Shown here: positions 1 to 45,010 of the stretch, in pieces
Layout: the number at the start of each line of letters is the position of its first letter
How positions within the stretch are numbered: the first letter of the stretch is position 1
Source: Fluviicola sp.
GTDB lineage: Bacteria > Bacteroidota > Bacteroidia > Flavobacteriales_D > Crocinitomicaceae
Assembly: GCA_002734085.1 (NCBI GenBank)
Contig: NVXV01000021.1
Span: 9,258-54,267 of the forward strand
Reading direction: 5' to 3'
DNA: 45,010 nucleotides
Notes under the pieces: generated by a model
Seen by the model: only the letters and a program-made list of their open reading frames with translations
Databases searched by the model: none
What the model was told of the DNA's origin: nothing
Position numbers and translations under genes: made by a program

Positions 1-1896
1 ATTGCAACAGTCGATGCAAGCGGAAATGTTTTAGGTGTATCAGGAGGAACCGTTGATATTGAATTTTTAGATGATAATGGTTGTTCTGAGACCATAACTA
101 TTGTGGTTAGCCCAAAACCAGTGATTACGCTAACACCGAATGATCCAACCACATGTAATGGAACTGACGGGTATATTACAGTAAATGGTGCTGGAAACGG
201 AACAGTGGATTGGTCAGGTGATGCAACAGGTTCAGATGGCTCAGCTACTTTACCTTATGACATTACAAACTTAGCTGCAGGAAATTACGATGTGATTTTT
301 ACAGATGCAGTAACAGGATGTGAGTCGGATCAAGAATCTACTAGTCTTAATAATCCTGGAGCGCCAATCATTGATCCAATTAGTGATACGAGTTCTTGTG
401 AAGTTGATTTTGTTATTCCAGATCCTTCAACATATATAACAGGAACAAACTTGACTGGTAACCAAGCATTTTATTCTGCATCTGGAGGAAACGCCGGAGA
501 TGAATTAACACAAGGTACGACAATTACAAATCCAATGTCTCCAATGACAATCTATGTATTTGATAATAATGGCGTATGTGAATCGGAAACTTCATTTATT
601 GTTTATGTTAATGAGAATCCTACGGTGAGTGTTTCGCCTAATCCAATTTCAGTTTGTACGGATGAAAATATACAAGTTGATGGGAATCCTTCTGGAGGAA
701 GTGGAAATTATGTTATTCACGACTGGACAAATACAGGCGCTGTTTATCTTGATGATCAAACCATTCAAGGCCCAACTTTTAACAGTAATACTGCCGGTAA
801 TTATGACTTAACATATACTGTGGAAGATGACAATGGTTGTAGCGCAACAGAAATTGTTCCTGTAACCGTTCTACAGAGTACAGTAATTGATGCATTAGCA
901 CCACTAGAAGCATGTGGTGAGATAACTTTACCACCAATAACAGGTAGTAACTTATCAGGTAGTGAAGCTTATTATGACGACACTCAAGCGAATGGCGGTC
1001 AAGTTGTGACAGGAACAATAACTTCAAGTGGGACATTCTATATCTACGATAGTGGAGCCAACTGCTCAAATGAGATAATGGTAGAAGTTACGATTAATGA
1101 TGTTCCTGAAATAACAAGTTTACTGGAAGATTCAGAGTATTGTGATTATGAAGTACCTCAAGATGTTATTATTACAGTTAGTGGTCAACCAGACTGGACG
1201 ATCGAGTATACCGTGGATGGCGCTAATCAAACTGCAACATCGTCTCAAAACAATATAAACCTTGGAAATACACCTGGTGTTTACAACATCACATTAATTG
1301 AAGACGATATTTGTTCAGATACAATTAATGAGATTTTTGAAATGCTAATTAAACCTACGCCTCCTGCTCCAGTTGTATATGAGAATGCTGAGTATTGTTC
1401 AAATGAAGAGATAGACAGTATGAGAGCAGAGAGTAGTACAGGTGGAACACTTACATGGTACATGAATCAATTTCAGCAAGTAATGGGGACTGGTGATAAA
1501 GCCTTTCCAGAAAACGTTATTGGAACAACAGTCTACTATATTACAGAAACAATAGACGGTTGTGAGAGTGAATCTTCAGAGATTGTAATTGATATCATAG
1601 AATGCGGTATTGAACTTTCTACTGCTATTACTCCAGATGGAGATGGTTTAAACGACACATGGATTATTCCTAATTTGGATGCCGCTTACCCAGATAATCA
1701 CGTAAGGGTATACAATAGGTGGGGAAGCCTTATTTTTGATCATAATTCTGCTAAGAAAGGTCCATATAATAATAATCCGTGGGACGGTACCAAGAATGGT
1801 GAAGCACTGCCTGTAGGTTCTTATTATTTTGTTATCGATCATCACAATGATGAAGATGAAACTACTAGCGGAGCAGTATCAATAATCTTAGATTAA
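1..1896 (+). CDS. T9SS type B-sorted adhesin (C-terminal part; 5' end outside window)
   Basis: The reading frame is open from base 1, so only the last 631 residues of a larger cell-surface protein are present. The visible part is a chain of Ig/PKD-like beta domains rich in Gly, Thr, Asn and Asp, most with a spaced Cys. The last ~95 residues form the gliding-motility-associated (CHU_C, type B) sorting domain, with ITPDGDGLNDTW, a central VYNRWGSLIFD, then WDGT and LPVGSYYFVI. Proteins with this tail cross the outer membrane through T9SS, and many are adhesins of the SprB type. The next gene starts 10 bp on and is PorP/SprF, the usual partner. The type B tail is clear; the ligand and the total length cannot be read here. 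Confidence 0.93.
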   Translation: MATVDASGNVLGVSGGTVDIEFLDDNGCSETITIVVSPKPVITLTPNDPTTCNGTDGYITVNGAGNGTVDWSGDATGSDGSATLPYDITNLAAGNYDVIFTDAVTGCESDQESTSLNNPGAPIIDPISDTSSCEVDFVIPDPSTYITGTNLTGNQAFYSASGGNAGDELTQGTTITNPMSPMTIYVFDNNGVCESETSFIVYVNENPTVSVSPNPISVCTDENIQVDGNPSGGSGNYVIHDWTNTGAVYLDDQTIQGPTFNSNTAGNYDLTYTVEDDNGCSATEIVPVTVLQSTVIDALAPLEACGEITLPPITGSNLSGSEAYYDDTQANGGQVVTGTITSSGTFYIYDSGANCSNEIMVEVTINDVPEITSLLEDSEYCDYEVPQDVIITVSGQPDWTIEYTVDGANQTATSSQNNINLGNTPGVYNITLIEDDICSDTINEIFEMLIKPTPPAPVVYENAEYCSNEEIDSMRAESSTGGTLTWYMNQFQQVMGTGDKAFPENVIGTTVYYITETIDGCESESSEIVIDIIECGIELSTAITPDGDGLNDTWIIPNLDAAYPDNHVRVYNRWGSLIFDHNSAKKGPYNNNPWDGTKNGEALPVGSYYFVIDHHNDEDETTSGAVSIILD

Positions 1897-1906
1897 ATTT
1901 TAAAAG

Positions 1907-2905
1907 ATGACTTACTTAAAAAACATACTTCTCTTACTGACTTTCACGTCAACAGTTGTTTTTAGCCAACAGTTGCCTCAATACAGTCAGTTTCACAGAA
2001 ACCAAGGAATGACAAATCCTGGAGCGATAGGTTCTTATGACTTTATGGATATCACTCTAGGCTCACGTTATCAATGGTTAGGGTTGAATAATGATATGCA
2101 GGGTAACGTTGCGCCACGTTCGGCATATTTGAATTTTGCGACTACGTTAAAGCGTAAGAAAATTCGTCATAACCCTTCACTTCGTACTTCTGTTGGACCA
2201 ATTAAAAACCCTGAATTGGGTACTGGGAAATTGAAGCACGGTATAGGCGGTCAACTTACTGCGGATGAATATGGCGCTTTCCGTGAAATCGGACTTTCTG
2301 GAACTTACGCTATACATGTTCCAATAACAGAAAAAGTAAACATATCTCTTGGTGCAAGAATTGGTATATCAAACCACACATTTTTAGCAGAGAAAGCACA
2401 AGTTTTATCACATATGCAAGGTGGACCTACGGATCAAACCTATCAAAACTTTTCTGAAAATGGTTATAGTAGAATGTTTATGGATGTAAGCACAGGACTA
2501 TATGTGTATTCCAAAAGATTCTTTGTAGGTATATCGGGAAATCAGTTAACACAAGATTTTGTGAGGATGGGTAGCGGAATTTCTAACTTTAATCCAGTAA
2601 TGCATTTTGATCTTATGGGAGGGATCTACTTCAATTTAAATTATGATTTAACCTTGATGCCTTCTCTTTCTATGAAATATATGAATCCCGCACCCCCAGT
2701 TGCTCAGCTAAACATTCAAGTGGAATACAAAGAATGGTTGTGGATGGGTCTTGGTTATCGCTTTACTGATGCCGCTGTAATCATGATAGGCGCTAACATC
2801 AATAAAAGATTTAAACTAGGTTATAGTTTTGATTATTCAACTTCAAGATTTAATAACTTCACTGCAGGAGGTCACGAAATTGTTTTGGGACTAATGTTTA
2901 GATAA
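1907..2905 (+). CDS. PorP/SprF family type IX secretion membrane protein
   Basis: 332 residues, starting with an export signal (hydrophobic LLLLTFTSTVVFS, then QQLPQYSQFHRNQGMTNPG). The early 'QYSQFHRNQGMTNPGAIGS' and 'GSRYQWLGL' segments are typical of PorP/SprF, an outer-membrane beta-barrel family. It ends in FR, a common end for barrel proteins. In Flavobacterium johnsoniae SprF is needed for secretion of the SprB adhesin, and such genes usually sit directly behind their type B cargo, as here. Gaps of 10 bp upstream and 19 bp downstream indicate one operon with the adhesin and the OmpA protein. The family is firm; the specific cargo is inferred from position. Confidence 0.92.
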   Translation: MTYLKNILLLLTFTSTVVFSQQLPQYSQFHRNQGMTNPGAIGSYDFMDITLGSRYQWLGLNNDMQGNVAPRSAYLNFATTLKRKKIRHNPSLRTSVGPIKNPELGTGKLKHGIGGQLTADEYGAFREIGLSGTYAIHVPITEKVNISLGARIGISNHTFLAEKAQVLSHMQGGPTDQTYQNFSENGYSRMFMDVSTGLYVYSKRFFVGISGNQLTQDFVRMGSGISNFNPVMHFDLMGGIYFNLNYDLTLMPSLSMKYMNPAPPVAQLNIQVEYKEWLWMGLGYRFTDAAVIMIGANINKRFKLGYSFDYSTSRFNNFTAGGHEIVLGLMFR

Positions 2906-2924
2906 TTCTCGTAATTAATAAGAA

Positions 2925-4502
2925 ATGAACAAGCTTTATTGGTTAACTACCTTAGTAATATTTCAATCCTTTTTGCTAAATGCTCAATCTTGGAAGATAT
3001 CAGATCCTTATATACTAGGCTCTGAAGTAAATTCACAGGCGGAAGAAAGTACACCATTATTCTCACAAGATAGCTCGATACTTTATTTTACCCGTACTTA
3101 TGATACAAGAAATACAGGTGGTGAATGGGATCAAGATATTTGGTATTCTACAAGAACTGAAAATGGAGAGTCTTATAATGAAGCGCAAAATTTAAAAAGT
3201 TTAAATAATAAGTTTCATAATGCTGTTGTTGGTTTATCCTCTGATGGAAACAGAATTTATCTTTTGGATGCTTATGGAGGAAAAAAAGATCAGGAAAAAG
3301 GACTTGCAGTGGCTGAACGGAATAATAATGGTAGCTGGAGTTCACCTAAAAGAGTCGACATTCCAGAACTAAAAATTGGGGGTAACTTTTACGGATTCTA
3401 TGTCTCTCCTGATGAAAAAGTTATTATTATCTCCTATAAAGGGGAAGCGCCAGTTGGAGAAGAAGATCTGTATTACTCCGAGTTTGTTAATGGACTTTGG
3501 ACAAAACCAGAGCACATGGGGAATGTTATTAATTCAACGGGTTATGAAATTGCTCCTTTTTTAACGAGTAGTAAGGACACTTTATTTTTTTCAAGTAATG
3601 GTTTTGGAGGGTTTGGTGATGCAGATATATTTTATTCTATAAAAACTGGTTCTGGTTGGAAGTCCTGGTCTAAACCCGTTAATATAGGCCCCCCCGTAAA
3701 CTCTAGTAAGTTTGATGCTTATATTAATATTGCTAATGATGTCATTTACTTCTCAAGTAATAGGGATACTTTGCGTTCAGATATCTTCAAGACAAAAGCA
3801 ATCTACTATTGTTTTATCGGAACAATTCGAGATAAAGAATCACTAGAACCATTGGAAGGCGCTCACTTAGTCATTAAAAATATTGAAGAAGATAATAATA
3901 TAGTCGAAGAGCTTTATTCAGATAGTCAGGGTAAACTAAATGGTAAGCGACTACCTTTTGGTTATAAGGATATGATAGATTTAAAAATCGTCATCGAGAG
4001 AGAAGGCTACATTAGTAAATCAGTAAACTTACAAATGAAATTAGGAGACACTACTGAAATTGATTTGAGTAATTTGTTAGACGTTAACTTAACTAAAATT
4101 GAAGAGGGGAAAACAGATCTTGCCGATGTAATTGACATTAATCCTATTTACTTTGATTTGAACAGTTCCGTTATTCGTCCAGATGCAGCAAAGGAACTGG
4201 ATAAAATTGTTGAAATGATGAATGATAACCCTAAAATTGTCATTGAACTAAGATCACATACAGATTCGAGAGGTTCGGAAAAATATAACCTGTGGCTTTC
4301 AGATAGACGTGCCAAATCAAGTGCAGAATATATTGTGTCTCAAGGGATATCAGTTGACCGTATTACAGGGAAAGGGTTTGGTCAACAGGTTTTAGAGCAC
4401 AGTGATGAAGAAATAGCAAAAGTAAAAACAGAAGCAGAAAAAGAAAGGTTACACCAAATGAACCGAAGGACAGAGTTCATTATTGTTAGGATGAATAAAT
4501 AG
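2925..4502 (+). CDS. PD40 beta-propeller/OmpA-domain lipid-free envelope protein (SprE/PorE-like architecture)
   Basis: 525 residues with an N-terminal signal peptide (LVIFQSFLLNAQS). Residues ~40-290 carry PD40/WD40-like repeats, seen as recurrent 'ILYFTR', 'DADIFYS' and 'VIYFSSNRD' segments. A carboxypeptidase-like beta-sandwich follows at ~295-375. The C-terminal OmpA domain (~410-525) has 'IYFDLNSSVIRPDA' and 'LRSHTDSRG..YN..LSDRRA', which holds the Asp and Arg that bind diaminopimelate in peptidoglycan. The protein should link the outer-membrane secretion or adhesion complex to the cell wall. It is the third gene of the adhesin/PorP/OmpA set often seen in Bacteroidota. There is no lipobox Cys near the signal, so it is probably not a lipoprotein. 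Confidence 0.88.
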   Translation: MNKLYWLTTLVIFQSFLLNAQSWKISDPYILGSEVNSQAEESTPLFSQDSSILYFTRTYDTRNTGGEWDQDIWYSTRTENGESYNEAQNLKSLNNKFHNAVVGLSSDGNRIYLLDAYGGKKDQEKGLAVAERNNNGSWSSPKRVDIPELKIGGNFYGFYVSPDEKVIIISYKGEAPVGEEDLYYSEFVNGLWTKPEHMGNVINSTGYEIAPFLTSSKDTLFFSSNGFGGFGDADIFYSIKTGSGWKSWSKPVNIGPPVNSSKFDAYINIANDVIYFSSNRDTLRSDIFKTKAIYYCFIGTIRDKESLEPLEGAHLVIKNIEEDNNIVEELYSDSQGKLNGKRLPFGYKDMIDLKIVIEREGYISKSVNLQMKLGDTTEIDLSNLLDVNLTKIEEGKTDLADVIDINPIYFDLNSSVIRPDAAKELDKIVEMMNDNPKIVIELRSHTDSRGSEKYNLWLSDRRAKSSAEYIVSQGISVDRITGKGFGQQVLEHSDEEIAKVKTEAEKERLHQMNRRTEFIIVRMNK

Positions 4503-4690
4503 TAAATCCTCAATGCTTTTTGATTGAAGATTACCTTTATCAACTAAAATGGAATTTGGATCTGCATGAATGATTAATCGCCGATTTTTTTCATCTTTGA
4601 CCACTACGATAAATTGCTGCACTGAAACTAAGTGAAATGTGAGAATCAATATTAATTGTAAACATTTTAGGTAGGTTTTAATGAATCTAC

Positions 4691-4698
4691 TATTTTTG
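4691..4698 (+). promoter_or_regulatory. Bacteroidota-type -7 promoter element
   Basis: TATTTTTG matches TAnnTTTG and ends 26 bases before the ATG at 4725. Transcription from here would give a leader of about 20 nt. It argues that the ATG at 4725, not the GTG at 4698 that overlaps the element, is the true start. The 222-bp stretch between 4503 and 4724 holds nothing else that I can support. Confidence 0.6.
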
Positions 4699-4724
4699 TG
4701 TTCTTTACAACAAAGAAATTTAAG

Positions 4725-5429
4725 ATGAAGCTACTACTGATTACATTTTCCATTTATTTTTTGTCTATTACTGCTAGTGCTCAAACCTGGTTCGAAGTGG
4801 GGCTTAAAGGTGGGCCAGCAACTACTTTTTTAATGAACAAGAATTTTTTAAATGATACTCAGTTTAATCCTAAGTTGACACCGACTTATTTCTATGGGGC
4901 GAAGATTGGGATTAATTTTGGCGAGCAAAATGGAATTGCTATTCACGCTGGGGGAACAAAAGTTCAGCAGAAATTTATTAACGAATATCCCAATGCACCA
5001 TTTGATGAACGAAAATTCGCTTCGAACTTAGTTGAAATCGGTGTGTTATATCATAGAACGAGCAATTCAGGCTATTTTGAAGTTGGTCCAAGAATTAGCT
5101 TAGTTCAGAGCGGTGAATTAATTGACGATGGAGGAGCAAGACAAGATATAAGTGATGAATTAATAGGAACCTATTATGGTATGGATTTAGGATTTGGCTC
5201 GTATGTGATTGGTGGTGATCATTTATCATTGATGATGGGACTTCGTTTTTCTTATGGTATCACTCCCATTGATCTAGACGAAAGACCAATTGCTCCCATT
5301 CAAGCTCAATATGGAGACTCAAGAAGTGTTAATGTATTCAGTGCTATGCTTTGTATAGAACTCAATTATTCACTAGGTTATTTGGTGAGATCCACTTGTG
5401 GAAGAAGAACTTCCTGGATATCTTTTTAA
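4725..5429 (+). CDS. Outer-membrane beta-barrel protein (PorT-like fold)
   Basis: 234 residues from ATG 4725. It has a signal peptide (MKLLLITFSIYFLSITASAQ), then alternating hydrophobic strands with Gly and aromatic residues such as 'FEVGLKGGPATTF', 'FYGAKIGINFG' and 'YGMDLGFGSYVIGG'. This is typical of the 8-strand outer-membrane barrels common in Bacteroidota. No catalytic motif is visible. It has its own promoter and is separate from the T9SS unit upstream; the next gene is convergent. PorT itself is of this size, but no diagnostic PorT motif is recognised, so only the fold is called. Confidence 0.75.
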   Translation: MKLLLITFSIYFLSITASAQTWFEVGLKGGPATTFLMNKNFLNDTQFNPKLTPTYFYGAKIGINFGEQNGIAIHAGGTKVQQKFINEYPNAPFDERKFASNLVEIGVLYHRTSNSGYFEVGPRISLVQSGELIDDGGARQDISDELIGTYYGMDLGFGSYVIGGDHLSLMMGLRFSYGITPIDLDERPIAPIQAQYGDSRSVNVFSAMLCIELNYSLGYLVRSTCGRRTSWISF

Positions 5430-5455
5430 AAATGAAAAGAGATATTTCTTTCTGG

Positions 5456-6274
5456 CTATGTAGTAATAAATGGGAATTGAGGGCCTGATGAAAATACCTG
5501 AGCATCAACAGTCAATACAGGTAGCCCATGCTTGTTAGACATCAAGTGCTGAACAAATTTCGGAGAAAACATACTGAGTGTTTTGAGGTAGTACGTTGCC
5601 GAAATCATGCTTACGCCTTCGTTTTTACAAAGATCAATAAACTCATTTATAAAATCGTCTCTTTCAAGATGCTTAATAGAAGCAGTAACATTCTGACTTT
5701 CAAGGTATTTTGTAGCAACTTTTAAATTGATTTGAACCCTTTTTTTAAACTCTGGATCGGTATGTTTACCTGCAACCAAAATCAATTCGGAATTCATGTT
5801 ATGCGCCAATGATGCCGCTGCCTTTACCACTTGAATACTGTCTTTATCAAGATCTATCGTCATGGCGATTTTTCTTATTGGAGTATATACGGTGTCTTCC
5901 TGGACGGTAATAAATGGAACCTTGCTGTTTGAAATAACATCGATTGCTTTACTTCCAAGTAATGAGTCAAGGAATGATTCCTCATGAATCCCCATTACAA
6001 CAAAACTGGCATCAACATATTCTGCATAACTTCCAACATGATCTTTGACTTTACCAGTAATCACTTTGGTCTTCACAACACCTTCAAATCTACTTAGCTC
6101 TTTCTCTACAATTCTTTTTAATTTATTTTTGGCTTCAGTTTCAGTCATGTCGTTTAATACATGAACTAACACTAACTCATCATCTTCATTTCTAGTTAAG
6201 TCTTTAGCATAATGAAGTGCATTTGTAGTTGACTCAGTAAAGTCTATCGGAATCACAAGTTTAAGTATACTCAT
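5456..6274 (-). CDS. Universal stress protein with two Usp domains
   Basis: 272 residues in two UspA-like halves (about 1-145 and 150-272). The first starts 'LKLVIPIDFTESTTNALHYA', with the usual Asp near the N-terminus and a helix after it, and has 'VVMGIHEESFLDSLLGSKA', close to the Gly-rich nucleotide-binding motif. The second half starts 'IRKIAMTIDLDKDSIQVVKAA' and lacks a clear glycine motif, so nucleotide binding is likely only in the first half. Cytosolic; stress or energy-state adaptation is the family role. It is a single gene, convergent with the barrel gene upstream, and no TAnnTTTG element was found near its start. Confidence 0.88.
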   Translation of the reverse strand: MSILKLVIPIDFTESTTNALHYAKDLTRNEDDELVLVHVLNDMTETEAKNKLKRIVEKELSRFEGVVKTKVITGKVKDHVGSYAEYVDASFVVMGIHEESFLDSLLGSKAIDVISNSKVPFITVQEDTVYTPIRKIAMTIDLDKDSIQVVKAAASLAHNMNSELILVAGKHTDPEFKKRVQINLKVATKYLESQNVTASIKHLERDDFINEFIDLCKNEGVSMISATYYLKTLSMFSPKFVQHLMSNKHGLPVLTVDAQVFSSGPQFPFITT

Positions 6275-6475
6275 CTTTGTAGGATTAAATAAATGTAGTA
6301 AATGTCTGATTACCTTTATAATATAAGGGATTAAATTTGTAATTCAAAATCTTTCATAAAGGAAAATGATATGATCCTTTTCTAGGCACTACAATATAAT
6401 TTTGATAATGAGTAGGTTAGATGTATCTTTTACAAAGTAGTAGGTATTGATTTCCAATCAAACTATAAAATTCAA

Positions 6476-6535
6476 CCTGCCGACTGGCTTCGATTCATTT
6501 CGACTTCGCTCAATGGTTACTGCTCAGTCGGCAGG
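6476..6535. repeat. 60-bp inverted repeat just downstream of fabI
   Basis: CCTGCCGACTG at 6476-6486 is perfectly inverted at 6525-6535, around a 38-nt loop containing TTCGACTTCGCTCAATGG. The stem ends 13 bp past the fabI stop. The loop text looks like a mobile intergenic repeat seen widely in Bacteroidota genomes (from memory). As RNA it could fold at the 3' end of the fabI message. The rest of 6275-6548 shows no gene. Confidence 0.65.
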
Positions 6536-6548
6536 CAGACCTGTGTTT

Positions 6549-7364
6549 TTATTCGTCTCCGAATTTTTCAATCACTTCTTGAGTAACTCCTGTATTGCTA
6601 AACCCTCCATCGTGGAAAAGGTTTTGCATGGTTACATATTTCGTGTAATCGGAGAACATTGAAATACAGTAAGCAGCACACGCTTCAGCGGAAGCATTTC
6701 CTAAAGGACTCATTTGTTCACTAAAGTTGATGAATTCTGTAAATCCTTTGATCCCTTGTCCAGCTGTGGTAACTGTTGGAGACTGAGAGATCGTATTCAC
6801 ACGTACTTTTTTCTTGATTCCGTAATGGTATCCAAAGCTTCTTGTGATTGATTCTAACAATGACTTAGCATCTGCCATATCTCCATAATCAGGGAAAATT
6901 CTCTGCGCTGCGATATACGTTAAAGCAACAACAGAACCCCAATCATTGATGGCATCTTTTTTCATTGCAGTAGCTAATACTTTATGCAAAGAGCCCGCTG
7001 AAACATCTAAAGTTTGATTGTAGAACTTGTAATTAATGTCTGTATAGTGCTTTCCTTTTCTAACGTTCGGAGACATTCCAATAGAGTGAAGGATAAAATC
7101 AATTTTACCACCTAAAATCTCCATAGATTTTTCGATGAGGTTATCCAAATCTTCTTCACTTGTTGCATCAGCAGGAATGATTTCGCTATTTGTCTTTTCT
7201 GCTAAAACTTTGATTTCACCCATACGCATCGCGATAGGAGCGTTGGTTAAAACAAATTCAGCTCCTTCTTCGTGAGCCATTTCAGCTACTTTCCAAGCGA
7301 TTGACTGATTGTTCAATGCGCCGAAAATAATTCCTCTTTTTCCTTTAAGTATGTTATTTGCCAT
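6549..7364 (-). CDS. fabI: Enoyl-[acyl-carrier-protein] reductase (NADH)
   Basis: 271 residues, the usual FabI length. It reduces the trans-2-enoyl-ACP double bond, the last step of each type II fatty acid elongation cycle, in the cytosol. The atypical SDR Gly motif 'GALNNQSIAWKVAEMAHEEGAEF' lies at ~15-37, 'HSIGMSP' is near residue 92, and the catalytic pair has the FabI-type spacing Tyr-x6-Lys in 'DYGDMADAK'. The tail 'FHDGGFSNTG' is also typical. It starts MANNILKGKRG at 7364, with a TAnnTTTG element on the minus strand ~20 nt upstream. This is the triclosan-type target enzyme class and a housekeeping gene. Confidence 0.95.
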   Translation of the reverse strand: MANNILKGKRGIIFGALNNQSIAWKVAEMAHEEGAEFVLTNAPIAMRMGEIKVLAEKTNSEIIPADATSEEDLDNLIEKSMEILGGKIDFILHSIGMSPNVRKGKHYTDINYKFYNQTLDVSAGSLHKVLATAMKKDAINDWGSVVALTYIAAQRIFPDYGDMADAKSLLESITRSFGYHYGIKKKVRVNTISQSPTVTTAGQGIKGFTEFINFSEQMSPLGNASAEACAAYCISMFSDYTKYVTMQNLFHDGGFSNTGVTQEVIEKFGDE

Positions 7365-7382
7365 TTTTAAAATCTTTAATTA

Positions 7383-7390
7383 CAAAAATA
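7383..7390 (-). promoter_or_regulatory. -7 promoter element of fabI
   Basis: Read on the minus strand this is TATTTTTG, an exact TAnnTTTG match, 18 bases before the fabI start codon. No clear -33 TTTG was seen. Confidence 0.6.
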
Positions 7391-7494
7391 GAATTATTCT
7401 TTGATTTGTGGTGATTGAAAGATTGTAAATGGGGTTATGTGGTTGGAGGGTATGGGATGTTAAACGATTGCGCGGTGCATGAAAAGATTGTTTG

Positions 7495-7542
7495 TGATAT
7501 ACCTGTAGGGTCGCACGGCCGTGCGACCCTACAGGTATATCA
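7495..7542. repeat. 48-bp perfect palindrome with GTAGGGTCGCACGG half-site
   Basis: A perfect palindrome centred between 7518 and 7519. The inner 28 bp are GTAGGGTCGCACGG and its reverse complement. The outer 10 bp on each side (TGATATACCT and its complement) are also perfectly paired. It lies between the divergent genes fabI and DUF2452. A second copy with the same core and different flanks is at 24172-24227. Either strand would fold into a very stable hairpin. Confidence 0.9.
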
Positions 7543-7594
7543 TACCCCCTGATCCTTTAAAAGGAATTTCTTCCAAATTTCCACACCTTTTTCT

Positions 7595-7602
7595 TATCTT
7601 TG
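7595..7602 (+). promoter_or_regulatory. -7 promoter element of the DUF2452 gene
   Basis: TATCTTTG, an exact TAnnTTTG match, 72 bases before the ATG at 7675. It rules out the in-frame TTG at 7600 as a start, because that codon is inside the element. Confidence 0.55.
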
Positions 7603-7674
7603 AATTATACGCAAATCACTAAACACTTTGATATATTTAAGTGTTTAAGGTGTAATGTAAATCAAATTCTAAGC

Positions 7675-8163
7675 ATGTCTGAAAAAGAAAAAAAGGATAA
7701 AAAGATAAATGAGGACTTCATAAACCCTATTGACCCGGATAAAATCACCGAGAATCCGCACAATTTGCCTTATCCCCACAATACGGGAAGTGCCGTTGTA
7801 AAACCTGAAGACGAAGGAAGAGTTAAGGGTAATGCCATGAATGCCATGGAACATCAAACGGACATGCAACTCGACCAGATTTACAAACAGATGCAATTAC
7901 TGGCAGAACAAGCGAAAGGTTTACAGAATAGAAAGACTATATCAGAAAAGATTTATGGCGCTGAGATGCGCTTTGAGCCACTTATAAATCACGTCTATCA
8001 CTTATATCAAAAAGAAGACAAAGCCTATTTACTATCGCTCATTGCTCCAGATCAATGGGGCCGCTCCAAGAAAAGTTTTGAGTTTGTAGCCACCGTAAGA
8101 TTGCTCGCAGATCATACGTGGGATATTCTGGAGAAGAATGGAAAGCATTTCGAAGAGGAATAG
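7675..8163 (+). CDS. DUF2452 domain-containing protein
   Basis: 162 residues from ATG 7675. A charged N-terminus (SEKEKKDKKINEDF) leads into 'ENPHNLPYPHNTGSAVVKPEDEGRVKG', an amphipathic helical middle, and the C-terminal signature 'RFEPLINHVYHLYQKEDKAYLLSLIAPDQWG...FVATVRLLADHTWD'. The pattern FEP.....YHLY ... LS.IAP..W is what I recall for DUF2452, a family of unknown function found in Bacteroidota and some eukaryotes. There is no signal peptide or membrane segment, so it is cytosolic. Monocistronic by context. The family call is from memory of the motif. Confidence 0.75.
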   Translation: MSEKEKKDKKINEDFINPIDPDKITENPHNLPYPHNTGSAVVKPEDEGRVKGNAMNAMEHQTDMQLDQIYKQMQLLAEQAKGLQNRKTISEKIYGAEMRFEPLINHVYHLYQKEDKAYLLSLIAPDQWGRSKKSFEFVATVRLLADHTWDILEKNGKHFEEE

Positions 8164-8211
8164 GATTTTCTGAGATTTTAGTTGAATGGATGTTGTGTGT
8201 AGGTCGTTCAT

Positions 8212-8582
8212 GTTGTTCAGAGATTTTATGGATTTTTAGGATTGTAGGGTGTGAGTAGGGCATCATTGTTATCCGCAGATTTTTAAGATTTGTTGGATTA
8301 GTATGGCGGGATTTAATTAGACTAAACAAATAATGAATCTGAAAAGCATACATGTTGCCCCCTTTTACACCCCTAAAAAAATAGAATCTGTGAAAAGTCT
8401 GTGTAATCTACTTCGGCTCACTCAGCATAAATGTGGACACCACCTTGAGCAACCCCAACCAAAAAAAATCTGTGAAAATCAATCTAATCTGTGGACAAAC
8501 CAAGCGAGTGCACAAAAAATAATCTGTGAAAATCTGAGAAATCTGTGGACACCCATCTGCGCAATCACAACCAAAAAAATCA
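8212..8582. repeat. Cluster of degenerate 'CCACAGATT' dispersed repeats
   Basis: No gene is supported between 8164 and 8614. The stretch holds two degenerate forward copies (from ~8212 with AGGATTGTAGGGTGTGAGTAG, and from ~8269 with CCGCAGATTTTTAAGATTTG). Several reverse copies of AATCTGTGGAC / AATCTGTGAAAA lie at ~8390-8560. The same family occurs at 11187, 12944-13093 and 27884-28094. The opposed copies could fold as one long hairpin. Confidence 0.7.
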
Positions 8583-8583
8583 A

Positions 8584-8591
8584 TACCTTTG
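8584..8591 (+). promoter_or_regulatory. -7 promoter element of the phosphatase gene
   Basis: TACCTTTG fits TAnnTTTG and ends 23 bases before the ATG at 8615. It supports that start over the much longer open frame from 8333, whose extra 94 codons run through repeat DNA. Confidence 0.6.
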
Positions 8592-8614
8592 TGGAGCATT
8601 TAAATACAATTGAA

Positions 8615-9088
8615 ATGAAAGTTTTAATGGTTTGTTTGGGTAATATTTGTCGTTCACCGATGGCGGACGGATTGTTGCGCAAAAAAGTGAAAGAAGAAGG
8701 ATTATCTGTAGAAGTAGATTCTGCTGGAACGGGTGATTGGCATGTAGGACAAGCGCCTGATGATCGTATGCGTGAAACGGGAAAACAATTCGGTGTGCCG
8801 ATTGATGATTTGAGAGGTAGACAGTTTGAAACCTCGGACTTTGATCGTTTTGATCGCATTTATGTAATGGACCAAAGCAATTATAAAAATGTGGTAGCAC
8901 TGGCGCGCAATAATGACGACCGCGATAAAGTAGAACTAATACTGAATGTTTCTCAACCCGGTAAAGACCTTGAAGTACCAGATCCTTATTTTGGAGGAGA
9001 TGAAGGTTTTAAAAATGTATTTAAAATGCTGGATGAAGCAACCGATATAATCATTGATGAAATTAAAACGATAAATGGCAAAAGCTAA
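8615..9088 (+). CDS. Low-molecular-weight protein-tyrosine phosphatase
   Basis: 157 residues, the normal length. The P-loop is at the N-terminus as always in this family: VCLGNICRSP, with nucleophile Cys7 and Arg13 of the CX5R motif. The general acid Asp123 lies in 'VPDPYFGG'. 'DSAGTGDWHVGQAPDDRM' is also typical. It dephosphorylates phosphotyrosine (or arginine) in the cytosol; in many bacteria it works with a tyrosine kinase, but none is present here. The 3' end overlaps the next gene by 14 bp, so the two are cotranslated. The start is fixed by homology and by the promoter at 8584. Confidence 0.94.
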   Translation: MKVLMVCLGNICRSPMADGLLRKKVKEEGLSVEVDSAGTGDWHVGQAPDDRMRETGKQFGVPIDDLRGRQFETSDFDRFDRIYVMDQSNYKNVVALARNNDDRDKVELILNVSQPGKDLEVPDPYFGGDEGFKNVFKMLDEATDIIIDEIKTINGKS

Positions 9089-9797
9089 ATTATTCTTACT
9101 CCCAACAACAATGGGATCAGAAAACTGGGAACACGTGATTCCTGCTGAAGTGGCTAAGTTTGCCATCGAAACACGTCATTTTGCAGTGGAAAATATTAAA
9201 AGTGCGCGTCGCTATTTACGTAGACTCGACCGTACTTTCCCGATTGATGATTGTACGTTTTTTATTCTTTCGAAGAAGACACCGCCTGAAGAATTGCCTC
9301 AGATGTTAAAACCAATTAAGGAAGGACACAATGTGGCGATCATCTCAGATGCGGGTTGTCCCGGAATAGCAGACCCAGGAGCAGATTTAGTAGCCCTTGC
9401 ACATCAAAAAGGAATTTTTGTGAGTCCGTTGACTGGACCGTCTTCGATTTTGTTGGGATTAATAGGTAGTGGATTCAACGGACAATCATTTGTGTTTCAC
9501 GGTTATGTTCCGAAAGACAGAAAACAACGTGTTCGTGCTTTTAAGGACTATGAAAAAACAGCTACGAAAACAGGTCAGACGCAAATCTTTATGGAAACCC
9601 CATTCAGAAATATGAATTTGCTCGAAGACTTACTCAACGAATGTATGGATGCAACGCAACTTTGTATCGCTTGTGATTTGACAATGCCGACAGAACGCAT
9701 TCAAACGATGTCTGTAGCCAATTGGAGAGAAAACGCTTTTGATCTAAGCAAACGACCAACGATGTTTTTATTTGGAAAACCGTATTCAGTACGATAG
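9075..9797 (+). CDS. SAM-dependent methyltransferase, RsmI-like (tetrapyrrole methylase fold)
   Basis: 240 residues. It has the RsmI/tetrapyrrole methylase signatures 'IISDAGCPGIADPGADLVALAH' and 'LTGPSSILLGLIGSGFNGQSFVFHGYVPKD', which form the SAM pocket. RsmI 2'-O-methylates C1402 of 16S rRNA. This protein looks like the short Bacteroidota paralogue that starts 'KLFLLPTTMGSENWEHVIPAEV' and ends 'PTMFLFGKP', so the exact substrate is less certain than for canonical RsmI (~280 residues). Its start overlaps the phosphatase gene by 14 bp in another frame, showing a shared transcript. Cytosolic. Confidence 0.85.
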   Translation: MAKAKLFLLPTTMGSENWEHVIPAEVAKFAIETRHFAVENIKSARRYLRRLDRTFPIDDCTFFILSKKTPPEELPQMLKPIKEGHNVAIISDAGCPGIADPGADLVALAHQKGIFVSPLTGPSSILLGLIGSGFNGQSFVFHGYVPKDRKQRVRAFKDYEKTATKTGQTQIFMETPFRNMNLLEDLLNECMDATQLCIACDLTMPTERIQTMSVANWRENAFDLSKRPTMFLFGKPYSVR

Positions 9798-9860
9798 ATG
9801 AGCAATCAATAAACGGAGATTATTTCTGTCAAACAACCCACATATCGCTCAATTTGGAAG

Positions 9861-11174
9861 TTGGCATTGCCCGCTTTATTCGGTGGGATTGTTGAACCTG
9901 TACTTTCATTAACCGATTTAGCGGTCGTTGGAAATATTGGCTACGACGAATTTAATCCTACAAACGAAAACTTATCTGCCGTTGCCGCTGTTGGATTGGC
10001 GGGGAGTTTGATCTCAGCACTTGTTTGGATTTTCGCCCAAATGAAAAGTGCTATTTCTGCGGTGGTGTCTCAAGCGTATGGAGCATTCAGAATGCGCGTC
10101 ATGGCGAGTTTGATTCCACAAATGATCTATTTTAACATGATTGTCGGTGTAATAGCAATGTTCGGAACATGGATGGCCTCGGCTTGGATTTTTGAACACT
10201 TGCTTTCTGCCAGTGGAGCTATTTTGACTGATGCCGTCGCTTATTATGATATCCGCGTTTTAGGTTTTCCCTTTACGTTAATTACGTTTTCCATTTTCGG
10301 CGTTTTCAGAGGCATCCAAAACACGTGGTGGGCGATGGTGATTTCAATTGTGGGAGGAAGCCTCAATATCTTACTCGATTTTATTTTTGTGCTCGGTTGG
10401 TGGGATTTAGTAACTCCAATGGGAGTGGAAGGAGCTGCGCTTGCGAGTTTTATCGCGCAAATGGTGATGTTCCTAATGACCATCTACTTTTTGATTTTCC
10501 ATTCTAAAATCAGGTTGATGAATACCTTAAGAATCAATCCGATGTTTCCTGAACTATTGCTGATTGCAGGGAATTTAGTATTGCGGACATTAACGCTCAA
10601 CATCGCACTCATCCTAACGCATAAATTTGCCAATATCTATGGTTCCGTTCAAGCGGCTACACATGCCGTACTTTTAAATTTATGGTTGTTCTCCGCATTT
10701 TTCCTAGACGCTTTTGCAACAGCCGCAAATGCCATGGCCGGAAAATTCTTAGGCGCCAAAGACAAGTTCTCCATGGAACTCAATTTAAAGAGAAATTTGT
10801 TGTTGAGTTTTAGCGTTTCTTGTCTTCTCGCTATTCTGGTAATGACGTTCGATCAATCCATCATGGGATTGTTAATCGACAACAAATCCGTTTGGGAAGT
10901 CTACCCGATAGTACTGCCACTTTTTGCCATTTGTTTACCCATAAACGCTGTCGCTTTTACATTGGATGGCGTATTCAAAGGAATGGGGAAAGCGAAATTC
11001 CTGAGAAATGTATTGTTCATTTCAACCGTCGGCGGGTTCTTACCGGTGCTACTCATCGGACATTATTATTCCCCAGGACTCGAAATTGTTTGGTGGGCGA
11101 TTATTGCTTGGATGGTACTACGATCGGCGATTCCGTTTTTCTATTTTCGGATGTGGATTCGGAAGTATGAGTGA
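9861..11174 (+). CDS. MATE family multidrug/cation antiporter
   Basis: About 437 residues with 12 predicted membrane helices in two halves. It extrudes cationic compounds in exchange for H+ or Na+ at the inner membrane. The first helix reads 'ALPALFGGIVEPVLSLTDLAVVGNIG', the usual MATE start. The N-terminus is odd. In-frame codons before the first standard start (TTG 9861) encode 'ISVKQPTYRSIWK', which looks like the conserved MATE lead-in. The only ATG (9798) gives just MSNQ before an in-frame TAA (9810-9812). Translation may begin at TTG 9861, at a rare ATT (9819/9822), or the gene may carry a nonsense change near its start. The end is normal. Confidence 0.85.
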   Translation: MALPALFGGIVEPVLSLTDLAVVGNIGYDEFNPTNENLSAVAAVGLAGSLISALVWIFAQMKSAISAVVSQAYGAFRMRVMASLIPQMIYFNMIVGVIAMFGTWMASAWIFEHLLSASGAILTDAVAYYDIRVLGFPFTLITFSIFGVFRGIQNTWWAMVISIVGGSLNILLDFIFVLGWWDLVTPMGVEGAALASFIAQMVMFLMTIYFLIFHSKIRLMNTLRINPMFPELLLIAGNLVLRTLTLNIALILTHKFANIYGSVQAATHAVLLNLWLFSAFFLDAFATAANAMAGKFLGAKDKFSMELNLKRNLLLSFSVSCLLAILVMTFDQSIMGLLIDNKSVWEVYPIVLPLFAICLPINAVAFTLDGVFKGMGKAKFLRNVLFISTVGGFLPVLLIGHYYSPGLEIVWWAIIAWMVLRSAIPFFYFRMWIRKYE

Positions 11175-11186
11175 GTGCGGAGAGGG

Positions 11187-11248
11187 TTGTCCACAGATTG
11201 CGCAGATTTATAGGATTGCAGGGCGTGATTAGATTAGTTGGATTTTTA
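11187..11248 (+). repeat. 62-bp dispersed repeat, upstream copy flanking hipBA
   Basis: Begins TTGTCCACAGATT and contains AGATTTATAGGATTGCAGGG and CGTGATTAGATTAG. The same 62-bp unit recurs in direct orientation at 12944-13005, just past hipA, with few substitutions and no gaps. Confidence 0.8.
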
Positions 11249-11330
11249 TTGGACATTAATATTTTACAAGAAAAGCTTAACGAAACGTAAGACTAACAGC
11301 GATGAATAATTACTAGTTATAAATGTTATA

Positions 11331-11394
11331 AAAAAGCTAGTATATTAGCTATAATACTTATATTTATACTATAAAAATAATATATTAGCTTTTT
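11331..11394. promoter_or_regulatory. Operator-like repeats in the hipB promoter region
   Basis: TATATTAGCT occurs twice (11341-11350 and 11381-11390), 40 bp apart. AAAAAGCTA (11331-11339) is the inverse of TAGCTTTTT (11386-11394). AGCTA/TAGCT also pair locally at 11335-11350. The block ends at the hipB start codon. HipB-type antitoxins repress their own operon by binding such inverted repeats, so this is the likely autoregulatory site. That role is inferred from position and symmetry. Confidence 0.55.
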
Positions 11395-11673
11395 ATGAAT
11401 ATAAAAATACCTGCAGAGATACAAGAAGAAATTGCTGGAAGGGTTAAAAAGCTTCGTAAAAAGCAACAACTCACACAAGCAGAACTAGCGCAAAAATCGG
11501 GGGTTAGTTTGGCTAGCTTAAAACGTTTTGAGCAAAAAGGAAAAATAGCGTTCGGTTCTCTTCTGAAAATTGCTTATGTTTTAAATGCATTGGAAGGTTT
11601 TGAAGAGCTTTTTAGAACTCCAAAAGACCTCCCTAAATCCCTGGATGAAATCATCAAAAAGAAACAAAAATGA
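11395..11673 (+). CDS. hipB: HipB-like XRE antitoxin / autorepressor
   Basis: 92 residues with a single XRE-type helix-turn-helix at ~13-70: 'EIAGRVKKLRKKQQLTQAELAQKSGVSLASLKRFEQKGKIAFGSLLKIAYVL'. The short Lys-rich tail ends KSLDEIIKKKQK. It should bind DNA at the repeats directly upstream and, with HipA, form the repressor complex that also holds the kinase inactive. Its last codons overlap the hipA start (ATGA, 4 bp), a sign of coupled translation. The pair is bracketed by copies of a dispersed repeat, which suggests acquisition as a unit. Confidence 0.88.
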   Translation: MNIKIPAEIQEEIAGRVKKLRKKQQLTQAELAQKSGVSLASLKRFEQKGKIAFGSLLKIAYVLNALEGFEELFRTPKDLPKSLDEIIKKKQK

Positions 11674-12902
11674 AGTTAAACACTACAAAACTCATTCAGG
11701 TTGGTTTTCATCACTTTGAGGAAGATGTACCTTTGGGTCGATTACTGTTGCACGAAGGACAAGTCCTTTTTGAATATGACGCTGCTTTTTTAAAAAAGAA
11801 TTTAAATGTTTCTCCCTTTCATTTACCTTTAAAAACAGGCGTTCAAATTGGAAAAGCAGATTTGTTTGATGGACTTCCTGGTGTGTTTAATGATTCTTTG
11901 CCTGATGGATGGGGAAAGCTCCTTTTAGATAGAAGCTTGTTAGCAAAAGGTATTCCTCCTCAGCAATTAAATCCGTTGGACCGTTTGGCTTTTGTGGGTA
12001 AATCTGGAATGGGTGCATTGACATATAAACCGGAACTAGACAAGAAAAATGAAAACGAAATATTGGATTTAGATCGACTCGCGCATGAATCGGCCGTTAT
12101 TCTAAAAGGTGAAACTTCCGAAATATTGCACCAATTAGTAGCTATGGGAGGTAGCTCTGCCGGAGCTCGGCCTAAAGTATTGGTTGGCTACCATCCCAAA
12201 CAAAATCAAATCATAAGCGGACAACAACAAATCCCTCCCGAGTATGAGCATTGGTTAGTGAAATTTCCCTCCTCACTCGATTTACCTGATATTGCTTTGA
12301 TTGAACTGGCGTATGCAAAAATGGCAAAAGCGGCTGGAATAGAAATGAGTGCCAGTACAGTTTTACAAGGTGCATCAGGGGAAAATTATTTTGCTACTAA
12401 ACGATTCGACAGGCTTAAAAATAAGCGTATTCATGTGCATACGGCTTGTGGGCTGCTAAATGCCGATCATCGCTACCCTAGTTTGGATTATGAAAATTTA
12501 ATGCGGGCTACATTGAGTTTAAGCAAAGACATGCGTGAAGTTGAAAAAGTTTTTCGACTGGCTGTTTTCAATGTCTTTGCACACAATAGAGATGATCATA
12601 GCAAAAATTTTTCATTTATCATGGATGCAAAGGGAAATTGGAAATTCGCTCCTGCCTATGATCTTACTTTTTCTTATGGTCCGGGAGGAGAACATAGTTC
12701 AATGGTAATGGGTGAAGGTAGAAATCCCGGAACGGTTCACCTTTTGAAGTTGGCGGAAAAATTTCAAATGAACAACGCTCAACAGATCATAGATGAAGTA
12801 AAAGAGGCTGTTCACCAATGGCCGAAAATAGCACAATCCTTAAACGTAGGAAATGAAAGTTTGACAACAATTCAAAAGCAAATTGACTTACAATTAAAGT
12901 AA
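11670..12902 (+). CDS. hipA: HipA-family serine/threonine kinase toxin
   Basis: 410 residues, full length. The N-terminal HipA domain runs to ~120 ('LPGVFNDSLPDGWGKLLLDR'). The Gly-rich activation segment 'MGGSSAGARPKV' is at ~159-170. The catalytic loop 'HNRDDHSKNFSF' is at 305-316 and the metal-binding 'DLTFS' at 331-335, so all key kinase residues are kept. HipA of E. coli phosphorylates glutamyl-tRNA synthetase and induces persistence; other HipA proteins have other aminoacyl-tRNA synthetase or unknown targets, so the substrate here is open. It overlaps hipB by 4 bp. The frame is intact. Confidence 0.92.
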   Translation: MKLNTTKLIQVGFHHFEEDVPLGRLLLHEGQVLFEYDAAFLKKNLNVSPFHLPLKTGVQIGKADLFDGLPGVFNDSLPDGWGKLLLDRSLLAKGIPPQQLNPLDRLAFVGKSGMGALTYKPELDKKNENEILDLDRLAHESAVILKGETSEILHQLVAMGGSSAGARPKVLVGYHPKQNQIISGQQQIPPEYEHWLVKFPSSLDLPDIALIELAYAKMAKAAGIEMSASTVLQGASGENYFATKRFDRLKNKRIHVHTACGLLNADHRYPSLDYENLMRATLSLSKDMREVEKVFRLAVFNVFAHNRDDHSKNFSFIMDAKGNWKFAPAYDLTFSYGPGGEHSSMVMGEGRNPGTVHLLKLAEKFQMNNAQQIIDEVKEAVHQWPKIAQSLNVGNESLTTIQKQIDLQLK

Positions 12903-12943
12903 CTTTTCAAAATAGTTATCCAATAGTTGGAATCTTGTGGGTA

Positions 12944-13093
12944 TTGTCCACAGATTTTTAAGATTTATAGGATTGTAGGGCGTGACTAGATTAGCTAGAT
13001 TTTAGGGTTTAATTGGTGTTTGATTTAGAAACTTGGGATTATTTTAAACCGAACTTATACCAACCAAAAGAAATCTGTGCAATCTGTGGACAA
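12944..13093. repeat. 150-bp dispersed element with 23-bp terminal inverted repeats
   Basis: The left end TTGTCCACAGATTTTTAAG.. (from 12944) pairs with the right end ..AATCTGTGGACAA (13071-13093) with a few mismatches in the inner part. Bases 12944-13005 are the direct copy of the repeat at 11187-11248. The shape is MITE- or REP-like, but no transposase is nearby. Beyond it, 13094-13333 holds the conserved leader described separately. Confidence 0.7.
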
Positions 13094-13158
13094 ATCGATT
13101 CAATGGAAAAGGAATTGAAATAGAAACGTATGTTTTTTATATTAATCGAAAACAATTA

Positions 13159-13319
13159 TTTACAAACGATTATTGTCGGATAACTTTTTTCTTTTGGTTG
13201 GTTAGCGTTTTGTGGGAGTATGAGGGTTTTTAGAGGTTTGGAGGGATGTTGTAGTTGGGTTTTTTGTATATATTTATAGTGTGGATAAACGTAATAGTGC
13301 GTTTATATGCTTGTTGTGG
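13159..13319 (+). promoter_or_regulatory. Conserved ~160-nt leader, copy A (before an unknown gene)
   Basis: It has four parts in order. First, a 25-bp block at 13159-13183 (TTTACAAACGATTATTGTCG..). About 100 nt on, TTTTTTGTATATATTTAT. Then a stem-loop ATAAAC-10 nt-GTTTAT (13285-13306). Finally GTTGTGG (13313-13319), 14 nt before the ATG. Copy B at 17494-17665 has the same parts at nearly the same spacing. TATATTTA inside it is one base off the -7 consensus. It may be a promoter plus structured 5' UTR, or part of a cassette recombination site. Confidence 0.6.
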
Positions 13320-13333
13320 TTAATTAGAGAAAC

Positions 13334-14011
13334 ATGAACTTAATACCATTTAAAGACATAAATGATCAAGATGAATTTTGGGGCGGAGCAAGATTTATCA
13401 AGAAAAAAACGGGATTAAGACGAGTAGTTCCTGAACAGGATTATTTTGAATACATGCTCGTAAATGATAATAGTTCAAGTGAGCGGATGATTTGTGCTCA
13501 TATTGACAAGTTTGAAGCAGGCTCTGTTATTTCCCATGTAAAAAAGACTACGCCTGAATCTAATCGACATACTGTAACCGCTAAGGAATTTAAGAGAAGT
13601 AACATTCTTGACGAAGAAATTGATTTATGGTATTACAATCACGTTGAATATGATAGGTATTGGAGCCAAGATTTAAAATCAGTGATTAAAAGACTTGACA
13701 ATATTTCATTCCATGATTTAGAAGTTGATAGTTTGAATATCAACTTTTATTATTCCTTTTTCTCAATCGACTTTGAACTATATAATGAGAAGTCTGAAGA
13801 CTATGACAAGTGGACTATTGAATTTAACGGCTTAAGTGAGTTGAACTCTGACCAATTACCATTGAATGCTGATTCAGACGTGGAGATTACAAGCTTTGAT
13901 TACGAGTTGAATGAATTTTTTGAAGGGAAAATGACTTTCTTACTTGGTTCAGGACAACCCTCATTTGATTTAATATTTAAATGTGAAAAAATTAAACTAA
14001 TAAAAAACTAA
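13334..14011 (+). CDS. Hypothetical protein, accessory (cassette-like)
   Basis: 225 residues that I do not recognise. There is no signal peptide and no membrane helix. It is acidic and rich in aromatic residues. 'DEFWGGARFIKKKTGLRRVVPEQDYFEYMLV' is near the N-terminus, and the C-terminal half is beta-like ('LNINFYYSFFSIDFELYNEKS', 'MTFLLGSGQPSFDLIFKCEKIKLIK'). This suggests a small cytosolic mixed alpha/beta protein. It sits alone between the conserved leader (GTTGTGG just upstream) and a hairpin repeat beginning CCACAAC at its stop codon, the reverse complement of that heptamer. Codon use and context suggest horizontal acquisition. An immunity-like role is possible but nothing shows it. Confidence 0.75.
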   Translation: MNLIPFKDINDQDEFWGGARFIKKKTGLRRVVPEQDYFEYMLVNDNSSSERMICAHIDKFEAGSVISHVKKTTPESNRHTVTAKEFKRSNILDEEIDLWYYNHVEYDRYWSQDLKSVIKRLDNISFHDLEVDSLNINFYYSFFSIDFELYNEKSEDYDKWTIEFNGLSELNSDQLPLNADSDVEITSFDYELNEFFEGKMTFLLGSGQPSFDLIFKCEKIKLIKN

Positions 14012-14071
14012 CCACAACAACACCTATACGCAATGCCCTTCGGGACACTGCGCATAGCCAGAACGTTATAT
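14012..14071. repeat. Hairpin repeat S1 (attC-like), copy 1
   Basis: Starts CCACAAC directly after the stop codon. Arms CTATACGC (14024-14031) and GCGCATAG (14050-14057) pair with one mismatch, around TTCGGG. GTTATAT (14065-14071) follows, 8 bp before the next start. Its first 47 bp match 41 of 47 positions of the repeat at 16205. The order of parts resembles integron attC sites (R''-L''-L'-R'), though the outer boxes pair poorly. Confidence 0.6.
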
Positions 14072-14078
14072 TCAATCT

Positions 14079-15425
14079 ATGAAGTGCTCTCTATTTTTCC
14101 TCATGTTCGTCTGTGCTTGTCAAGTTGCACATTCTCAGAAAATATCTAGAAAAGAGTTTCAGGAAGAAATAGAGATAGCCGTGTTGGTTCTAACCGATGT
14201 CCATGCCAATCCTTTTGCCTTTCAAACTGAAGAAGGGTTAATCCAATTAAAGGATTCTATTCTTCATGAACATAACTCCAAAGATTCAATATCAGTTTTA
14301 ACTGCTTTCCAATGCTATGCAAATCTTGTTAGTTCGATAAAATGTGCTCATTCAGGTGCATATAGAACGAAAGAATTGGATTCTACAATTCACCCGTTTC
14401 CTGTCGAAATAAAAATCATTGAAGAAAAAGGGTTTATAGCACGGAACTATCCTGTTTTGAATCTTTTTACTGGAGATCAAATTGTTTCGATAAACAATAT
14501 AGCCTGGAAGTCAATTTTTGTAAAAGGAAAGAACCTACATTCTTCTGATGGTGATTCTCCATTAAATGGTGCATTATTTGAAAGAAGATATAATCTTGAC
14601 ATTCCAATTATATTGGGAAATCCCGTCGACTTCAAGGCTGTCACATTACATGATGGAGTTTTAGTTGAAAGCGATTTCGACGCTTCTAGAATGGCAGCTT
14701 CACCGCGTATATGTCAAAGTTTTAATTTTTGCATTGTAGGTGCAGATAAGAATATTGGGTTGATTAAAGTCATCAACTTTCCGAGTGATGAAAAATCCAT
14801 TGCCGATTTCGAAAAGTTCTGTATGAAAACCCTAAGTAAGTTGGAACGCAAGAAGATCAAGGATGTTATCATTGATATTAGGGATAATGGCGGAGGAGAT
14901 AGAATCGATTTGCTTCTTAGAAATTTCACCTCCACTTCTTTTAAATTAATGAGCTCTACTATTGACACTTCCAATTTGACAAAATATTCAAGGGAATTAG
15001 TCTTTCACGGAACGACATATGAAAATGTGTTAAAAACCCCTGCTAAATCACAACTTGCAAGGCAAGTAGATTTTCAGGGAGATTTATATTTAGACATCAA
15101 TATATATGTTTTAGTTAATGGAAGAACTGCTTCTGCCGCGAGTCATTTTGCATCACTTGTTAAGGAGCATGATTTAGGGAAGATTGCAGGAACTGAAACA
15201 GGGGGTAGAGCTGCTGGTTGCAACGGTAATCTATATTGCTCGTATTTCCTTTCAAATTCTGGAATCGAATTACATTTCCCCTTAATGGTCAACACATACG
15301 CGGTAGACCAAGTAGATAATCCTAATCATGGAGTTTTTCCTGATATAATCATCAAAGAAGAGTTATCTGATGATTTAGAATTAACTAAATTAATTGAAAT
15401 AATAAATAAACATAACATGCACTAA
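14079..15425 (+). CDS. S41 family (C-terminal processing-type) serine peptidase, exported
   Basis: 448 residues. A signal peptide (LFFLMFVCACQVAHSQ) sends it to the periplasm or surface; the Cys in it could alternatively mark a lipoprotein. A helical N-domain (~25-130) is followed by a PDZ-like stretch, and the tail-specific protease core starts at ~230 with 'IGLIKVINFPSDEKS' and 'DVIIDIRDNGGGD'. The nucleophile is expected at Ser352 in 'NGRTASAASHFASLV', followed by 'GTETGGRAAG'. These motifs are intact. Substrate unknown. Its last codons run into a large inverted repeat (15410-15489), and the gene stands alone between hairpin repeats, as in cassette arrays. Confidence 0.85.
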   Translation: MKCSLFFLMFVCACQVAHSQKISRKEFQEEIEIAVLVLTDVHANPFAFQTEEGLIQLKDSILHEHNSKDSISVLTAFQCYANLVSSIKCAHSGAYRTKELDSTIHPFPVEIKIIEEKGFIARNYPVLNLFTGDQIVSINNIAWKSIFVKGKNLHSSDGDSPLNGALFERRYNLDIPIILGNPVDFKAVTLHDGVLVESDFDASRMAASPRICQSFNFCIVGADKNIGLIKVINFPSDEKSIADFEKFCMKTLSKLERKKIKDVIIDIRDNGGGDRIDLLLRNFTSTSFKLMSSTIDTSNLTKYSRELVFHGTTYENVLKTPAKSQLARQVDFQGDLYLDINIYVLVNGRTASAASHFASLVKEHDLGKIAGTETGGRAAGCNGNLYCSYFLSNSGIELHFPLMVNTYAVDQVDNPNHGVFPDIIIKEELSDDLELTKLIEIINKHNMH

Positions 15426-15489
15426 GAAAAATGGCGCAATAATTCACTCGAGAATAAGCGCCACATGGCTTAGTGCAGAACCGTTGTGT
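15410..15489. repeat. attC-like inverted repeat at the 3' end of the S41 gene
   Basis: Outer boxes are ACATAAC (15410-15416) and GTTGTGT (15483-15489). They match integron R''/R' in place and nearly in sequence, pairing with one G-T wobble. Inner arms TGCACTAAG (15418-15426) and CTTAGTGCA (15469-15477) are perfect, as are GGCGC (15433-15437) and GCGCC (15458-15462). The spacer is asymmetric: 1 nt on the left, 5 nt on the right. The first 16 bases are the end of the protease coding region. Confidence 0.65.
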
Positions 15490-15509
15490 AGCATTTAAAA
15501 TAAACGAAT

Positions 15510-16196
15510 ATGTATAAAAAGCAATTATTGATTCTAACCTTTTTATTGGGTTCATTTTTAGCATTCTCACAAAATGTAGAAACTGAAAACCCAGATTATA
15601 AAAAAATTGAAAAAGAAATAGCAAAGAAAAAATCCGAATTATTTTATCCAAAACTGATGAAAAAATATATAAATTCTGATTCTACAATGACTCTAAAAGA
15701 AAAAAGATATTTGTATTATGGCTATTCATTTCAAGATGCATATTCTCCGTATGGACATTCTGATTTTAGTGATACTTTAAGAGAAGTTTTGCAAAAAGAA
15801 CAACATACAGATGAGGAGTTAAATAGAATTATTGAATTGTCAGACTCAATTTTAGTTGATAACCCATTTGATTTAAGGGTAATCAATTACCAACTATACG
15901 CACTTGATAAACTTGAAAAAAAGATAGAGTTTGATAAGAAAATCAATCAAATGAGAATAGTAGTTGATGCTTTATTAAGTTCAGGTGATGGGTTAAAAAA
16001 GAAGACCGCATTTTATGTAATTTATACTTCACACGAATATGATTTGCTAAATATTTTGGGTTATGAGTTTGGAGGGGAACAGAGTTTAATTGATCATTTC
16101 GATTATCTGAAAGTGGCAAAGAATTCACAAAATATTAAAGGTTTTTATTTCGATATTAGTCCTTGTCTGAACTCTATGAACGAAATGTTTAAATAA
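15510..16196 (+). CDS. DUF4919-like exported protein
   Basis: 228 residues with a clear signal peptide (KKQLLILTFLLGSFLAFSQ), then a charged helical segment. The run 'LKEKRYLYYGYSFQDAYSPYGHSD' at ~60-85 is what I associate with DUF4919, a Bacteroidota family of unknown function. The remainder is helical, TPR-like ('ELSDSILVDNPFDLRVINYQLYALDKL'), and ends 'GFYFDISPCLNSMNEMFK'. Probably periplasmic. It is a lone gene between the inverted repeat at 15410 and the S2 repeat at 16205. The family name is from memory of the LYYGY..Q..YSPY motif and should be treated as moderate. Confidence 0.7.
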   Translation: MYKKQLLILTFLLGSFLAFSQNVETENPDYKKIEKEIAKKKSELFYPKLMKKYINSDSTMTLKEKRYLYYGYSFQDAYSPYGHSDFSDTLREVLQKEQHTDEELNRIIELSDSILVDNPFDLRVINYQLYALDKLEKKIEFDKKINQMRIVVDALLSSGDGLKKKTAFYVIYTSHEYDLLNILGYEFGGEQSLIDHFDYLKVAKNSQNIKGFYFDISPCLNSMNEMFK

Positions 16197-16204
16197 AAAA
16201 AACG

Positions 16205-16265
16205 CCACAACAAGTCCTATACGCAATGCTATTCAGGACACAGCGCATAGCTAAACACGTAACGT
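16205..16265. repeat. Hairpin repeat S2 (attC-like), copy 2
   Basis: Second copy of the repeat at 14012. CCACAAC (16205-16211), arms CTATACGC (16217-16224) and GCGCATAG (16243-16250), then GTAACGT (16259-16265) where S1 has GTTATAT. It begins 8 bp after the stop of the DUF4919-like gene and ends 10 bp before the next start codon. Confidence 0.6.
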
Positions 16266-16275
16266 AAATTAAATC

Positions 16276-16806
16276 TTGGAAACACCATTAGAAAAAATAT
16301 TAGCGAAATCGTACAAGCAGGAAATGATGGCTTATATAGCATCACATCCAAATGCGTTTGAAGAATTAATTGAACTCGCCATAGCCAACAAACAACCTTA
16401 TTCTTGGAGGGCCGCTTGGTTGTTGTGGAGTTGTATGGAAAACAATGACAAACGAATAAAAAAACAGATACCTACCATCTTAGAAAATCTAGATGCATTT
16501 AAAGATGGACATCAACGTAATTTAATTAACATCCTTCAAAAGATGCAGATTCCTGAAGAATATGAAGGACGGCTATTTGATAGTTGTGTGAATATATGGG
16601 AGGACACAGATAAACAATCTTCTGTGAGATTCAAAGCGTTTGAATGCATTGTAGAAATCACTAAAAGGTATCCGGAACTGTATAATGAAGTCGCTACACT
16701 TACCGAAGAACGATATATAGCACCGCTTTCGGAGGGAATTAAAAGATCAATCTTTAAAAAGATAAAGATTCTAGACCAAATGAATGCGGCAGACAACAAC
16801 GGGTAA
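16276..16806 (+). CDS. Hypothetical helical-repeat (HEAT-like) protein
   Basis: 176 residues from TTG 16276. The first in-frame ATG is 16 codons in, but the leading 'LEKILAKSYKQEMMAYIASHP' looks like part of the fold, so TTG is preferred. The whole protein is amphipathic helices in pairs: 'FEELIELAIANKQPYSWRAAWLLWSCM', 'RIKKQIPTILENLDAFKDGHQRNLINIL' and 'SSVRFKAFECIVEITKRYPELYNEV'. This matches HEAT/ARM-type solenoids. I recall similar short proteins in Bacteroidota with no known function. No signal peptide. It stands between the S2 repeat and the YdeI-like gene (38 bp downstream). Confidence 0.7.
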   Translation: METPLEKILAKSYKQEMMAYIASHPNAFEELIELAIANKQPYSWRAAWLLWSCMENNDKRIKKQIPTILENLDAFKDGHQRNLINILQKMQIPEEYEGRLFDSCVNIWEDTDKQSSVRFKAFECIVEITKRYPELYNEVATLTEERYIAPLSEGIKRSIFKKIKILDQMNAADNNG

Positions 16807-16844
16807 AGGACGTAAGAATTTTACCAGCTAACAGATTAGAGAAA

Positions 16845-17420
16845 ATGAACGACATCGAAGAATATTGCCCCAACAACAGAGAAGACTGGAGAAATTGGCT
16901 CGAATTGAACCATAAGCGGAAAGATGCCGTTTGGCTCATTTTTTACAAGAAAAAATCACCGGATCATAACCTCAGTTGGAGTGAATCCGTGGACGAAGCC
17001 CTCTGCTTTGGTTGGATTGACAGTACAAAACGAGCAATAGACGAAGAGAAATACATCCAATATTTTAGCAAACGCAACGCAAAAAGTAATTGGTCAAAGA
17101 TCAATAAGGATAAAGTGAAAACCTTGATAGACCAAGGACTGATGACAGAAGAAGGGTACAAAAGCATTGAGATAGCCAAAGAAAATGGTTCTTGGACAAT
17201 GCTCGATGAGGTGGAAGCACTTATCATTCCAGAAGATTTAAAACGAGAATTGGATGCAAACAAAGGGGCAATGGAATTCTATGACACGCTAAGTAAATCT
17301 ATTAAAAAGGGATTACTGTATTGGGTCATCTCTGCGAAACGAAAGGAAACAAGACAAAAAAGAATTTTAGAAATTGTCGAAAATGCAAGTAGAAATTTGA
17401 AACCAAAACAGTTTAGGTAG
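16845..17420 (+). CDS. YdeI/OmpD-associated family protein
   Basis: 191 residues. It begins 'CPNNREDWRNWLELNHKRKDAVWLIFYKKKS' and has 'LSWSESVDEALCFGWIDSTKRAIDEEKYIQYFSKRNAKSNWSKINKDKV', the signature of the YdeI family. The C-terminal 'KKGLLYWVISAKRKETRQKRILEIVENASRNLKP' is the family's typical tail. E. coli YdeI is linked to OmpD/polymyxin resistance and called a bacteriocin-protection protein, but its biochemistry is unclear. Cytosolic, no signal peptide. It follows the HEAT-like gene by 38 bp with a short inverted repeat GGTAAA/TTTTACC between them, so cotranscription is possible. Confidence 0.88.
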   Translation: MNDIEEYCPNNREDWRNWLELNHKRKDAVWLIFYKKKSPDHNLSWSESVDEALCFGWIDSTKRAIDEEKYIQYFSKRNAKSNWSKINKDKVKTLIDQGLMTEEGYKSIEIAKENGSWTMLDEVEALIIPEDLKRELDANKGAMEFYDTLSKSIKKGLLYWVISAKRKETRQKRILEIVENASRNLKPKQFR

Positions 17421-17493
17421 AAAAGAGGTGTAATATTGTGATGGGTGAGTTGAGGATTGTAAGGGGATTTGGTAGGTTAATTGAATTCAGTCG

Positions 17494-17665
17494 TTTGCAA
17501 ATGGTTGTTGTCAGATAAAGTTTTTGGCTCGGAGGGCTTGCACTTTATGGAAAAACTTGATTTAGTGATGTTTGTTAGGGATTTGTAATTTGTTTTTTTG
17601 TTTATATTTATGGGTGTATAAACTTGGTAATGTGTTTATTGACTTTTTCAGTATAGACATTATGG
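17494..17665 (+). promoter_or_regulatory. Conserved ~170-nt leader, copy B (before the amidohydrolase)
   Basis: Same order as copy A at 13159. A 25-bp block at 17494-17518 matches A at 20 of 25 positions, and all five differences are transitions. Then, 99 nt after the block (101 in A), comes the stem ATAAAC-10 nt-GTTTAT (17618-17639), preceded by TTTTTTGTTTATATTTAT. ATTATGG (17659-17665) stands where A has GTTGTGG. It fills the 266-bp gap between the YdeI-like gene and the amidohydrolase gene. Confidence 0.6.
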
Positions 17666-17686
17666 ATAAACTAAAAAAAAGATAAC

Positions 17687-19099
17687 ATGAAAATGCTCGA
17701 TGACCAATTGAACCTATTCAAGCAAATAGCTACTGAAACTATTAGTAATAATGCTGATTCTAGATTAAGTCCTGTTGTGAAAAATATTATAAAAAAAAAC
17801 AACTTTGTCTATGATGCTCATGCCCATATTTTTGATGGAAAGTGTATTGATGTCAAATATTTTGTGACACGATTTATTGGTTCGGTTCCTGAGAAATTTC
17901 TTAGACGAGTATGGAGAGTATTAACAAGACGGGAGAGGGAGATTTTCAAATTAAATGAAATGAGTCGTGAGCAATTGCTAGATATATTATATGATGATAA
18001 ACTGAAAATAAGATATGATGAAGATTTTGATAGGTATCTGTCTGAGTTGGAAACAACTGTTGAAACAGAATTAAAACAGTTTAATGAAGAAAAAGAACTG
18101 GCGTCAATCTTAGACTTTGATTGGAAAAACTTTTTAGGAAGACTGCTCTCCATAATCAAAATCTTAAAGACATCCAGAATGAGTAAAGTATATAAAGAGT
18201 TTCATAAGAAGTATTCAGTCCAAAATATAGAAGGAGGTGATTTATTAACTGTTGTACTAGGGATGGACCTTAATATGAGTTGGGGTAAAGCTATTCAAGA
18301 GTCATATGATGAACAGTTCTATGAATTATTAGATTTATCTTACAGGAAACCTATTATACCTTTTTTACCTCTCGATCCTAGGAGAGCAGAGGAGAAAAAT
18401 GATGAGGATGGTAATGAATATCAGTTTAATCAATTATACGATAAATTCTTAGAGGCTTTCGATAAAAACAGTGATAGAAATTATTTTGGTGTAAAAATAT
18501 ACCCTGCCTTAGGATACTTACCTTCTGATAGTCGATTACAGCCGCTATTTGAAATATGTGCAGCCAAAGGTATTCCAGTAGTTACGCATTGTGGGGGAGA
18601 GGTCGTTTCTTCATTTAAATGGGGGTTCGATGTTGATCGATTCGGAGAAATAGTTCGGTGTGAGGGTAACTCAAGAAAGGAACGCGCTCGCTGGTTAAAC
18701 GAACCTTTAAATTGGAAACCAGTTCTTGAAAAACACGGAGGCTTAAAACTTAATCTTGGACATTTCGGTGGCGCAGATGCTTGGGAAAGTTCAAAAGGTG
18801 AAACAGCACATAGAAAGCAAGAGATATTTGACCTGATGAGAGATCACTCTGTTTATACAGACTTTTCCTTTAATCTAGAGGATGAAGGTGCAACTGATAA
18901 TTTTGTTCAAAAACTTCAGAATGAAGATGAAGAATCTGAATTAATGAAAACGAGATGTATGTTCGGAACAGATTTCTGGGTTGTGTTACCAATGTCGAAC
19001 CTATTAGAAGACACAAGACAATTCATGATGAAAGTTGGTAATGATAAAAAGAAAATGTTGAAAGATAATGTTATAGAGTTCCTAGGCATAAACTCCTGA
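17687..19099 (+). CDS. Amidohydrolase-superfamily TIM-barrel metal-dependent hydrolase
   Basis: 470 residues, no signal peptide. The metal-site motifs appear in order: 'YDAHAHIFD' with His45 and His47; 'FGVKIYPALGY' with a Lys that may be the bridging ligand; 'PVVTHCGG'; 'LNLGHFGG'; and a late 'RCMFGTDFWV' Asp. This layout fits the amidohydrolase_2/TatD-like group. An unusual charged helical insertion (~75-175, 'RRVWRVLTRREREIFKLNEMSREQL') separates the first motif from the barrel core. Substrate unknown. The next gene, a metallophosphoesterase, starts 29 bp later, so the two are probably an operon. It has the conserved leader upstream. Confidence 0.85.
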   Translation: MKMLDDQLNLFKQIATETISNNADSRLSPVVKNIIKKNNFVYDAHAHIFDGKCIDVKYFVTRFIGSVPEKFLRRVWRVLTRREREIFKLNEMSREQLLDILYDDKLKIRYDEDFDRYLSELETTVETELKQFNEEKELASILDFDWKNFLGRLLSIIKILKTSRMSKVYKEFHKKYSVQNIEGGDLLTVVLGMDLNMSWGKAIQESYDEQFYELLDLSYRKPIIPFLPLDPRRAEEKNDEDGNEYQFNQLYDKFLEAFDKNSDRNYFGVKIYPALGYLPSDSRLQPLFEICAAKGIPVVTHCGGEVVSSFKWGFDVDRFGEIVRCEGNSRKERARWLNEPLNWKPVLEKHGGLKLNLGHFGGADAWESSKGETAHRKQEIFDLMRDHSVYTDFSFNLEDEGATDNFVQKLQNEDEESELMKTRCMFGTDFWVVLPMSNLLEDTRQFMMKVGNDKKKMLKDNVIEFLGINS

Positions 19100-19128
19100 T
19101 TTAAGATTTTTAAATTAAAACAATAAGA

Positions 19129-19953
19129 ATGAAAATTATTCACATTAGTGACTTGCAGTACCAAGCTTCTGACCGTAAAGATAGAATCGATAAATTCATT
19201 AAGAAAATAATTAACCACTACTCTGAAACAAATGAAAAGCCATTGATCATCTACACAGGAGACCTTGTGGAAGACGCGTTTAAAAGCGAAATGACAGCAC
19301 ACAGAACTCAATTGCAAGAGTTTGTTGATGCAGGCTTTGAAATGCTCATATGCCCCGGGAATCATGATCAAAAAAGGAATGGCTTTAATGCTCGTTTCTA
19401 CGATACTAATCTAGCCATGTTTAGCGACATATTCAGTGATCTTCTACCACAAGGAAAGCATTACTACAGTGAAGATGATAATAACCTTTTGAGCTGGCCA
19501 CTTGTGCACCAATATGGGTCTTATTTTTTTATTGGACTCGATTCAAATGAAGGAATGCACAATAATTACTCTGCATGTGGTAAAATTGAGCGTAAACAAC
19601 GTTCTGCATTGAAAAAAGCTCTTAACGACATTAAGAAGGCTGACAGCAACGCAATTATTGTTGTTTACCTGCATCACGAGCCATTTGAATACACCATCAG
19701 CACAGGTGTGCCTGGACCATGGGATTATCACTTTATGAAACTCAAAAAACGTGAAAAACTGCTAAGAATTCTCAAAGGTCGCGTCAATGTGCTTCTTTTT
19801 GGACACAACCACAATTTCGACCGTAGAGTATCACGTGAGCAAAAATGGGGAATTGACTTAATACTGAGGAATGCTGGTGCTATCATGAACGTTTCTGACA
19901 ATAAATTTGCCGAGATTGATCTTGCAAATGATTTTACTCTCAAACACCTTTAA
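19129..19953 (+). CDS. Calcineurin-like metallophosphoesterase
   Basis: 274 residues. Dimetal motifs in order: 'HISDLQY' (DxQ instead of the usual DxH), 'YTGDLVED', 'CPGNHDQ', 'YLHHEPF', and 'LLFGHNHNFDRR'. All but the first are canonical; Gln at that place is known in some subfamilies. It should hydrolyse a phosphodiester or phosphomonoester in the cytosol, as there is no signal peptide. The N-terminal half resembles cyclic-nucleotide-phosphodiesterase-like members, but the substrate cannot be read. It lies 29 bp behind the amidohydrolase and is presumably cotranscribed. Base composition at the 5' half is slightly more GC-rich than its neighbour. Confidence 0.88.
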   Translation: MKIIHISDLQYQASDRKDRIDKFIKKIINHYSETNEKPLIIYTGDLVEDAFKSEMTAHRTQLQEFVDAGFEMLICPGNHDQKRNGFNARFYDTNLAMFSDIFSDLLPQGKHYYSEDDNNLLSWPLVHQYGSYFFIGLDSNEGMHNNYSACGKIERKQRSALKKALNDIKKADSNAIIVVYLHHEPFEYTISTGVPGPWDYHFMKLKKREKLLRILKGRVNVLLFGHNHNFDRRVSREQKWGIDLILRNAGAIMNVSDNKFAEIDLANDFTLKHL

Positions 19954-20090
19954 GCAACGAAATAAAGTAAGTCATCTTATTTTTGCTAGCTTTTTTATAG
20001 ATTCTATAGCAATTTATCAAAAAGCCCTAGAAAAAAATTATCAGAATTATAAAGTAAAAATTTGATAATCGAAAAGCTTCATACAAAAAA

Positions 20091-20143
20091 TGGTGTAATT
20101 TATACACTACGGGATACGCACCTTACACGTTGCGTTTACACCA
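20091..20143. repeat. Compound inverted repeat before the lipocalin-like gene
   Basis: TGGTGTAA (20091-20098) is perfectly inverted at 20136-20143. ACGCA (20116-20120) and TGCGT (20131-20135) pair inside it. The left arm carries a 17-nt bulge. It ends 17 bp before the ATG at 20161 and fits the pattern of hairpin repeats between the accessory genes. 19954-20090 shows nothing else clear. Confidence 0.55.
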
Positions 20144-20160
20144 CTTTAAAAACAAGTTAA

Positions 20161-20574
20161 ATGAACATTTCAGGACAATGGATTGGTACTCTAACTTATG
20201 GGCAAGAGTATGGTGATTTAGCAGGAAAAACTCTTAGGTTCGAGATGGAACTATCACAAATTGAAAATAAATTTTCCGGACTTTCGAAAGATCTTGATGG
20301 TGTTGGAGTTAATCCTGATCCAGCAGAAATAAAAGGAAAATTAACCGAAAATGAAATCAACTTTGTAAAGCAATATAGATCACTGCACCTTGCAGACAAG
20401 AACAACAGCATCGATAAATCACGAAAAGGACCAAAAATTTTCTATTCAGGTAGGTACGATGAAGCTTTGAAAGAATTTTCTGGACTCTGGAAGATGTTTG
20501 TACAAAGAAAGTTCTTTGGTTTAATTCCAATAAATAGGCATACTTCGGGAACCTGGGAGATGAAAAGAAAATAA
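20161..20574 (+). CDS. Lipocalin-like beta-barrel protein, hypothetical
   Basis: 137 residues, no signal peptide. The start 'MNISGQWIGTLTYGQEYGDLAGKTLRFEMELSQIENKFSGLSKDLDGVG' followed by 'AEIKGKLTENEINFVKQY' and the closing 'SGTWEMKRK' show strand-turn repeats (G.W.G...YG, F.G, I.G). I associate these with small lipocalin/fatty-acid-binding-like barrels of Bacteroidota. Cytosolic. Function unknown; a ligand-binding barrel is the most that can be inferred. It is a lone gene behind a hairpin repeat, possibly the last member of the cassette-like strip, and is convergent with the helicase fragment that follows. Confidence 0.7.
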   Translation: MNISGQWIGTLTYGQEYGDLAGKTLRFEMELSQIENKFSGLSKDLDGVGVNPDPAEIKGKLTENEINFVKQYRSLHLADKNNSIDKSRKGPKIFYSGRYDEALKEFSGLWKMFVQRKFFGLIPINRHTSGTWEMKRK

Positions 20575-20625
20575 AAACGAACAATTTCCATTCTCACCTA
20601 TCAAAAATTCGATAATAAGTACCCC

Positions 20626-20970
20626 CTAATATATCAACTCAAAAACACTATGATAACACCCACACCCCTCCGTATAATCAATAAACGCCTTATAAAAACC
20701 ATCCTTCCCCAACTTAGTAGAATCTCCAATCACAATTAACTTTAGCTTAGCTCTGGTCATTGCTACGTTCATTCTGCGGTAATCTTTAAGGAATCCGATA
20801 TTTCCATCGGGGTTACTTCTCACCAAAGAAAGAATAACCACATCTGCTTCTTGTCCTTGGAAAGAATCGGCGGTAATTACACTTAAGTCCTCCAACCGAA
20901 GTACCTACCATTCGGAAGATTTGGCGAAATCCACTTGAAAGTTGCACGGGATAAAAGGAGAAGATAACCT
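20626..20970 (-). pseudogene. Truncated second copy of the SF1 helicase C-terminus
   Basis: Read on the minus strand, 20895-20626 encodes 89 residues almost identical to the end of the helicase at 22307-24127: 'DSFQGQEADVVILSLVRSNPDG', 'YRRMNVAMTRAK', 'YHSVFEL'. Homology also continues upstream to ~20970: 'VIFSPFIPCNFQVDFAKSSEW' then a TAG stop, against 'VVFISPYAGQVELAK' in the intact gene. It is therefore a relic, not a small gene. DNA similarity extends a little past the stop codon. The relic abuts the left inverted repeat of the ATPase unit. Confidence 0.85.
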
Positions 20971-20979
20971 TGCAAAATG

Positions 20980-21002
20980 AACTTAGACTTTCAAATTACA
21001 AG
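20980..21002. repeat. Left 23-bp inverted repeat of the ATPase unit
   Basis: AACTTAGACTTTCAAATTAC.. is the inverse of 22229-22251 with one mismatch. It overlaps the last codons of the ATPase gene (stop at 20996-20998). Confidence 0.75.
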
Positions 21003-22192
21003 GTTGCAACCTTGGCTTTAATCAACTCAATAAACTCGATTAATCCGATTACTTCAACGTCGTTTGGTAAGGGGTAACGATCCTGACTGGAATTAATGAC
21101 CCATTTATGTGTTGCTTGAATGTCCTTGCAGGCTTCATAAAAACCTCTACTTAATTTCGGAGCCGAGGCACGTTTTACTTCTATAGCCCAGACTTCTTGG
21201 TTCGGGGTATGTAATACCAAATCAATTTCAACTTGTGTTGCTGTTCTAAAATAACTGGATTCCCATCGGTCATCTAAAATGCTGAGTATATTTTCTATAA
21301 CAAATCCTTCCCAACTTGCACCCATTGAGGGATACGTAAATAGGGCATCCATACTTGGTAATCTCAGTAAACTATGTAAAATCCCTGTGTCTCGAATGTA
21401 AATTTTAGGAGATTTTATCAAGCGTTTTTTTATGTTTCCTGACCAGGGTTGTAATTGACGGACCATATAAAAGTCGGTTAATACATCTAAGTGGCTTTTA
21501 ATTGTCGTATGACTTAGCTCCAAACTCCTACCAATTTCACTTGAATTTACTTGATTTCCATTGTAGTGCGCCAACATTTTCCAAAATCGTTTGAGTTGTG
21601 TAGGGGCGATTCCAACCCCCATAGAAGGAAGGTCTCTTTCCATATATGTTGATATGAAATCACTTCTCCAGTTCCAACTCTCTTCGTTATCATCTGCTAG
21701 GTAGCTATCAGGGAAACCACCATTTAGCCATAGTTTGTCAAGGTCAAACTTGTTTCCTTCATGTACAAAAAGTTCAGAAGTAGTAAAAGGGGTTAACTCC
21801 AAATATCTAATTCGACCCGCTAAGGTTTCAGAAGAATGCTGCAATAAATCTCGTGAGGCAGAACCTAAAAGTAAAAAATGACCTGCTCGTTCTCCATTTC
21901 TTTTTCTTTCGTCAACGATTCCACGAATTACACGAAATAGGTCTGGCTTTCTTTGTACTTCGTCGATAATCAATAATTCATTTGAAAATCTTTTGAGATA
22001 CGCTTCAGGGTCGCGTAATTTGTTAAAATCAGCATCTGATTCTAAATCCAAATAGGTTGTTTTCTTCTCTAATGACTTGGAGACCTTTAGTGCAGACGTT
22101 GTTTTACCCACTTGTCTAGGACCTAATAAAGCAACTACAGGCATTGCATTCAAAGCCTTTTCTAGTTTTTTCTGAATATCTCTTTTAATCAT
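20996..22192 (-). CDS. AAA-type ATPase with DUF4143 domain
   Basis: 398 residues. Walker A 'LLGPRQVGKTTSA' is at ~22-34, Walker B 'LLIIDEVQRKPD' at ~70-82, and 'FLLLGSASRDLLQ' holds the sensor-1 region. The C-terminal half is DUF4143: 'FISTYMERDLPSMGVGIAPTQLKRFWKMLAHYNGNQVNSSEIGRSLELSHTTIKSHLDVL' (a winged-helix-like part), then a nuclease-like end 'ATQVEIDLVLHTPNQEVWAIEVKRA' whose D..(x)n..EVK resembles a PD-(D/E)XK fold. Such proteins are abundant, mobile and of unknown role. The gene lies between 23-bp inverted repeats and has its own TAnnTTTG element inside them. It separates an intact helicase gene from a broken copy of its tail. Confidence 0.88.
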   Translation of the reverse strand: MIKRDIQKKLEKALNAMPVVALLGPRQVGKTTSALKVSKSLEKKTTYLDLESDADFNKLRDPEAYLKRFSNELLIIDEVQRKPDLFRVIRGIVDERKRNGERAGHFLLLGSASRDLLQHSSETLAGRIRYLELTPFTTSELFVHEGNKFDLDKLWLNGGFPDSYLADDNEESWNWRSDFISTYMERDLPSMGVGIAPTQLKRFWKMLAHYNGNQVNSSEIGRSLELSHTTIKSHLDVLTDFYMVRQLQPWSGNIKKRLIKSPKIYIRDTGILHSLLRLPSMDALFTYPSMGASWEGFVIENILSILDDRWESSYFRTATQVEIDLVLHTPNQEVWAIEVKRASAPKLSRGFYEACKDIQATHKWVINSSQDRYPLPNDVEVIGLIEFIELIKAKVATL

Positions 22193-22211
22193 TTCTTATG
22201 GATTGATCAGT

Positions 22212-22219
22212 CAAATATA
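22212..22219 (-). promoter_or_regulatory. -7 promoter element of the DUF4143 ATPase
   Basis: TATATTTG on the minus strand, an exact TAnnTTTG match 19 bases before the start codon. It lies inside the inverted repeats, so the unit would carry its own promoter. Confidence 0.55.
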
Positions 22220-22228
22220 TAAAATAAA

Positions 22229-22251
22229 CTTGTATTTTGAAAGTCTAAGTT
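22229..22251. repeat. Right 23-bp inverted repeat of the ATPase unit
   Basis: CTTGTATTTTGAAAGTCTAA.. mirrors 20980-21002 with one mismatch. It lies 36 bp upstream of the ATPase start and 55 bp downstream of the helicase stop. Confidence 0.75.
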
Positions 22252-22306
22252 TCAATTTACAACCTTAATCCTGTCCAATAACTGACAGTTATTCGCCACT
22301 AAACCC

Positions 22307-24127
22307 CTAATACATCAACTCAAAAACACTATGGTAACACCCATTCTCCTCCGTATAATCAATAAACGCCTTATAAAAACCATCTTTCCCCAGCGTAGTA
22401 GAATCTCCAATAATAATTAACTTTTGTTTGGCTCTGGTCATCGCTACGTTCATTCTGCGGTAATCTTTAAGGAACCCGATATTTCCATCGGGGTTACTTC
22501 TCACCAAAGAAAGAATGACCACATCCGCTTCTTGTCCTTGGAAGGAATCTATTGTACTTACTCTGATGTTTTCCAATTGCGTTTTGGCCAACTCCACTTG
22601 ACCTGCGTATGGTGAAATAAAAACCACTTCATCCTGGTCCGTTTTCCAGGCATCGAGAGATTTGACCACCGTATCGAGTTCATCGGGATTGAAAATACTT
22701 CCCGTTTCTTCTTTTTTCTCGTCGAAGTTGGCGCCAGCGGTATCGTAAAAGAGGAGGTGCTCCCCCGTGTTTTCTTTATTCGATTGCAAAGCGGAGTCGT
22801 AGAAATAACTCGAAGAAAAATCGGCAATTTGTGGCGGCATGCGGTATTGGAGATTTAATAAGTTGGAGGTTAAACCAGACTCAAATCCGCGTTCTAAAAT
22901 TGAAATCGACAAACCATCTCGTGCTGCTTGATCATCAATTACAGTAGGAGGGAGCTGAAAAGGATCTCCCGCCAGAATAAAACGTTCTCCTTTTTGTAGA
23001 ACAATCCACGCCATGGGTTCGAGGCATTGCGCAGCTTCATCGAGGATCACCAAATCAAAATGCGTATCGCGAATTAATGAATCGGAAAGTCCGACTGGTG
23101 TTCCAATGATTACCTCTGCATTTTCGACTGATTTTTCCAGATAATGCGTTGTCGTCTTTTTTATTTCATCTCTCAGCGCTTTGAATTCAGCAAAAAGCAA
23201 CTTGCGTTGTTCCCGTTCAGATTTTCCAAAATTTCGTTTGTACTGCTTCGCCATTTTACGGAATTCATTGGCTCTGATTTTTAGTTTTTTCAGCGGTTTC
23301 GCAAATTCGTCTTGACTCAAAATGCCTTCAGGTGTGTGTTTCCAAACATCTTCATTGACTTTTATCGTGTTCCCCAAACGCAGCACATTTATTCCGCGAT
23401 GGATAAGGCTTTTCGCAAAATGATCCACCGCAGCGTTACTCGGCGCACTGATTAGAATCTTTTTGTTGCTTTTTAATTGTTCCACAACTTCCACAAGTGT
23501 AGTCGTTTTCCCTGTACCCGGAGGACCATGTACCAAAGTGACAGGCGAATCAATCATACAATTCTCCACCGCTTGTTTCTGCGAGTCGTTGAGTGAAGCA
23601 TTGTGCCAGTTTTTTACCGGTTTTCGCTCGTTCTTTTCAGGCAATGCTTTGATGCCATGGAGATAACCAAACAGCTTTTCAAGATGTGGATCTTCGCCTT
23701 TTTCAATGGATTTCAGTACGCCATGCATTTGGTTAAACGAGCGACTGTCGGGCAATAATTTGATACCAATTCGTCCTTGATCTAGCCAATCCGGAAAGTC
23801 ATCTGCGAAAAGCGTGAGTTCCCCCTTCCCTTGCGCAATCGTTAAAAGTTGACCATTACAAAGTTCTTCTGAATTCTCGCTAAAAACAGCAATGGGCGAA
23901 CCGCCATTGAATTGCGTTTGATTGTATTCGTGCGAAAAGGAAAAATGAATGATCGGATAATCCGCATACCCGAATCTTTTGCGCGTAATTTGAATCGGAG
24001 AAATCACAACTCCTTTGTGACGTAATTCTTTTATTGAAAGAGAAGCATTAAACCATCTTTTCTCTTGCGCTTCCTGTTCTGCACGAAGTAAATTTCTAAG
24101 TGATTGTATTTTATCTTGAATGGTCAT
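22307..24127 (-). CDS. SF1B helicase, UPF1/IGHMBP2-like
   Basis: 606 residues. An N-terminal beta-rich region (~1-175) with 'VVISPIQITRKRFGYADYPIIHFS' precedes helicase motif I 'LVHGPPGTGKTTT' (198-210), Ia 'ILISAPSNAAVDHF', II 'LVILDEAAQC', III 'FILAGDPFQLPPTV', IV/V 'STIDSFQGQEADVVILSLVRSN' and VI 'RRMNVAMTRAK'. All ATPase/helicase motifs are present. Members unwind RNA or DNA 5'-to-3'; the bacterial role is not defined. Cytosolic. The gene is intact although its tail has a degraded duplicate at 20626-20970. Divergent from the antiporter, with a 56-bp palindrome between them. Confidence 0.9.
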   Translation of the reverse strand: MTIQDKIQSLRNLLRAEQEAQEKRWFNASLSIKELRHKGVVISPIQITRKRFGYADYPIIHFSFSHEYNQTQFNGGSPIAVFSENSEELCNGQLLTIAQGKGELTLFADDFPDWLDQGRIGIKLLPDSRSFNQMHGVLKSIEKGEDPHLEKLFGYLHGIKALPEKNERKPVKNWHNASLNDSQKQAVENCMIDSPVTLVHGPPGTGKTTTLVEVVEQLKSNKKILISAPSNAAVDHFAKSLIHRGINVLRLGNTIKVNEDVWKHTPEGILSQDEFAKPLKKLKIRANEFRKMAKQYKRNFGKSEREQRKLLFAEFKALRDEIKKTTTHYLEKSVENAEVIIGTPVGLSDSLIRDTHFDLVILDEAAQCLEPMAWIVLQKGERFILAGDPFQLPPTVIDDQAARDGLSISILERGFESGLTSNLLNLQYRMPPQIADFSSSYFYDSALQSNKENTGEHLLFYDTAGANFDEKKEETGSIFNPDELDTVVKSLDAWKTDQDEVVFISPYAGQVELAKTQLENIRVSTIDSFQGQEADVVILSLVRSNPDGNIGFLKDYRRMNVAMTRAKQKLIIIGDSTTLGKDGFYKAFIDYTEENGCYHSVFELMY

Positions 24128-24171
24128 TCTGTAAAAAAATATAATTTTAATCCTCGGTGTCTGATGAAATG

Positions 24172-24227
24172 GGTTCTGTGAATATGTAGGGGCGCACGGC
24201 CGTGCGCCCCTACATATTCACAGAACC
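24172..24227. repeat. 56-bp perfect palindrome with GTAGGGGCGCACGG half-site
   Basis: Perfectly symmetrical around 24199/24200. The inner 28 bp are GTAGGGGCGCACGG and its complement. The outer 14 bp (GGTTCTGTGAATAT and complement) differ from the flanks of the copy at 7495-7542 yet are just as perfectly paired. It lies between divergent genes (helicase and antiporter). 24128-24359 holds nothing else clear. Confidence 0.9.
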
Positions 24228-24359
24228 AAAACCGTAAGTTAATAATTTTGTGCTTTGAGAAATCCAAAAAGTTATTATATTTAGACAGTACATCGGTTTT
24301 CACAGAACAACTTTGACCATCGATGGTTAATATTATTAGTTCAGCATTAGTAAAATTTC

Positions 24360-25769
24360 ATGACGAATACATTTATAATTACCATCTGTTGTTTGTTGTT
24401 ATTGGCATATGTTTTTGACCTTACTGCGTCTAAAACAAAGGTGCCTTCAGTAATTCTTTTGCTTTTCTTAGGCTGGGGAATGAAGCAGTTAACAGGTGTG
24501 TTCCACATATCGGTACCTGATCTACAAGGCTTACTCCCTATTCTTGGTACCATTGGTTTGATTGTCATTGTTTTGGAAGGCTCCTTAGAGTTGGAGCTAA
24601 ATCGATCGAAATTCTCATTGATTAGGAAATCCATAATTGTAGCTGTAATACCGATGATGATTCTGGGTTTTCTTTTGGCAGGAGCTTTTTATTACTATAT
24701 GGGACATGATGGTGATCCCACCACGATTCCTGATTTTAGAAAAAGTTTAATAGGAGCGATACCGCTTTGTGTTATCAGTAGTGCGATAGCTATTCCTAGT
24801 GCAGTTAACCTTAGTAAACGAAATAAGGAATTTGTAACTTACGAGAGTAGTCTATCAGATATTTTAGGTGTGTTGTTTTTCGACTTTGTATTTAGAAACG
24901 TCACTATCGATTTCCACTCATTTTGGATCTTCTTGGTTCAGCTCTTAATCATTGCTGTTATATCCTTTATAGCAACTATAGGTTTATCATTTCTTTTAGG
25001 GAAGATTGATCACCAAATCAAATTTATACCGATCATTATTTTGACGATTTTAATCTATGCTTTATCTAAGATGTACCATTTGCCGGCGCTTATTTTTATT
25101 ATGCTGTTTGGACTATTTATTGGGAATCTGGACGAGCTAAAACGCTTCAAGTTAATAGAACGGTTTAAACCCCAGAAACTGGATACCGAGGTACATAAAT
25201 TTCATGAGATTTTAATTGAAGGAACCTTCTTGATTAGGGCATTATTCTTTTTATTATTTGGTTTTTTAATCGATAACAAAGAGCTTTTAAATAAAGAGAC
25301 ATTCTTCTGGGCGATTGGTATCGTTGGAGCAATATTTTTAATAAGGTTCGTGCAGTTGAAGCTAGCAAAGTTACCTCCAATGCCGTTGATGTTTGTTGCT
25401 CCTAGAGGGTTAATAACGATTCTTCTTTTCTTGTATATAAGCGCAGAAGATAAGATTGACCTTGTGAATAAGCCTTTGGTAATTCAGGTTATTTTACTTT
25501 CCGTCTTTATTATGATGCTTGGTCTGATGTTTAATAAAAACAAAGATGAGAAGTTTACAGGCAAAGAGGCAAGTGACCTTGGGTTTAAACACCTATCTAG
25601 AGAGTTAAGTGGTGTTGCTCATGCATCACATAAAAGTATTACTCCAAAAGAAGTTGACCCTATAAAAAATGGTGAGGATTCTGATGCCGAGAAAACTCAA
25701 AATGAAAAAGATCAGTTGAAAGATGAAGGGGGAAGTGAAGATGATTCGTCAGAAGAGAAAAAAGATTAA
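24360..25769 (+). CDS. Cation:proton antiporter (CPA1 type)
   Basis: 469 residues with about 12 membrane helices across ~1-395 (for example 'FIITICCLLLLAYVFDLTA', 'LPILGTIGLIVIVLEGSLEL', 'GLITILLFLYIS'), then a charged, disordered tail of ~75 residues ending DDSSEEKKD. 'GAIPLCVISSAIAIPSAVNL' and 'YESSLSDILGVLFFDF' stand at the places of the core transport helices; the acidic Asp in SDILG is the expected ion-binding residue. It should exchange Na+ or K+ for H+ at the inner membrane. Ion choice cannot be read. It ends 18 bp before a strong terminator shared with accD. Confidence 0.87.
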   Translation: MTNTFIITICCLLLLAYVFDLTASKTKVPSVILLLFLGWGMKQLTGVFHISVPDLQGLLPILGTIGLIVIVLEGSLELELNRSKFSLIRKSIIVAVIPMMILGFLLAGAFYYYMGHDGDPTTIPDFRKSLIGAIPLCVISSAIAIPSAVNLSKRNKEFVTYESSLSDILGVLFFDFVFRNVTIDFHSFWIFLVQLLIIAVISFIATIGLSFLLGKIDHQIKFIPIIILTILIYALSKMYHLPALIFIMLFGLFIGNLDELKRFKLIERFKPQKLDTEVHKFHEILIEGTFLIRALFFLLFGFLIDNKELLNKETFFWAIGIVGAIFLIRFVQLKLAKLPPMPLMFVAPRGLITILLFLYISAEDKIDLVNKPLVIQVILLSVFIMMLGLMFNKNKDEKFTGKEASDLGFKHLSRELSGVAHASHKSITPKEVDPIKNGEDSDAEKTQNEKDQLKDEGGSEDDSSEEKKD

Positions 25770-25787
25770 ATAAAAGGGAGGTATTAC

Positions 25788-25827
25788 AAAAAAACGCTGT
25801 CTAAATTTTTAGACAGCGTTTTTTTTG
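25788..25827. terminator. Bidirectional rho-independent terminator
   Basis: A perfect 12-bp stem ACGCTGTCTAAA (25794-25805) / TTTAGACAGCGT (25808-25819) with a tiny loop. It is preceded by an A-run and followed by eight Ts, so it works on both strands. It lies between the convergent antiporter and accD genes. Confidence 0.93.
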
Positions 25828-25838
25828 TCTCAATATTC

Positions 25839-26684
25839 TTAATTCATGAAGAAACGAATTGACTTCGAAACTTCCTCTTTCAAGTTTTTACGTTCAACGA
25901 TATAGTCTAAGAAACCGTGTTCCAAAACAAATTCTGAGCGTTGAAAACCGGGAGGCAAATCTCTACCGATTGTTTCACGAACTACTCTAGGTCCTGCAAA
26001 AGCAATGAGAGCTTCTGGCTCAGCAATATTAATGTCTCCTAACATGGCAAAAGAGGCAGTTACACCACCCGTAGTTGGGTCAGTTAGGAAAGAGATATAC
26101 GGCAATCCTGCATCAGAGAGTTGATTCAGTTTTGCACTTGTCTTTGCCATTTGCATTAATGAAAGTCCAGCTTCCATCATACGAGCACCACCTGATTTTG
26201 AAATAATCATGAATGGTGCTTTTAATTTTATTGCTTTATCAATTGCACGTGCGATTTTCTCACCCATAACAGACCCCAACGATCCACCAATAAAACTAAA
26301 GTCCATGGCAGCAATAACGGTTTCCTGACCATCTATTTTACCGTGGGCAGTTCGAATGGCATCTGTTAAACCTGTTTTCTTTTGAGTGTCTTTAACACGA
26401 TCAACATATTTTTTTGTGTCTTCAAATTTCAAGGGATCTCCAGAAGTGATTTTTTTATCTAGTTCTTTGTATTTTCCGTCGTCAAAAAAGATTTGGAAAT
26501 ATTCTTCTGATCCGACACGATCGTGATAGCTACAACGCTCGCAGACGTACACATTCTTTATATGATCTTCAGAAGTGACTACCGTTTGACATTTTGGACA
26601 TTTATACCAAAGGCCTTCTGGTGTCTCTTTCTTATCTTTTGTTGAGGTTTTTATACCTTCTGCTTGTCTTTTAAACCAACCCAT
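25839..26684 (-). CDS. accD: Acetyl-CoA carboxylase carboxyltransferase, beta subunit
   Basis: 281 residues, normal length. The N-terminal zinc ribbon has Cys29, Cys32, Cys48 and Cys51 (CPKC...CERC). The crotonase-like carboxyltransferase core includes '[22 protein letters not shown]', '[24 protein letters not shown]', '[19 protein letters not shown]' and '[24 protein letters not shown]'. With AccA it transfers the carboxyl group from biotin to acetyl-CoA, making malonyl-CoA, the first step of fatty acid synthesis. It lies 59 bp downstream of the aldolase gene on the same strand, so the two may share a transcript. A strong terminator follows. Confidence 0.96.
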
Positions 26685-26743
26685 ATTTATTTAAGTTTAT
26701 GTCTGATAGAACAGACGGGTTTTATAAAGTGCGAATATAAAAT

Positions 26744-27811
26744 TTATAGTGTATTGATATTGTTAAGATCCTCAAATGATTTTGTGAGACGTCTAACAAA
26801 AGACGCTTCGCCCTCACGTAACCATTTTCTTGGGTCGTAATATTTTTTATTCGGTTCGTCAGCACCATTTGGATTGCCAATTTGTGAATTTAAGAATTCA
26901 ATGTTTTTAGTTACATAATCTCTTACGCCTTCATTGAAAGCATACTGTAAATCAGTATCTAGATTCATTTTGATAACACCATATCCAATCGCCTCCCGAA
27001 TTTCATCAACAGTTGACCCAGACCCACCGTGGAATACAAAGTCAACAGGATTTTCATTCGTGTTGAATTTATCTTGAATGTGTTTTTGAGAATTTCTCAA
27101 TATTTTTGGAGTAAGTACTACATTTCCTGGGCGATAAACCCCATGTACATTTCCAAAAGCAGCTGCGATTGTGAATTTGTCACTGATTTTACTTAATTCT
27201 TCATAAGCATAAGCGACTTCTTCAGGTTGGGTATAAAGTTTAATATTGTCTACCTCAGTGTTATCCACACCATCTTCTTCTCCTCCAGTTATTCCCAACT
27301 CAATCTCCAAAGTCATCCCCATTTTGCTCATTCGCTCAAGGTAGTTCTTACAGATTTCAATGTTCTCCTCTAGAGGTTCTTCTGATAAATCAATCATGTG
27401 AGAACTGAAAAGTGGTTTCCCTGTTTTTTCAAACTCTTCTTCACTTGCATCGAGTAGTCCATCAATCCAAGGGAGTAATTTTTTAGCACAATGATCTGTA
27501 TGTAGAATTACAGTTGCACCGTAAAGTTCTGCCATTTGATGTACATGTCTTGCACCTGCAATTGAACCTGCGATTGCAGCCTGCTCTTTATCGTTTGGCA
27601 AAGACTTACCTGCATTAAAATAACCACCACCATTTGAGAACTGAATAATTATCGGTCCATTCACTTTAGCTGCCGTCTCCATTGCAGCATTAATGGTATT
27701 GGATCCAACAACATTTACAGCGGGTAGTGCGAAACTTTTCGATTTCGCATAACTAAAAATTGCTTGAACATCATCTCCTGTTGCAACTCCAGGTTTAATT
27801 CCGTGTGACAT
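26744..27811 (-). CDS. fbaA: Class II fructose-bisphosphate aldolase
   Basis: 355 residues, the length of the E. coli FbaA type. Zinc and active-site motifs are visible: 'VILHTDHCAKKLLPWIDGLL', 'GITGGEEDGVDN', 'AAAFGNVHGVYRPGNV', 'FHGGSGSTVDEIREAI' and 'KMNLDTDLQYAF'. It splits fructose-1,6-bisphosphate into glyceraldehyde-3-phosphate and dihydroxyacetone phosphate in glycolysis, and reverses this in gluconeogenesis. Cytosolic. A TAnnTTTG element lies 24 nt upstream, and AGGAAG before the ATG could serve as a weak ribosome site. accD follows by 59 bp. Confidence 0.96.
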   Translation of the reverse strand: MSHGIKPGVATGDDVQAIFSYAKSKSFALPAVNVVGSNTINAAMETAAKVNGPIIIQFSNGGGYFNAGKSLPNDKEQAAIAGSIAGARHVHQMAELYGATVILHTDHCAKKLLPWIDGLLDASEEEFEKTGKPLFSSHMIDLSEEPLEENIEICKNYLERMSKMGMTLEIELGITGGEEDGVDNTEVDNIKLYTQPEEVAYAYEELSKISDKFTIAAAFGNVHGVYRPGNVVLTPKILRNSQKHIQDKFNTNENPVDFVFHGGSGSTVDEIREAIGYGVIKMNLDTDLQYAFNEGVRDYVTKNIEFLNSQIGNPNGADEPNKKYYDPRKWLREGEASFVRRLTKSFEDLNNINTL

Positions 27812-27834
27812 AATCTTCCTTTTTTTGAGGTGGA

Positions 27835-27842
27835 CAAAGTTA
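27835..27842 (-). promoter_or_regulatory. -7 promoter element of the aldolase gene
   Basis: TAACTTTG on the minus strand fits TAnnTTTG. It ends 23 bases before the aldolase start codon. Confidence 0.6.
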
Positions 27843-27883
27843 GTAAATATCTTTTTGATAGTGGAGGAATGCGTTGTTGTTTT

Positions 27884-28094
27884 TCCACAGATTTATGGGA
27901 TTTATAGGATTTTTTCGCGTTGCTCATGGGGTTGTCCACAGGTTACACAGATTTACACAGAAATATTTGGTTTGTGTATGCTTAAGTATGGCTAAGAGTC
28001 ATGCCTAAATCAGTCCCATAAATCTGTGGAGAACATCACGCCCAACATTCGCCCTGCAATCCCACTAATCCAATAAATCTGTGGACAGACCTCC
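27884..28094. repeat. Dispersed 'CCACAGATT' repeat cluster, inverted
   Basis: TCCACAGATTTATGGGA (27884-27900) is perfectly inverted at 28014-28030. Further copies are TTGTCCACAGGTTACACAG (from ~27932) and, inverted, TCCAATAAATCTGTGGAC (to 28086). The unit fills the 295-bp gap between the aldolase start and the SRPBCC stop. It is the same family as at 8212, 11187 and 12944. Confidence 0.7.
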
Positions 28095-28106
28095 TAAGAC
28101 TCGTCA

Positions 28107-28544
28107 TTAATCCGTGCTTTCAACAAACTTCTTAAAATCATTCGCATATTTCAGTGATTGCTTTTTGAATGATCTTCCGAAAAGGAGTCCGACTATTTTC
28201 ATGAATCCTTTAAATTTAAAATATTGATGCGTTGTATAAAGTGTTTTTTCGTCGTCAATTTTTTCGAAACGATTATCTACTTCGTTGTATACGCCATTTA
28301 CTTCATAACTCACTAAGTATTGCTTGGGTAAATCACGCTTTAAAACGGTTTCAATCATCTCCATTTTGCGTTTGCCCATGTCGAATTTAAATTTTGTTTT
28401 GGCGCCTTCTTGGCCTTGTTCCCCTTCAATATTTTCGAAAGATTCAAGCCCTTTCATCCAACTTGAATAGTTGTCTTGGTTATCGAATTTTTCAACTACT
28501 TCATTTAGTGGTCTGTCTATATCAACTTCTACCGTATATTTCAT
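28107..28544 (-). CDS. SRPBCC-fold (START/polyketide-cyclase-like) protein
   Basis: 145 residues, no signal peptide. The pattern is typical of the helix-grip fold: 'YTVEVDIDRPLNEVVEKFDNQDNYSSWMKGLESFENI', the strand-rich middle 'TKFKFDMGKRKMEMIETVLKRDLPKQYLVSYEVNGVYNEVDNRFEKI', and the closing long helix 'GRSFKKQSLKYANDFKKFVE'. Such proteins bind hydrophobic ligands in a cavity; the ligand here is unknown. It starts 5 bp after mnmD ends on the same strand, so the two form an operon. Confidence 0.82.
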   Translation of the reverse strand: MKYTVEVDIDRPLNEVVEKFDNQDNYSSWMKGLESFENIEGEQGQEGAKTKFKFDMGKRKMEMIETVLKRDLPKQYLVSYEVNGVYNEVDNRFEKIDDEKTLYTTHQYFKFKGFMKIVGLLFGRSFKKQSLKYANDFKKFVESTD

Positions 28545-28549
28545 ACTCT

Positions 28550-29218
28550 TTATTTTTCTACTTTTCCTCTTAACATTTCGCGCTTGCCAGGTGGTCCTGG
28601 GATTTTTTCAACTTGAAAGCCAACCTCAATTAAATCTCTACGCACTTGGCCTTTTGCGCAATAAGTTACAAAAACGCCTTCGTTTTTCAGGCTGTTAAAT
28701 AATTTTTCAAAAACTTCCTTGCTCCACATCTCAGGTTGAACGCGTGGACCAAACGCATCGAAGTAAATTAAATCGTACGCGTTCTTTGGTGGTTGGAAGT
28801 CATCCAAAAACAATTGGATTTTATATAAGTCAAAAAGCGGAGTGATATTATTCGTCTTATTCCATTCTGAAGAATGTAGTTGCCAAAATAGTTCCTCACT
28901 CTCTTTTATTTCGGGCAAGTCTTCATAGTTTAAAGCTTTGAGTTCATCCAGTTGAATTGGGTAAGCTTCAATTCCTGAATAGTGAATTTTTTGTTCAGTT
29001 TCTTTAGCTTTGTTTAAAGTCAATATGGCATTCAGCCCTGTACCAAAACCAATTTCGAGAATATTCACTTCTTGTTTTGTGATTTCTGAGAGACCACTTT
29101 TTATAAATACATGTTGAGCCTCTTGAACAGCGCCGTGTATAGAATGGTAGCTCTCATTCCAGTCGGGCAAATGAATCGTTTTAGACCCATCATTTGTAGT
29201 AATTACCTCTCTTTTCAT
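28550..29218 (-). CDS. mnmD: tRNA (mnm5s2U34)-methyltransferase, stand-alone MnmD
   Basis: 222 residues, matching the methyltransferase half of E. coli MnmC without the oxidase half. Motif I 'NILEIGFGTGLNAILTL', the acidic 'SGIEAYPIQLDEL', and 'LIYFDAFGPRVQPEMWSKEVFEKL' are characteristic. 'GVFVTYCAKGQVRRDLIEVGFQVEKIPGPPGKREML' closes the fold. It methylates nm5(s2)U34 of certain tRNAs to mnm5(s2)U in the cytosol. It has a TAnnTTTG promoter and a 5' UTR hairpin, and is followed by the SRPBCC gene. Confidence 0.92.
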   Translation of the reverse strand: MKREVITTNDGSKTIHLPDWNESYHSIHGAVQEAQHVFIKSGLSEITKQEVNILEIGFGTGLNAILTLNKAKETEQKIHYSGIEAYPIQLDELKALNYEDLPEIKESEELFWQLHSSEWNKTNNITPLFDLYKIQLFLDDFQPPKNAYDLIYFDAFGPRVQPEMWSKEVFEKLFNSLKNEGVFVTYCAKGQVRRDLIEVGFQVEKIPGPPGKREMLRGKVEK

Positions 29219-29231
29219 ACAATTCGATGCT

Positions 29232-29267
29232 TGCCAATCTTTTTATTGGCACATGTGTGCAAAACTA
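29232..29267 (-). promoter_or_regulatory. mnmD promoter element and 5' UTR hairpin
   Basis: TAGTTTTG on the minus strand (29260-29267) is an exact -7 match. Downstream in the leader, a perfect 7-bp stem TGCCAAT/ATTGGCA (29232-29238 with 29245-29251) with a 6-nt loop lies 14 nt before the start codon, close enough to affect initiation. Confidence 0.5.
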
Positions 29268-29406
29268 ATTAATGTTTTAGAATAAAAACAGGTTGGATTG
29301 ATAGTATTTTCTGATGTAAAGCGCATTGAAAGTTATCCACAATAATTGAGTTTTTCACATTGTTGGAATAAGGATTAAAAAATGCGCTTTTCGAAATTGA
29401 ATTGAA

Positions 29407-29414
29407 TATATTTG
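29407..29414 (+). promoter_or_regulatory. -7 promoter element immediately before dnaB
   Basis: TATATTTG, an exact TAnnTTTG match, only 4 bases before the ATG at 29419. An in-frame TGA at 29398-29400 excludes an earlier start, and the next Met lies inside the conserved fold. The transcript would therefore be leaderless or nearly so. Confidence 0.6.
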
Positions 29415-29418
29415 TACT

Positions 29419-30996
29419 ATGGAGAAAGAGGATAAAAGAGAAAATAAACTAAGTGCCAACCGCGTACAGCGTTCAAAAAGCGCTCCATCTGTTGATATAG
29501 GTCGTGTTCCTCCACAAGCTATCGATTTGGAACAAGCCGTTTTGGGTGCAATGATGATTGATGGGAATGCAGTGAATGACGCAATTGACATCCTCCGTAC
29601 CCACGAAGCATTTTACGATCCTAAACACAAAGTGATATTTGAATCTATTGCAGATTTATTTACAAGTTCTCAGCCGATAGATTTATTAACGGTGACTGAA
29701 CAACTTCGAAAACTTGGTAAGTTAGAGGTTGCAGGAGGGGCATATTACTTATCCTCTTTAACCAATAAGGTAGCATCAGCTGCACATATTGAGTATCACA
29801 GTAGAATTATCATTGAAAAGTACATCCAGCGAGAGATTATTTCAATGACGAGTGAAATTCTAAAAGAAGCTTACGATGAAACGAAAGATGTTTTTAGTGT
29901 TTTATCAAAAGCGGAGGAAGATTTGTTTGCCATAGCTCAGAACAACATGAAAAAGAGTTATGACACTATGCAGAGTGCCATGGGAGAGGCGATTAGTGAA
30001 ATAGAAAGTGCTCGAAAAAATACAGATGGAATCTCAGGTGTGCCGACAGGTTTCAAAGATTTAGACCGAATGACTTCAGGTTGGCAACGATCGGATATGA
30101 TTGTAATTGCTGCCCGTCCAGCGATGGGGAAAACTGCATTCGTACTGTCAATGGCTCGAAATACTGCCGTTGATTATAATATGGGGGTAGCTTTGTTCTC
30201 ACTTGAGATGTCAAGTGTTCAGTTGGTTAAGCGTTTAATATCTTCTGAGGCTAGAATCGATGCAGAAAAATTAAGAAAAGGTAATATTGCTGATCACGAA
30301 TTTCAGCAAATACATACAAGAATAGCAAAGCTTTCAAAGGCGCCTATTTATATTGACGACACTCCAGGTATTTCAATTTTCGAATTGAGAGCGAAGTGTC
30401 GTAGAATGAAACAAAAACATGACATCCAGGTTGTGATTATTGATTACTTGCAGTTGATGACTGCAGGTACGGGAAAAGGCGCTGGAAATAGAGAACAAGA
30501 AATTTCTCAAATTTCTAGATCCATTAAAGAAATTGCAAAAGAATTAAATGTTCCAGTTATAGCTCTTTCTCAGTTAAGTCGTTCGGTTGAACAACGTGGA
30601 GGGGATAAACGACCCATTCTTTCAGATTTGAGAGAGTCGGGTGCGATTGAGCAAGATGCGGATATTGTGTCTTTTATATATCGTGCTGAATATTACGGGT
30701 TGATGGAGGATGAAAAAGGCCCAACTGCAGGAATGGGAGATATTATTATAGCTAAACACAGAAACGGATCAACGGATAGTGTTCGATTGAAATTTATCGG
30801 TAAGTATGCACGTTTCGATAATATAACAGCATTTGAAGGGGATGATGAATCATTTCAGCCTGCTGCATTAAATCCTAATAACGATTTTGATGAATTACCG
30901 TCTACAAATGTTACCATGCCCAGTAAGATGAATGAAGACGACAATGATGATGATTTTGACTTTAATAACAATGAAGTTGAAGATAATCCGTTTTAA
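29419..30996 (+). CDS. dnaB: Replicative DNA helicase
   Basis: 525 residues. The N-terminal DnaB domain begins 'GRVPPQAIDLEQAVLGAMMID' (~28-48). The RecA-like core has Walker A 'AARPAMGKTA' at 231-240, 'MGVALFSLEMSSVQLVKRLIS', Walker B 'VVIIDYLQLMTA', 'PVIALSQLSRSVEQRGGDKRPILSDLRESGAIEQDADIV' and 'IIAKHRNGSTDSVRL'. It unwinds the lagging-strand template at the replication fork as a hexamer. The acidic Asn/Asp-rich tail (~480-525) is a common Bacteroidota extension. No intein. The gene downstream starts 45 bp later and may be cotranscribed. Confidence 0.97.
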   Translation: MEKEDKRENKLSANRVQRSKSAPSVDIGRVPPQAIDLEQAVLGAMMIDGNAVNDAIDILRTHEAFYDPKHKVIFESIADLFTSSQPIDLLTVTEQLRKLGKLEVAGGAYYLSSLTNKVASAAHIEYHSRIIIEKYIQREIISMTSEILKEAYDETKDVFSVLSKAEEDLFAIAQNNMKKSYDTMQSAMGEAISEIESARKNTDGISGVPTGFKDLDRMTSGWQRSDMIVIAARPAMGKTAFVLSMARNTAVDYNMGVALFSLEMSSVQLVKRLISSEARIDAEKLRKGNIADHEFQQIHTRIAKLSKAPIYIDDTPGISIFELRAKCRRMKQKHDIQVVIIDYLQLMTAGTGKGAGNREQEISQISRSIKEIAKELNVPVIALSQLSRSVEQRGGDKRPILSDLRESGAIEQDADIVSFIYRAEYYGLMEDEKGPTAGMGDIIIAKHRNGSTDSVRLKFIGKYARFDNITAFEGDDESFQPAALNPNNDFDELPSTNVTMPSKMNEDDNDDDFDFNNNEVEDNPF

Positions 30997-31041
30997 TTGG
31001 TGAGTCTGGATCAAAAATTGTATTTTTTTAAAAAAAGATTT

Positions 31042-32307
31042 ATGATAAGAACAAAACTTCTTTCAGTATTTATATCAATACTCATTGGCTTTTCAGCTTT
31101 TGGTTCTCAAATCCTGGTTCCAATGGATCAAACACAAAAGAATCACTTGAAGGCTTATGGAATCTCCTATTATGTGTTGGAAAATGATGTTTCTTTAGAA
31201 TGGTTGTTAAACTATAGAGGAGGTTCTTTTTTGATGCCTCACTTAGCAGCTATCGAGGATGAGTTAGTTATTCGAGGAGTTAGTTATGAAGTCTTGGCAG
31301 ATGGTCAGGTAAACGACATCAAAAGAAAAATAGCATCTCCTGAAGCGAATCAAGAAGTAGTTCAACTCGAAGTAGCTCCAAAAATCGCTGTTTATACTCC
31401 AGATGGAAAGCAACCTTGGGATGATGCTGTGACTTTAGTTATGGAGTATGCCGAAATACCTTATGATAAAGTGTATGATAGCCTTGTATTAGCTGGAGGA
31501 TTAGCAGAGTATGATTGGCTTCATTTGCACCATGAAGATTTTACTGGTCAATATGGTAAATTTTATCGTGCATACAAAAATGCTCCCTGGTATAGAGAAC
31601 AAGTCAATACGTTAGAGAATAGTGCGCGTAGTCTTGGTTTTGAAAAAGTCTCTGAGATGAAATTAGCTGTCGCTCAAACGATTAAAAACTATGTTATTGG
31701 AGGAGGTTTTTTGTTTACTATGTGTAGTGGAACAGATAGTTTTGACATTGCTTTAGCAGCACACGAGACTGATATTTGTGAGTATATGTATGACGGTGAT
31801 GGAATGGACCCTGGTTTCCAATCAAAAATGGATTTTGATGAATCTTTTGCTTTTGAGGATTATGAAGTTTCAAGTGACCCTATGGAATACGAATATTCAG
31901 CTATTGATGGCACAGATCGACACAGAAAAGTTACAGAGTCGAACGATCGTTTTTCACTTTTTGAATTCTCTGCAAAATGGGACGTTGTACCTACAATGTT
32001 AACACAGTCACATGAGAAAATTATTAATAACTTCTATGGACAAACAACTGATTTTGTAAAAGAATATGTCAAGCCTTCTGTGACGATAATGGGCGAAACT
32101 AAATCATTAGGAACAGTGAAGTACGTTCACGGTGAGATGGGAAGTGGAACCTGGACTTTTTATGGAGGTCATGATCCTGAAGATTATCAGCACAGGGTTG
32201 GAGATCCTCATACAGATTTAAGTTTATATCCAAATTCACCTGGGTATCGATTGATTCTAAACAATGTACTTTTTCCAGCAGCGAAGAAGAAAAAACGTAA
32301 AACCTAG
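31042..32307 (+). CDS. Exported ThuA/amidotransferase-like protein (often annotated 'asparagine synthetase B' in Bacteroidota)
   Basis: 421 residues from ATG 31042, which begins a good signal peptide (IRTKLLSVFISILIGFSAFG). An earlier in-frame TTG would bury it. The mature part opens 'ILVPMDQTQKNHLKAYGISYYVLENDVSLEWLLNYRGGSFL', then 'KIAVYTPDGKQPWDDAVTLVMEYAEIPYDKVYDSLVLAGGLAEYDWLHLHHEDF' and 'VIGGGFLFTMCSGTDSFDIAL'. The last has the Cys-bearing turn of class I amidotransferase/ThuA-like folds. From memory, close Bacteroidota relatives carry the name asparagine synthetase B, but no synthetase domain is visible, so that name looks wrong. Periplasmic by signal. It follows dnaB by 45 bp. Confidence 0.72.
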   Translation: MIRTKLLSVFISILIGFSAFGSQILVPMDQTQKNHLKAYGISYYVLENDVSLEWLLNYRGGSFLMPHLAAIEDELVIRGVSYEVLADGQVNDIKRKIASPEANQEVVQLEVAPKIAVYTPDGKQPWDDAVTLVMEYAEIPYDKVYDSLVLAGGLAEYDWLHLHHEDFTGQYGKFYRAYKNAPWYREQVNTLENSARSLGFEKVSEMKLAVAQTIKNYVIGGGFLFTMCSGTDSFDIALAAHETDICEYMYDGDGMDPGFQSKMDFDESFAFEDYEVSSDPMEYEYSAIDGTDRHRKVTESNDRFSLFEFSAKWDVVPTMLTQSHEKIINNFYGQTTDFVKEYVKPSVTIMGETKSLGTVKYVHGEMGSGTWTFYGGHDPEDYQHRVGDPHTDLSLYPNSPGYRLILNNVLFPAAKKKKRKT

Positions 32308-32310
32308 AAG

Positions 32311-32769
32311 ATGTTTTACTTTTTAGCAAATAAAACCTTTCGTATACCTATTTTAATTTTGATAATATTTGGAGTATTTCTGTATTTTATGGAAGGGTTT
32401 TCAGAATATGCAATTTCCTCACTAAGTGGAGTTAAATTCGAGTACTTTGAATCGCCTTTTTTGAAGTTAATCTACATTCTTTTGTTGGTTGTAACTATTG
32501 GGTTTTTGTCTGCATTAAATCGGAATGAATTGGTTTCTGAGAATCGTAAAAATAAAAGCGTACTTGCTTTTCTATTTATTACAATTTCATCTACATTGAT
32601 TGGTTTAGGAATTCATATATATTCAGTGGTGGATGTTATTCTTTCAGAACAAAGTATGATGGACTTGGAAGGGAATTATGTTTTGTATTTTATAACAGAC
32701 TATTTCTTAATGATTGGTTTTATCATTGGGGGGTTTAGATTTTTACGACCAACAATTCATCAGAATTGA
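32311..32769 (+). CDS. Small integral membrane protein, hypothetical
   Basis: 152 residues with four predicted membrane helices: 'IPILILIIFGVFLYFM', 'LIYILLLVVTIGFLSAL', 'LAFLFITISSTLIGLGIHIYSVV', and 'YFITDYFLMIGFIIGGF'. No known motif. It starts 3 bp after the preceding gene ends, so it is translated from the same message. Its 3' end overlaps the convergent TPR gene by 10 bp. I do not recognise the family. Confidence 0.7.
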   Translation: MFYFLANKTFRIPILILIIFGVFLYFMEGFSEYAISSLSGVKFEYFESPFLKLIYILLLVVTIGFLSALNRNELVSENRKNKSVLAFLFITISSTLIGLGIHIYSVVDVILSEQSMMDLEGNYVLYFITDYFLMIGFIIGGFRFLRPTIHQN

Positions 32770-34616
32770 ATAATGTAACTCTGAAAATCTGTTTCTTGGC
32801 CCAACTCCATTTTCTTCGAAATTCGGTACTTTTTCTTAAAAACACTTTCATGAGAAATTTGTAAGAAGTTACCTATATCTTTATAGGAAATATTTATCCT
32901 TACAAGCGAGCAAAATTCTAAATCTTTTTGAGTCAGATTGGGGTGTTTTTTTGATAATCGAGGGATGAAGTCTGGGTCAACTTCTTTAAATCTTTCAATA
33001 AATGAGTCCCAACTTTTATTGACGGTGATTAATGATTTTAGTTCACCACTCAAAGAAGTGGAAATGTCACTATTATCAAATTTCTTAATTAAACTTTCAA
33101 TTTTTTCATTCATATTACTGACCTCCATTGAGTAACCCAGTAGTTCAGATTTCTGTTGTTCGATTAGTTTTTGTTTGAGCTCAGAATTTTCTTTTTCGAC
33201 CTCTAATTTGCTCGTGAGATCAGCATTGTTTCCTTTTTCCAAAGCTAAAACTTTATTTTTATAGTTGATACGGGAGCGCCAAATAATCACAATAAATAAG
33301 ATTATAAAAACAGCTATTAATATGGAGAGCGTTAAAATAGAAATGTTTTTTTCTTTTTTCAGAACATCTAATTTTAGTTGTGTGTTTGCCCGTTCTTTTT
33401 CATGGACTCTGTAACGTGTCTGTAATTCGTCTACAAGCTCTTGCTTGTTTGTATAGTAGGAAGAGTCTTTAAGTGTGTGGGATTGTTCAGATAACTCAAA
33501 AGCTTTTTCAAAATCATCTACATTAGAGAAGTATCTTGCTGCCTCAAGAAGAAAAGAATATTGATATTCAATGTTTGAATTTTCTAGATAGGGCATTGTT
33601 TCTTCGTATACTAAATTAGCTCTATCAAATTTTTCTAATTTAACGAGAGATATTATATAGTCACGTGCGATTTGTACGAATCGATCGGAATTTGATTCAA
33701 GCGCATAATTATACGCAATGCTATAAAACTTAGCTGCTTTTTCGTTTTGATTAAGCTCTACTAAAATGGACGCTTTAACACCATTAGATATGGCTAAAAG
33801 ATTTTTGTTTTTAAATGTTTCAAGTCCTTTAATACTCTCATTAATTGTAATTAATGCGGTATCATGTTCTTCGAGATGATTATAGCTTTCAGCTAAATTT
33901 ATAAGTGTCAAATAGTAGTTGTTTAATTGATTTGATGCTTTAAACGCCTTCATCGATTTCCGATACAGTTTATTGGCAAATTCAAATCGAGATTGCTTAA
34001 AGTAGGTGTTTGCTAAACGCTGTTGCATAACACCCAAATCTGATTGAACCCCTGTGTCATGTCTACTTAAGATACTGATTGCTTTTGTTAAGTAATTTAC
34101 AGCTTTGTCATTTTCCAATGTCATATTATAATTGGCGGCTATTTCTCCATACATCTTAGCTATTCTGGCGGAATCGTCTTCTTTCTTATAATATTCCAGA
34201 AGCTTTTCAAACTCATCAATGGAGGCTTCAAACTGCCTACTATTTCTTAGTGCTGTTCCTAAATTAGTTCTAACTTTAACAAGACGATACGGATGGTCTT
34301 TAAGTAAATCAATGGCGATATGAAAATTTTCGATTGATTTATCATTATTTCCTGTTACGTTATAATAAATTCCGTTAAGGCTATAATTTAATCCTTTAGT
34401 AGTATCGGACATTTGATCTTCTTGCGCTATCAAATCGTCAATTTTTTCTTTTGCTAAATCTGGATTTGCAAGTAAGATTCCGAAAATACTGTCTTGTTGG
34501 TCTCGAAATGCTTTTTCTGACTCGTAAGTCTGCGCATTTATAAATACAGGTAACCCTAATAGTAGAACAAAAAGTCCTAATAATTTATGTAAAGCAGTTT
34601 GTTGCAAAGTATACAT
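32760..34616 (-). CDS. TPR-transmembrane-HTH signalling protein
   Basis: 618 residues. Signal peptide or first helix 'LLGLFVLLLGLPVFINAQ'. TPR repeats run over ~40-370 (for example 'GLNYSLNGIYYNVTGNNDKSIENFHIAIDLL', 'AANYNMTLENDKAVNYLTKAISIL'). A membrane helix 'ISILTLSILIAVFIILFIVIIW' follows, then a coiled coil (~435-500). The C-terminal part 'LSKKHPNLTQKDLEFCSLVRINISYKDIGNFLQISHESVFKKKYRI' has the LuxR/GerE-like helix-turn-helix. The layout (extracytoplasmic TPR sensor, one helix, cytosolic HTH) is a known Bacteroidota regulator type. Its targets are unknown. Convergent with, and overlapping by 10 bp, the membrane-protein gene. Confidence 0.85.
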   Translation of the reverse strand: MYTLQQTALHKLLGLFVLLLGLPVFINAQTYESEKAFRDQQDSIFGILLANPDLAKEKIDDLIAQEDQMSDTTKGLNYSLNGIYYNVTGNNDKSIENFHIAIDLLKDHPYRLVKVRTNLGTALRNSRQFEASIDEFEKLLEYYKKEDDSARIAKMYGEIAANYNMTLENDKAVNYLTKAISILSRHDTGVQSDLGVMQQRLANTYFKQSRFEFANKLYRKSMKAFKASNQLNNYYLTLINLAESYNHLEEHDTALITINESIKGLETFKNKNLLAISNGVKASILVELNQNEKAAKFYSIAYNYALESNSDRFVQIARDYIISLVKLEKFDRANLVYEETMPYLENSNIEYQYSFLLEAARYFSNVDDFEKAFELSEQSHTLKDSSYYTNKQELVDELQTRYRVHEKERANTQLKLDVLKKEKNISILTLSILIAVFIILFIVIIWRSRINYKNKVLALEKGNNADLTSKLEVEKENSELKQKLIEQQKSELLGYSMEVSNMNEKIESLIKKFDNSDISTSLSGELKSLITVNKSWDSFIERFKEVDPDFIPRLSKKHPNLTQKDLEFCSLVRINISYKDIGNFLQISHESVFKKKYRISKKMELGQETDFQSYIIQF

Positions 34617-34682
34617 TTTACAGTAATAGTTATAGTAGTGATCGAATAGTTAAATTCTACTTAAAGTTAATATTTAAATTGA

Positions 34683-35360
34683 CTAAAAAGACTTCTTTTT
34701 TGACTTTGTTCCAATAAAATCTTTTAAATATTTCGGTTCGAAGTACGCTAAGTCTTCATAATCTGAATGTTCGAATTTTTCGTGTGCTCGTTTGATTTGA
34801 CCTCTAGCGCTTGAGATAATTTCTCCATCAAATTCGATGTTTTTTTCTTTCCAAAGTTCATTTAACTTCATAGCACCATCACCGACAACAAGGAATGGAA
34901 TGAAAGCATCGTAAGTTGATTCTTCGATGATATCTGCTGATAATGGTTTTATTAACTCATTATCTTTATTGTAAATTGCGCTAAACACCTCCATTCTTTT
35001 AGCGTCGATTGTGGCACATATATTAATTCCACTATGTTTTTCATGAGCTATGGCTGACAGGCTTTCAATTGAATCAACCGATATTAATGGTATGTCTAAG
35101 GCGTAGCATAATCCTTTAGCGGTGGAAACTCCAATTCTCAACCCGGTATAAGAGCCGGGACCACTAGTAACAACTATAGCCTCGAGATCATTAAAACTCC
35201 AATTGGATTGTTTCATAACTTCTTCGATGAAAAGTGTAAGGCTTTCAGAATGGGTGTAGTTTTCGCTATTTAATTCTTTTAATGATACAAGTTGTCCATT
35301 TTCTGAAGTTGCTACTGAGCATACTTTAGTAGCCGTTTCTATATGTAGGAGTTTAGACAT
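34683..35360 (-). CDS. tsaB: tRNA threonylcarbamoyladenosine biosynthesis protein TsaB
   Basis: 225 residues from the ATG at 35360 ('MSKLLHIETATKVCSVA', the family start). The frame is open nine codons further upstream but that extension lacks homology. The ASKHA-fold signature 'VVTSGPGSYTGLRIGVSTAKGLCYAL' is intact. TsaB pairs with TsaD (and TsaE) to make t6A37 in tRNAs reading ANN codons. It ends 'LAYFEPKYLKDFIGTKSKKKSF'. A TAnnTTTG element lies 5 nt upstream of the chosen start, so the message may have almost no leader. Divergent from metK. Confidence 0.93.
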   Translation of the reverse strand: MSKLLHIETATKVCSVATSENGQLVSLKELNSENYTHSESLTLFIEEVMKQSNWSFNDLEAIVVTSGPGSYTGLRIGVSTAKGLCYALDIPLISVDSIESLSAIAHEKHSGINICATIDAKRMEVFSAIYNKDNELIKPLSADIIEESTYDAFIPFLVVGDGAMKLNELWKEKNIEFDGEIISSARGQIKRAHEKFEHSDYEDLAYFEPKYLKDFIGTKSKKKSF

Positions 35361-35365
35361 AGATA

Positions 35366-35373
35366 CAAAAGTA
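35366..35373 (-). promoter_or_regulatory. -7 promoter element of tsaB
   Basis: TACTTTTG on the minus strand, an exact TAnnTTTG match, 5 bases before the tsaB start. It is a second case in this window of a promoter almost touching the start codon. Confidence 0.5.
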
Positions 35374-35471
35374 ACGAAACTATTCAATCCCTTAATTTAT
35401 AATTTGTCAATTATTGTTCTTTTAAGACGTGAATAAATGAAATATTTTTAATCCTTTTCGGGAACATTTGC

Positions 35472-35479
35472 TACTTTTG
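35472..35479 (+). promoter_or_regulatory. -7 promoter element of metK
   Basis: TACTTTTG, an exact TAnnTTTG match, 27 bases before the metK ATG. The resulting leader of ~23 nt is too short for a SAM riboswitch. Confidence 0.6.
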
Positions 35480-35506
35480 GCAATTGAAATATAAAATTGA
35501 AACATA

Positions 35507-36763
35507 ATGTCATATTTGTTCACTTCCGAGTCCGTTTCAGAAGGACATCCAGATAAAGTTGCAGATCAGATTTCTGATGCACTAATTGATCATTTTTTAG
35601 CATTTGATCCAGACTCAAAAGTAGCTTGTGAAACAATGGTTACAACTGGATTGGTTGTGCTTGCAGGTGAAGTTAAATCTGAAACTTACCTGGATGTTCA
35701 GCAGATTGCCAGAGATGTAATTGCTCGAATCGGTTATACAAAAAGTGAATATCAATTTGATTCAAAGTCTTGTGGAATTATTTCAGCAATTCATGAACAA
35801 TCGCAAGATATCAACAGAGGTGTTGATCGTGGAGCGCCTGAAGAGCAGGGGGCTGGTGACCAGGGAATGATGTTTGGTTATGCAACAAACGAAACGGAGG
35901 ATTATATGCCTTTGGCTTTGGATTTATCACACCGACTTTTGATTGAGTTGGCTGAATTGCGAAGAGAAAACAATGAAATTAGTTATTTACGCCCAGATGC
36001 AAAAGCACAAGTAACAATTGAGTACAGTGACGATAATAAACCTGTTCGTATTGATGCAATTGTTTTGTCTACACAGCATGATGATTTTGATGAAGATGAA
36101 AAAGTAGTCTTGGATAAGATAAAACATGATATTAAAAATATTTTAATTCCGAGATTAACGAAGAAATTGAATAACCCTGATGTTCAGAAGTTATTTACGG
36201 ACGACATTACATATCACATCAATCCAACGGGTAAATTTGTTATTGGTGGCCCACATGGAGATAGTGGTTTAACAGGACGTAAGATTATCGTTGATACGTA
36301 CGGAGGAAAAGGAGCACACGGAGGTGGAGCATTTTCTGGAAAAGATCCATCAAAAGTAGATAGATCTGGAGCTTATGCTACACGTCATATTGCAAAAAAT
36401 ATGGTAGCTGCGGGACTTTGTGATGAGGTTTTAGTTCAGGTTTCTTATGCAATTGGTGTTGTTGAGCCTATGGGACTTTATGTAAATACATACGGTACTT
36501 CTAAAGTGGACATGACAGACGGCGAAATTGCAGAGAAAATAGCAGAGTTATTTGATATGCGTCCTGCTGCAATTGAAAAGCGGTTGAAATTGAGAAACCC
36601 TATTTACGGACCAACTGCCGCATATGGACACATGGGGAGAAAGCCTGAGACAAGAACAATCACTTTTAAAAATGCAGGTCAAAAATCTACAAAAGAAGTA
36701 GAGCTTTTTACATGGGAGAAACTTGATTTTATTGATCAAATTAAGTCGTCATTCTCTCTTTAG
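35507..36763 (+). CDS. metK: S-adenosylmethionine synthetase
   Basis: 418 residues, slightly longer than E. coli MetK (384), as is usual in Bacteroidota. '[25 protein letters not shown]', '[25 protein letters not shown]', '[55 protein letters not shown]' and '[21 protein letters not shown]' cover the ATP, metal and methionine sites. It makes SAM from ATP and methionine in the cytosol. An insertion at ~190-215 with acidic '[16 protein letters not shown]' is normal for the family. It has its own promoter, divergent from tsaB. Confidence 0.97.
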
Positions 36764-36836
36764 ATAGATTAGTTCATATATTTTTTGTTTGAAGGACTCT
36801 TCCTTTTATTATCTTTAACCTAAAGAATAATTAGAA

Positions 36837-38459
36837 ATGGAAGCCATTTACATTGATGCCATTTGGTTGGGGTTAGCTTTTTTGAGTGGTATTGTGATGA
36901 AGCAGTTAGGTTTACCTGCTTTACTCGGATTCTTGGCAACGGGTTTCTTTTTAAATTATTCTGAATTAACAGATAGCAATATAAAAGAAGTTCTAGGAAC
37001 TATTTCAAGTTTAGGAATTACCTTGCTTCTTTTTACCATTGGGTTAAAAATTAAAATTAAAGCCTTAGCGAGAAAAGAGATTTGGATTACAGCCAGTGTC
37101 CACATGATTCTTACTACACTTGCTTTTTCTGGGCTAATCTTTGGTTTAAGTTTTTTTGGATTACAGTTTTTAACAGACATATCTGTTGAAACGGCAATGG
37201 TTATTGGGTTTTCCTTGAGTTTTTCAAGTACTGTATTCATTGTAAAATCTTTGGAGGAGAGGGGAGAGATTACCTCGACGCATGGTAAATTTGCTATTGG
37301 TGTTTTAATTATTCAAGACATTTTTGCCGTTATCTTCCTGACTGCTTCTAAGAATATAATGCCCAGTATTTGGGTGTTGACTTTGCCCATTTATTTATAC
37401 GTTGTTCGTTTAGTGCTCTATAAGTTACTAGACAGAAGTGGACACGGTGAACTTTTGACAGTATTTGGCTTTTTTGCTCCGTTTATTGCAGGAGCTTTGG
37501 TTTTTGAAGTGTTAGACTTGAAATCAGATTTGGGTGCACTTATAATTGGTATGCTCTTGGTCAATCACCATAAGGCAGAAGAGCTGTATGATCGAATGAT
37601 GAATTATAAGGATTTCTTCTTAATTGGATTCTTTATTAATATCGGTTTAGCAGAAACTCCTTCCTGGACAAGTGTGATTGTGGCAGTTGTATTACTTCTT
37701 GTCGTATTTTTCAAAGGATATTTATTCCTTAAAATATTTTCGTATTTCAATTTACGGGCAAGGACAAATTTCCTGACCTCTTTGCACTTAATGAATTATA
37801 GTGAATTTGGATTGATAGTAGGAGCTGTTGCTGTGAACAATGATATGCTGTCAGATGAATGGTTGGTTATTCTCGCCTTACTGATGTCATTTTCCTTTTT
37901 GTTATCTTCTCCTTTAGTTGTGCGATCGTATGAGATATTTGATCAATTTAAGGTGGTGCTGACAAAAATCAATAGAACCTCAAAAGAAATTGATTCTCAA
38001 CCTAGAATAAAGGGCAATGTTAAATATGTTGTTGTGGGTATAGGTAGTATTGGAGGTCCTGCTTTTGAACATTTCCACAGTCAGTACCCGAAAGAAGTAA
38101 TTGGAGTAGATTATAATACGGATAAAATTAACAACTTACGTGAAGAAGGATACAATGTAGTATGGGGAGATACTACGGATAGAGATTTTTGGGAGGAATC
38201 AAATTGGAACAATGTAGATGTGGTAATTTTGGCAATGAGTGATTATGCTTCTAACTTCAACACTTTGAAGCAGATTAACAAATTAAAGAAACGTCCTTTT
38301 AAAATTGCTGCTATTTGTCATTACGACGATGAAAAACACAAGTTTGAGAATTTACAAGTAGATTATATTTATGATTATAAAACTACTGTAGGAGTTGATT
38401 TTGCACAACACGCGATTGATGTTTGCCATGGGGAAGAGAAGCCAAGTGTATCTACTTAA
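36837..38459 (+). CDS. Kef-type (CPA2) cation:proton antiporter with TrkA-N domain
   Basis: 540 residues. Twelve or so membrane helices over ~1-375 include 'LGTISSLGITLLLFTIGLKI' and 'VIGFSLSFSSTVFIVKSLEERGE', and 'IGVLIIQDIFAVIFL' carries the conserved QD pair of CPA2 transporters. The C-terminal RCK/TrkA-N Rossmann domain (~395-520) starts 'YVVVGIGSIGGPAFEHF' and has 'VIGVDYNTDKINNLREEGYNVVWGDTTD', so nucleotide binding should gate transport. Inner membrane; K+ (or Na+)/H+ exchange is expected. It is 73 bp behind metK; a weak GAAG/CTTC hairpin lies between, so cotranscription is uncertain. Confidence 0.9.
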   Translation: MEAIYIDAIWLGLAFLSGIVMKQLGLPALLGFLATGFFLNYSELTDSNIKEVLGTISSLGITLLLFTIGLKIKIKALARKEIWITASVHMILTTLAFSGLIFGLSFFGLQFLTDISVETAMVIGFSLSFSSTVFIVKSLEERGEITSTHGKFAIGVLIIQDIFAVIFLTASKNIMPSIWVLTLPIYLYVVRLVLYKLLDRSGHGELLTVFGFFAPFIAGALVFEVLDLKSDLGALIIGMLLVNHHKAEELYDRMMNYKDFFLIGFFINIGLAETPSWTSVIVAVVLLLVVFFKGYLFLKIFSYFNLRARTNFLTSLHLMNYSEFGLIVGAVAVNNDMLSDEWLVILALLMSFSFLLSSPLVVRSYEIFDQFKVVLTKINRTSKEIDSQPRIKGNVKYVVVGIGSIGGPAFEHFHSQYPKEVIGVDYNTDKINNLREEGYNVVWGDTTDRDFWEESNWNNVDVVILAMSDYASNFNTLKQINKLKKRPFKIAAICHYDDEKHKFENLQVDYIYDYKTTVGVDFAQHAIDVCHGEEKPSVST

Positions 38460-38492
38460 TTGTCTAGGTTGTTAAGGATTTAAATACTTCCT

Positions 38493-39041
38493 CTAATGTT
38501 TTTTCTTCTTGTCACCCGAATGATAATGTTCAACTTTGACTATAATTTTTTCTTTGCTCATTACATACCCAATTGTTTCAATATACCCAATTTTTTTCTT
38601 GTCCTGTTCTTCATTAATTACATAAATAAATACTTTCAAGTAAGTATAAGCACTTTTGGAAGAATCACATTTGTTAACACCGAAGTAATCTGATGACAAT
38701 CTGAACCTAACCCTTTTAGAAGTGCCTGCCTTAATTCTTGTCATCGTTTTTTTAGAATAGTGATCTGATGGAATATTTATTGGTATACTATATGAACTGC
38801 TGTTTAAACTATCGCAATTAGTTATATACTTATATGCTCCCTGCCCAGTATACTTTGAATTCATAACAAATATTTCGGATGTTTTACTATTAGTAATTTT
38901 AACTTTTAGTCCTCTTTTTTTACTTTTTACAACTTCAAAATAAACGGAATCAATTTCCTCAATTTCTTTTTGAGAAAAAACGGCTGTACTTATTAAAAGA
39001 CTTAGTAGAAATGTAAGTTTTAAAGTTATTAAATTTTTCAT
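38493..39041 (-). CDS. Hypothetical exported protein
   Basis: 182 residues with a signal peptide (LKLTFLLSLLISTAVFSQ). The mature part is beta-rich and basic: 'VYFEVVKSKKRGLKVKITNSKTSEIFVMNS', 'MTRIKAGTSKRVRFRLSSDYFGVNKC', 'YTYLKVFIYVINEEQDKKKIGYIETIGYVM'. It ends in a Lys/His run (HYHSGDKKKKH). Two Cys could form a disulfide. The strand pattern suggests an Ig-like fold, but no family is recognised. It is the last gene of the minus-strand exported run, 102 bp after the previous one, and may be a separate unit. Confidence 0.65.
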   Translation of the reverse strand: MKNLITLKLTFLLSLLISTAVFSQKEIEEIDSVYFEVVKSKKRGLKVKITNSKTSEIFVMNSKYTGQGAYKYITNCDSLNSSSYSIPINIPSDHYSKKTMTRIKAGTSKRVRFRLSSDYFGVNKCDSSKSAYTYLKVFIYVINEEQDKKKIGYIETIGYVMSKEKIIVKVEHYHSGDKKKKH

Positions 39042-39143
39042 CTTTATTACACTTCCTTCTTAATAATTTATAAGTTGCTTTCCTGTAAGTTACATGATAC
39101 TTCCTAATGATATAACAAACCATAATTTAAAATCGCCCCTTTA

Positions 39144-39839
39144 CTAAGGCTCAACAGTAAACACATCACAAATTTCTCTTTGTGTTCGATCTGGAGAATT
39201 TATGGTTAAACAAACTTCCATTTTAAATTTATCTGAGTGATTTTCTTCAAATAAAAACTTATTTAATTTATCTGAAAATTGCGGACTATCACCAATGAAA
39301 ATTTCATCACCTATTTTAACATACCATTTCTCCAAACTAAAAACGGCTACTGTACTAATTGATGGTGGATATTTTGCAAAAAACATTTTAGATCTAAAAT
39401 TATTTAGATCTACTTTTTGACTAGAAAAATAATGTCCTATCATTATATTTGGATCGGGTAAAGGTAATGTATAAAACCAAGTTTGTGAAATTAAAAAACT
39501 ACTATCGTATTTATGGTTACTCATGTGAAATTCTAGCTTTGTACTACCTACTTTACTTGAAAATACATTATATTGATAATCACCTGTACTTACTATAGAA
39601 TCACAGTCATTACAAATGATTTGCACATTATTTTCTTCTCCGCAAAATCCTTGATAACCTAACTCTATTAAATTTGGAAAGTTTACAAATAAAGTATTAC
39701 CATTTTTCGAAGAAACAATCACTTTTTTGTCTTGTTGTGCTAGTGTGGAGAAAGATAGAAGTTGTAACAATATGATGAGAAAAACTGACCCTAGATAAGA
39801 AGTAGTTTTATGTTTTGATATTATATTTCGTATTTTCAT
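39144..39839 (-). CDS. Exported GldM-C-terminal-like protein, paralogue 2
   Basis: 231 residues with a signal peptide (TSYLGSVFLIILLQLLSFSTLAQ). The mature part is 'NTLFVNFPNLIELGYQGFCG' with a Cys-rich middle (CGEENNVQIICNDC). It is followed by 'LPLPDPNIMIGHYFSSQKVDL', 'FFAKYPPSISTVAVFSLEKWYVKI', and 'DKLNKFLFEENHSDKFKMEVCLTINSPDRTQREICDVFTVEP'. The order (N.I.LG at the start, LP.P..., and PD...R at the end) resembles the third and fourth periplasmic domains of GldM/PorM. It is paralogous to the next gene upstream, with strongest DNA identity at the 3' ends. The five Cys positions are kept in both. The GldM likeness is my reading of the motifs. Confidence 0.6.
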   Translation of the reverse strand: MKIRNIISKHKTTSYLGSVFLIILLQLLSFSTLAQQDKKVIVSSKNGNTLFVNFPNLIELGYQGFCGEENNVQIICNDCDSIVSTGDYQYNVFSSKVGSTKLEFHMSNHKYDSSFLISQTWFYTLPLPDPNIMIGHYFSSQKVDLNNFRSKMFFAKYPPSISTVAVFSLEKWYVKIGDEIFIGDSPQFSDKLNKFLFEENHSDKFKMEVCLTINSPDRTQREICDVFTVEP

Positions 39840-39894
39840 TTCTATCTTAAAGCAAACTATATATAGCTAATCATAATTAAGTATATCACTCGCA

Positions 39895-40569
39895 TTAATT
39901 TGGTTTAACCCTGAATACATCACAAATTTCTCTTTGTATTTGATCAGGAGAATTAACCGTTAAACAAACCTCTATTTTAAATTTATCTGAGTGATTTTCT
40001 TCAAATAAAAACTGATTTAATTCTTCTGAAAAATTTGAACCTTTACCCTTAAATACCTTATCATTTATTTGAACCATCCAACTATCAACTGAAAATGTAG
40101 CTTCTAAATCAATGCTTGGTGGATATTTTGCAAAAAAACGCTTATGCGAATTATTTTCTAAATTTATTTGCTGAGATGAAAAGTATGATCCAAATTTCAC
40201 ACTTGGTGAGGGTAAAGTATCTACGTTATACCATGATTGTGAAATAAGTACATCGGTGGTGTCTTCTTCAGTATTTGCATATACCTCAAGTTTTAGACTA
40301 CCAATTTTTCTCGTATATACAAAATAAGTATACTTATCACTTCCGTTAACAATAGAGTCACATTTTTCACAAATAAACGTTAATTCTTTTTCGTTACCAC
40401 AAAACCCTTGAAACCCTAACTCTATTTTATTGGGTAAATTAATAAAAAAACGATTTCCATATAACGTTGCTATCACTCCACCCTTATCCTGCGCTACTAA
40501 TGGAAAGGACATTAGAACAGTAACAATACAACTAAAAATTAAAGTGTAATAAGTTCTATTTTTCATCAT
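39895..40569 (-). CDS. Exported GldM-C-terminal-like protein, paralogue 1
   Basis: 224 residues from the ATG at 40569 (a second ATG follows at 40566). Either gives a signal peptide 'YYTLIFSCIVTVLMSFPLVAQ'. The mature part is 'GNRFFINLPNKIELGFQGFCG', 'FICEKCDSIV', 'LPSPSVKFGSYFSSQQINL', 'FFAKYPPSIDLEATFSVDSWMVQI' and 'LNQFLFEENHSDKFKIEVCLTVNSPDQIQREICDVFRVKPN'. It matches the paralogue at 39144 throughout and GldM domains 3-4 in layout. Its start is 2 bp from the end of the zincin gene, so translation is probably coupled. It could serve as partner or inhibitor of the exported enzyme; this is inference only. Confidence 0.62.
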   Translation of the reverse strand: MMKNRTYYTLIFSCIVTVLMSFPLVAQDKGGVIATLYGNRFFINLPNKIELGFQGFCGNEKELTFICEKCDSIVNGSDKYTYFVYTRKIGSLKLEVYANTEEDTTDVLISQSWYNVDTLPSPSVKFGSYFSSQQINLENNSHKRFFAKYPPSIDLEATFSVDSWMVQINDKVFKGKGSNFSEELNQFLFEENHSDKFKIEVCLTVNSPDQIQREICDVFRVKPN

Positions 40570-40570
40570 T

Positions 40571-41707
40571 TTATTTTTCAGGTTGGGATAATTCGTGTTC
40601 ACCATCCTTGTCTATTAGTCTTGTTCCTGCCTTACCTTGGTCTCCTATCCCTATATAATCATGATTTACAAGGTTTATCACATTTATTATAAATTGATCA
40701 ATCTCTTTTTTCGTAACAACCCGATCTTTATTATTAATCTGTTGGTCGGTACCTTTGTATTTTACATTTTTAGCATAGCTAATAGGTATCTTTTCTCCAG
40801 GTTTTGCATCAACTTCTGTTTCCTCATAATATCCACCACTTCCATCATCAAGATAGACCAGTGGATGTATCACACCTAACCCATGTAAAAATTCATGTAA
40901 AGCTGTAGTTGTACCCACCCCTAGTTCGTTCACATTCCATAAACCAAGCTGTCCACCAATTAAATTCTTACTTACTGAATTCATATCTTCAATTCTTATA
41001 AAGTTATTTCTTAAGTGAGAACTTTCCTCGTTTCCTAATGGAAGATTTCCTAAAGCTTTCATGTCGGCACTTAAATTTTGAGAATTCCCATTTTCATCAT
41101 ATTCTATTGCATTAAATTCATTCGAATACGTCAAATCAGAAGTTAAATCAAGTTCAACGGGCAAAGTTTGACCATCATAAGTCAATTGCATGTTTTGATC
41201 ATTAAATTGTTGCATCATTTCCTTCCTTACTCTTTTGTGATCAAATTTTGATAAAGCCTGATCTCCTGTGTAAAAATGAAGATTGGCTTTTATAACAAAT
41301 TTAGTTGGTTTTCCATTAGCATCTTTCACTATTGTCAATTCACCTGATTTACCATCAGGATCATTGTATATAATAGGATTGTTATTGGCAAACATATAGG
41401 GGGAAGCCATTGGAAATTTAGACGCAAGTGGATCTGGCGAATACCATCTACTAATCACCGTAGGATCCAAAGTTGCTTCGCTATACAACGTATCAGTATT
41501 CAATAGTTCATAAATTGTTCCCGTATTCATATTTACAATTACCGAGCCAATGCGTTGTAAGCTGTCGTTGATGTGTACTTCGGTGTATTTTCCTTTAGAC
41601 AATGTGAGTATTTTGCCTTCTTTGCCAATACGTTCAAAGGGATTAATTTCCTGTGCATTTATTGAAAATGCTACTGAGGTGAATAGTATTAAAATTATAT
41701 TTTTCAT
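40571..41707 (-). CDS. Exported RHS-tail protein with metzincin-type zinc protease domain
   Basis: 378 residues with a signal peptide (KNIILILFTSVAFSINAQ). Residues ~86-119 are the end of an RHS-associated core ('SRWYSPDPLASKFPMASPY' then 'MFANNNPIIYNDPDG'), normally the joint to a variable toxin domain in polymorphic toxins. The C-terminal part (120-378) contains 'TTALHEFLHGLGVIHP' at 267-282: HExxHxxGxxH, the zinc site of metzincins. So this is a short RHS-type carrier joint fused to a likely zinc peptidase, without the long RHS barrel. Abutting genes on both sides show a tight operon. The target is unknown; an effector or toxin role is inferred. Confidence 0.75.
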   Translation of the reverse strand: MKNIILILFTSVAFSINAQEINPFERIGKEGKILTLSKGKYTEVHINDSLQRIGSVIVNMNTGTIYELLNTDTLYSEATLDPTVISRWYSPDPLASKFPMASPYMFANNNPIIYNDPDGKSGELTIVKDANGKPTKFVIKANLHFYTGDQALSKFDHKRVRKEMMQQFNDQNMQLTYDGQTLPVELDLTSDLTYSNEFNAIEYDENGNSQNLSADMKALGNLPLGNEESSHLRNNFIRIEDMNSVSKNLIGGQLGLWNVNELGVGTTTALHEFLHGLGVIHPLVYLDDGSGGYYEETEVDAKPGEKIPISYAKNVKYKGTDQQINNKDRVVTKKEIDQFIINVINLVNHDYIGIGDQGKAGTRLIDKDGEHELSQPEK

Positions 41708-41708
41708 C

Positions 41709-42917
41709 TTATCTATTATTAAATGTACGATTTATTTCTGAGTTCACATATTTATCTTTCTGTTCATTGATGGAGGATAACCACTCCAGATACATTGCTA
41801 AAGGCATTTCTCGATACCCCATTTCCAATCCTTTGACATAAAGCTGTTGCATTTGGGTGTACGTCTGTTGTGCTTTACCTATCTCGTTATTACTTTTAAA
41901 AACGTCATACTGTTTTTTCAATGTTTCTGCTTTTAGAATAAGAGCATTAATGTTTTGTGGATCATGTTTTAACACCAAATCACAACATTTTAAAACAAAG
42001 CCATCATGACTATTTTTAGTTTGTACCAAATAACCTTTTGCCAGATCATATACACATAGCGCCACACTTTCTTTTTGCCCTAAAGTGTCCATATAGATTC
42101 CGTTTCGAATAGCATCTAATGTGATATAGCCCGAAGCTTTTACCCAGGCATCTGTCGGAAACTCACCACTGGTTAACTCCGTATTGTACCATCCCCATTT
42201 TTTAGAGCGGTGTTTGATATAAATATGATTGGGAGCTAACGAAAGATAAGCTTCTGTTTGTAGTTCATCTGCCAGTATTTTATATAAATAAGGTAATGAA
42301 TGACAATTTCCAGAACCATTCAAAAGTAGTTTTGTTACAAATTGATTCGACCATTCTTTTTCTCCCAGAAAATCTTCAAAGTCATATTGAAAAGGTCTAT
42401 GAAAAGGTAAATCTTCTATAAAATAAATCGTATCCTTCATTAAAGTGAAAATAGCGCCATTCTTCTTTACAGCGTTACTATCAGGAAAGTTGTAATCTTT
42501 CATTGCGTTAGAACGCATCCACATATCGGCAATGTTAACTAGTGAATGGATTCGGTTATTAAATTTCTCATAACTCAAACTATCTCTAAAATAAGCTTTT
42601 TCTGTAATGAAAACCGCTCTTTTAAAATCAAGGGGTTGATTGTCGTTTAACATGTTTTCTAATTCATCAAAAGCAATGTTGTAGTAATCTAAGTAGTTTA
42701 GCTGTTTTGATTGGGGTTGGCTAGGTGTATTCCTATGTACAAATGTTTTTCTATGAACAGTATCTACGGTAGTTTTTTCGGAGACAACTATTGTATCTTT
42801 CGTATTTCTTTTCTCATTGGAACTTGCCGTTTTTGTAGTATGACATGCACTTACAGTTACGAGTAATGTAATGCTTATTCCTATTATTAATGCTATGTTA
42901 ATTCCCCGCTTTTGCAC
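41709..42917 (-). CDS. Lipoprotein with transglutaminase-like domain
   Basis: 402 residues. The lipobox 'LLVTVSAC' (Cys25) predicts a lipoprotein. A spacer rich in Thr/Ser (~26-70) precedes a helical region. The core has 'NGSGNCHSLPYLYKILADEL' with Cys205 and 'LSLAPNHIYIKH' with His231, plus 'WYNTEL' ~14 residues on: the Cys-His-acid order of the transglutaminase-like/papain-like fold. A TPR-like tail follows. The upstream gene is a paralogue; their ends overlap by 20 bp, and the zincin gene begins 1 bp after this stop. The activity could be transamidation or proteolysis. Confidence 0.68.
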   Translation of the reverse strand: MQKRGINIALIIGISITLLVTVSACHTTKTASSNEKRNTKDTIVVSEKTTVDTVHRKTFVHRNTPSQPQSKQLNYLDYYNIAFDELENMLNDNQPLDFKRAVFITEKAYFRDSLSYEKFNNRIHSLVNIADMWMRSNAMKDYNFPDSNAVKKNGAIFTLMKDTIYFIEDLPFHRPFQYDFEDFLGEKEWSNQFVTKLLLNGSGNCHSLPYLYKILADELQTEAYLSLAPNHIYIKHRSKKWGWYNTELTSGEFPTDAWVKASGYITLDAIRNGIYMDTLGQKESVALCVYDLAKGYLVQTKNSHDGFVLKCCDLVLKHDPQNINALILKAETLKKQYDVFKSNNEIGKAQQTYTQMQQLYVKGLEMGYREMPLAMYLEWLSSINEQKDKYVNSEINRTFNNR

Positions 42918-44385
42918 TTCTTATGATTGAGGTTTTTAGTTTCTTTTTTTCCTGTTGATGTTTTTCATCATTCAGTGAGGCCAACCATGAAGCATACACT
43001 TCTTTTGGCATGTGTTTATAGCCCAACATATCAATAAAGTCGTACTGTTCCAGTAATGCGTTATACGCTTGATTCGCCTCGGGGTATTGATTAATTTCTT
43101 CAATGGGCGGGTTTCCTACTTTTTGTAAACGTCTTTTCGTTTCCATAGCCAACAGGTCCGCTTTTAAAATTTGCCCTTGAATACTTTTCGGATTCATTTG
43201 GAGTAATTGATTCGTCATTGTTACCACAAAATCATCGTAACCAAATTTATCAATATATCCCATTGCCAAATCTGCTAAAAGCGTTGAAATTAAAGCATCC
43301 TTTCCCAGTGTGTCTAAATATATTTTATTCTTGATGGCCATACTATTGATATATCCTGATTCCATCATCCAAGCTTCAGTTACTAGATAACCGTTGGTGG
43401 TTTCAAAATTTAAAAAAGTTCTCCCATCATTAAAAACCACAAAAGAATGTTCAGGCGCAAGGGAAAGCCATGCTTTTGCATTAATTTCTTCAGCAAGGAT
43501 TAAATATAACAATGGCATCGAATGACATTGTCCCTTACCCGTATTAAGTAATTTGGTAATAAACATATTTGACCAATCTTCTTCACCTAAAAAATCATCA
43601 AACTCGTATTGATAAGGTTTATGCACTCGCCAAACAACGGTATCTTTAAATTCAACTATCCGTTCAGAGAAAAGCTTTTGGATCGCATAATTTTTACCTA
43701 AGTTATTATCTGTAGCAATGCGTTCTTTTTTCATCAGCATATTAAGCGCCTGTACCTTAATTGCTATTTGTCTGTTATAACGTTTATAATCTAATGTATC
43801 ATCTGCGTATGCATTTTCAACAATGAACACACTTTCCTTTAACGAAAAAGAAGTTTTATTCTCTTTCATTTTCATTAGTTTATCAAATGCCTGCCGATAA
43901 TGTTTTGTTATTTTAAACAAATAATCATCTCGGGTACGTACGGAAGGAAGGTTCTCATTTAATAATGCTTTGATTGCTGCTATTTGCTGTTGTTGTTTGT
44001 TTTGTTTTTGAAGTTGTGCCTGTTGAGTAATAAATTGATGTCTTAAAGCAGGGTCAGATGATGGGACCGGTGGAGGCTTAAATCCCATTCTTTGCTGCGC
44101 TTGTCTTTGCATCTGGCGTCTTAAATCATTGGCATTTCCTCCCATTGATCCATTGGGTTGCCGATTATGATTCTGACTGCCATTACTCTGTGGTGAGTGT
44201 TGTTTACTTTTTTTTGTGTTTGTATTGATAGGAGAGTGCTTAGTAAATGTTACTGAATTGGGATTGGAGATTTGTGTATATGAAAAATTATGAAATGAGA
44301 TTAGGAAAAGTACAGTAATTGCAGTAGCGTATGTATAGAACGTAAGGCAGCATTGGTTTTCTTTATGTGGTAGATTCTGTTCCAT
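42898..44385 (-). CDS. Exported transglutaminase-like protein with Gln/Asn-rich N-terminus
   Basis: 495 residues. It is anchored or exported by a hydrophobic segment 'TAITVLFLISFHNFSYTQ' after a 20-residue leader. Residues ~45-140 are low-complexity Gln/Asn/Pro ('QMQRQAQQRMGFKPPPVP', 'QLQKQNKQQQQ'). The core repeats that of the next gene: 'FDDFLGEEDWSNMFITKLL', 'TGKGQCHSMPLLYLILAEE' (Cys287), 'LSLAPEHSFVVF' (His313) and 'FLNFETTNG'. A helical tail follows. It is the first gene of the minus-strand operon, and its 3' end overlaps the lipoprotein gene by 20 bp. Duplicated enzymes with different anchors suggest related but distinct sites of action. Confidence 0.68.
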   Translation of the reverse strand: MEQNLPHKENQCCLTFYTYATAITVLFLISFHNFSYTQISNPNSVTFTKHSPINTNTKKSKQHSPQSNGSQNHNRQPNGSMGGNANDLRRQMQRQAQQRMGFKPPPVPSSDPALRHQFITQQAQLQKQNKQQQQIAAIKALLNENLPSVRTRDDYLFKITKHYRQAFDKLMKMKENKTSFSLKESVFIVENAYADDTLDYKRYNRQIAIKVQALNMLMKKERIATDNNLGKNYAIQKLFSERIVEFKDTVVWRVHKPYQYEFDDFLGEEDWSNMFITKLLNTGKGQCHSMPLLYLILAEEINAKAWLSLAPEHSFVVFNDGRTFLNFETTNGYLVTEAWMMESGYINSMAIKNKIYLDTLGKDALISTLLADLAMGYIDKFGYDDFVVTMTNQLLQMNPKSIQGQILKADLLAMETKRRLQKVGNPPIEEINQYPEANQAYNALLEQYDFIDMLGYKHMPKEVYASWLASLNDEKHQQEKKKLKTSIIRSAKAGN

Positions 44386-44539
44386 TTATCTGGAATAAAG
44401 CAATTTAGAGTGTGAAGGTATAAAAAATATTAACATTTATCGATTATATTAAAATATACTCTGCTATGATAATTCCATATCTGTGAATGGTAAGTGATAT
44501 GTACAAAATCAAACATATTTTCAAATTTATAGTCAATAA

Positions 44540-44600
44540 AGTCGTAATAAAATATGACTAAATTAATAAAATTACTTAAAACGTCATAATTAATTATGAC
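44540..44600. promoter_or_regulatory. Two operator-like palindromes between divergent genes
   Basis: GTCATAATTAATTATGAC (44583-44600) is a perfect 18-bp palindrome. AGTCGTAATAAAATATGACT (44540-44559) is an imperfect version, with centres 42 bp apart (four helical turns). They lie upstream of the XRE gene and of the divergent exported operon. An XRE dimer binding both is the natural reading, controlling one or both directions. Confidence 0.6.
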
Positions 44601-44657
44601 TATTTTTCAATTGGTAAACTTCACCTTTAGAGTCATTAAAATCAGAGACGATAAAAA

Positions 44658-44873
44658 GTGCTTACCAAAAAAGAATTATCAGCTAAGATTGGGGATAGAA
44701 TTAAACAAATTCGTAATGAGAAAAAAATATCTCAAGCTGAACTTGGTAGACTTTGTGAAAAAGATAAGCAACACATTGAACTGATTGAAAATAACAAGGT
44801 ATCGCCAAATATTTACACATTATATATCATCGCTTGTGCGTTAGAAGTGACCTTAGGAGATTTGGTTAAATAA
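44658..44873 (+). CDS. XRE-family transcriptional regulator
   Basis: 71 residues, little more than one helix-turn-helix: 'IGDRIKQIRNEKKISQAELGRLCEKDKQHIELIENNKVSPNIYTLYIIACALEVTLGDLVK'. The start is GTG 44658; an in-frame TAA at 44652-44654 excludes anything earlier. It is a DNA-binding repressor type, cytosolic. Two palindromes lie 58-118 bp upstream, consistent with autoregulation. It is divergent from the six-gene exported run, which makes that run a candidate target. The overlapping open frame at 44596-44784 is a shadow. Confidence 0.88.
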   Translation: MLTKKELSAKIGDRIKQIRNEKKISQAELGRLCEKDKQHIELIENNKVSPNIYTLYIIACALEVTLGDLVK

Positions 44874-45010
44874 CCCTCTAAAACTAAAGATTTCTCGTAA
44901 TAATAGATTTAATTTTTTGATTCCCCCAAATGTTACCAGTAGGATTTAGCAACGGCTAACGTTAATCTATCGAAAACCTTCTCACCAAAGTACCTGCGAT
45001 TTAGTTTATA
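44874..45010. other. Window end, no supported gene
   Basis: The minus strand has an open frame through the window edge that runs back into the 3' end of the XRE gene, but it shows no recognisable family and no start within the window. It may be the tail of a gene outside, or nothing. Confidence 0.3.

What the first reader, a model, noticed from the sequence alone, without database searches (positions are those of the whole stretch)
13094..20600. Cassette-like accessory strip: single genes separated by hairpin repeats, no integrase in view
Eight unrelated genes, nearly all one per unit and same strand, are separated by hairpin-forming repeats that begin at or just after stop codons and end shortly before the next start. 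Several repeats carry heptamers of the form CnnnAAC / GTTnnnn in the places of integron R''/R' boxes. This is the layout of a CALIN (attC cluster lacking an integron integrase). No tyrosine recombinase is encoded in the window. The layout is seen; the mechanism is inferred.
Basis: partly seen in the sequence, partly recalled or inferred. Interest (0 to 1): 0.7.

Follow-up and report, generated by a model that had tools for sequence, protein, structure and literature searches.

The report
Integrase-less remnant of unusual Bacteroidota integron
Part of this gene strip looks like a cassette array left by an integron, a system that captures genes one at a time; related systems in the same phylum appear to use a recombinase without the domain thought essential for integrons, which bears on how integrons evolved.

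Summary
The layout is real but smaller than described. Three units (13313-16265) look like gene cassettes: covariance models trained without window sequence find three attC-like sites (E 1.3e-17, 4.9e-6, 0.006). Cassette 1 begins at an attI-like palindrome (13286-13316) of a form seen just 3' of three recombinase genes elsewhere. Genes 4-8 lack good sites. No recombinase of the family remains in the window.

The larger finding is the cognate system. Relatives carry a tyrosine recombinase followed, on the same strand, by single genes and attC-like hairpins. It resembles IntI but lacks the roughly 41-residue IntI-specific domain and branches outside IntI. In 43 adjacent site pairs each R'' box matches its own cassette's start (5.3 of 7) rather than the next one's (2.7); 0 of 10,000 permutations reach this. 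A stem G.T wobble on the bottom strand is present in 23 of 23 model sites and 26 of 26 further sites from other genomes; most stems have no bulge. Such sites are in 36 of 40 genomes (own included).

Best reading: a decayed integron of a Bacteroidota type with a domain-less recombinase. Anatomy is shown; recombination and the role of the wobble are inferred. A published homology-independent gene insertion in Riemerella fits.

The parts
11395..12902 (+). HTH + HipA-like pair, upstream flank (not part of the array)
   Evidence: ORFs; the name HipA is recalled, no Pfam run was made on it; weak PADLOC hits
13286..13316 (+). attI-like site: palindrome TAAAC..GTTTAT then TTGTTG; inferred crossover at G13313
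   Evidence: same form 6, 36 and 39 nt after the recombinase stop in L043, L112, L114; 1 in window, 0 in 100 shuffles; 1 in the 4.03-Mb own genome, but over 149 genomes 5 matches against 3 of the reversed control
13313..14064 (+). cassette 1 (gene 13334-14011, 225 aa, no Pfam family)
   Evidence: start GTTGTGGTTAATT against reverse complement of own R'' GTTGTGGTTAGTT, 12 of 13; no Pfam hit; only the own genome of 299 in the order at E<=1e-10
14012..14071 (+). attC-like site 1
   Evidence: model R1 82.5 bits E 1.3e-17; bottom strand -11.0, z -4.0; top -7.2, z -2.1; same or near-same core in 5 of 39 other genomes
14065..15482 (+). cassette 2 (gene 14079-15425, S41 peptidase)
   Evidence: Pfam PF03572 E 1.7e-16; own-start 5 of 7
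15410..15489 (+). attC-like site 2
   Evidence: model R2 20.3 bits E 0.0058; 77.5% over 89 nt to a site in L048; folds no better on the bottom (-14.4) than on the top strand (-15.1)
15483..16258 (+). cassette 3 (gene 15510-16196, DUF4919); right end approximate
   Evidence: Pfam PF16266 E 2.7e-56; own-start 4 of 7; no match in 9 of 9 congeners at E<=1e-15
16205..16265 (+). attC-like site 3, R' box damaged (no GTT)
   Evidence: model R1 34.4 bits E 4.9e-6; fold no better than shuffles, z -0.3
16276..17420 (+). genes 4 (176 aa) and 5 (OmdA domain), no site between or after
17619..17639 (+). second attI-like palindrome without the GTT crossover box; a leader stretch 76% like 13233-13277 precedes it
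17687..19953 (+). genes 6 (amidohydrolase) and 7 (metallophosphoesterase)
   Evidence: Pfam
20081..20140 (+). decayed attC candidate, near noise
   Evidence: model R1 15.2 bits E 0.2; by eye its 3' arm resembles a site in L047
20161..20574 (+). gene 8 (137 aa), possible cassette remnant without site

Best explanation
The strip is the decayed remainder of a Bacteroidota integron: an attI-like site, three gene cassettes with attC-like sites, then genes whose sites are lost or never existed; the recombinase gene is gone. In intact relatives a tyrosine recombinase, IntI-like but without the IntI-specific domain, lies just upstream on the same strand. Proposed mechanism: the bottom strand of an attC folds into a hairpin; the recombinase cuts at G^TT in the R' box and joins it to attI or another attC, so cassettes enter and leave as circles. 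That each R'' is complementary to the start of its own cassette shows that units moved with a crossover in the GTT box. Strand choice may be set by fixed G.T wobbles (A.C mismatches on the top strand). Shown: anatomy, adjacency, own-start signature, covariation, wobble asymmetry, phylogeny. Inferred: that this recombinase does the reaction, and how strand choice works.
For: Models without window sequence find three window sites. Own-start test, 43 unique adjacent site pairs in 17 of 105 sources: 5.33 of 7 own against 2.65 next; >=6 in 30 of 43 against 2 of 43; permutation 229 against 105+-8.8, 0 of 10,000; subsets agree (18 pairs, 0 of 20,000; 15 pairs, 0 of 5,000). Sites >=13: 96 against 15 in reversed and 11 in shuffled sequence. 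In 44 loci with a recognised recombinase: 36 sites downstream same strand, 3 upstream same strand, 7 anywhere on the other strand. Chryseobacterium sp. SNU WT5 plasmid: recombinase + 6 sites, own-start 7, 6, 6, 3, 5 of 7. Structure on 23 sites: covariation 0.801 against 0.186, 97 double changes against 26.6, one pair G.T in 23 of 23; on 26 sites from 20 genomes outside the training set: 0.747 against 0.192, 111 against 32.2, G.T in 26 of 26. Strand asymmetry: bottom folds better in 52 of 56 (symmetric scanner) and 21 of 26, 2 equal. Recombinase: IntI4 (2a3v) is Foldseek rank 1; IntI4 182-246 faces 23 residues; K-to-RH gap 66-67 in 32 of 43 loci, 107-108 in three IntI.
Confidence: 0.85

Rival explanations
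1. The hairpins are transcription terminators or REP-like repeats at gene ends, not recombination sites.
For: They lie at or after stop codons; site 3 has no fold signal above shuffles.
Against: Terminators need not match the start of the same gene unit; own-start test 0 of 10,000. Similar sites lie in other genera with alignments ending near the site. Fixed, strand-specific wobbles.
Confidence: 0.03
2. A canonical, domain-bearing IntI in the cell or community moves these cassettes; the IntI-like recombinase is a bystander.
For: IntI1 can act on foreign (archaeal) attC (PMC9668308, passages). Some recombinase family members have no sites nearby.
Against: TIGR02249 over cut-off in 0 of 40 genomes while sites are in 36 of 40; positional bias 36 to 3 to 7 beside the recombinase.
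Confidence: 0.08
3. Host XerCD moves the units, as it does for phage CTX.
For: CTX integration by XerCD resembles cassette recombination and its stem lacks extrahelical bases (PMC4792948, passages); the family is Xer-like.
Against: Seven host Xer rows form their own clade (100/99) apart from the array-linked recombinases; sites lie beside the latter.
Confidence: 0.04

Closest known systems
Integron with IntI (class 1, Vibrio chromosomal integron)
   Same: attI, attC with R''/R' boxes, GTT crossover box, bottom strand favoured, single-gene cassettes on one strand, R'' matching own start
   Different: recombinase lacks the IntI-specific domain and branches outside IntI; most stems without bulge and with a fixed G.T wobble; recombinase on the same strand as the cassettes, whereas canonical intI is usually divergent (recalled)
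CALIN (attC cluster without integrase)
   Same: attC-like sites, no integrase in view
   Different: an attI-like site is retained; only three sites are clear
Archaeal integrons (PMC9668308, passages)
   Same: tandem cassettes with attC, mostly CALINs
   Different: archaeal IntI are reported to carry the IntI-specific domain
CTX phage / XerCD (PMC4792948, passages)
   Same: folded site without extrahelical bases, recombinase without the I2 domain
   Different: no encoded recombinase there; here a recombinase gene, attI-like site and arrays

Membership tests
Integron (IntI type) | IntI with the IntI-specific additional domain | tested here: not met
   window: none. Recombinases of relatives: 0 of 40 genomes over the TIGR02249 cut-off; 23 residues face IntI4 182-246
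Integron (IntI type) | attC: R''/R' boxes plus bottom-strand hairpin | tested here: met
   in the window site 3 has no fold signal and site 2 no strand preference
Integron (IntI type) | extrahelical bases in the bottom-strand stem | tested here: inconclusive
   no asymmetric bulge in the first 14 bp in 26 of 35 fully scored stems and 17 of 23, so a minority has one; the scanner disfavours early bulges and no canonical yardstick could be obtained
Integron (IntI type) | attI next to the recombinase gene | tested here: met
   one attI form 6-39 nt after the stop in L043, L112, L114 and in the window without the gene; other relatives have other leaders
Integron (IntI type) | cassette ends: R'' complementary to own start | tested here: met
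   43 pairs, 0 of 10,000; in the window 7, 5 and 4 of 7, the last two not specific
Integron (IntI type) | recombination activity of the recombinase on these sites | not testable with these tools
   needs an assay
CALIN | at least two attC within 4 kb, no integrase | tested here: met
   three sites within 2.3 kb by own covariance models, no recombinase; IntegronFinder's own model was not run
XerCD/dif-dependent element | dif-like site used by host XerCD | not tested
   no dif search was made

The most novel reading that the evidence does not exclude
Bacteroidota hold a second integron lineage in which a Xer-like recombinase without the I2 domain recombines folded attC sites that mostly carry no extrahelical bases, strand choice being written in conserved G.T wobbles. 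It would be either a surviving form of the pre-I2 state or an independent invention of the cassette system, and it would explain the homology-independent insertion of resistance genes seen in Riemerella. (Odds lowered from 0.6 to 0.55 on checking, because the absence of extrahelical bases is a majority trend and not a rule.)
Probability: 0.55. Interest if true: 0.92.

Novelty: new variant of a known kind. Interest (0 to 1): 0.85.

Why it matters
[quoted passage not shown] Bacteroidota are otherwise listed among integron phyla (PMC8618304, PMC9668308, passages). Yet sites of the kind described are in 36 of 40 genomes around this one. Escudero et al. 2016 (PMC4792948, passages) call the joint origin of the I2 domain and extrahelical bases a chicken-egg paradox; a system without the domain makes that question testable. 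Resistance genes in a Myroides and a Riemerella plasmid lie next to such sites, so this may be a route for resistance genes that standard tools overlook.

Tried and rejected
Rfam at gathering threshold: nothing. RNAalifold on a mixed-length alignment gave no structure because the arms misalign; class-wise alignments worked. Plasmid search with site 1: no match. Thirteen loci with homologues of the DUF4919 gene: no sites within about 1.5 kb. A canonical integron locus (Thiodictyon, L232) as structural yardstick gave no clear canonical attC; that canonical sites carry extrahelical bases rests on papers. The first scanner rewards A.C over G.T; counts were redone with symmetric scoring. L050 (G010) has the recombinase but no clear site downstream. 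Dropped rows: tabulates 44 of 80 loci (36 without a regex-recognised recombinase), three of the 44 being canonical IntI; one search uses 108 rows (domains outside 250-350 aa and L055, L064, L026 left out, L156 trimmed); removes repeated start/R'' pairs. In one search the count 37 of 40 at E<=1e-20 also takes in ordinary Xer (4 of 14 control genomes ring), so I do not use it as a count of the family. Absence from print: in the listings (open-licence PMC only, some lists capped, no preprints) I saw no title or abstract start on a Bacteroidota integron with a domain-less integrase; most of those papers were not opened. PMC8138268 (passages) says the insertion is 'not fully conserved' in its integron-like subgroup, so related recombinases may have been seen before.

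Full report
WHAT IS IN THE WINDOW. The window is G000:C6:9258-54267 of a 4.03-Mb genome in 36 contigs. Its phylum is inferred as Bacteroidota, because the recombinases of its relatives group with named Bacteroidota. Eight same-strand genes run from 13334 to 20574: no family (225 aa), S41 peptidase, DUF4919, no family (176 aa), OmdA domain, amidohydrolase, metallophosphoesterase, no family (137 aa). A 60-nt repeat follows genes 1 and 3. Its 35-nt core occurs in 5 of the other 39 genomes searched, identical to site 1 in G003, G012, G019 and G038 and near-identical in G010, with AAC before and, in 4 of the 5, GTT after.

INDEPENDENT COVARIANCE TEST. Model R1 (seven short sites, none from the window) finds 14012-14071 (82.5 bits, E 1.3e-17) and 16205-16265 (34.4 bits, E 4.9e-6), then a decayed candidate at 20081-20140 (15.2 bits, E 0.2) hardly above the next hit (14.3 bits). 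Model R2 (23 long sites, none from the window, one from elsewhere in the own genome) finds 15410-15489 (20.3 bits, E 0.0058). Calibration is short, so E-values are rough.

attI. The end of the leader before gene 1, TAAACGTAATAGTGCGTTTATATGCTTGTTG (13286-13316), is a palindrome followed by a crossover box. The same form lies 6, 36 and 39 nt after the recombinase stop codon in L043, L112 and L114, and the leader aligns to a stretch of G012 (76%, E 5.6e-8). The pattern is unique in the own genome, but over 149 genomes it gives 5 matches against 3 for the reversed control, so its place, not its presence, is the evidence. Cassette 1 begins at G13313; its first 13 nt match the reverse complement of its own R'' at 12 positions. 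A second palindrome (17619-17639) without the crossover box precedes gene 6. Cassettes 2 and 3 match their own starts at 5 and 4 of 7 positions, but match the start of cassette 1 equally well, so they are decayed or misread.

ADJACENCY. Downstream of the recombinase on the same strand come genes separated by attC-like hairpins: L063 (G007), L054 (G001), L056 (G005), L064 (G026), L048 (G003, recombinase truncated), and in the own genome at C28 a recombinase fragment plus three sites. In 44 of 80 collection loci with a recognised recombinase there are 36 sites downstream on the same strand (up to 9 kb), 3 upstream on that strand (up to 9 kb) and 7 anywhere on the other strand. 18 of the 44 have a downstream site; of the 26 without, many are cut by the contig end, but L097, L116, L126 and L143 had 9 kb scanned. 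A plasmid of Chryseobacterium sp. SNU WT5 shows the whole arrangement with six sites, interrupted by an IS110 and a group II intron gene.

MECHANISTIC SIGNATURE. If units insert as circles with a G^TT crossover, the R'' at a cassette's end must pair with the start of that same cassette and not with the next. A scanner blind to this gave 43 unique adjacent pairs in 17 of 105 sources: 5.33 of 7 positions match the own start, 2.65 the next; 30 of 43 against 2 of 43 at six or more; permuted sum 105+-8.8 against 229, 0 of 10,000. Sites at score 13 or more: 96 against 15 in reversed and 11 in shuffled sequence.

SITE STRUCTURE. On 23 long sites (16 pairs) 96.5% of cells pair against 63.5% shuffled and 35-47% slid; 97 double changes against 26.6; covariation 0.801 against 0.186; pairs with double change 13 against 10.8 (28 of 500 shuffles as high). 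One pair is G.T in 23 of 23. On 26 sites found by model R2 in 20 genomes that gave no training site, covariation is 0.747 against 0.192 and the same pair is G.T in 26 of 26; this alignment is fitted to the model and leans towards it. With a scanner treating wobbles of both strands alike, 56 confirmed sites have 92 A.C top mismatches (G.T on the bottom), 8 C.A, 11 top G.T and 40 other; the bottom strand folds better in 52 of 56, and in 21 of the 26 with 2 equal, where all 40 stem G.T pairs have G on the 5' arm. No asymmetric bulge in the first 14 bp in 26 of 35 and 17 of 23 scorable stems. Canonical sites carry extrahelical bases read by IntI's I2 domain, and their removal abolishes attC x attC recombination by IntI1 (PMC4792948, PMC2727003, passages). 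Here the domain is absent and the bases mostly so.

SPREAD. A simple pattern of the long site occurs in 20 of 395 genomes of the phylum, with no match of the reversed pattern. Model R2 finds sites in 36 of 40 genomes, or 31 of the 35 that gave no training site: 52 in G038, 41 in G007, 34 in G021, 10 in the own genome; only 84 candidates per genome were scored, and no unrelated genomes were searched. Sites are up to 96% identical between distant genomes, the alignments mostly ending near the site.

WINDOW HISTORY. Of nine left-flank stretches from congeners, seven hold the MATE gene and in five it is followed directly by the homologue of 36837-38459 (one more is cut, one has no such homologue in the next 4.8 kb); no strip gene was found in any of 16 flank stretches. 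The region is inserted and rearranged here. The DUF4919 gene has no match in 9 of 9 congeners and a match in 14 of 299 genomes of the order, own included, best 62% in another family; gene 1 matches only the own genome of 299.

LITERATURE. In Riemerella anatipestifer (Bacteroidota) an aph(3')-IVb fragment entered the chromosome by natural transformation without flanking homology, always with 27 bp before and 140 bp after the gene; the latter folds like attC and the authors call the mechanism not fully elucidated (PMC13148043, that section read). One Myroides and two Riemerella plasmids carry sites 88-89% identical to the own genome's long site; in the Myroides and the one Riemerella plasmid viewed, resistance genes lie beside them. 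This supports movement, though the recombinase was not tested there and I did not look for it in Riemerella.

VERDICT. The finding is partly confirmed in extent and right in kind. It leads to a Bacteroidota integron variant with a domain-less recombinase. The anatomical case is strong; activity and the wobble rule remain to be shown.

Noticed in passing
L189 (NZ_CP072192.1, Riemerella) and L190 (NZ_CP013691.1, Myroides odoratimimus): Resistance genes (class D beta-lactamases, MYO-1, aadS, estT, ereD) lie beside attC-like sites of this type; a stretch with the class D beta-lactamase unit of the Myroides plasmid aligns over 840 nt (80%) with a unit in the chromosomal array of G026 (L064).
   Followed up: partly
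L188 (Acinetobacter indicus p80-1-2-tetX3), 5070-5735: The gene directly before tet(X3) is a roughly 221-aa tyrosine recombinase, 45.6% identical to residues 98-345 of L063's, hinting at a Bacteroidota source of that module.
   Followed up: no
L016, L018, L063 and other recombinases, N-terminal 60-250 residues: An extra N-terminal module with a KW....W..P-like motif, present once in most and apparently repeated in L016 and L018, without Pfam match in the five scanned; it might help bind folded DNA.
   Followed up: no
G007 genome, e.g. C1:383538-390034: Twelve similar-scoring copies of a 291-300-aa tyrosine recombinase of a sister group (L177), possibly a mobile element of its own.
   Followed up: no
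L158 (Pseudoalteromonas luteoviolacea): A recombinase sister to IntI with an intermediate K-to-RH gap (89 residues), perhaps a partial IntI-specific domain.
   Followed up: no
window 20626-22192: An ATPase-like gene (20996-22192, DUF4143-like by recall) sits between the helicase gene (22307-24127) and an 89-aa ORF (20626-20895) nearly repeating the helicase's C-terminus, as if its insertion duplicated the target end.
   Followed up: no
G000:C28 (L045) and G000:C25:139850-147196 (L233): The own genome holds a second decayed array (recombinase fragment plus three sites) and, on C25, two sites about 7 kb apart of which my scanner saw one.
   Followed up: partly
L185 16287-20069; L054 11858-13174: IS110 and a group II intron maturase gene interrupt the Chryseobacterium array; an intron-type reverse transcriptase, by recall, ends the L054 array.
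   Followed up: no
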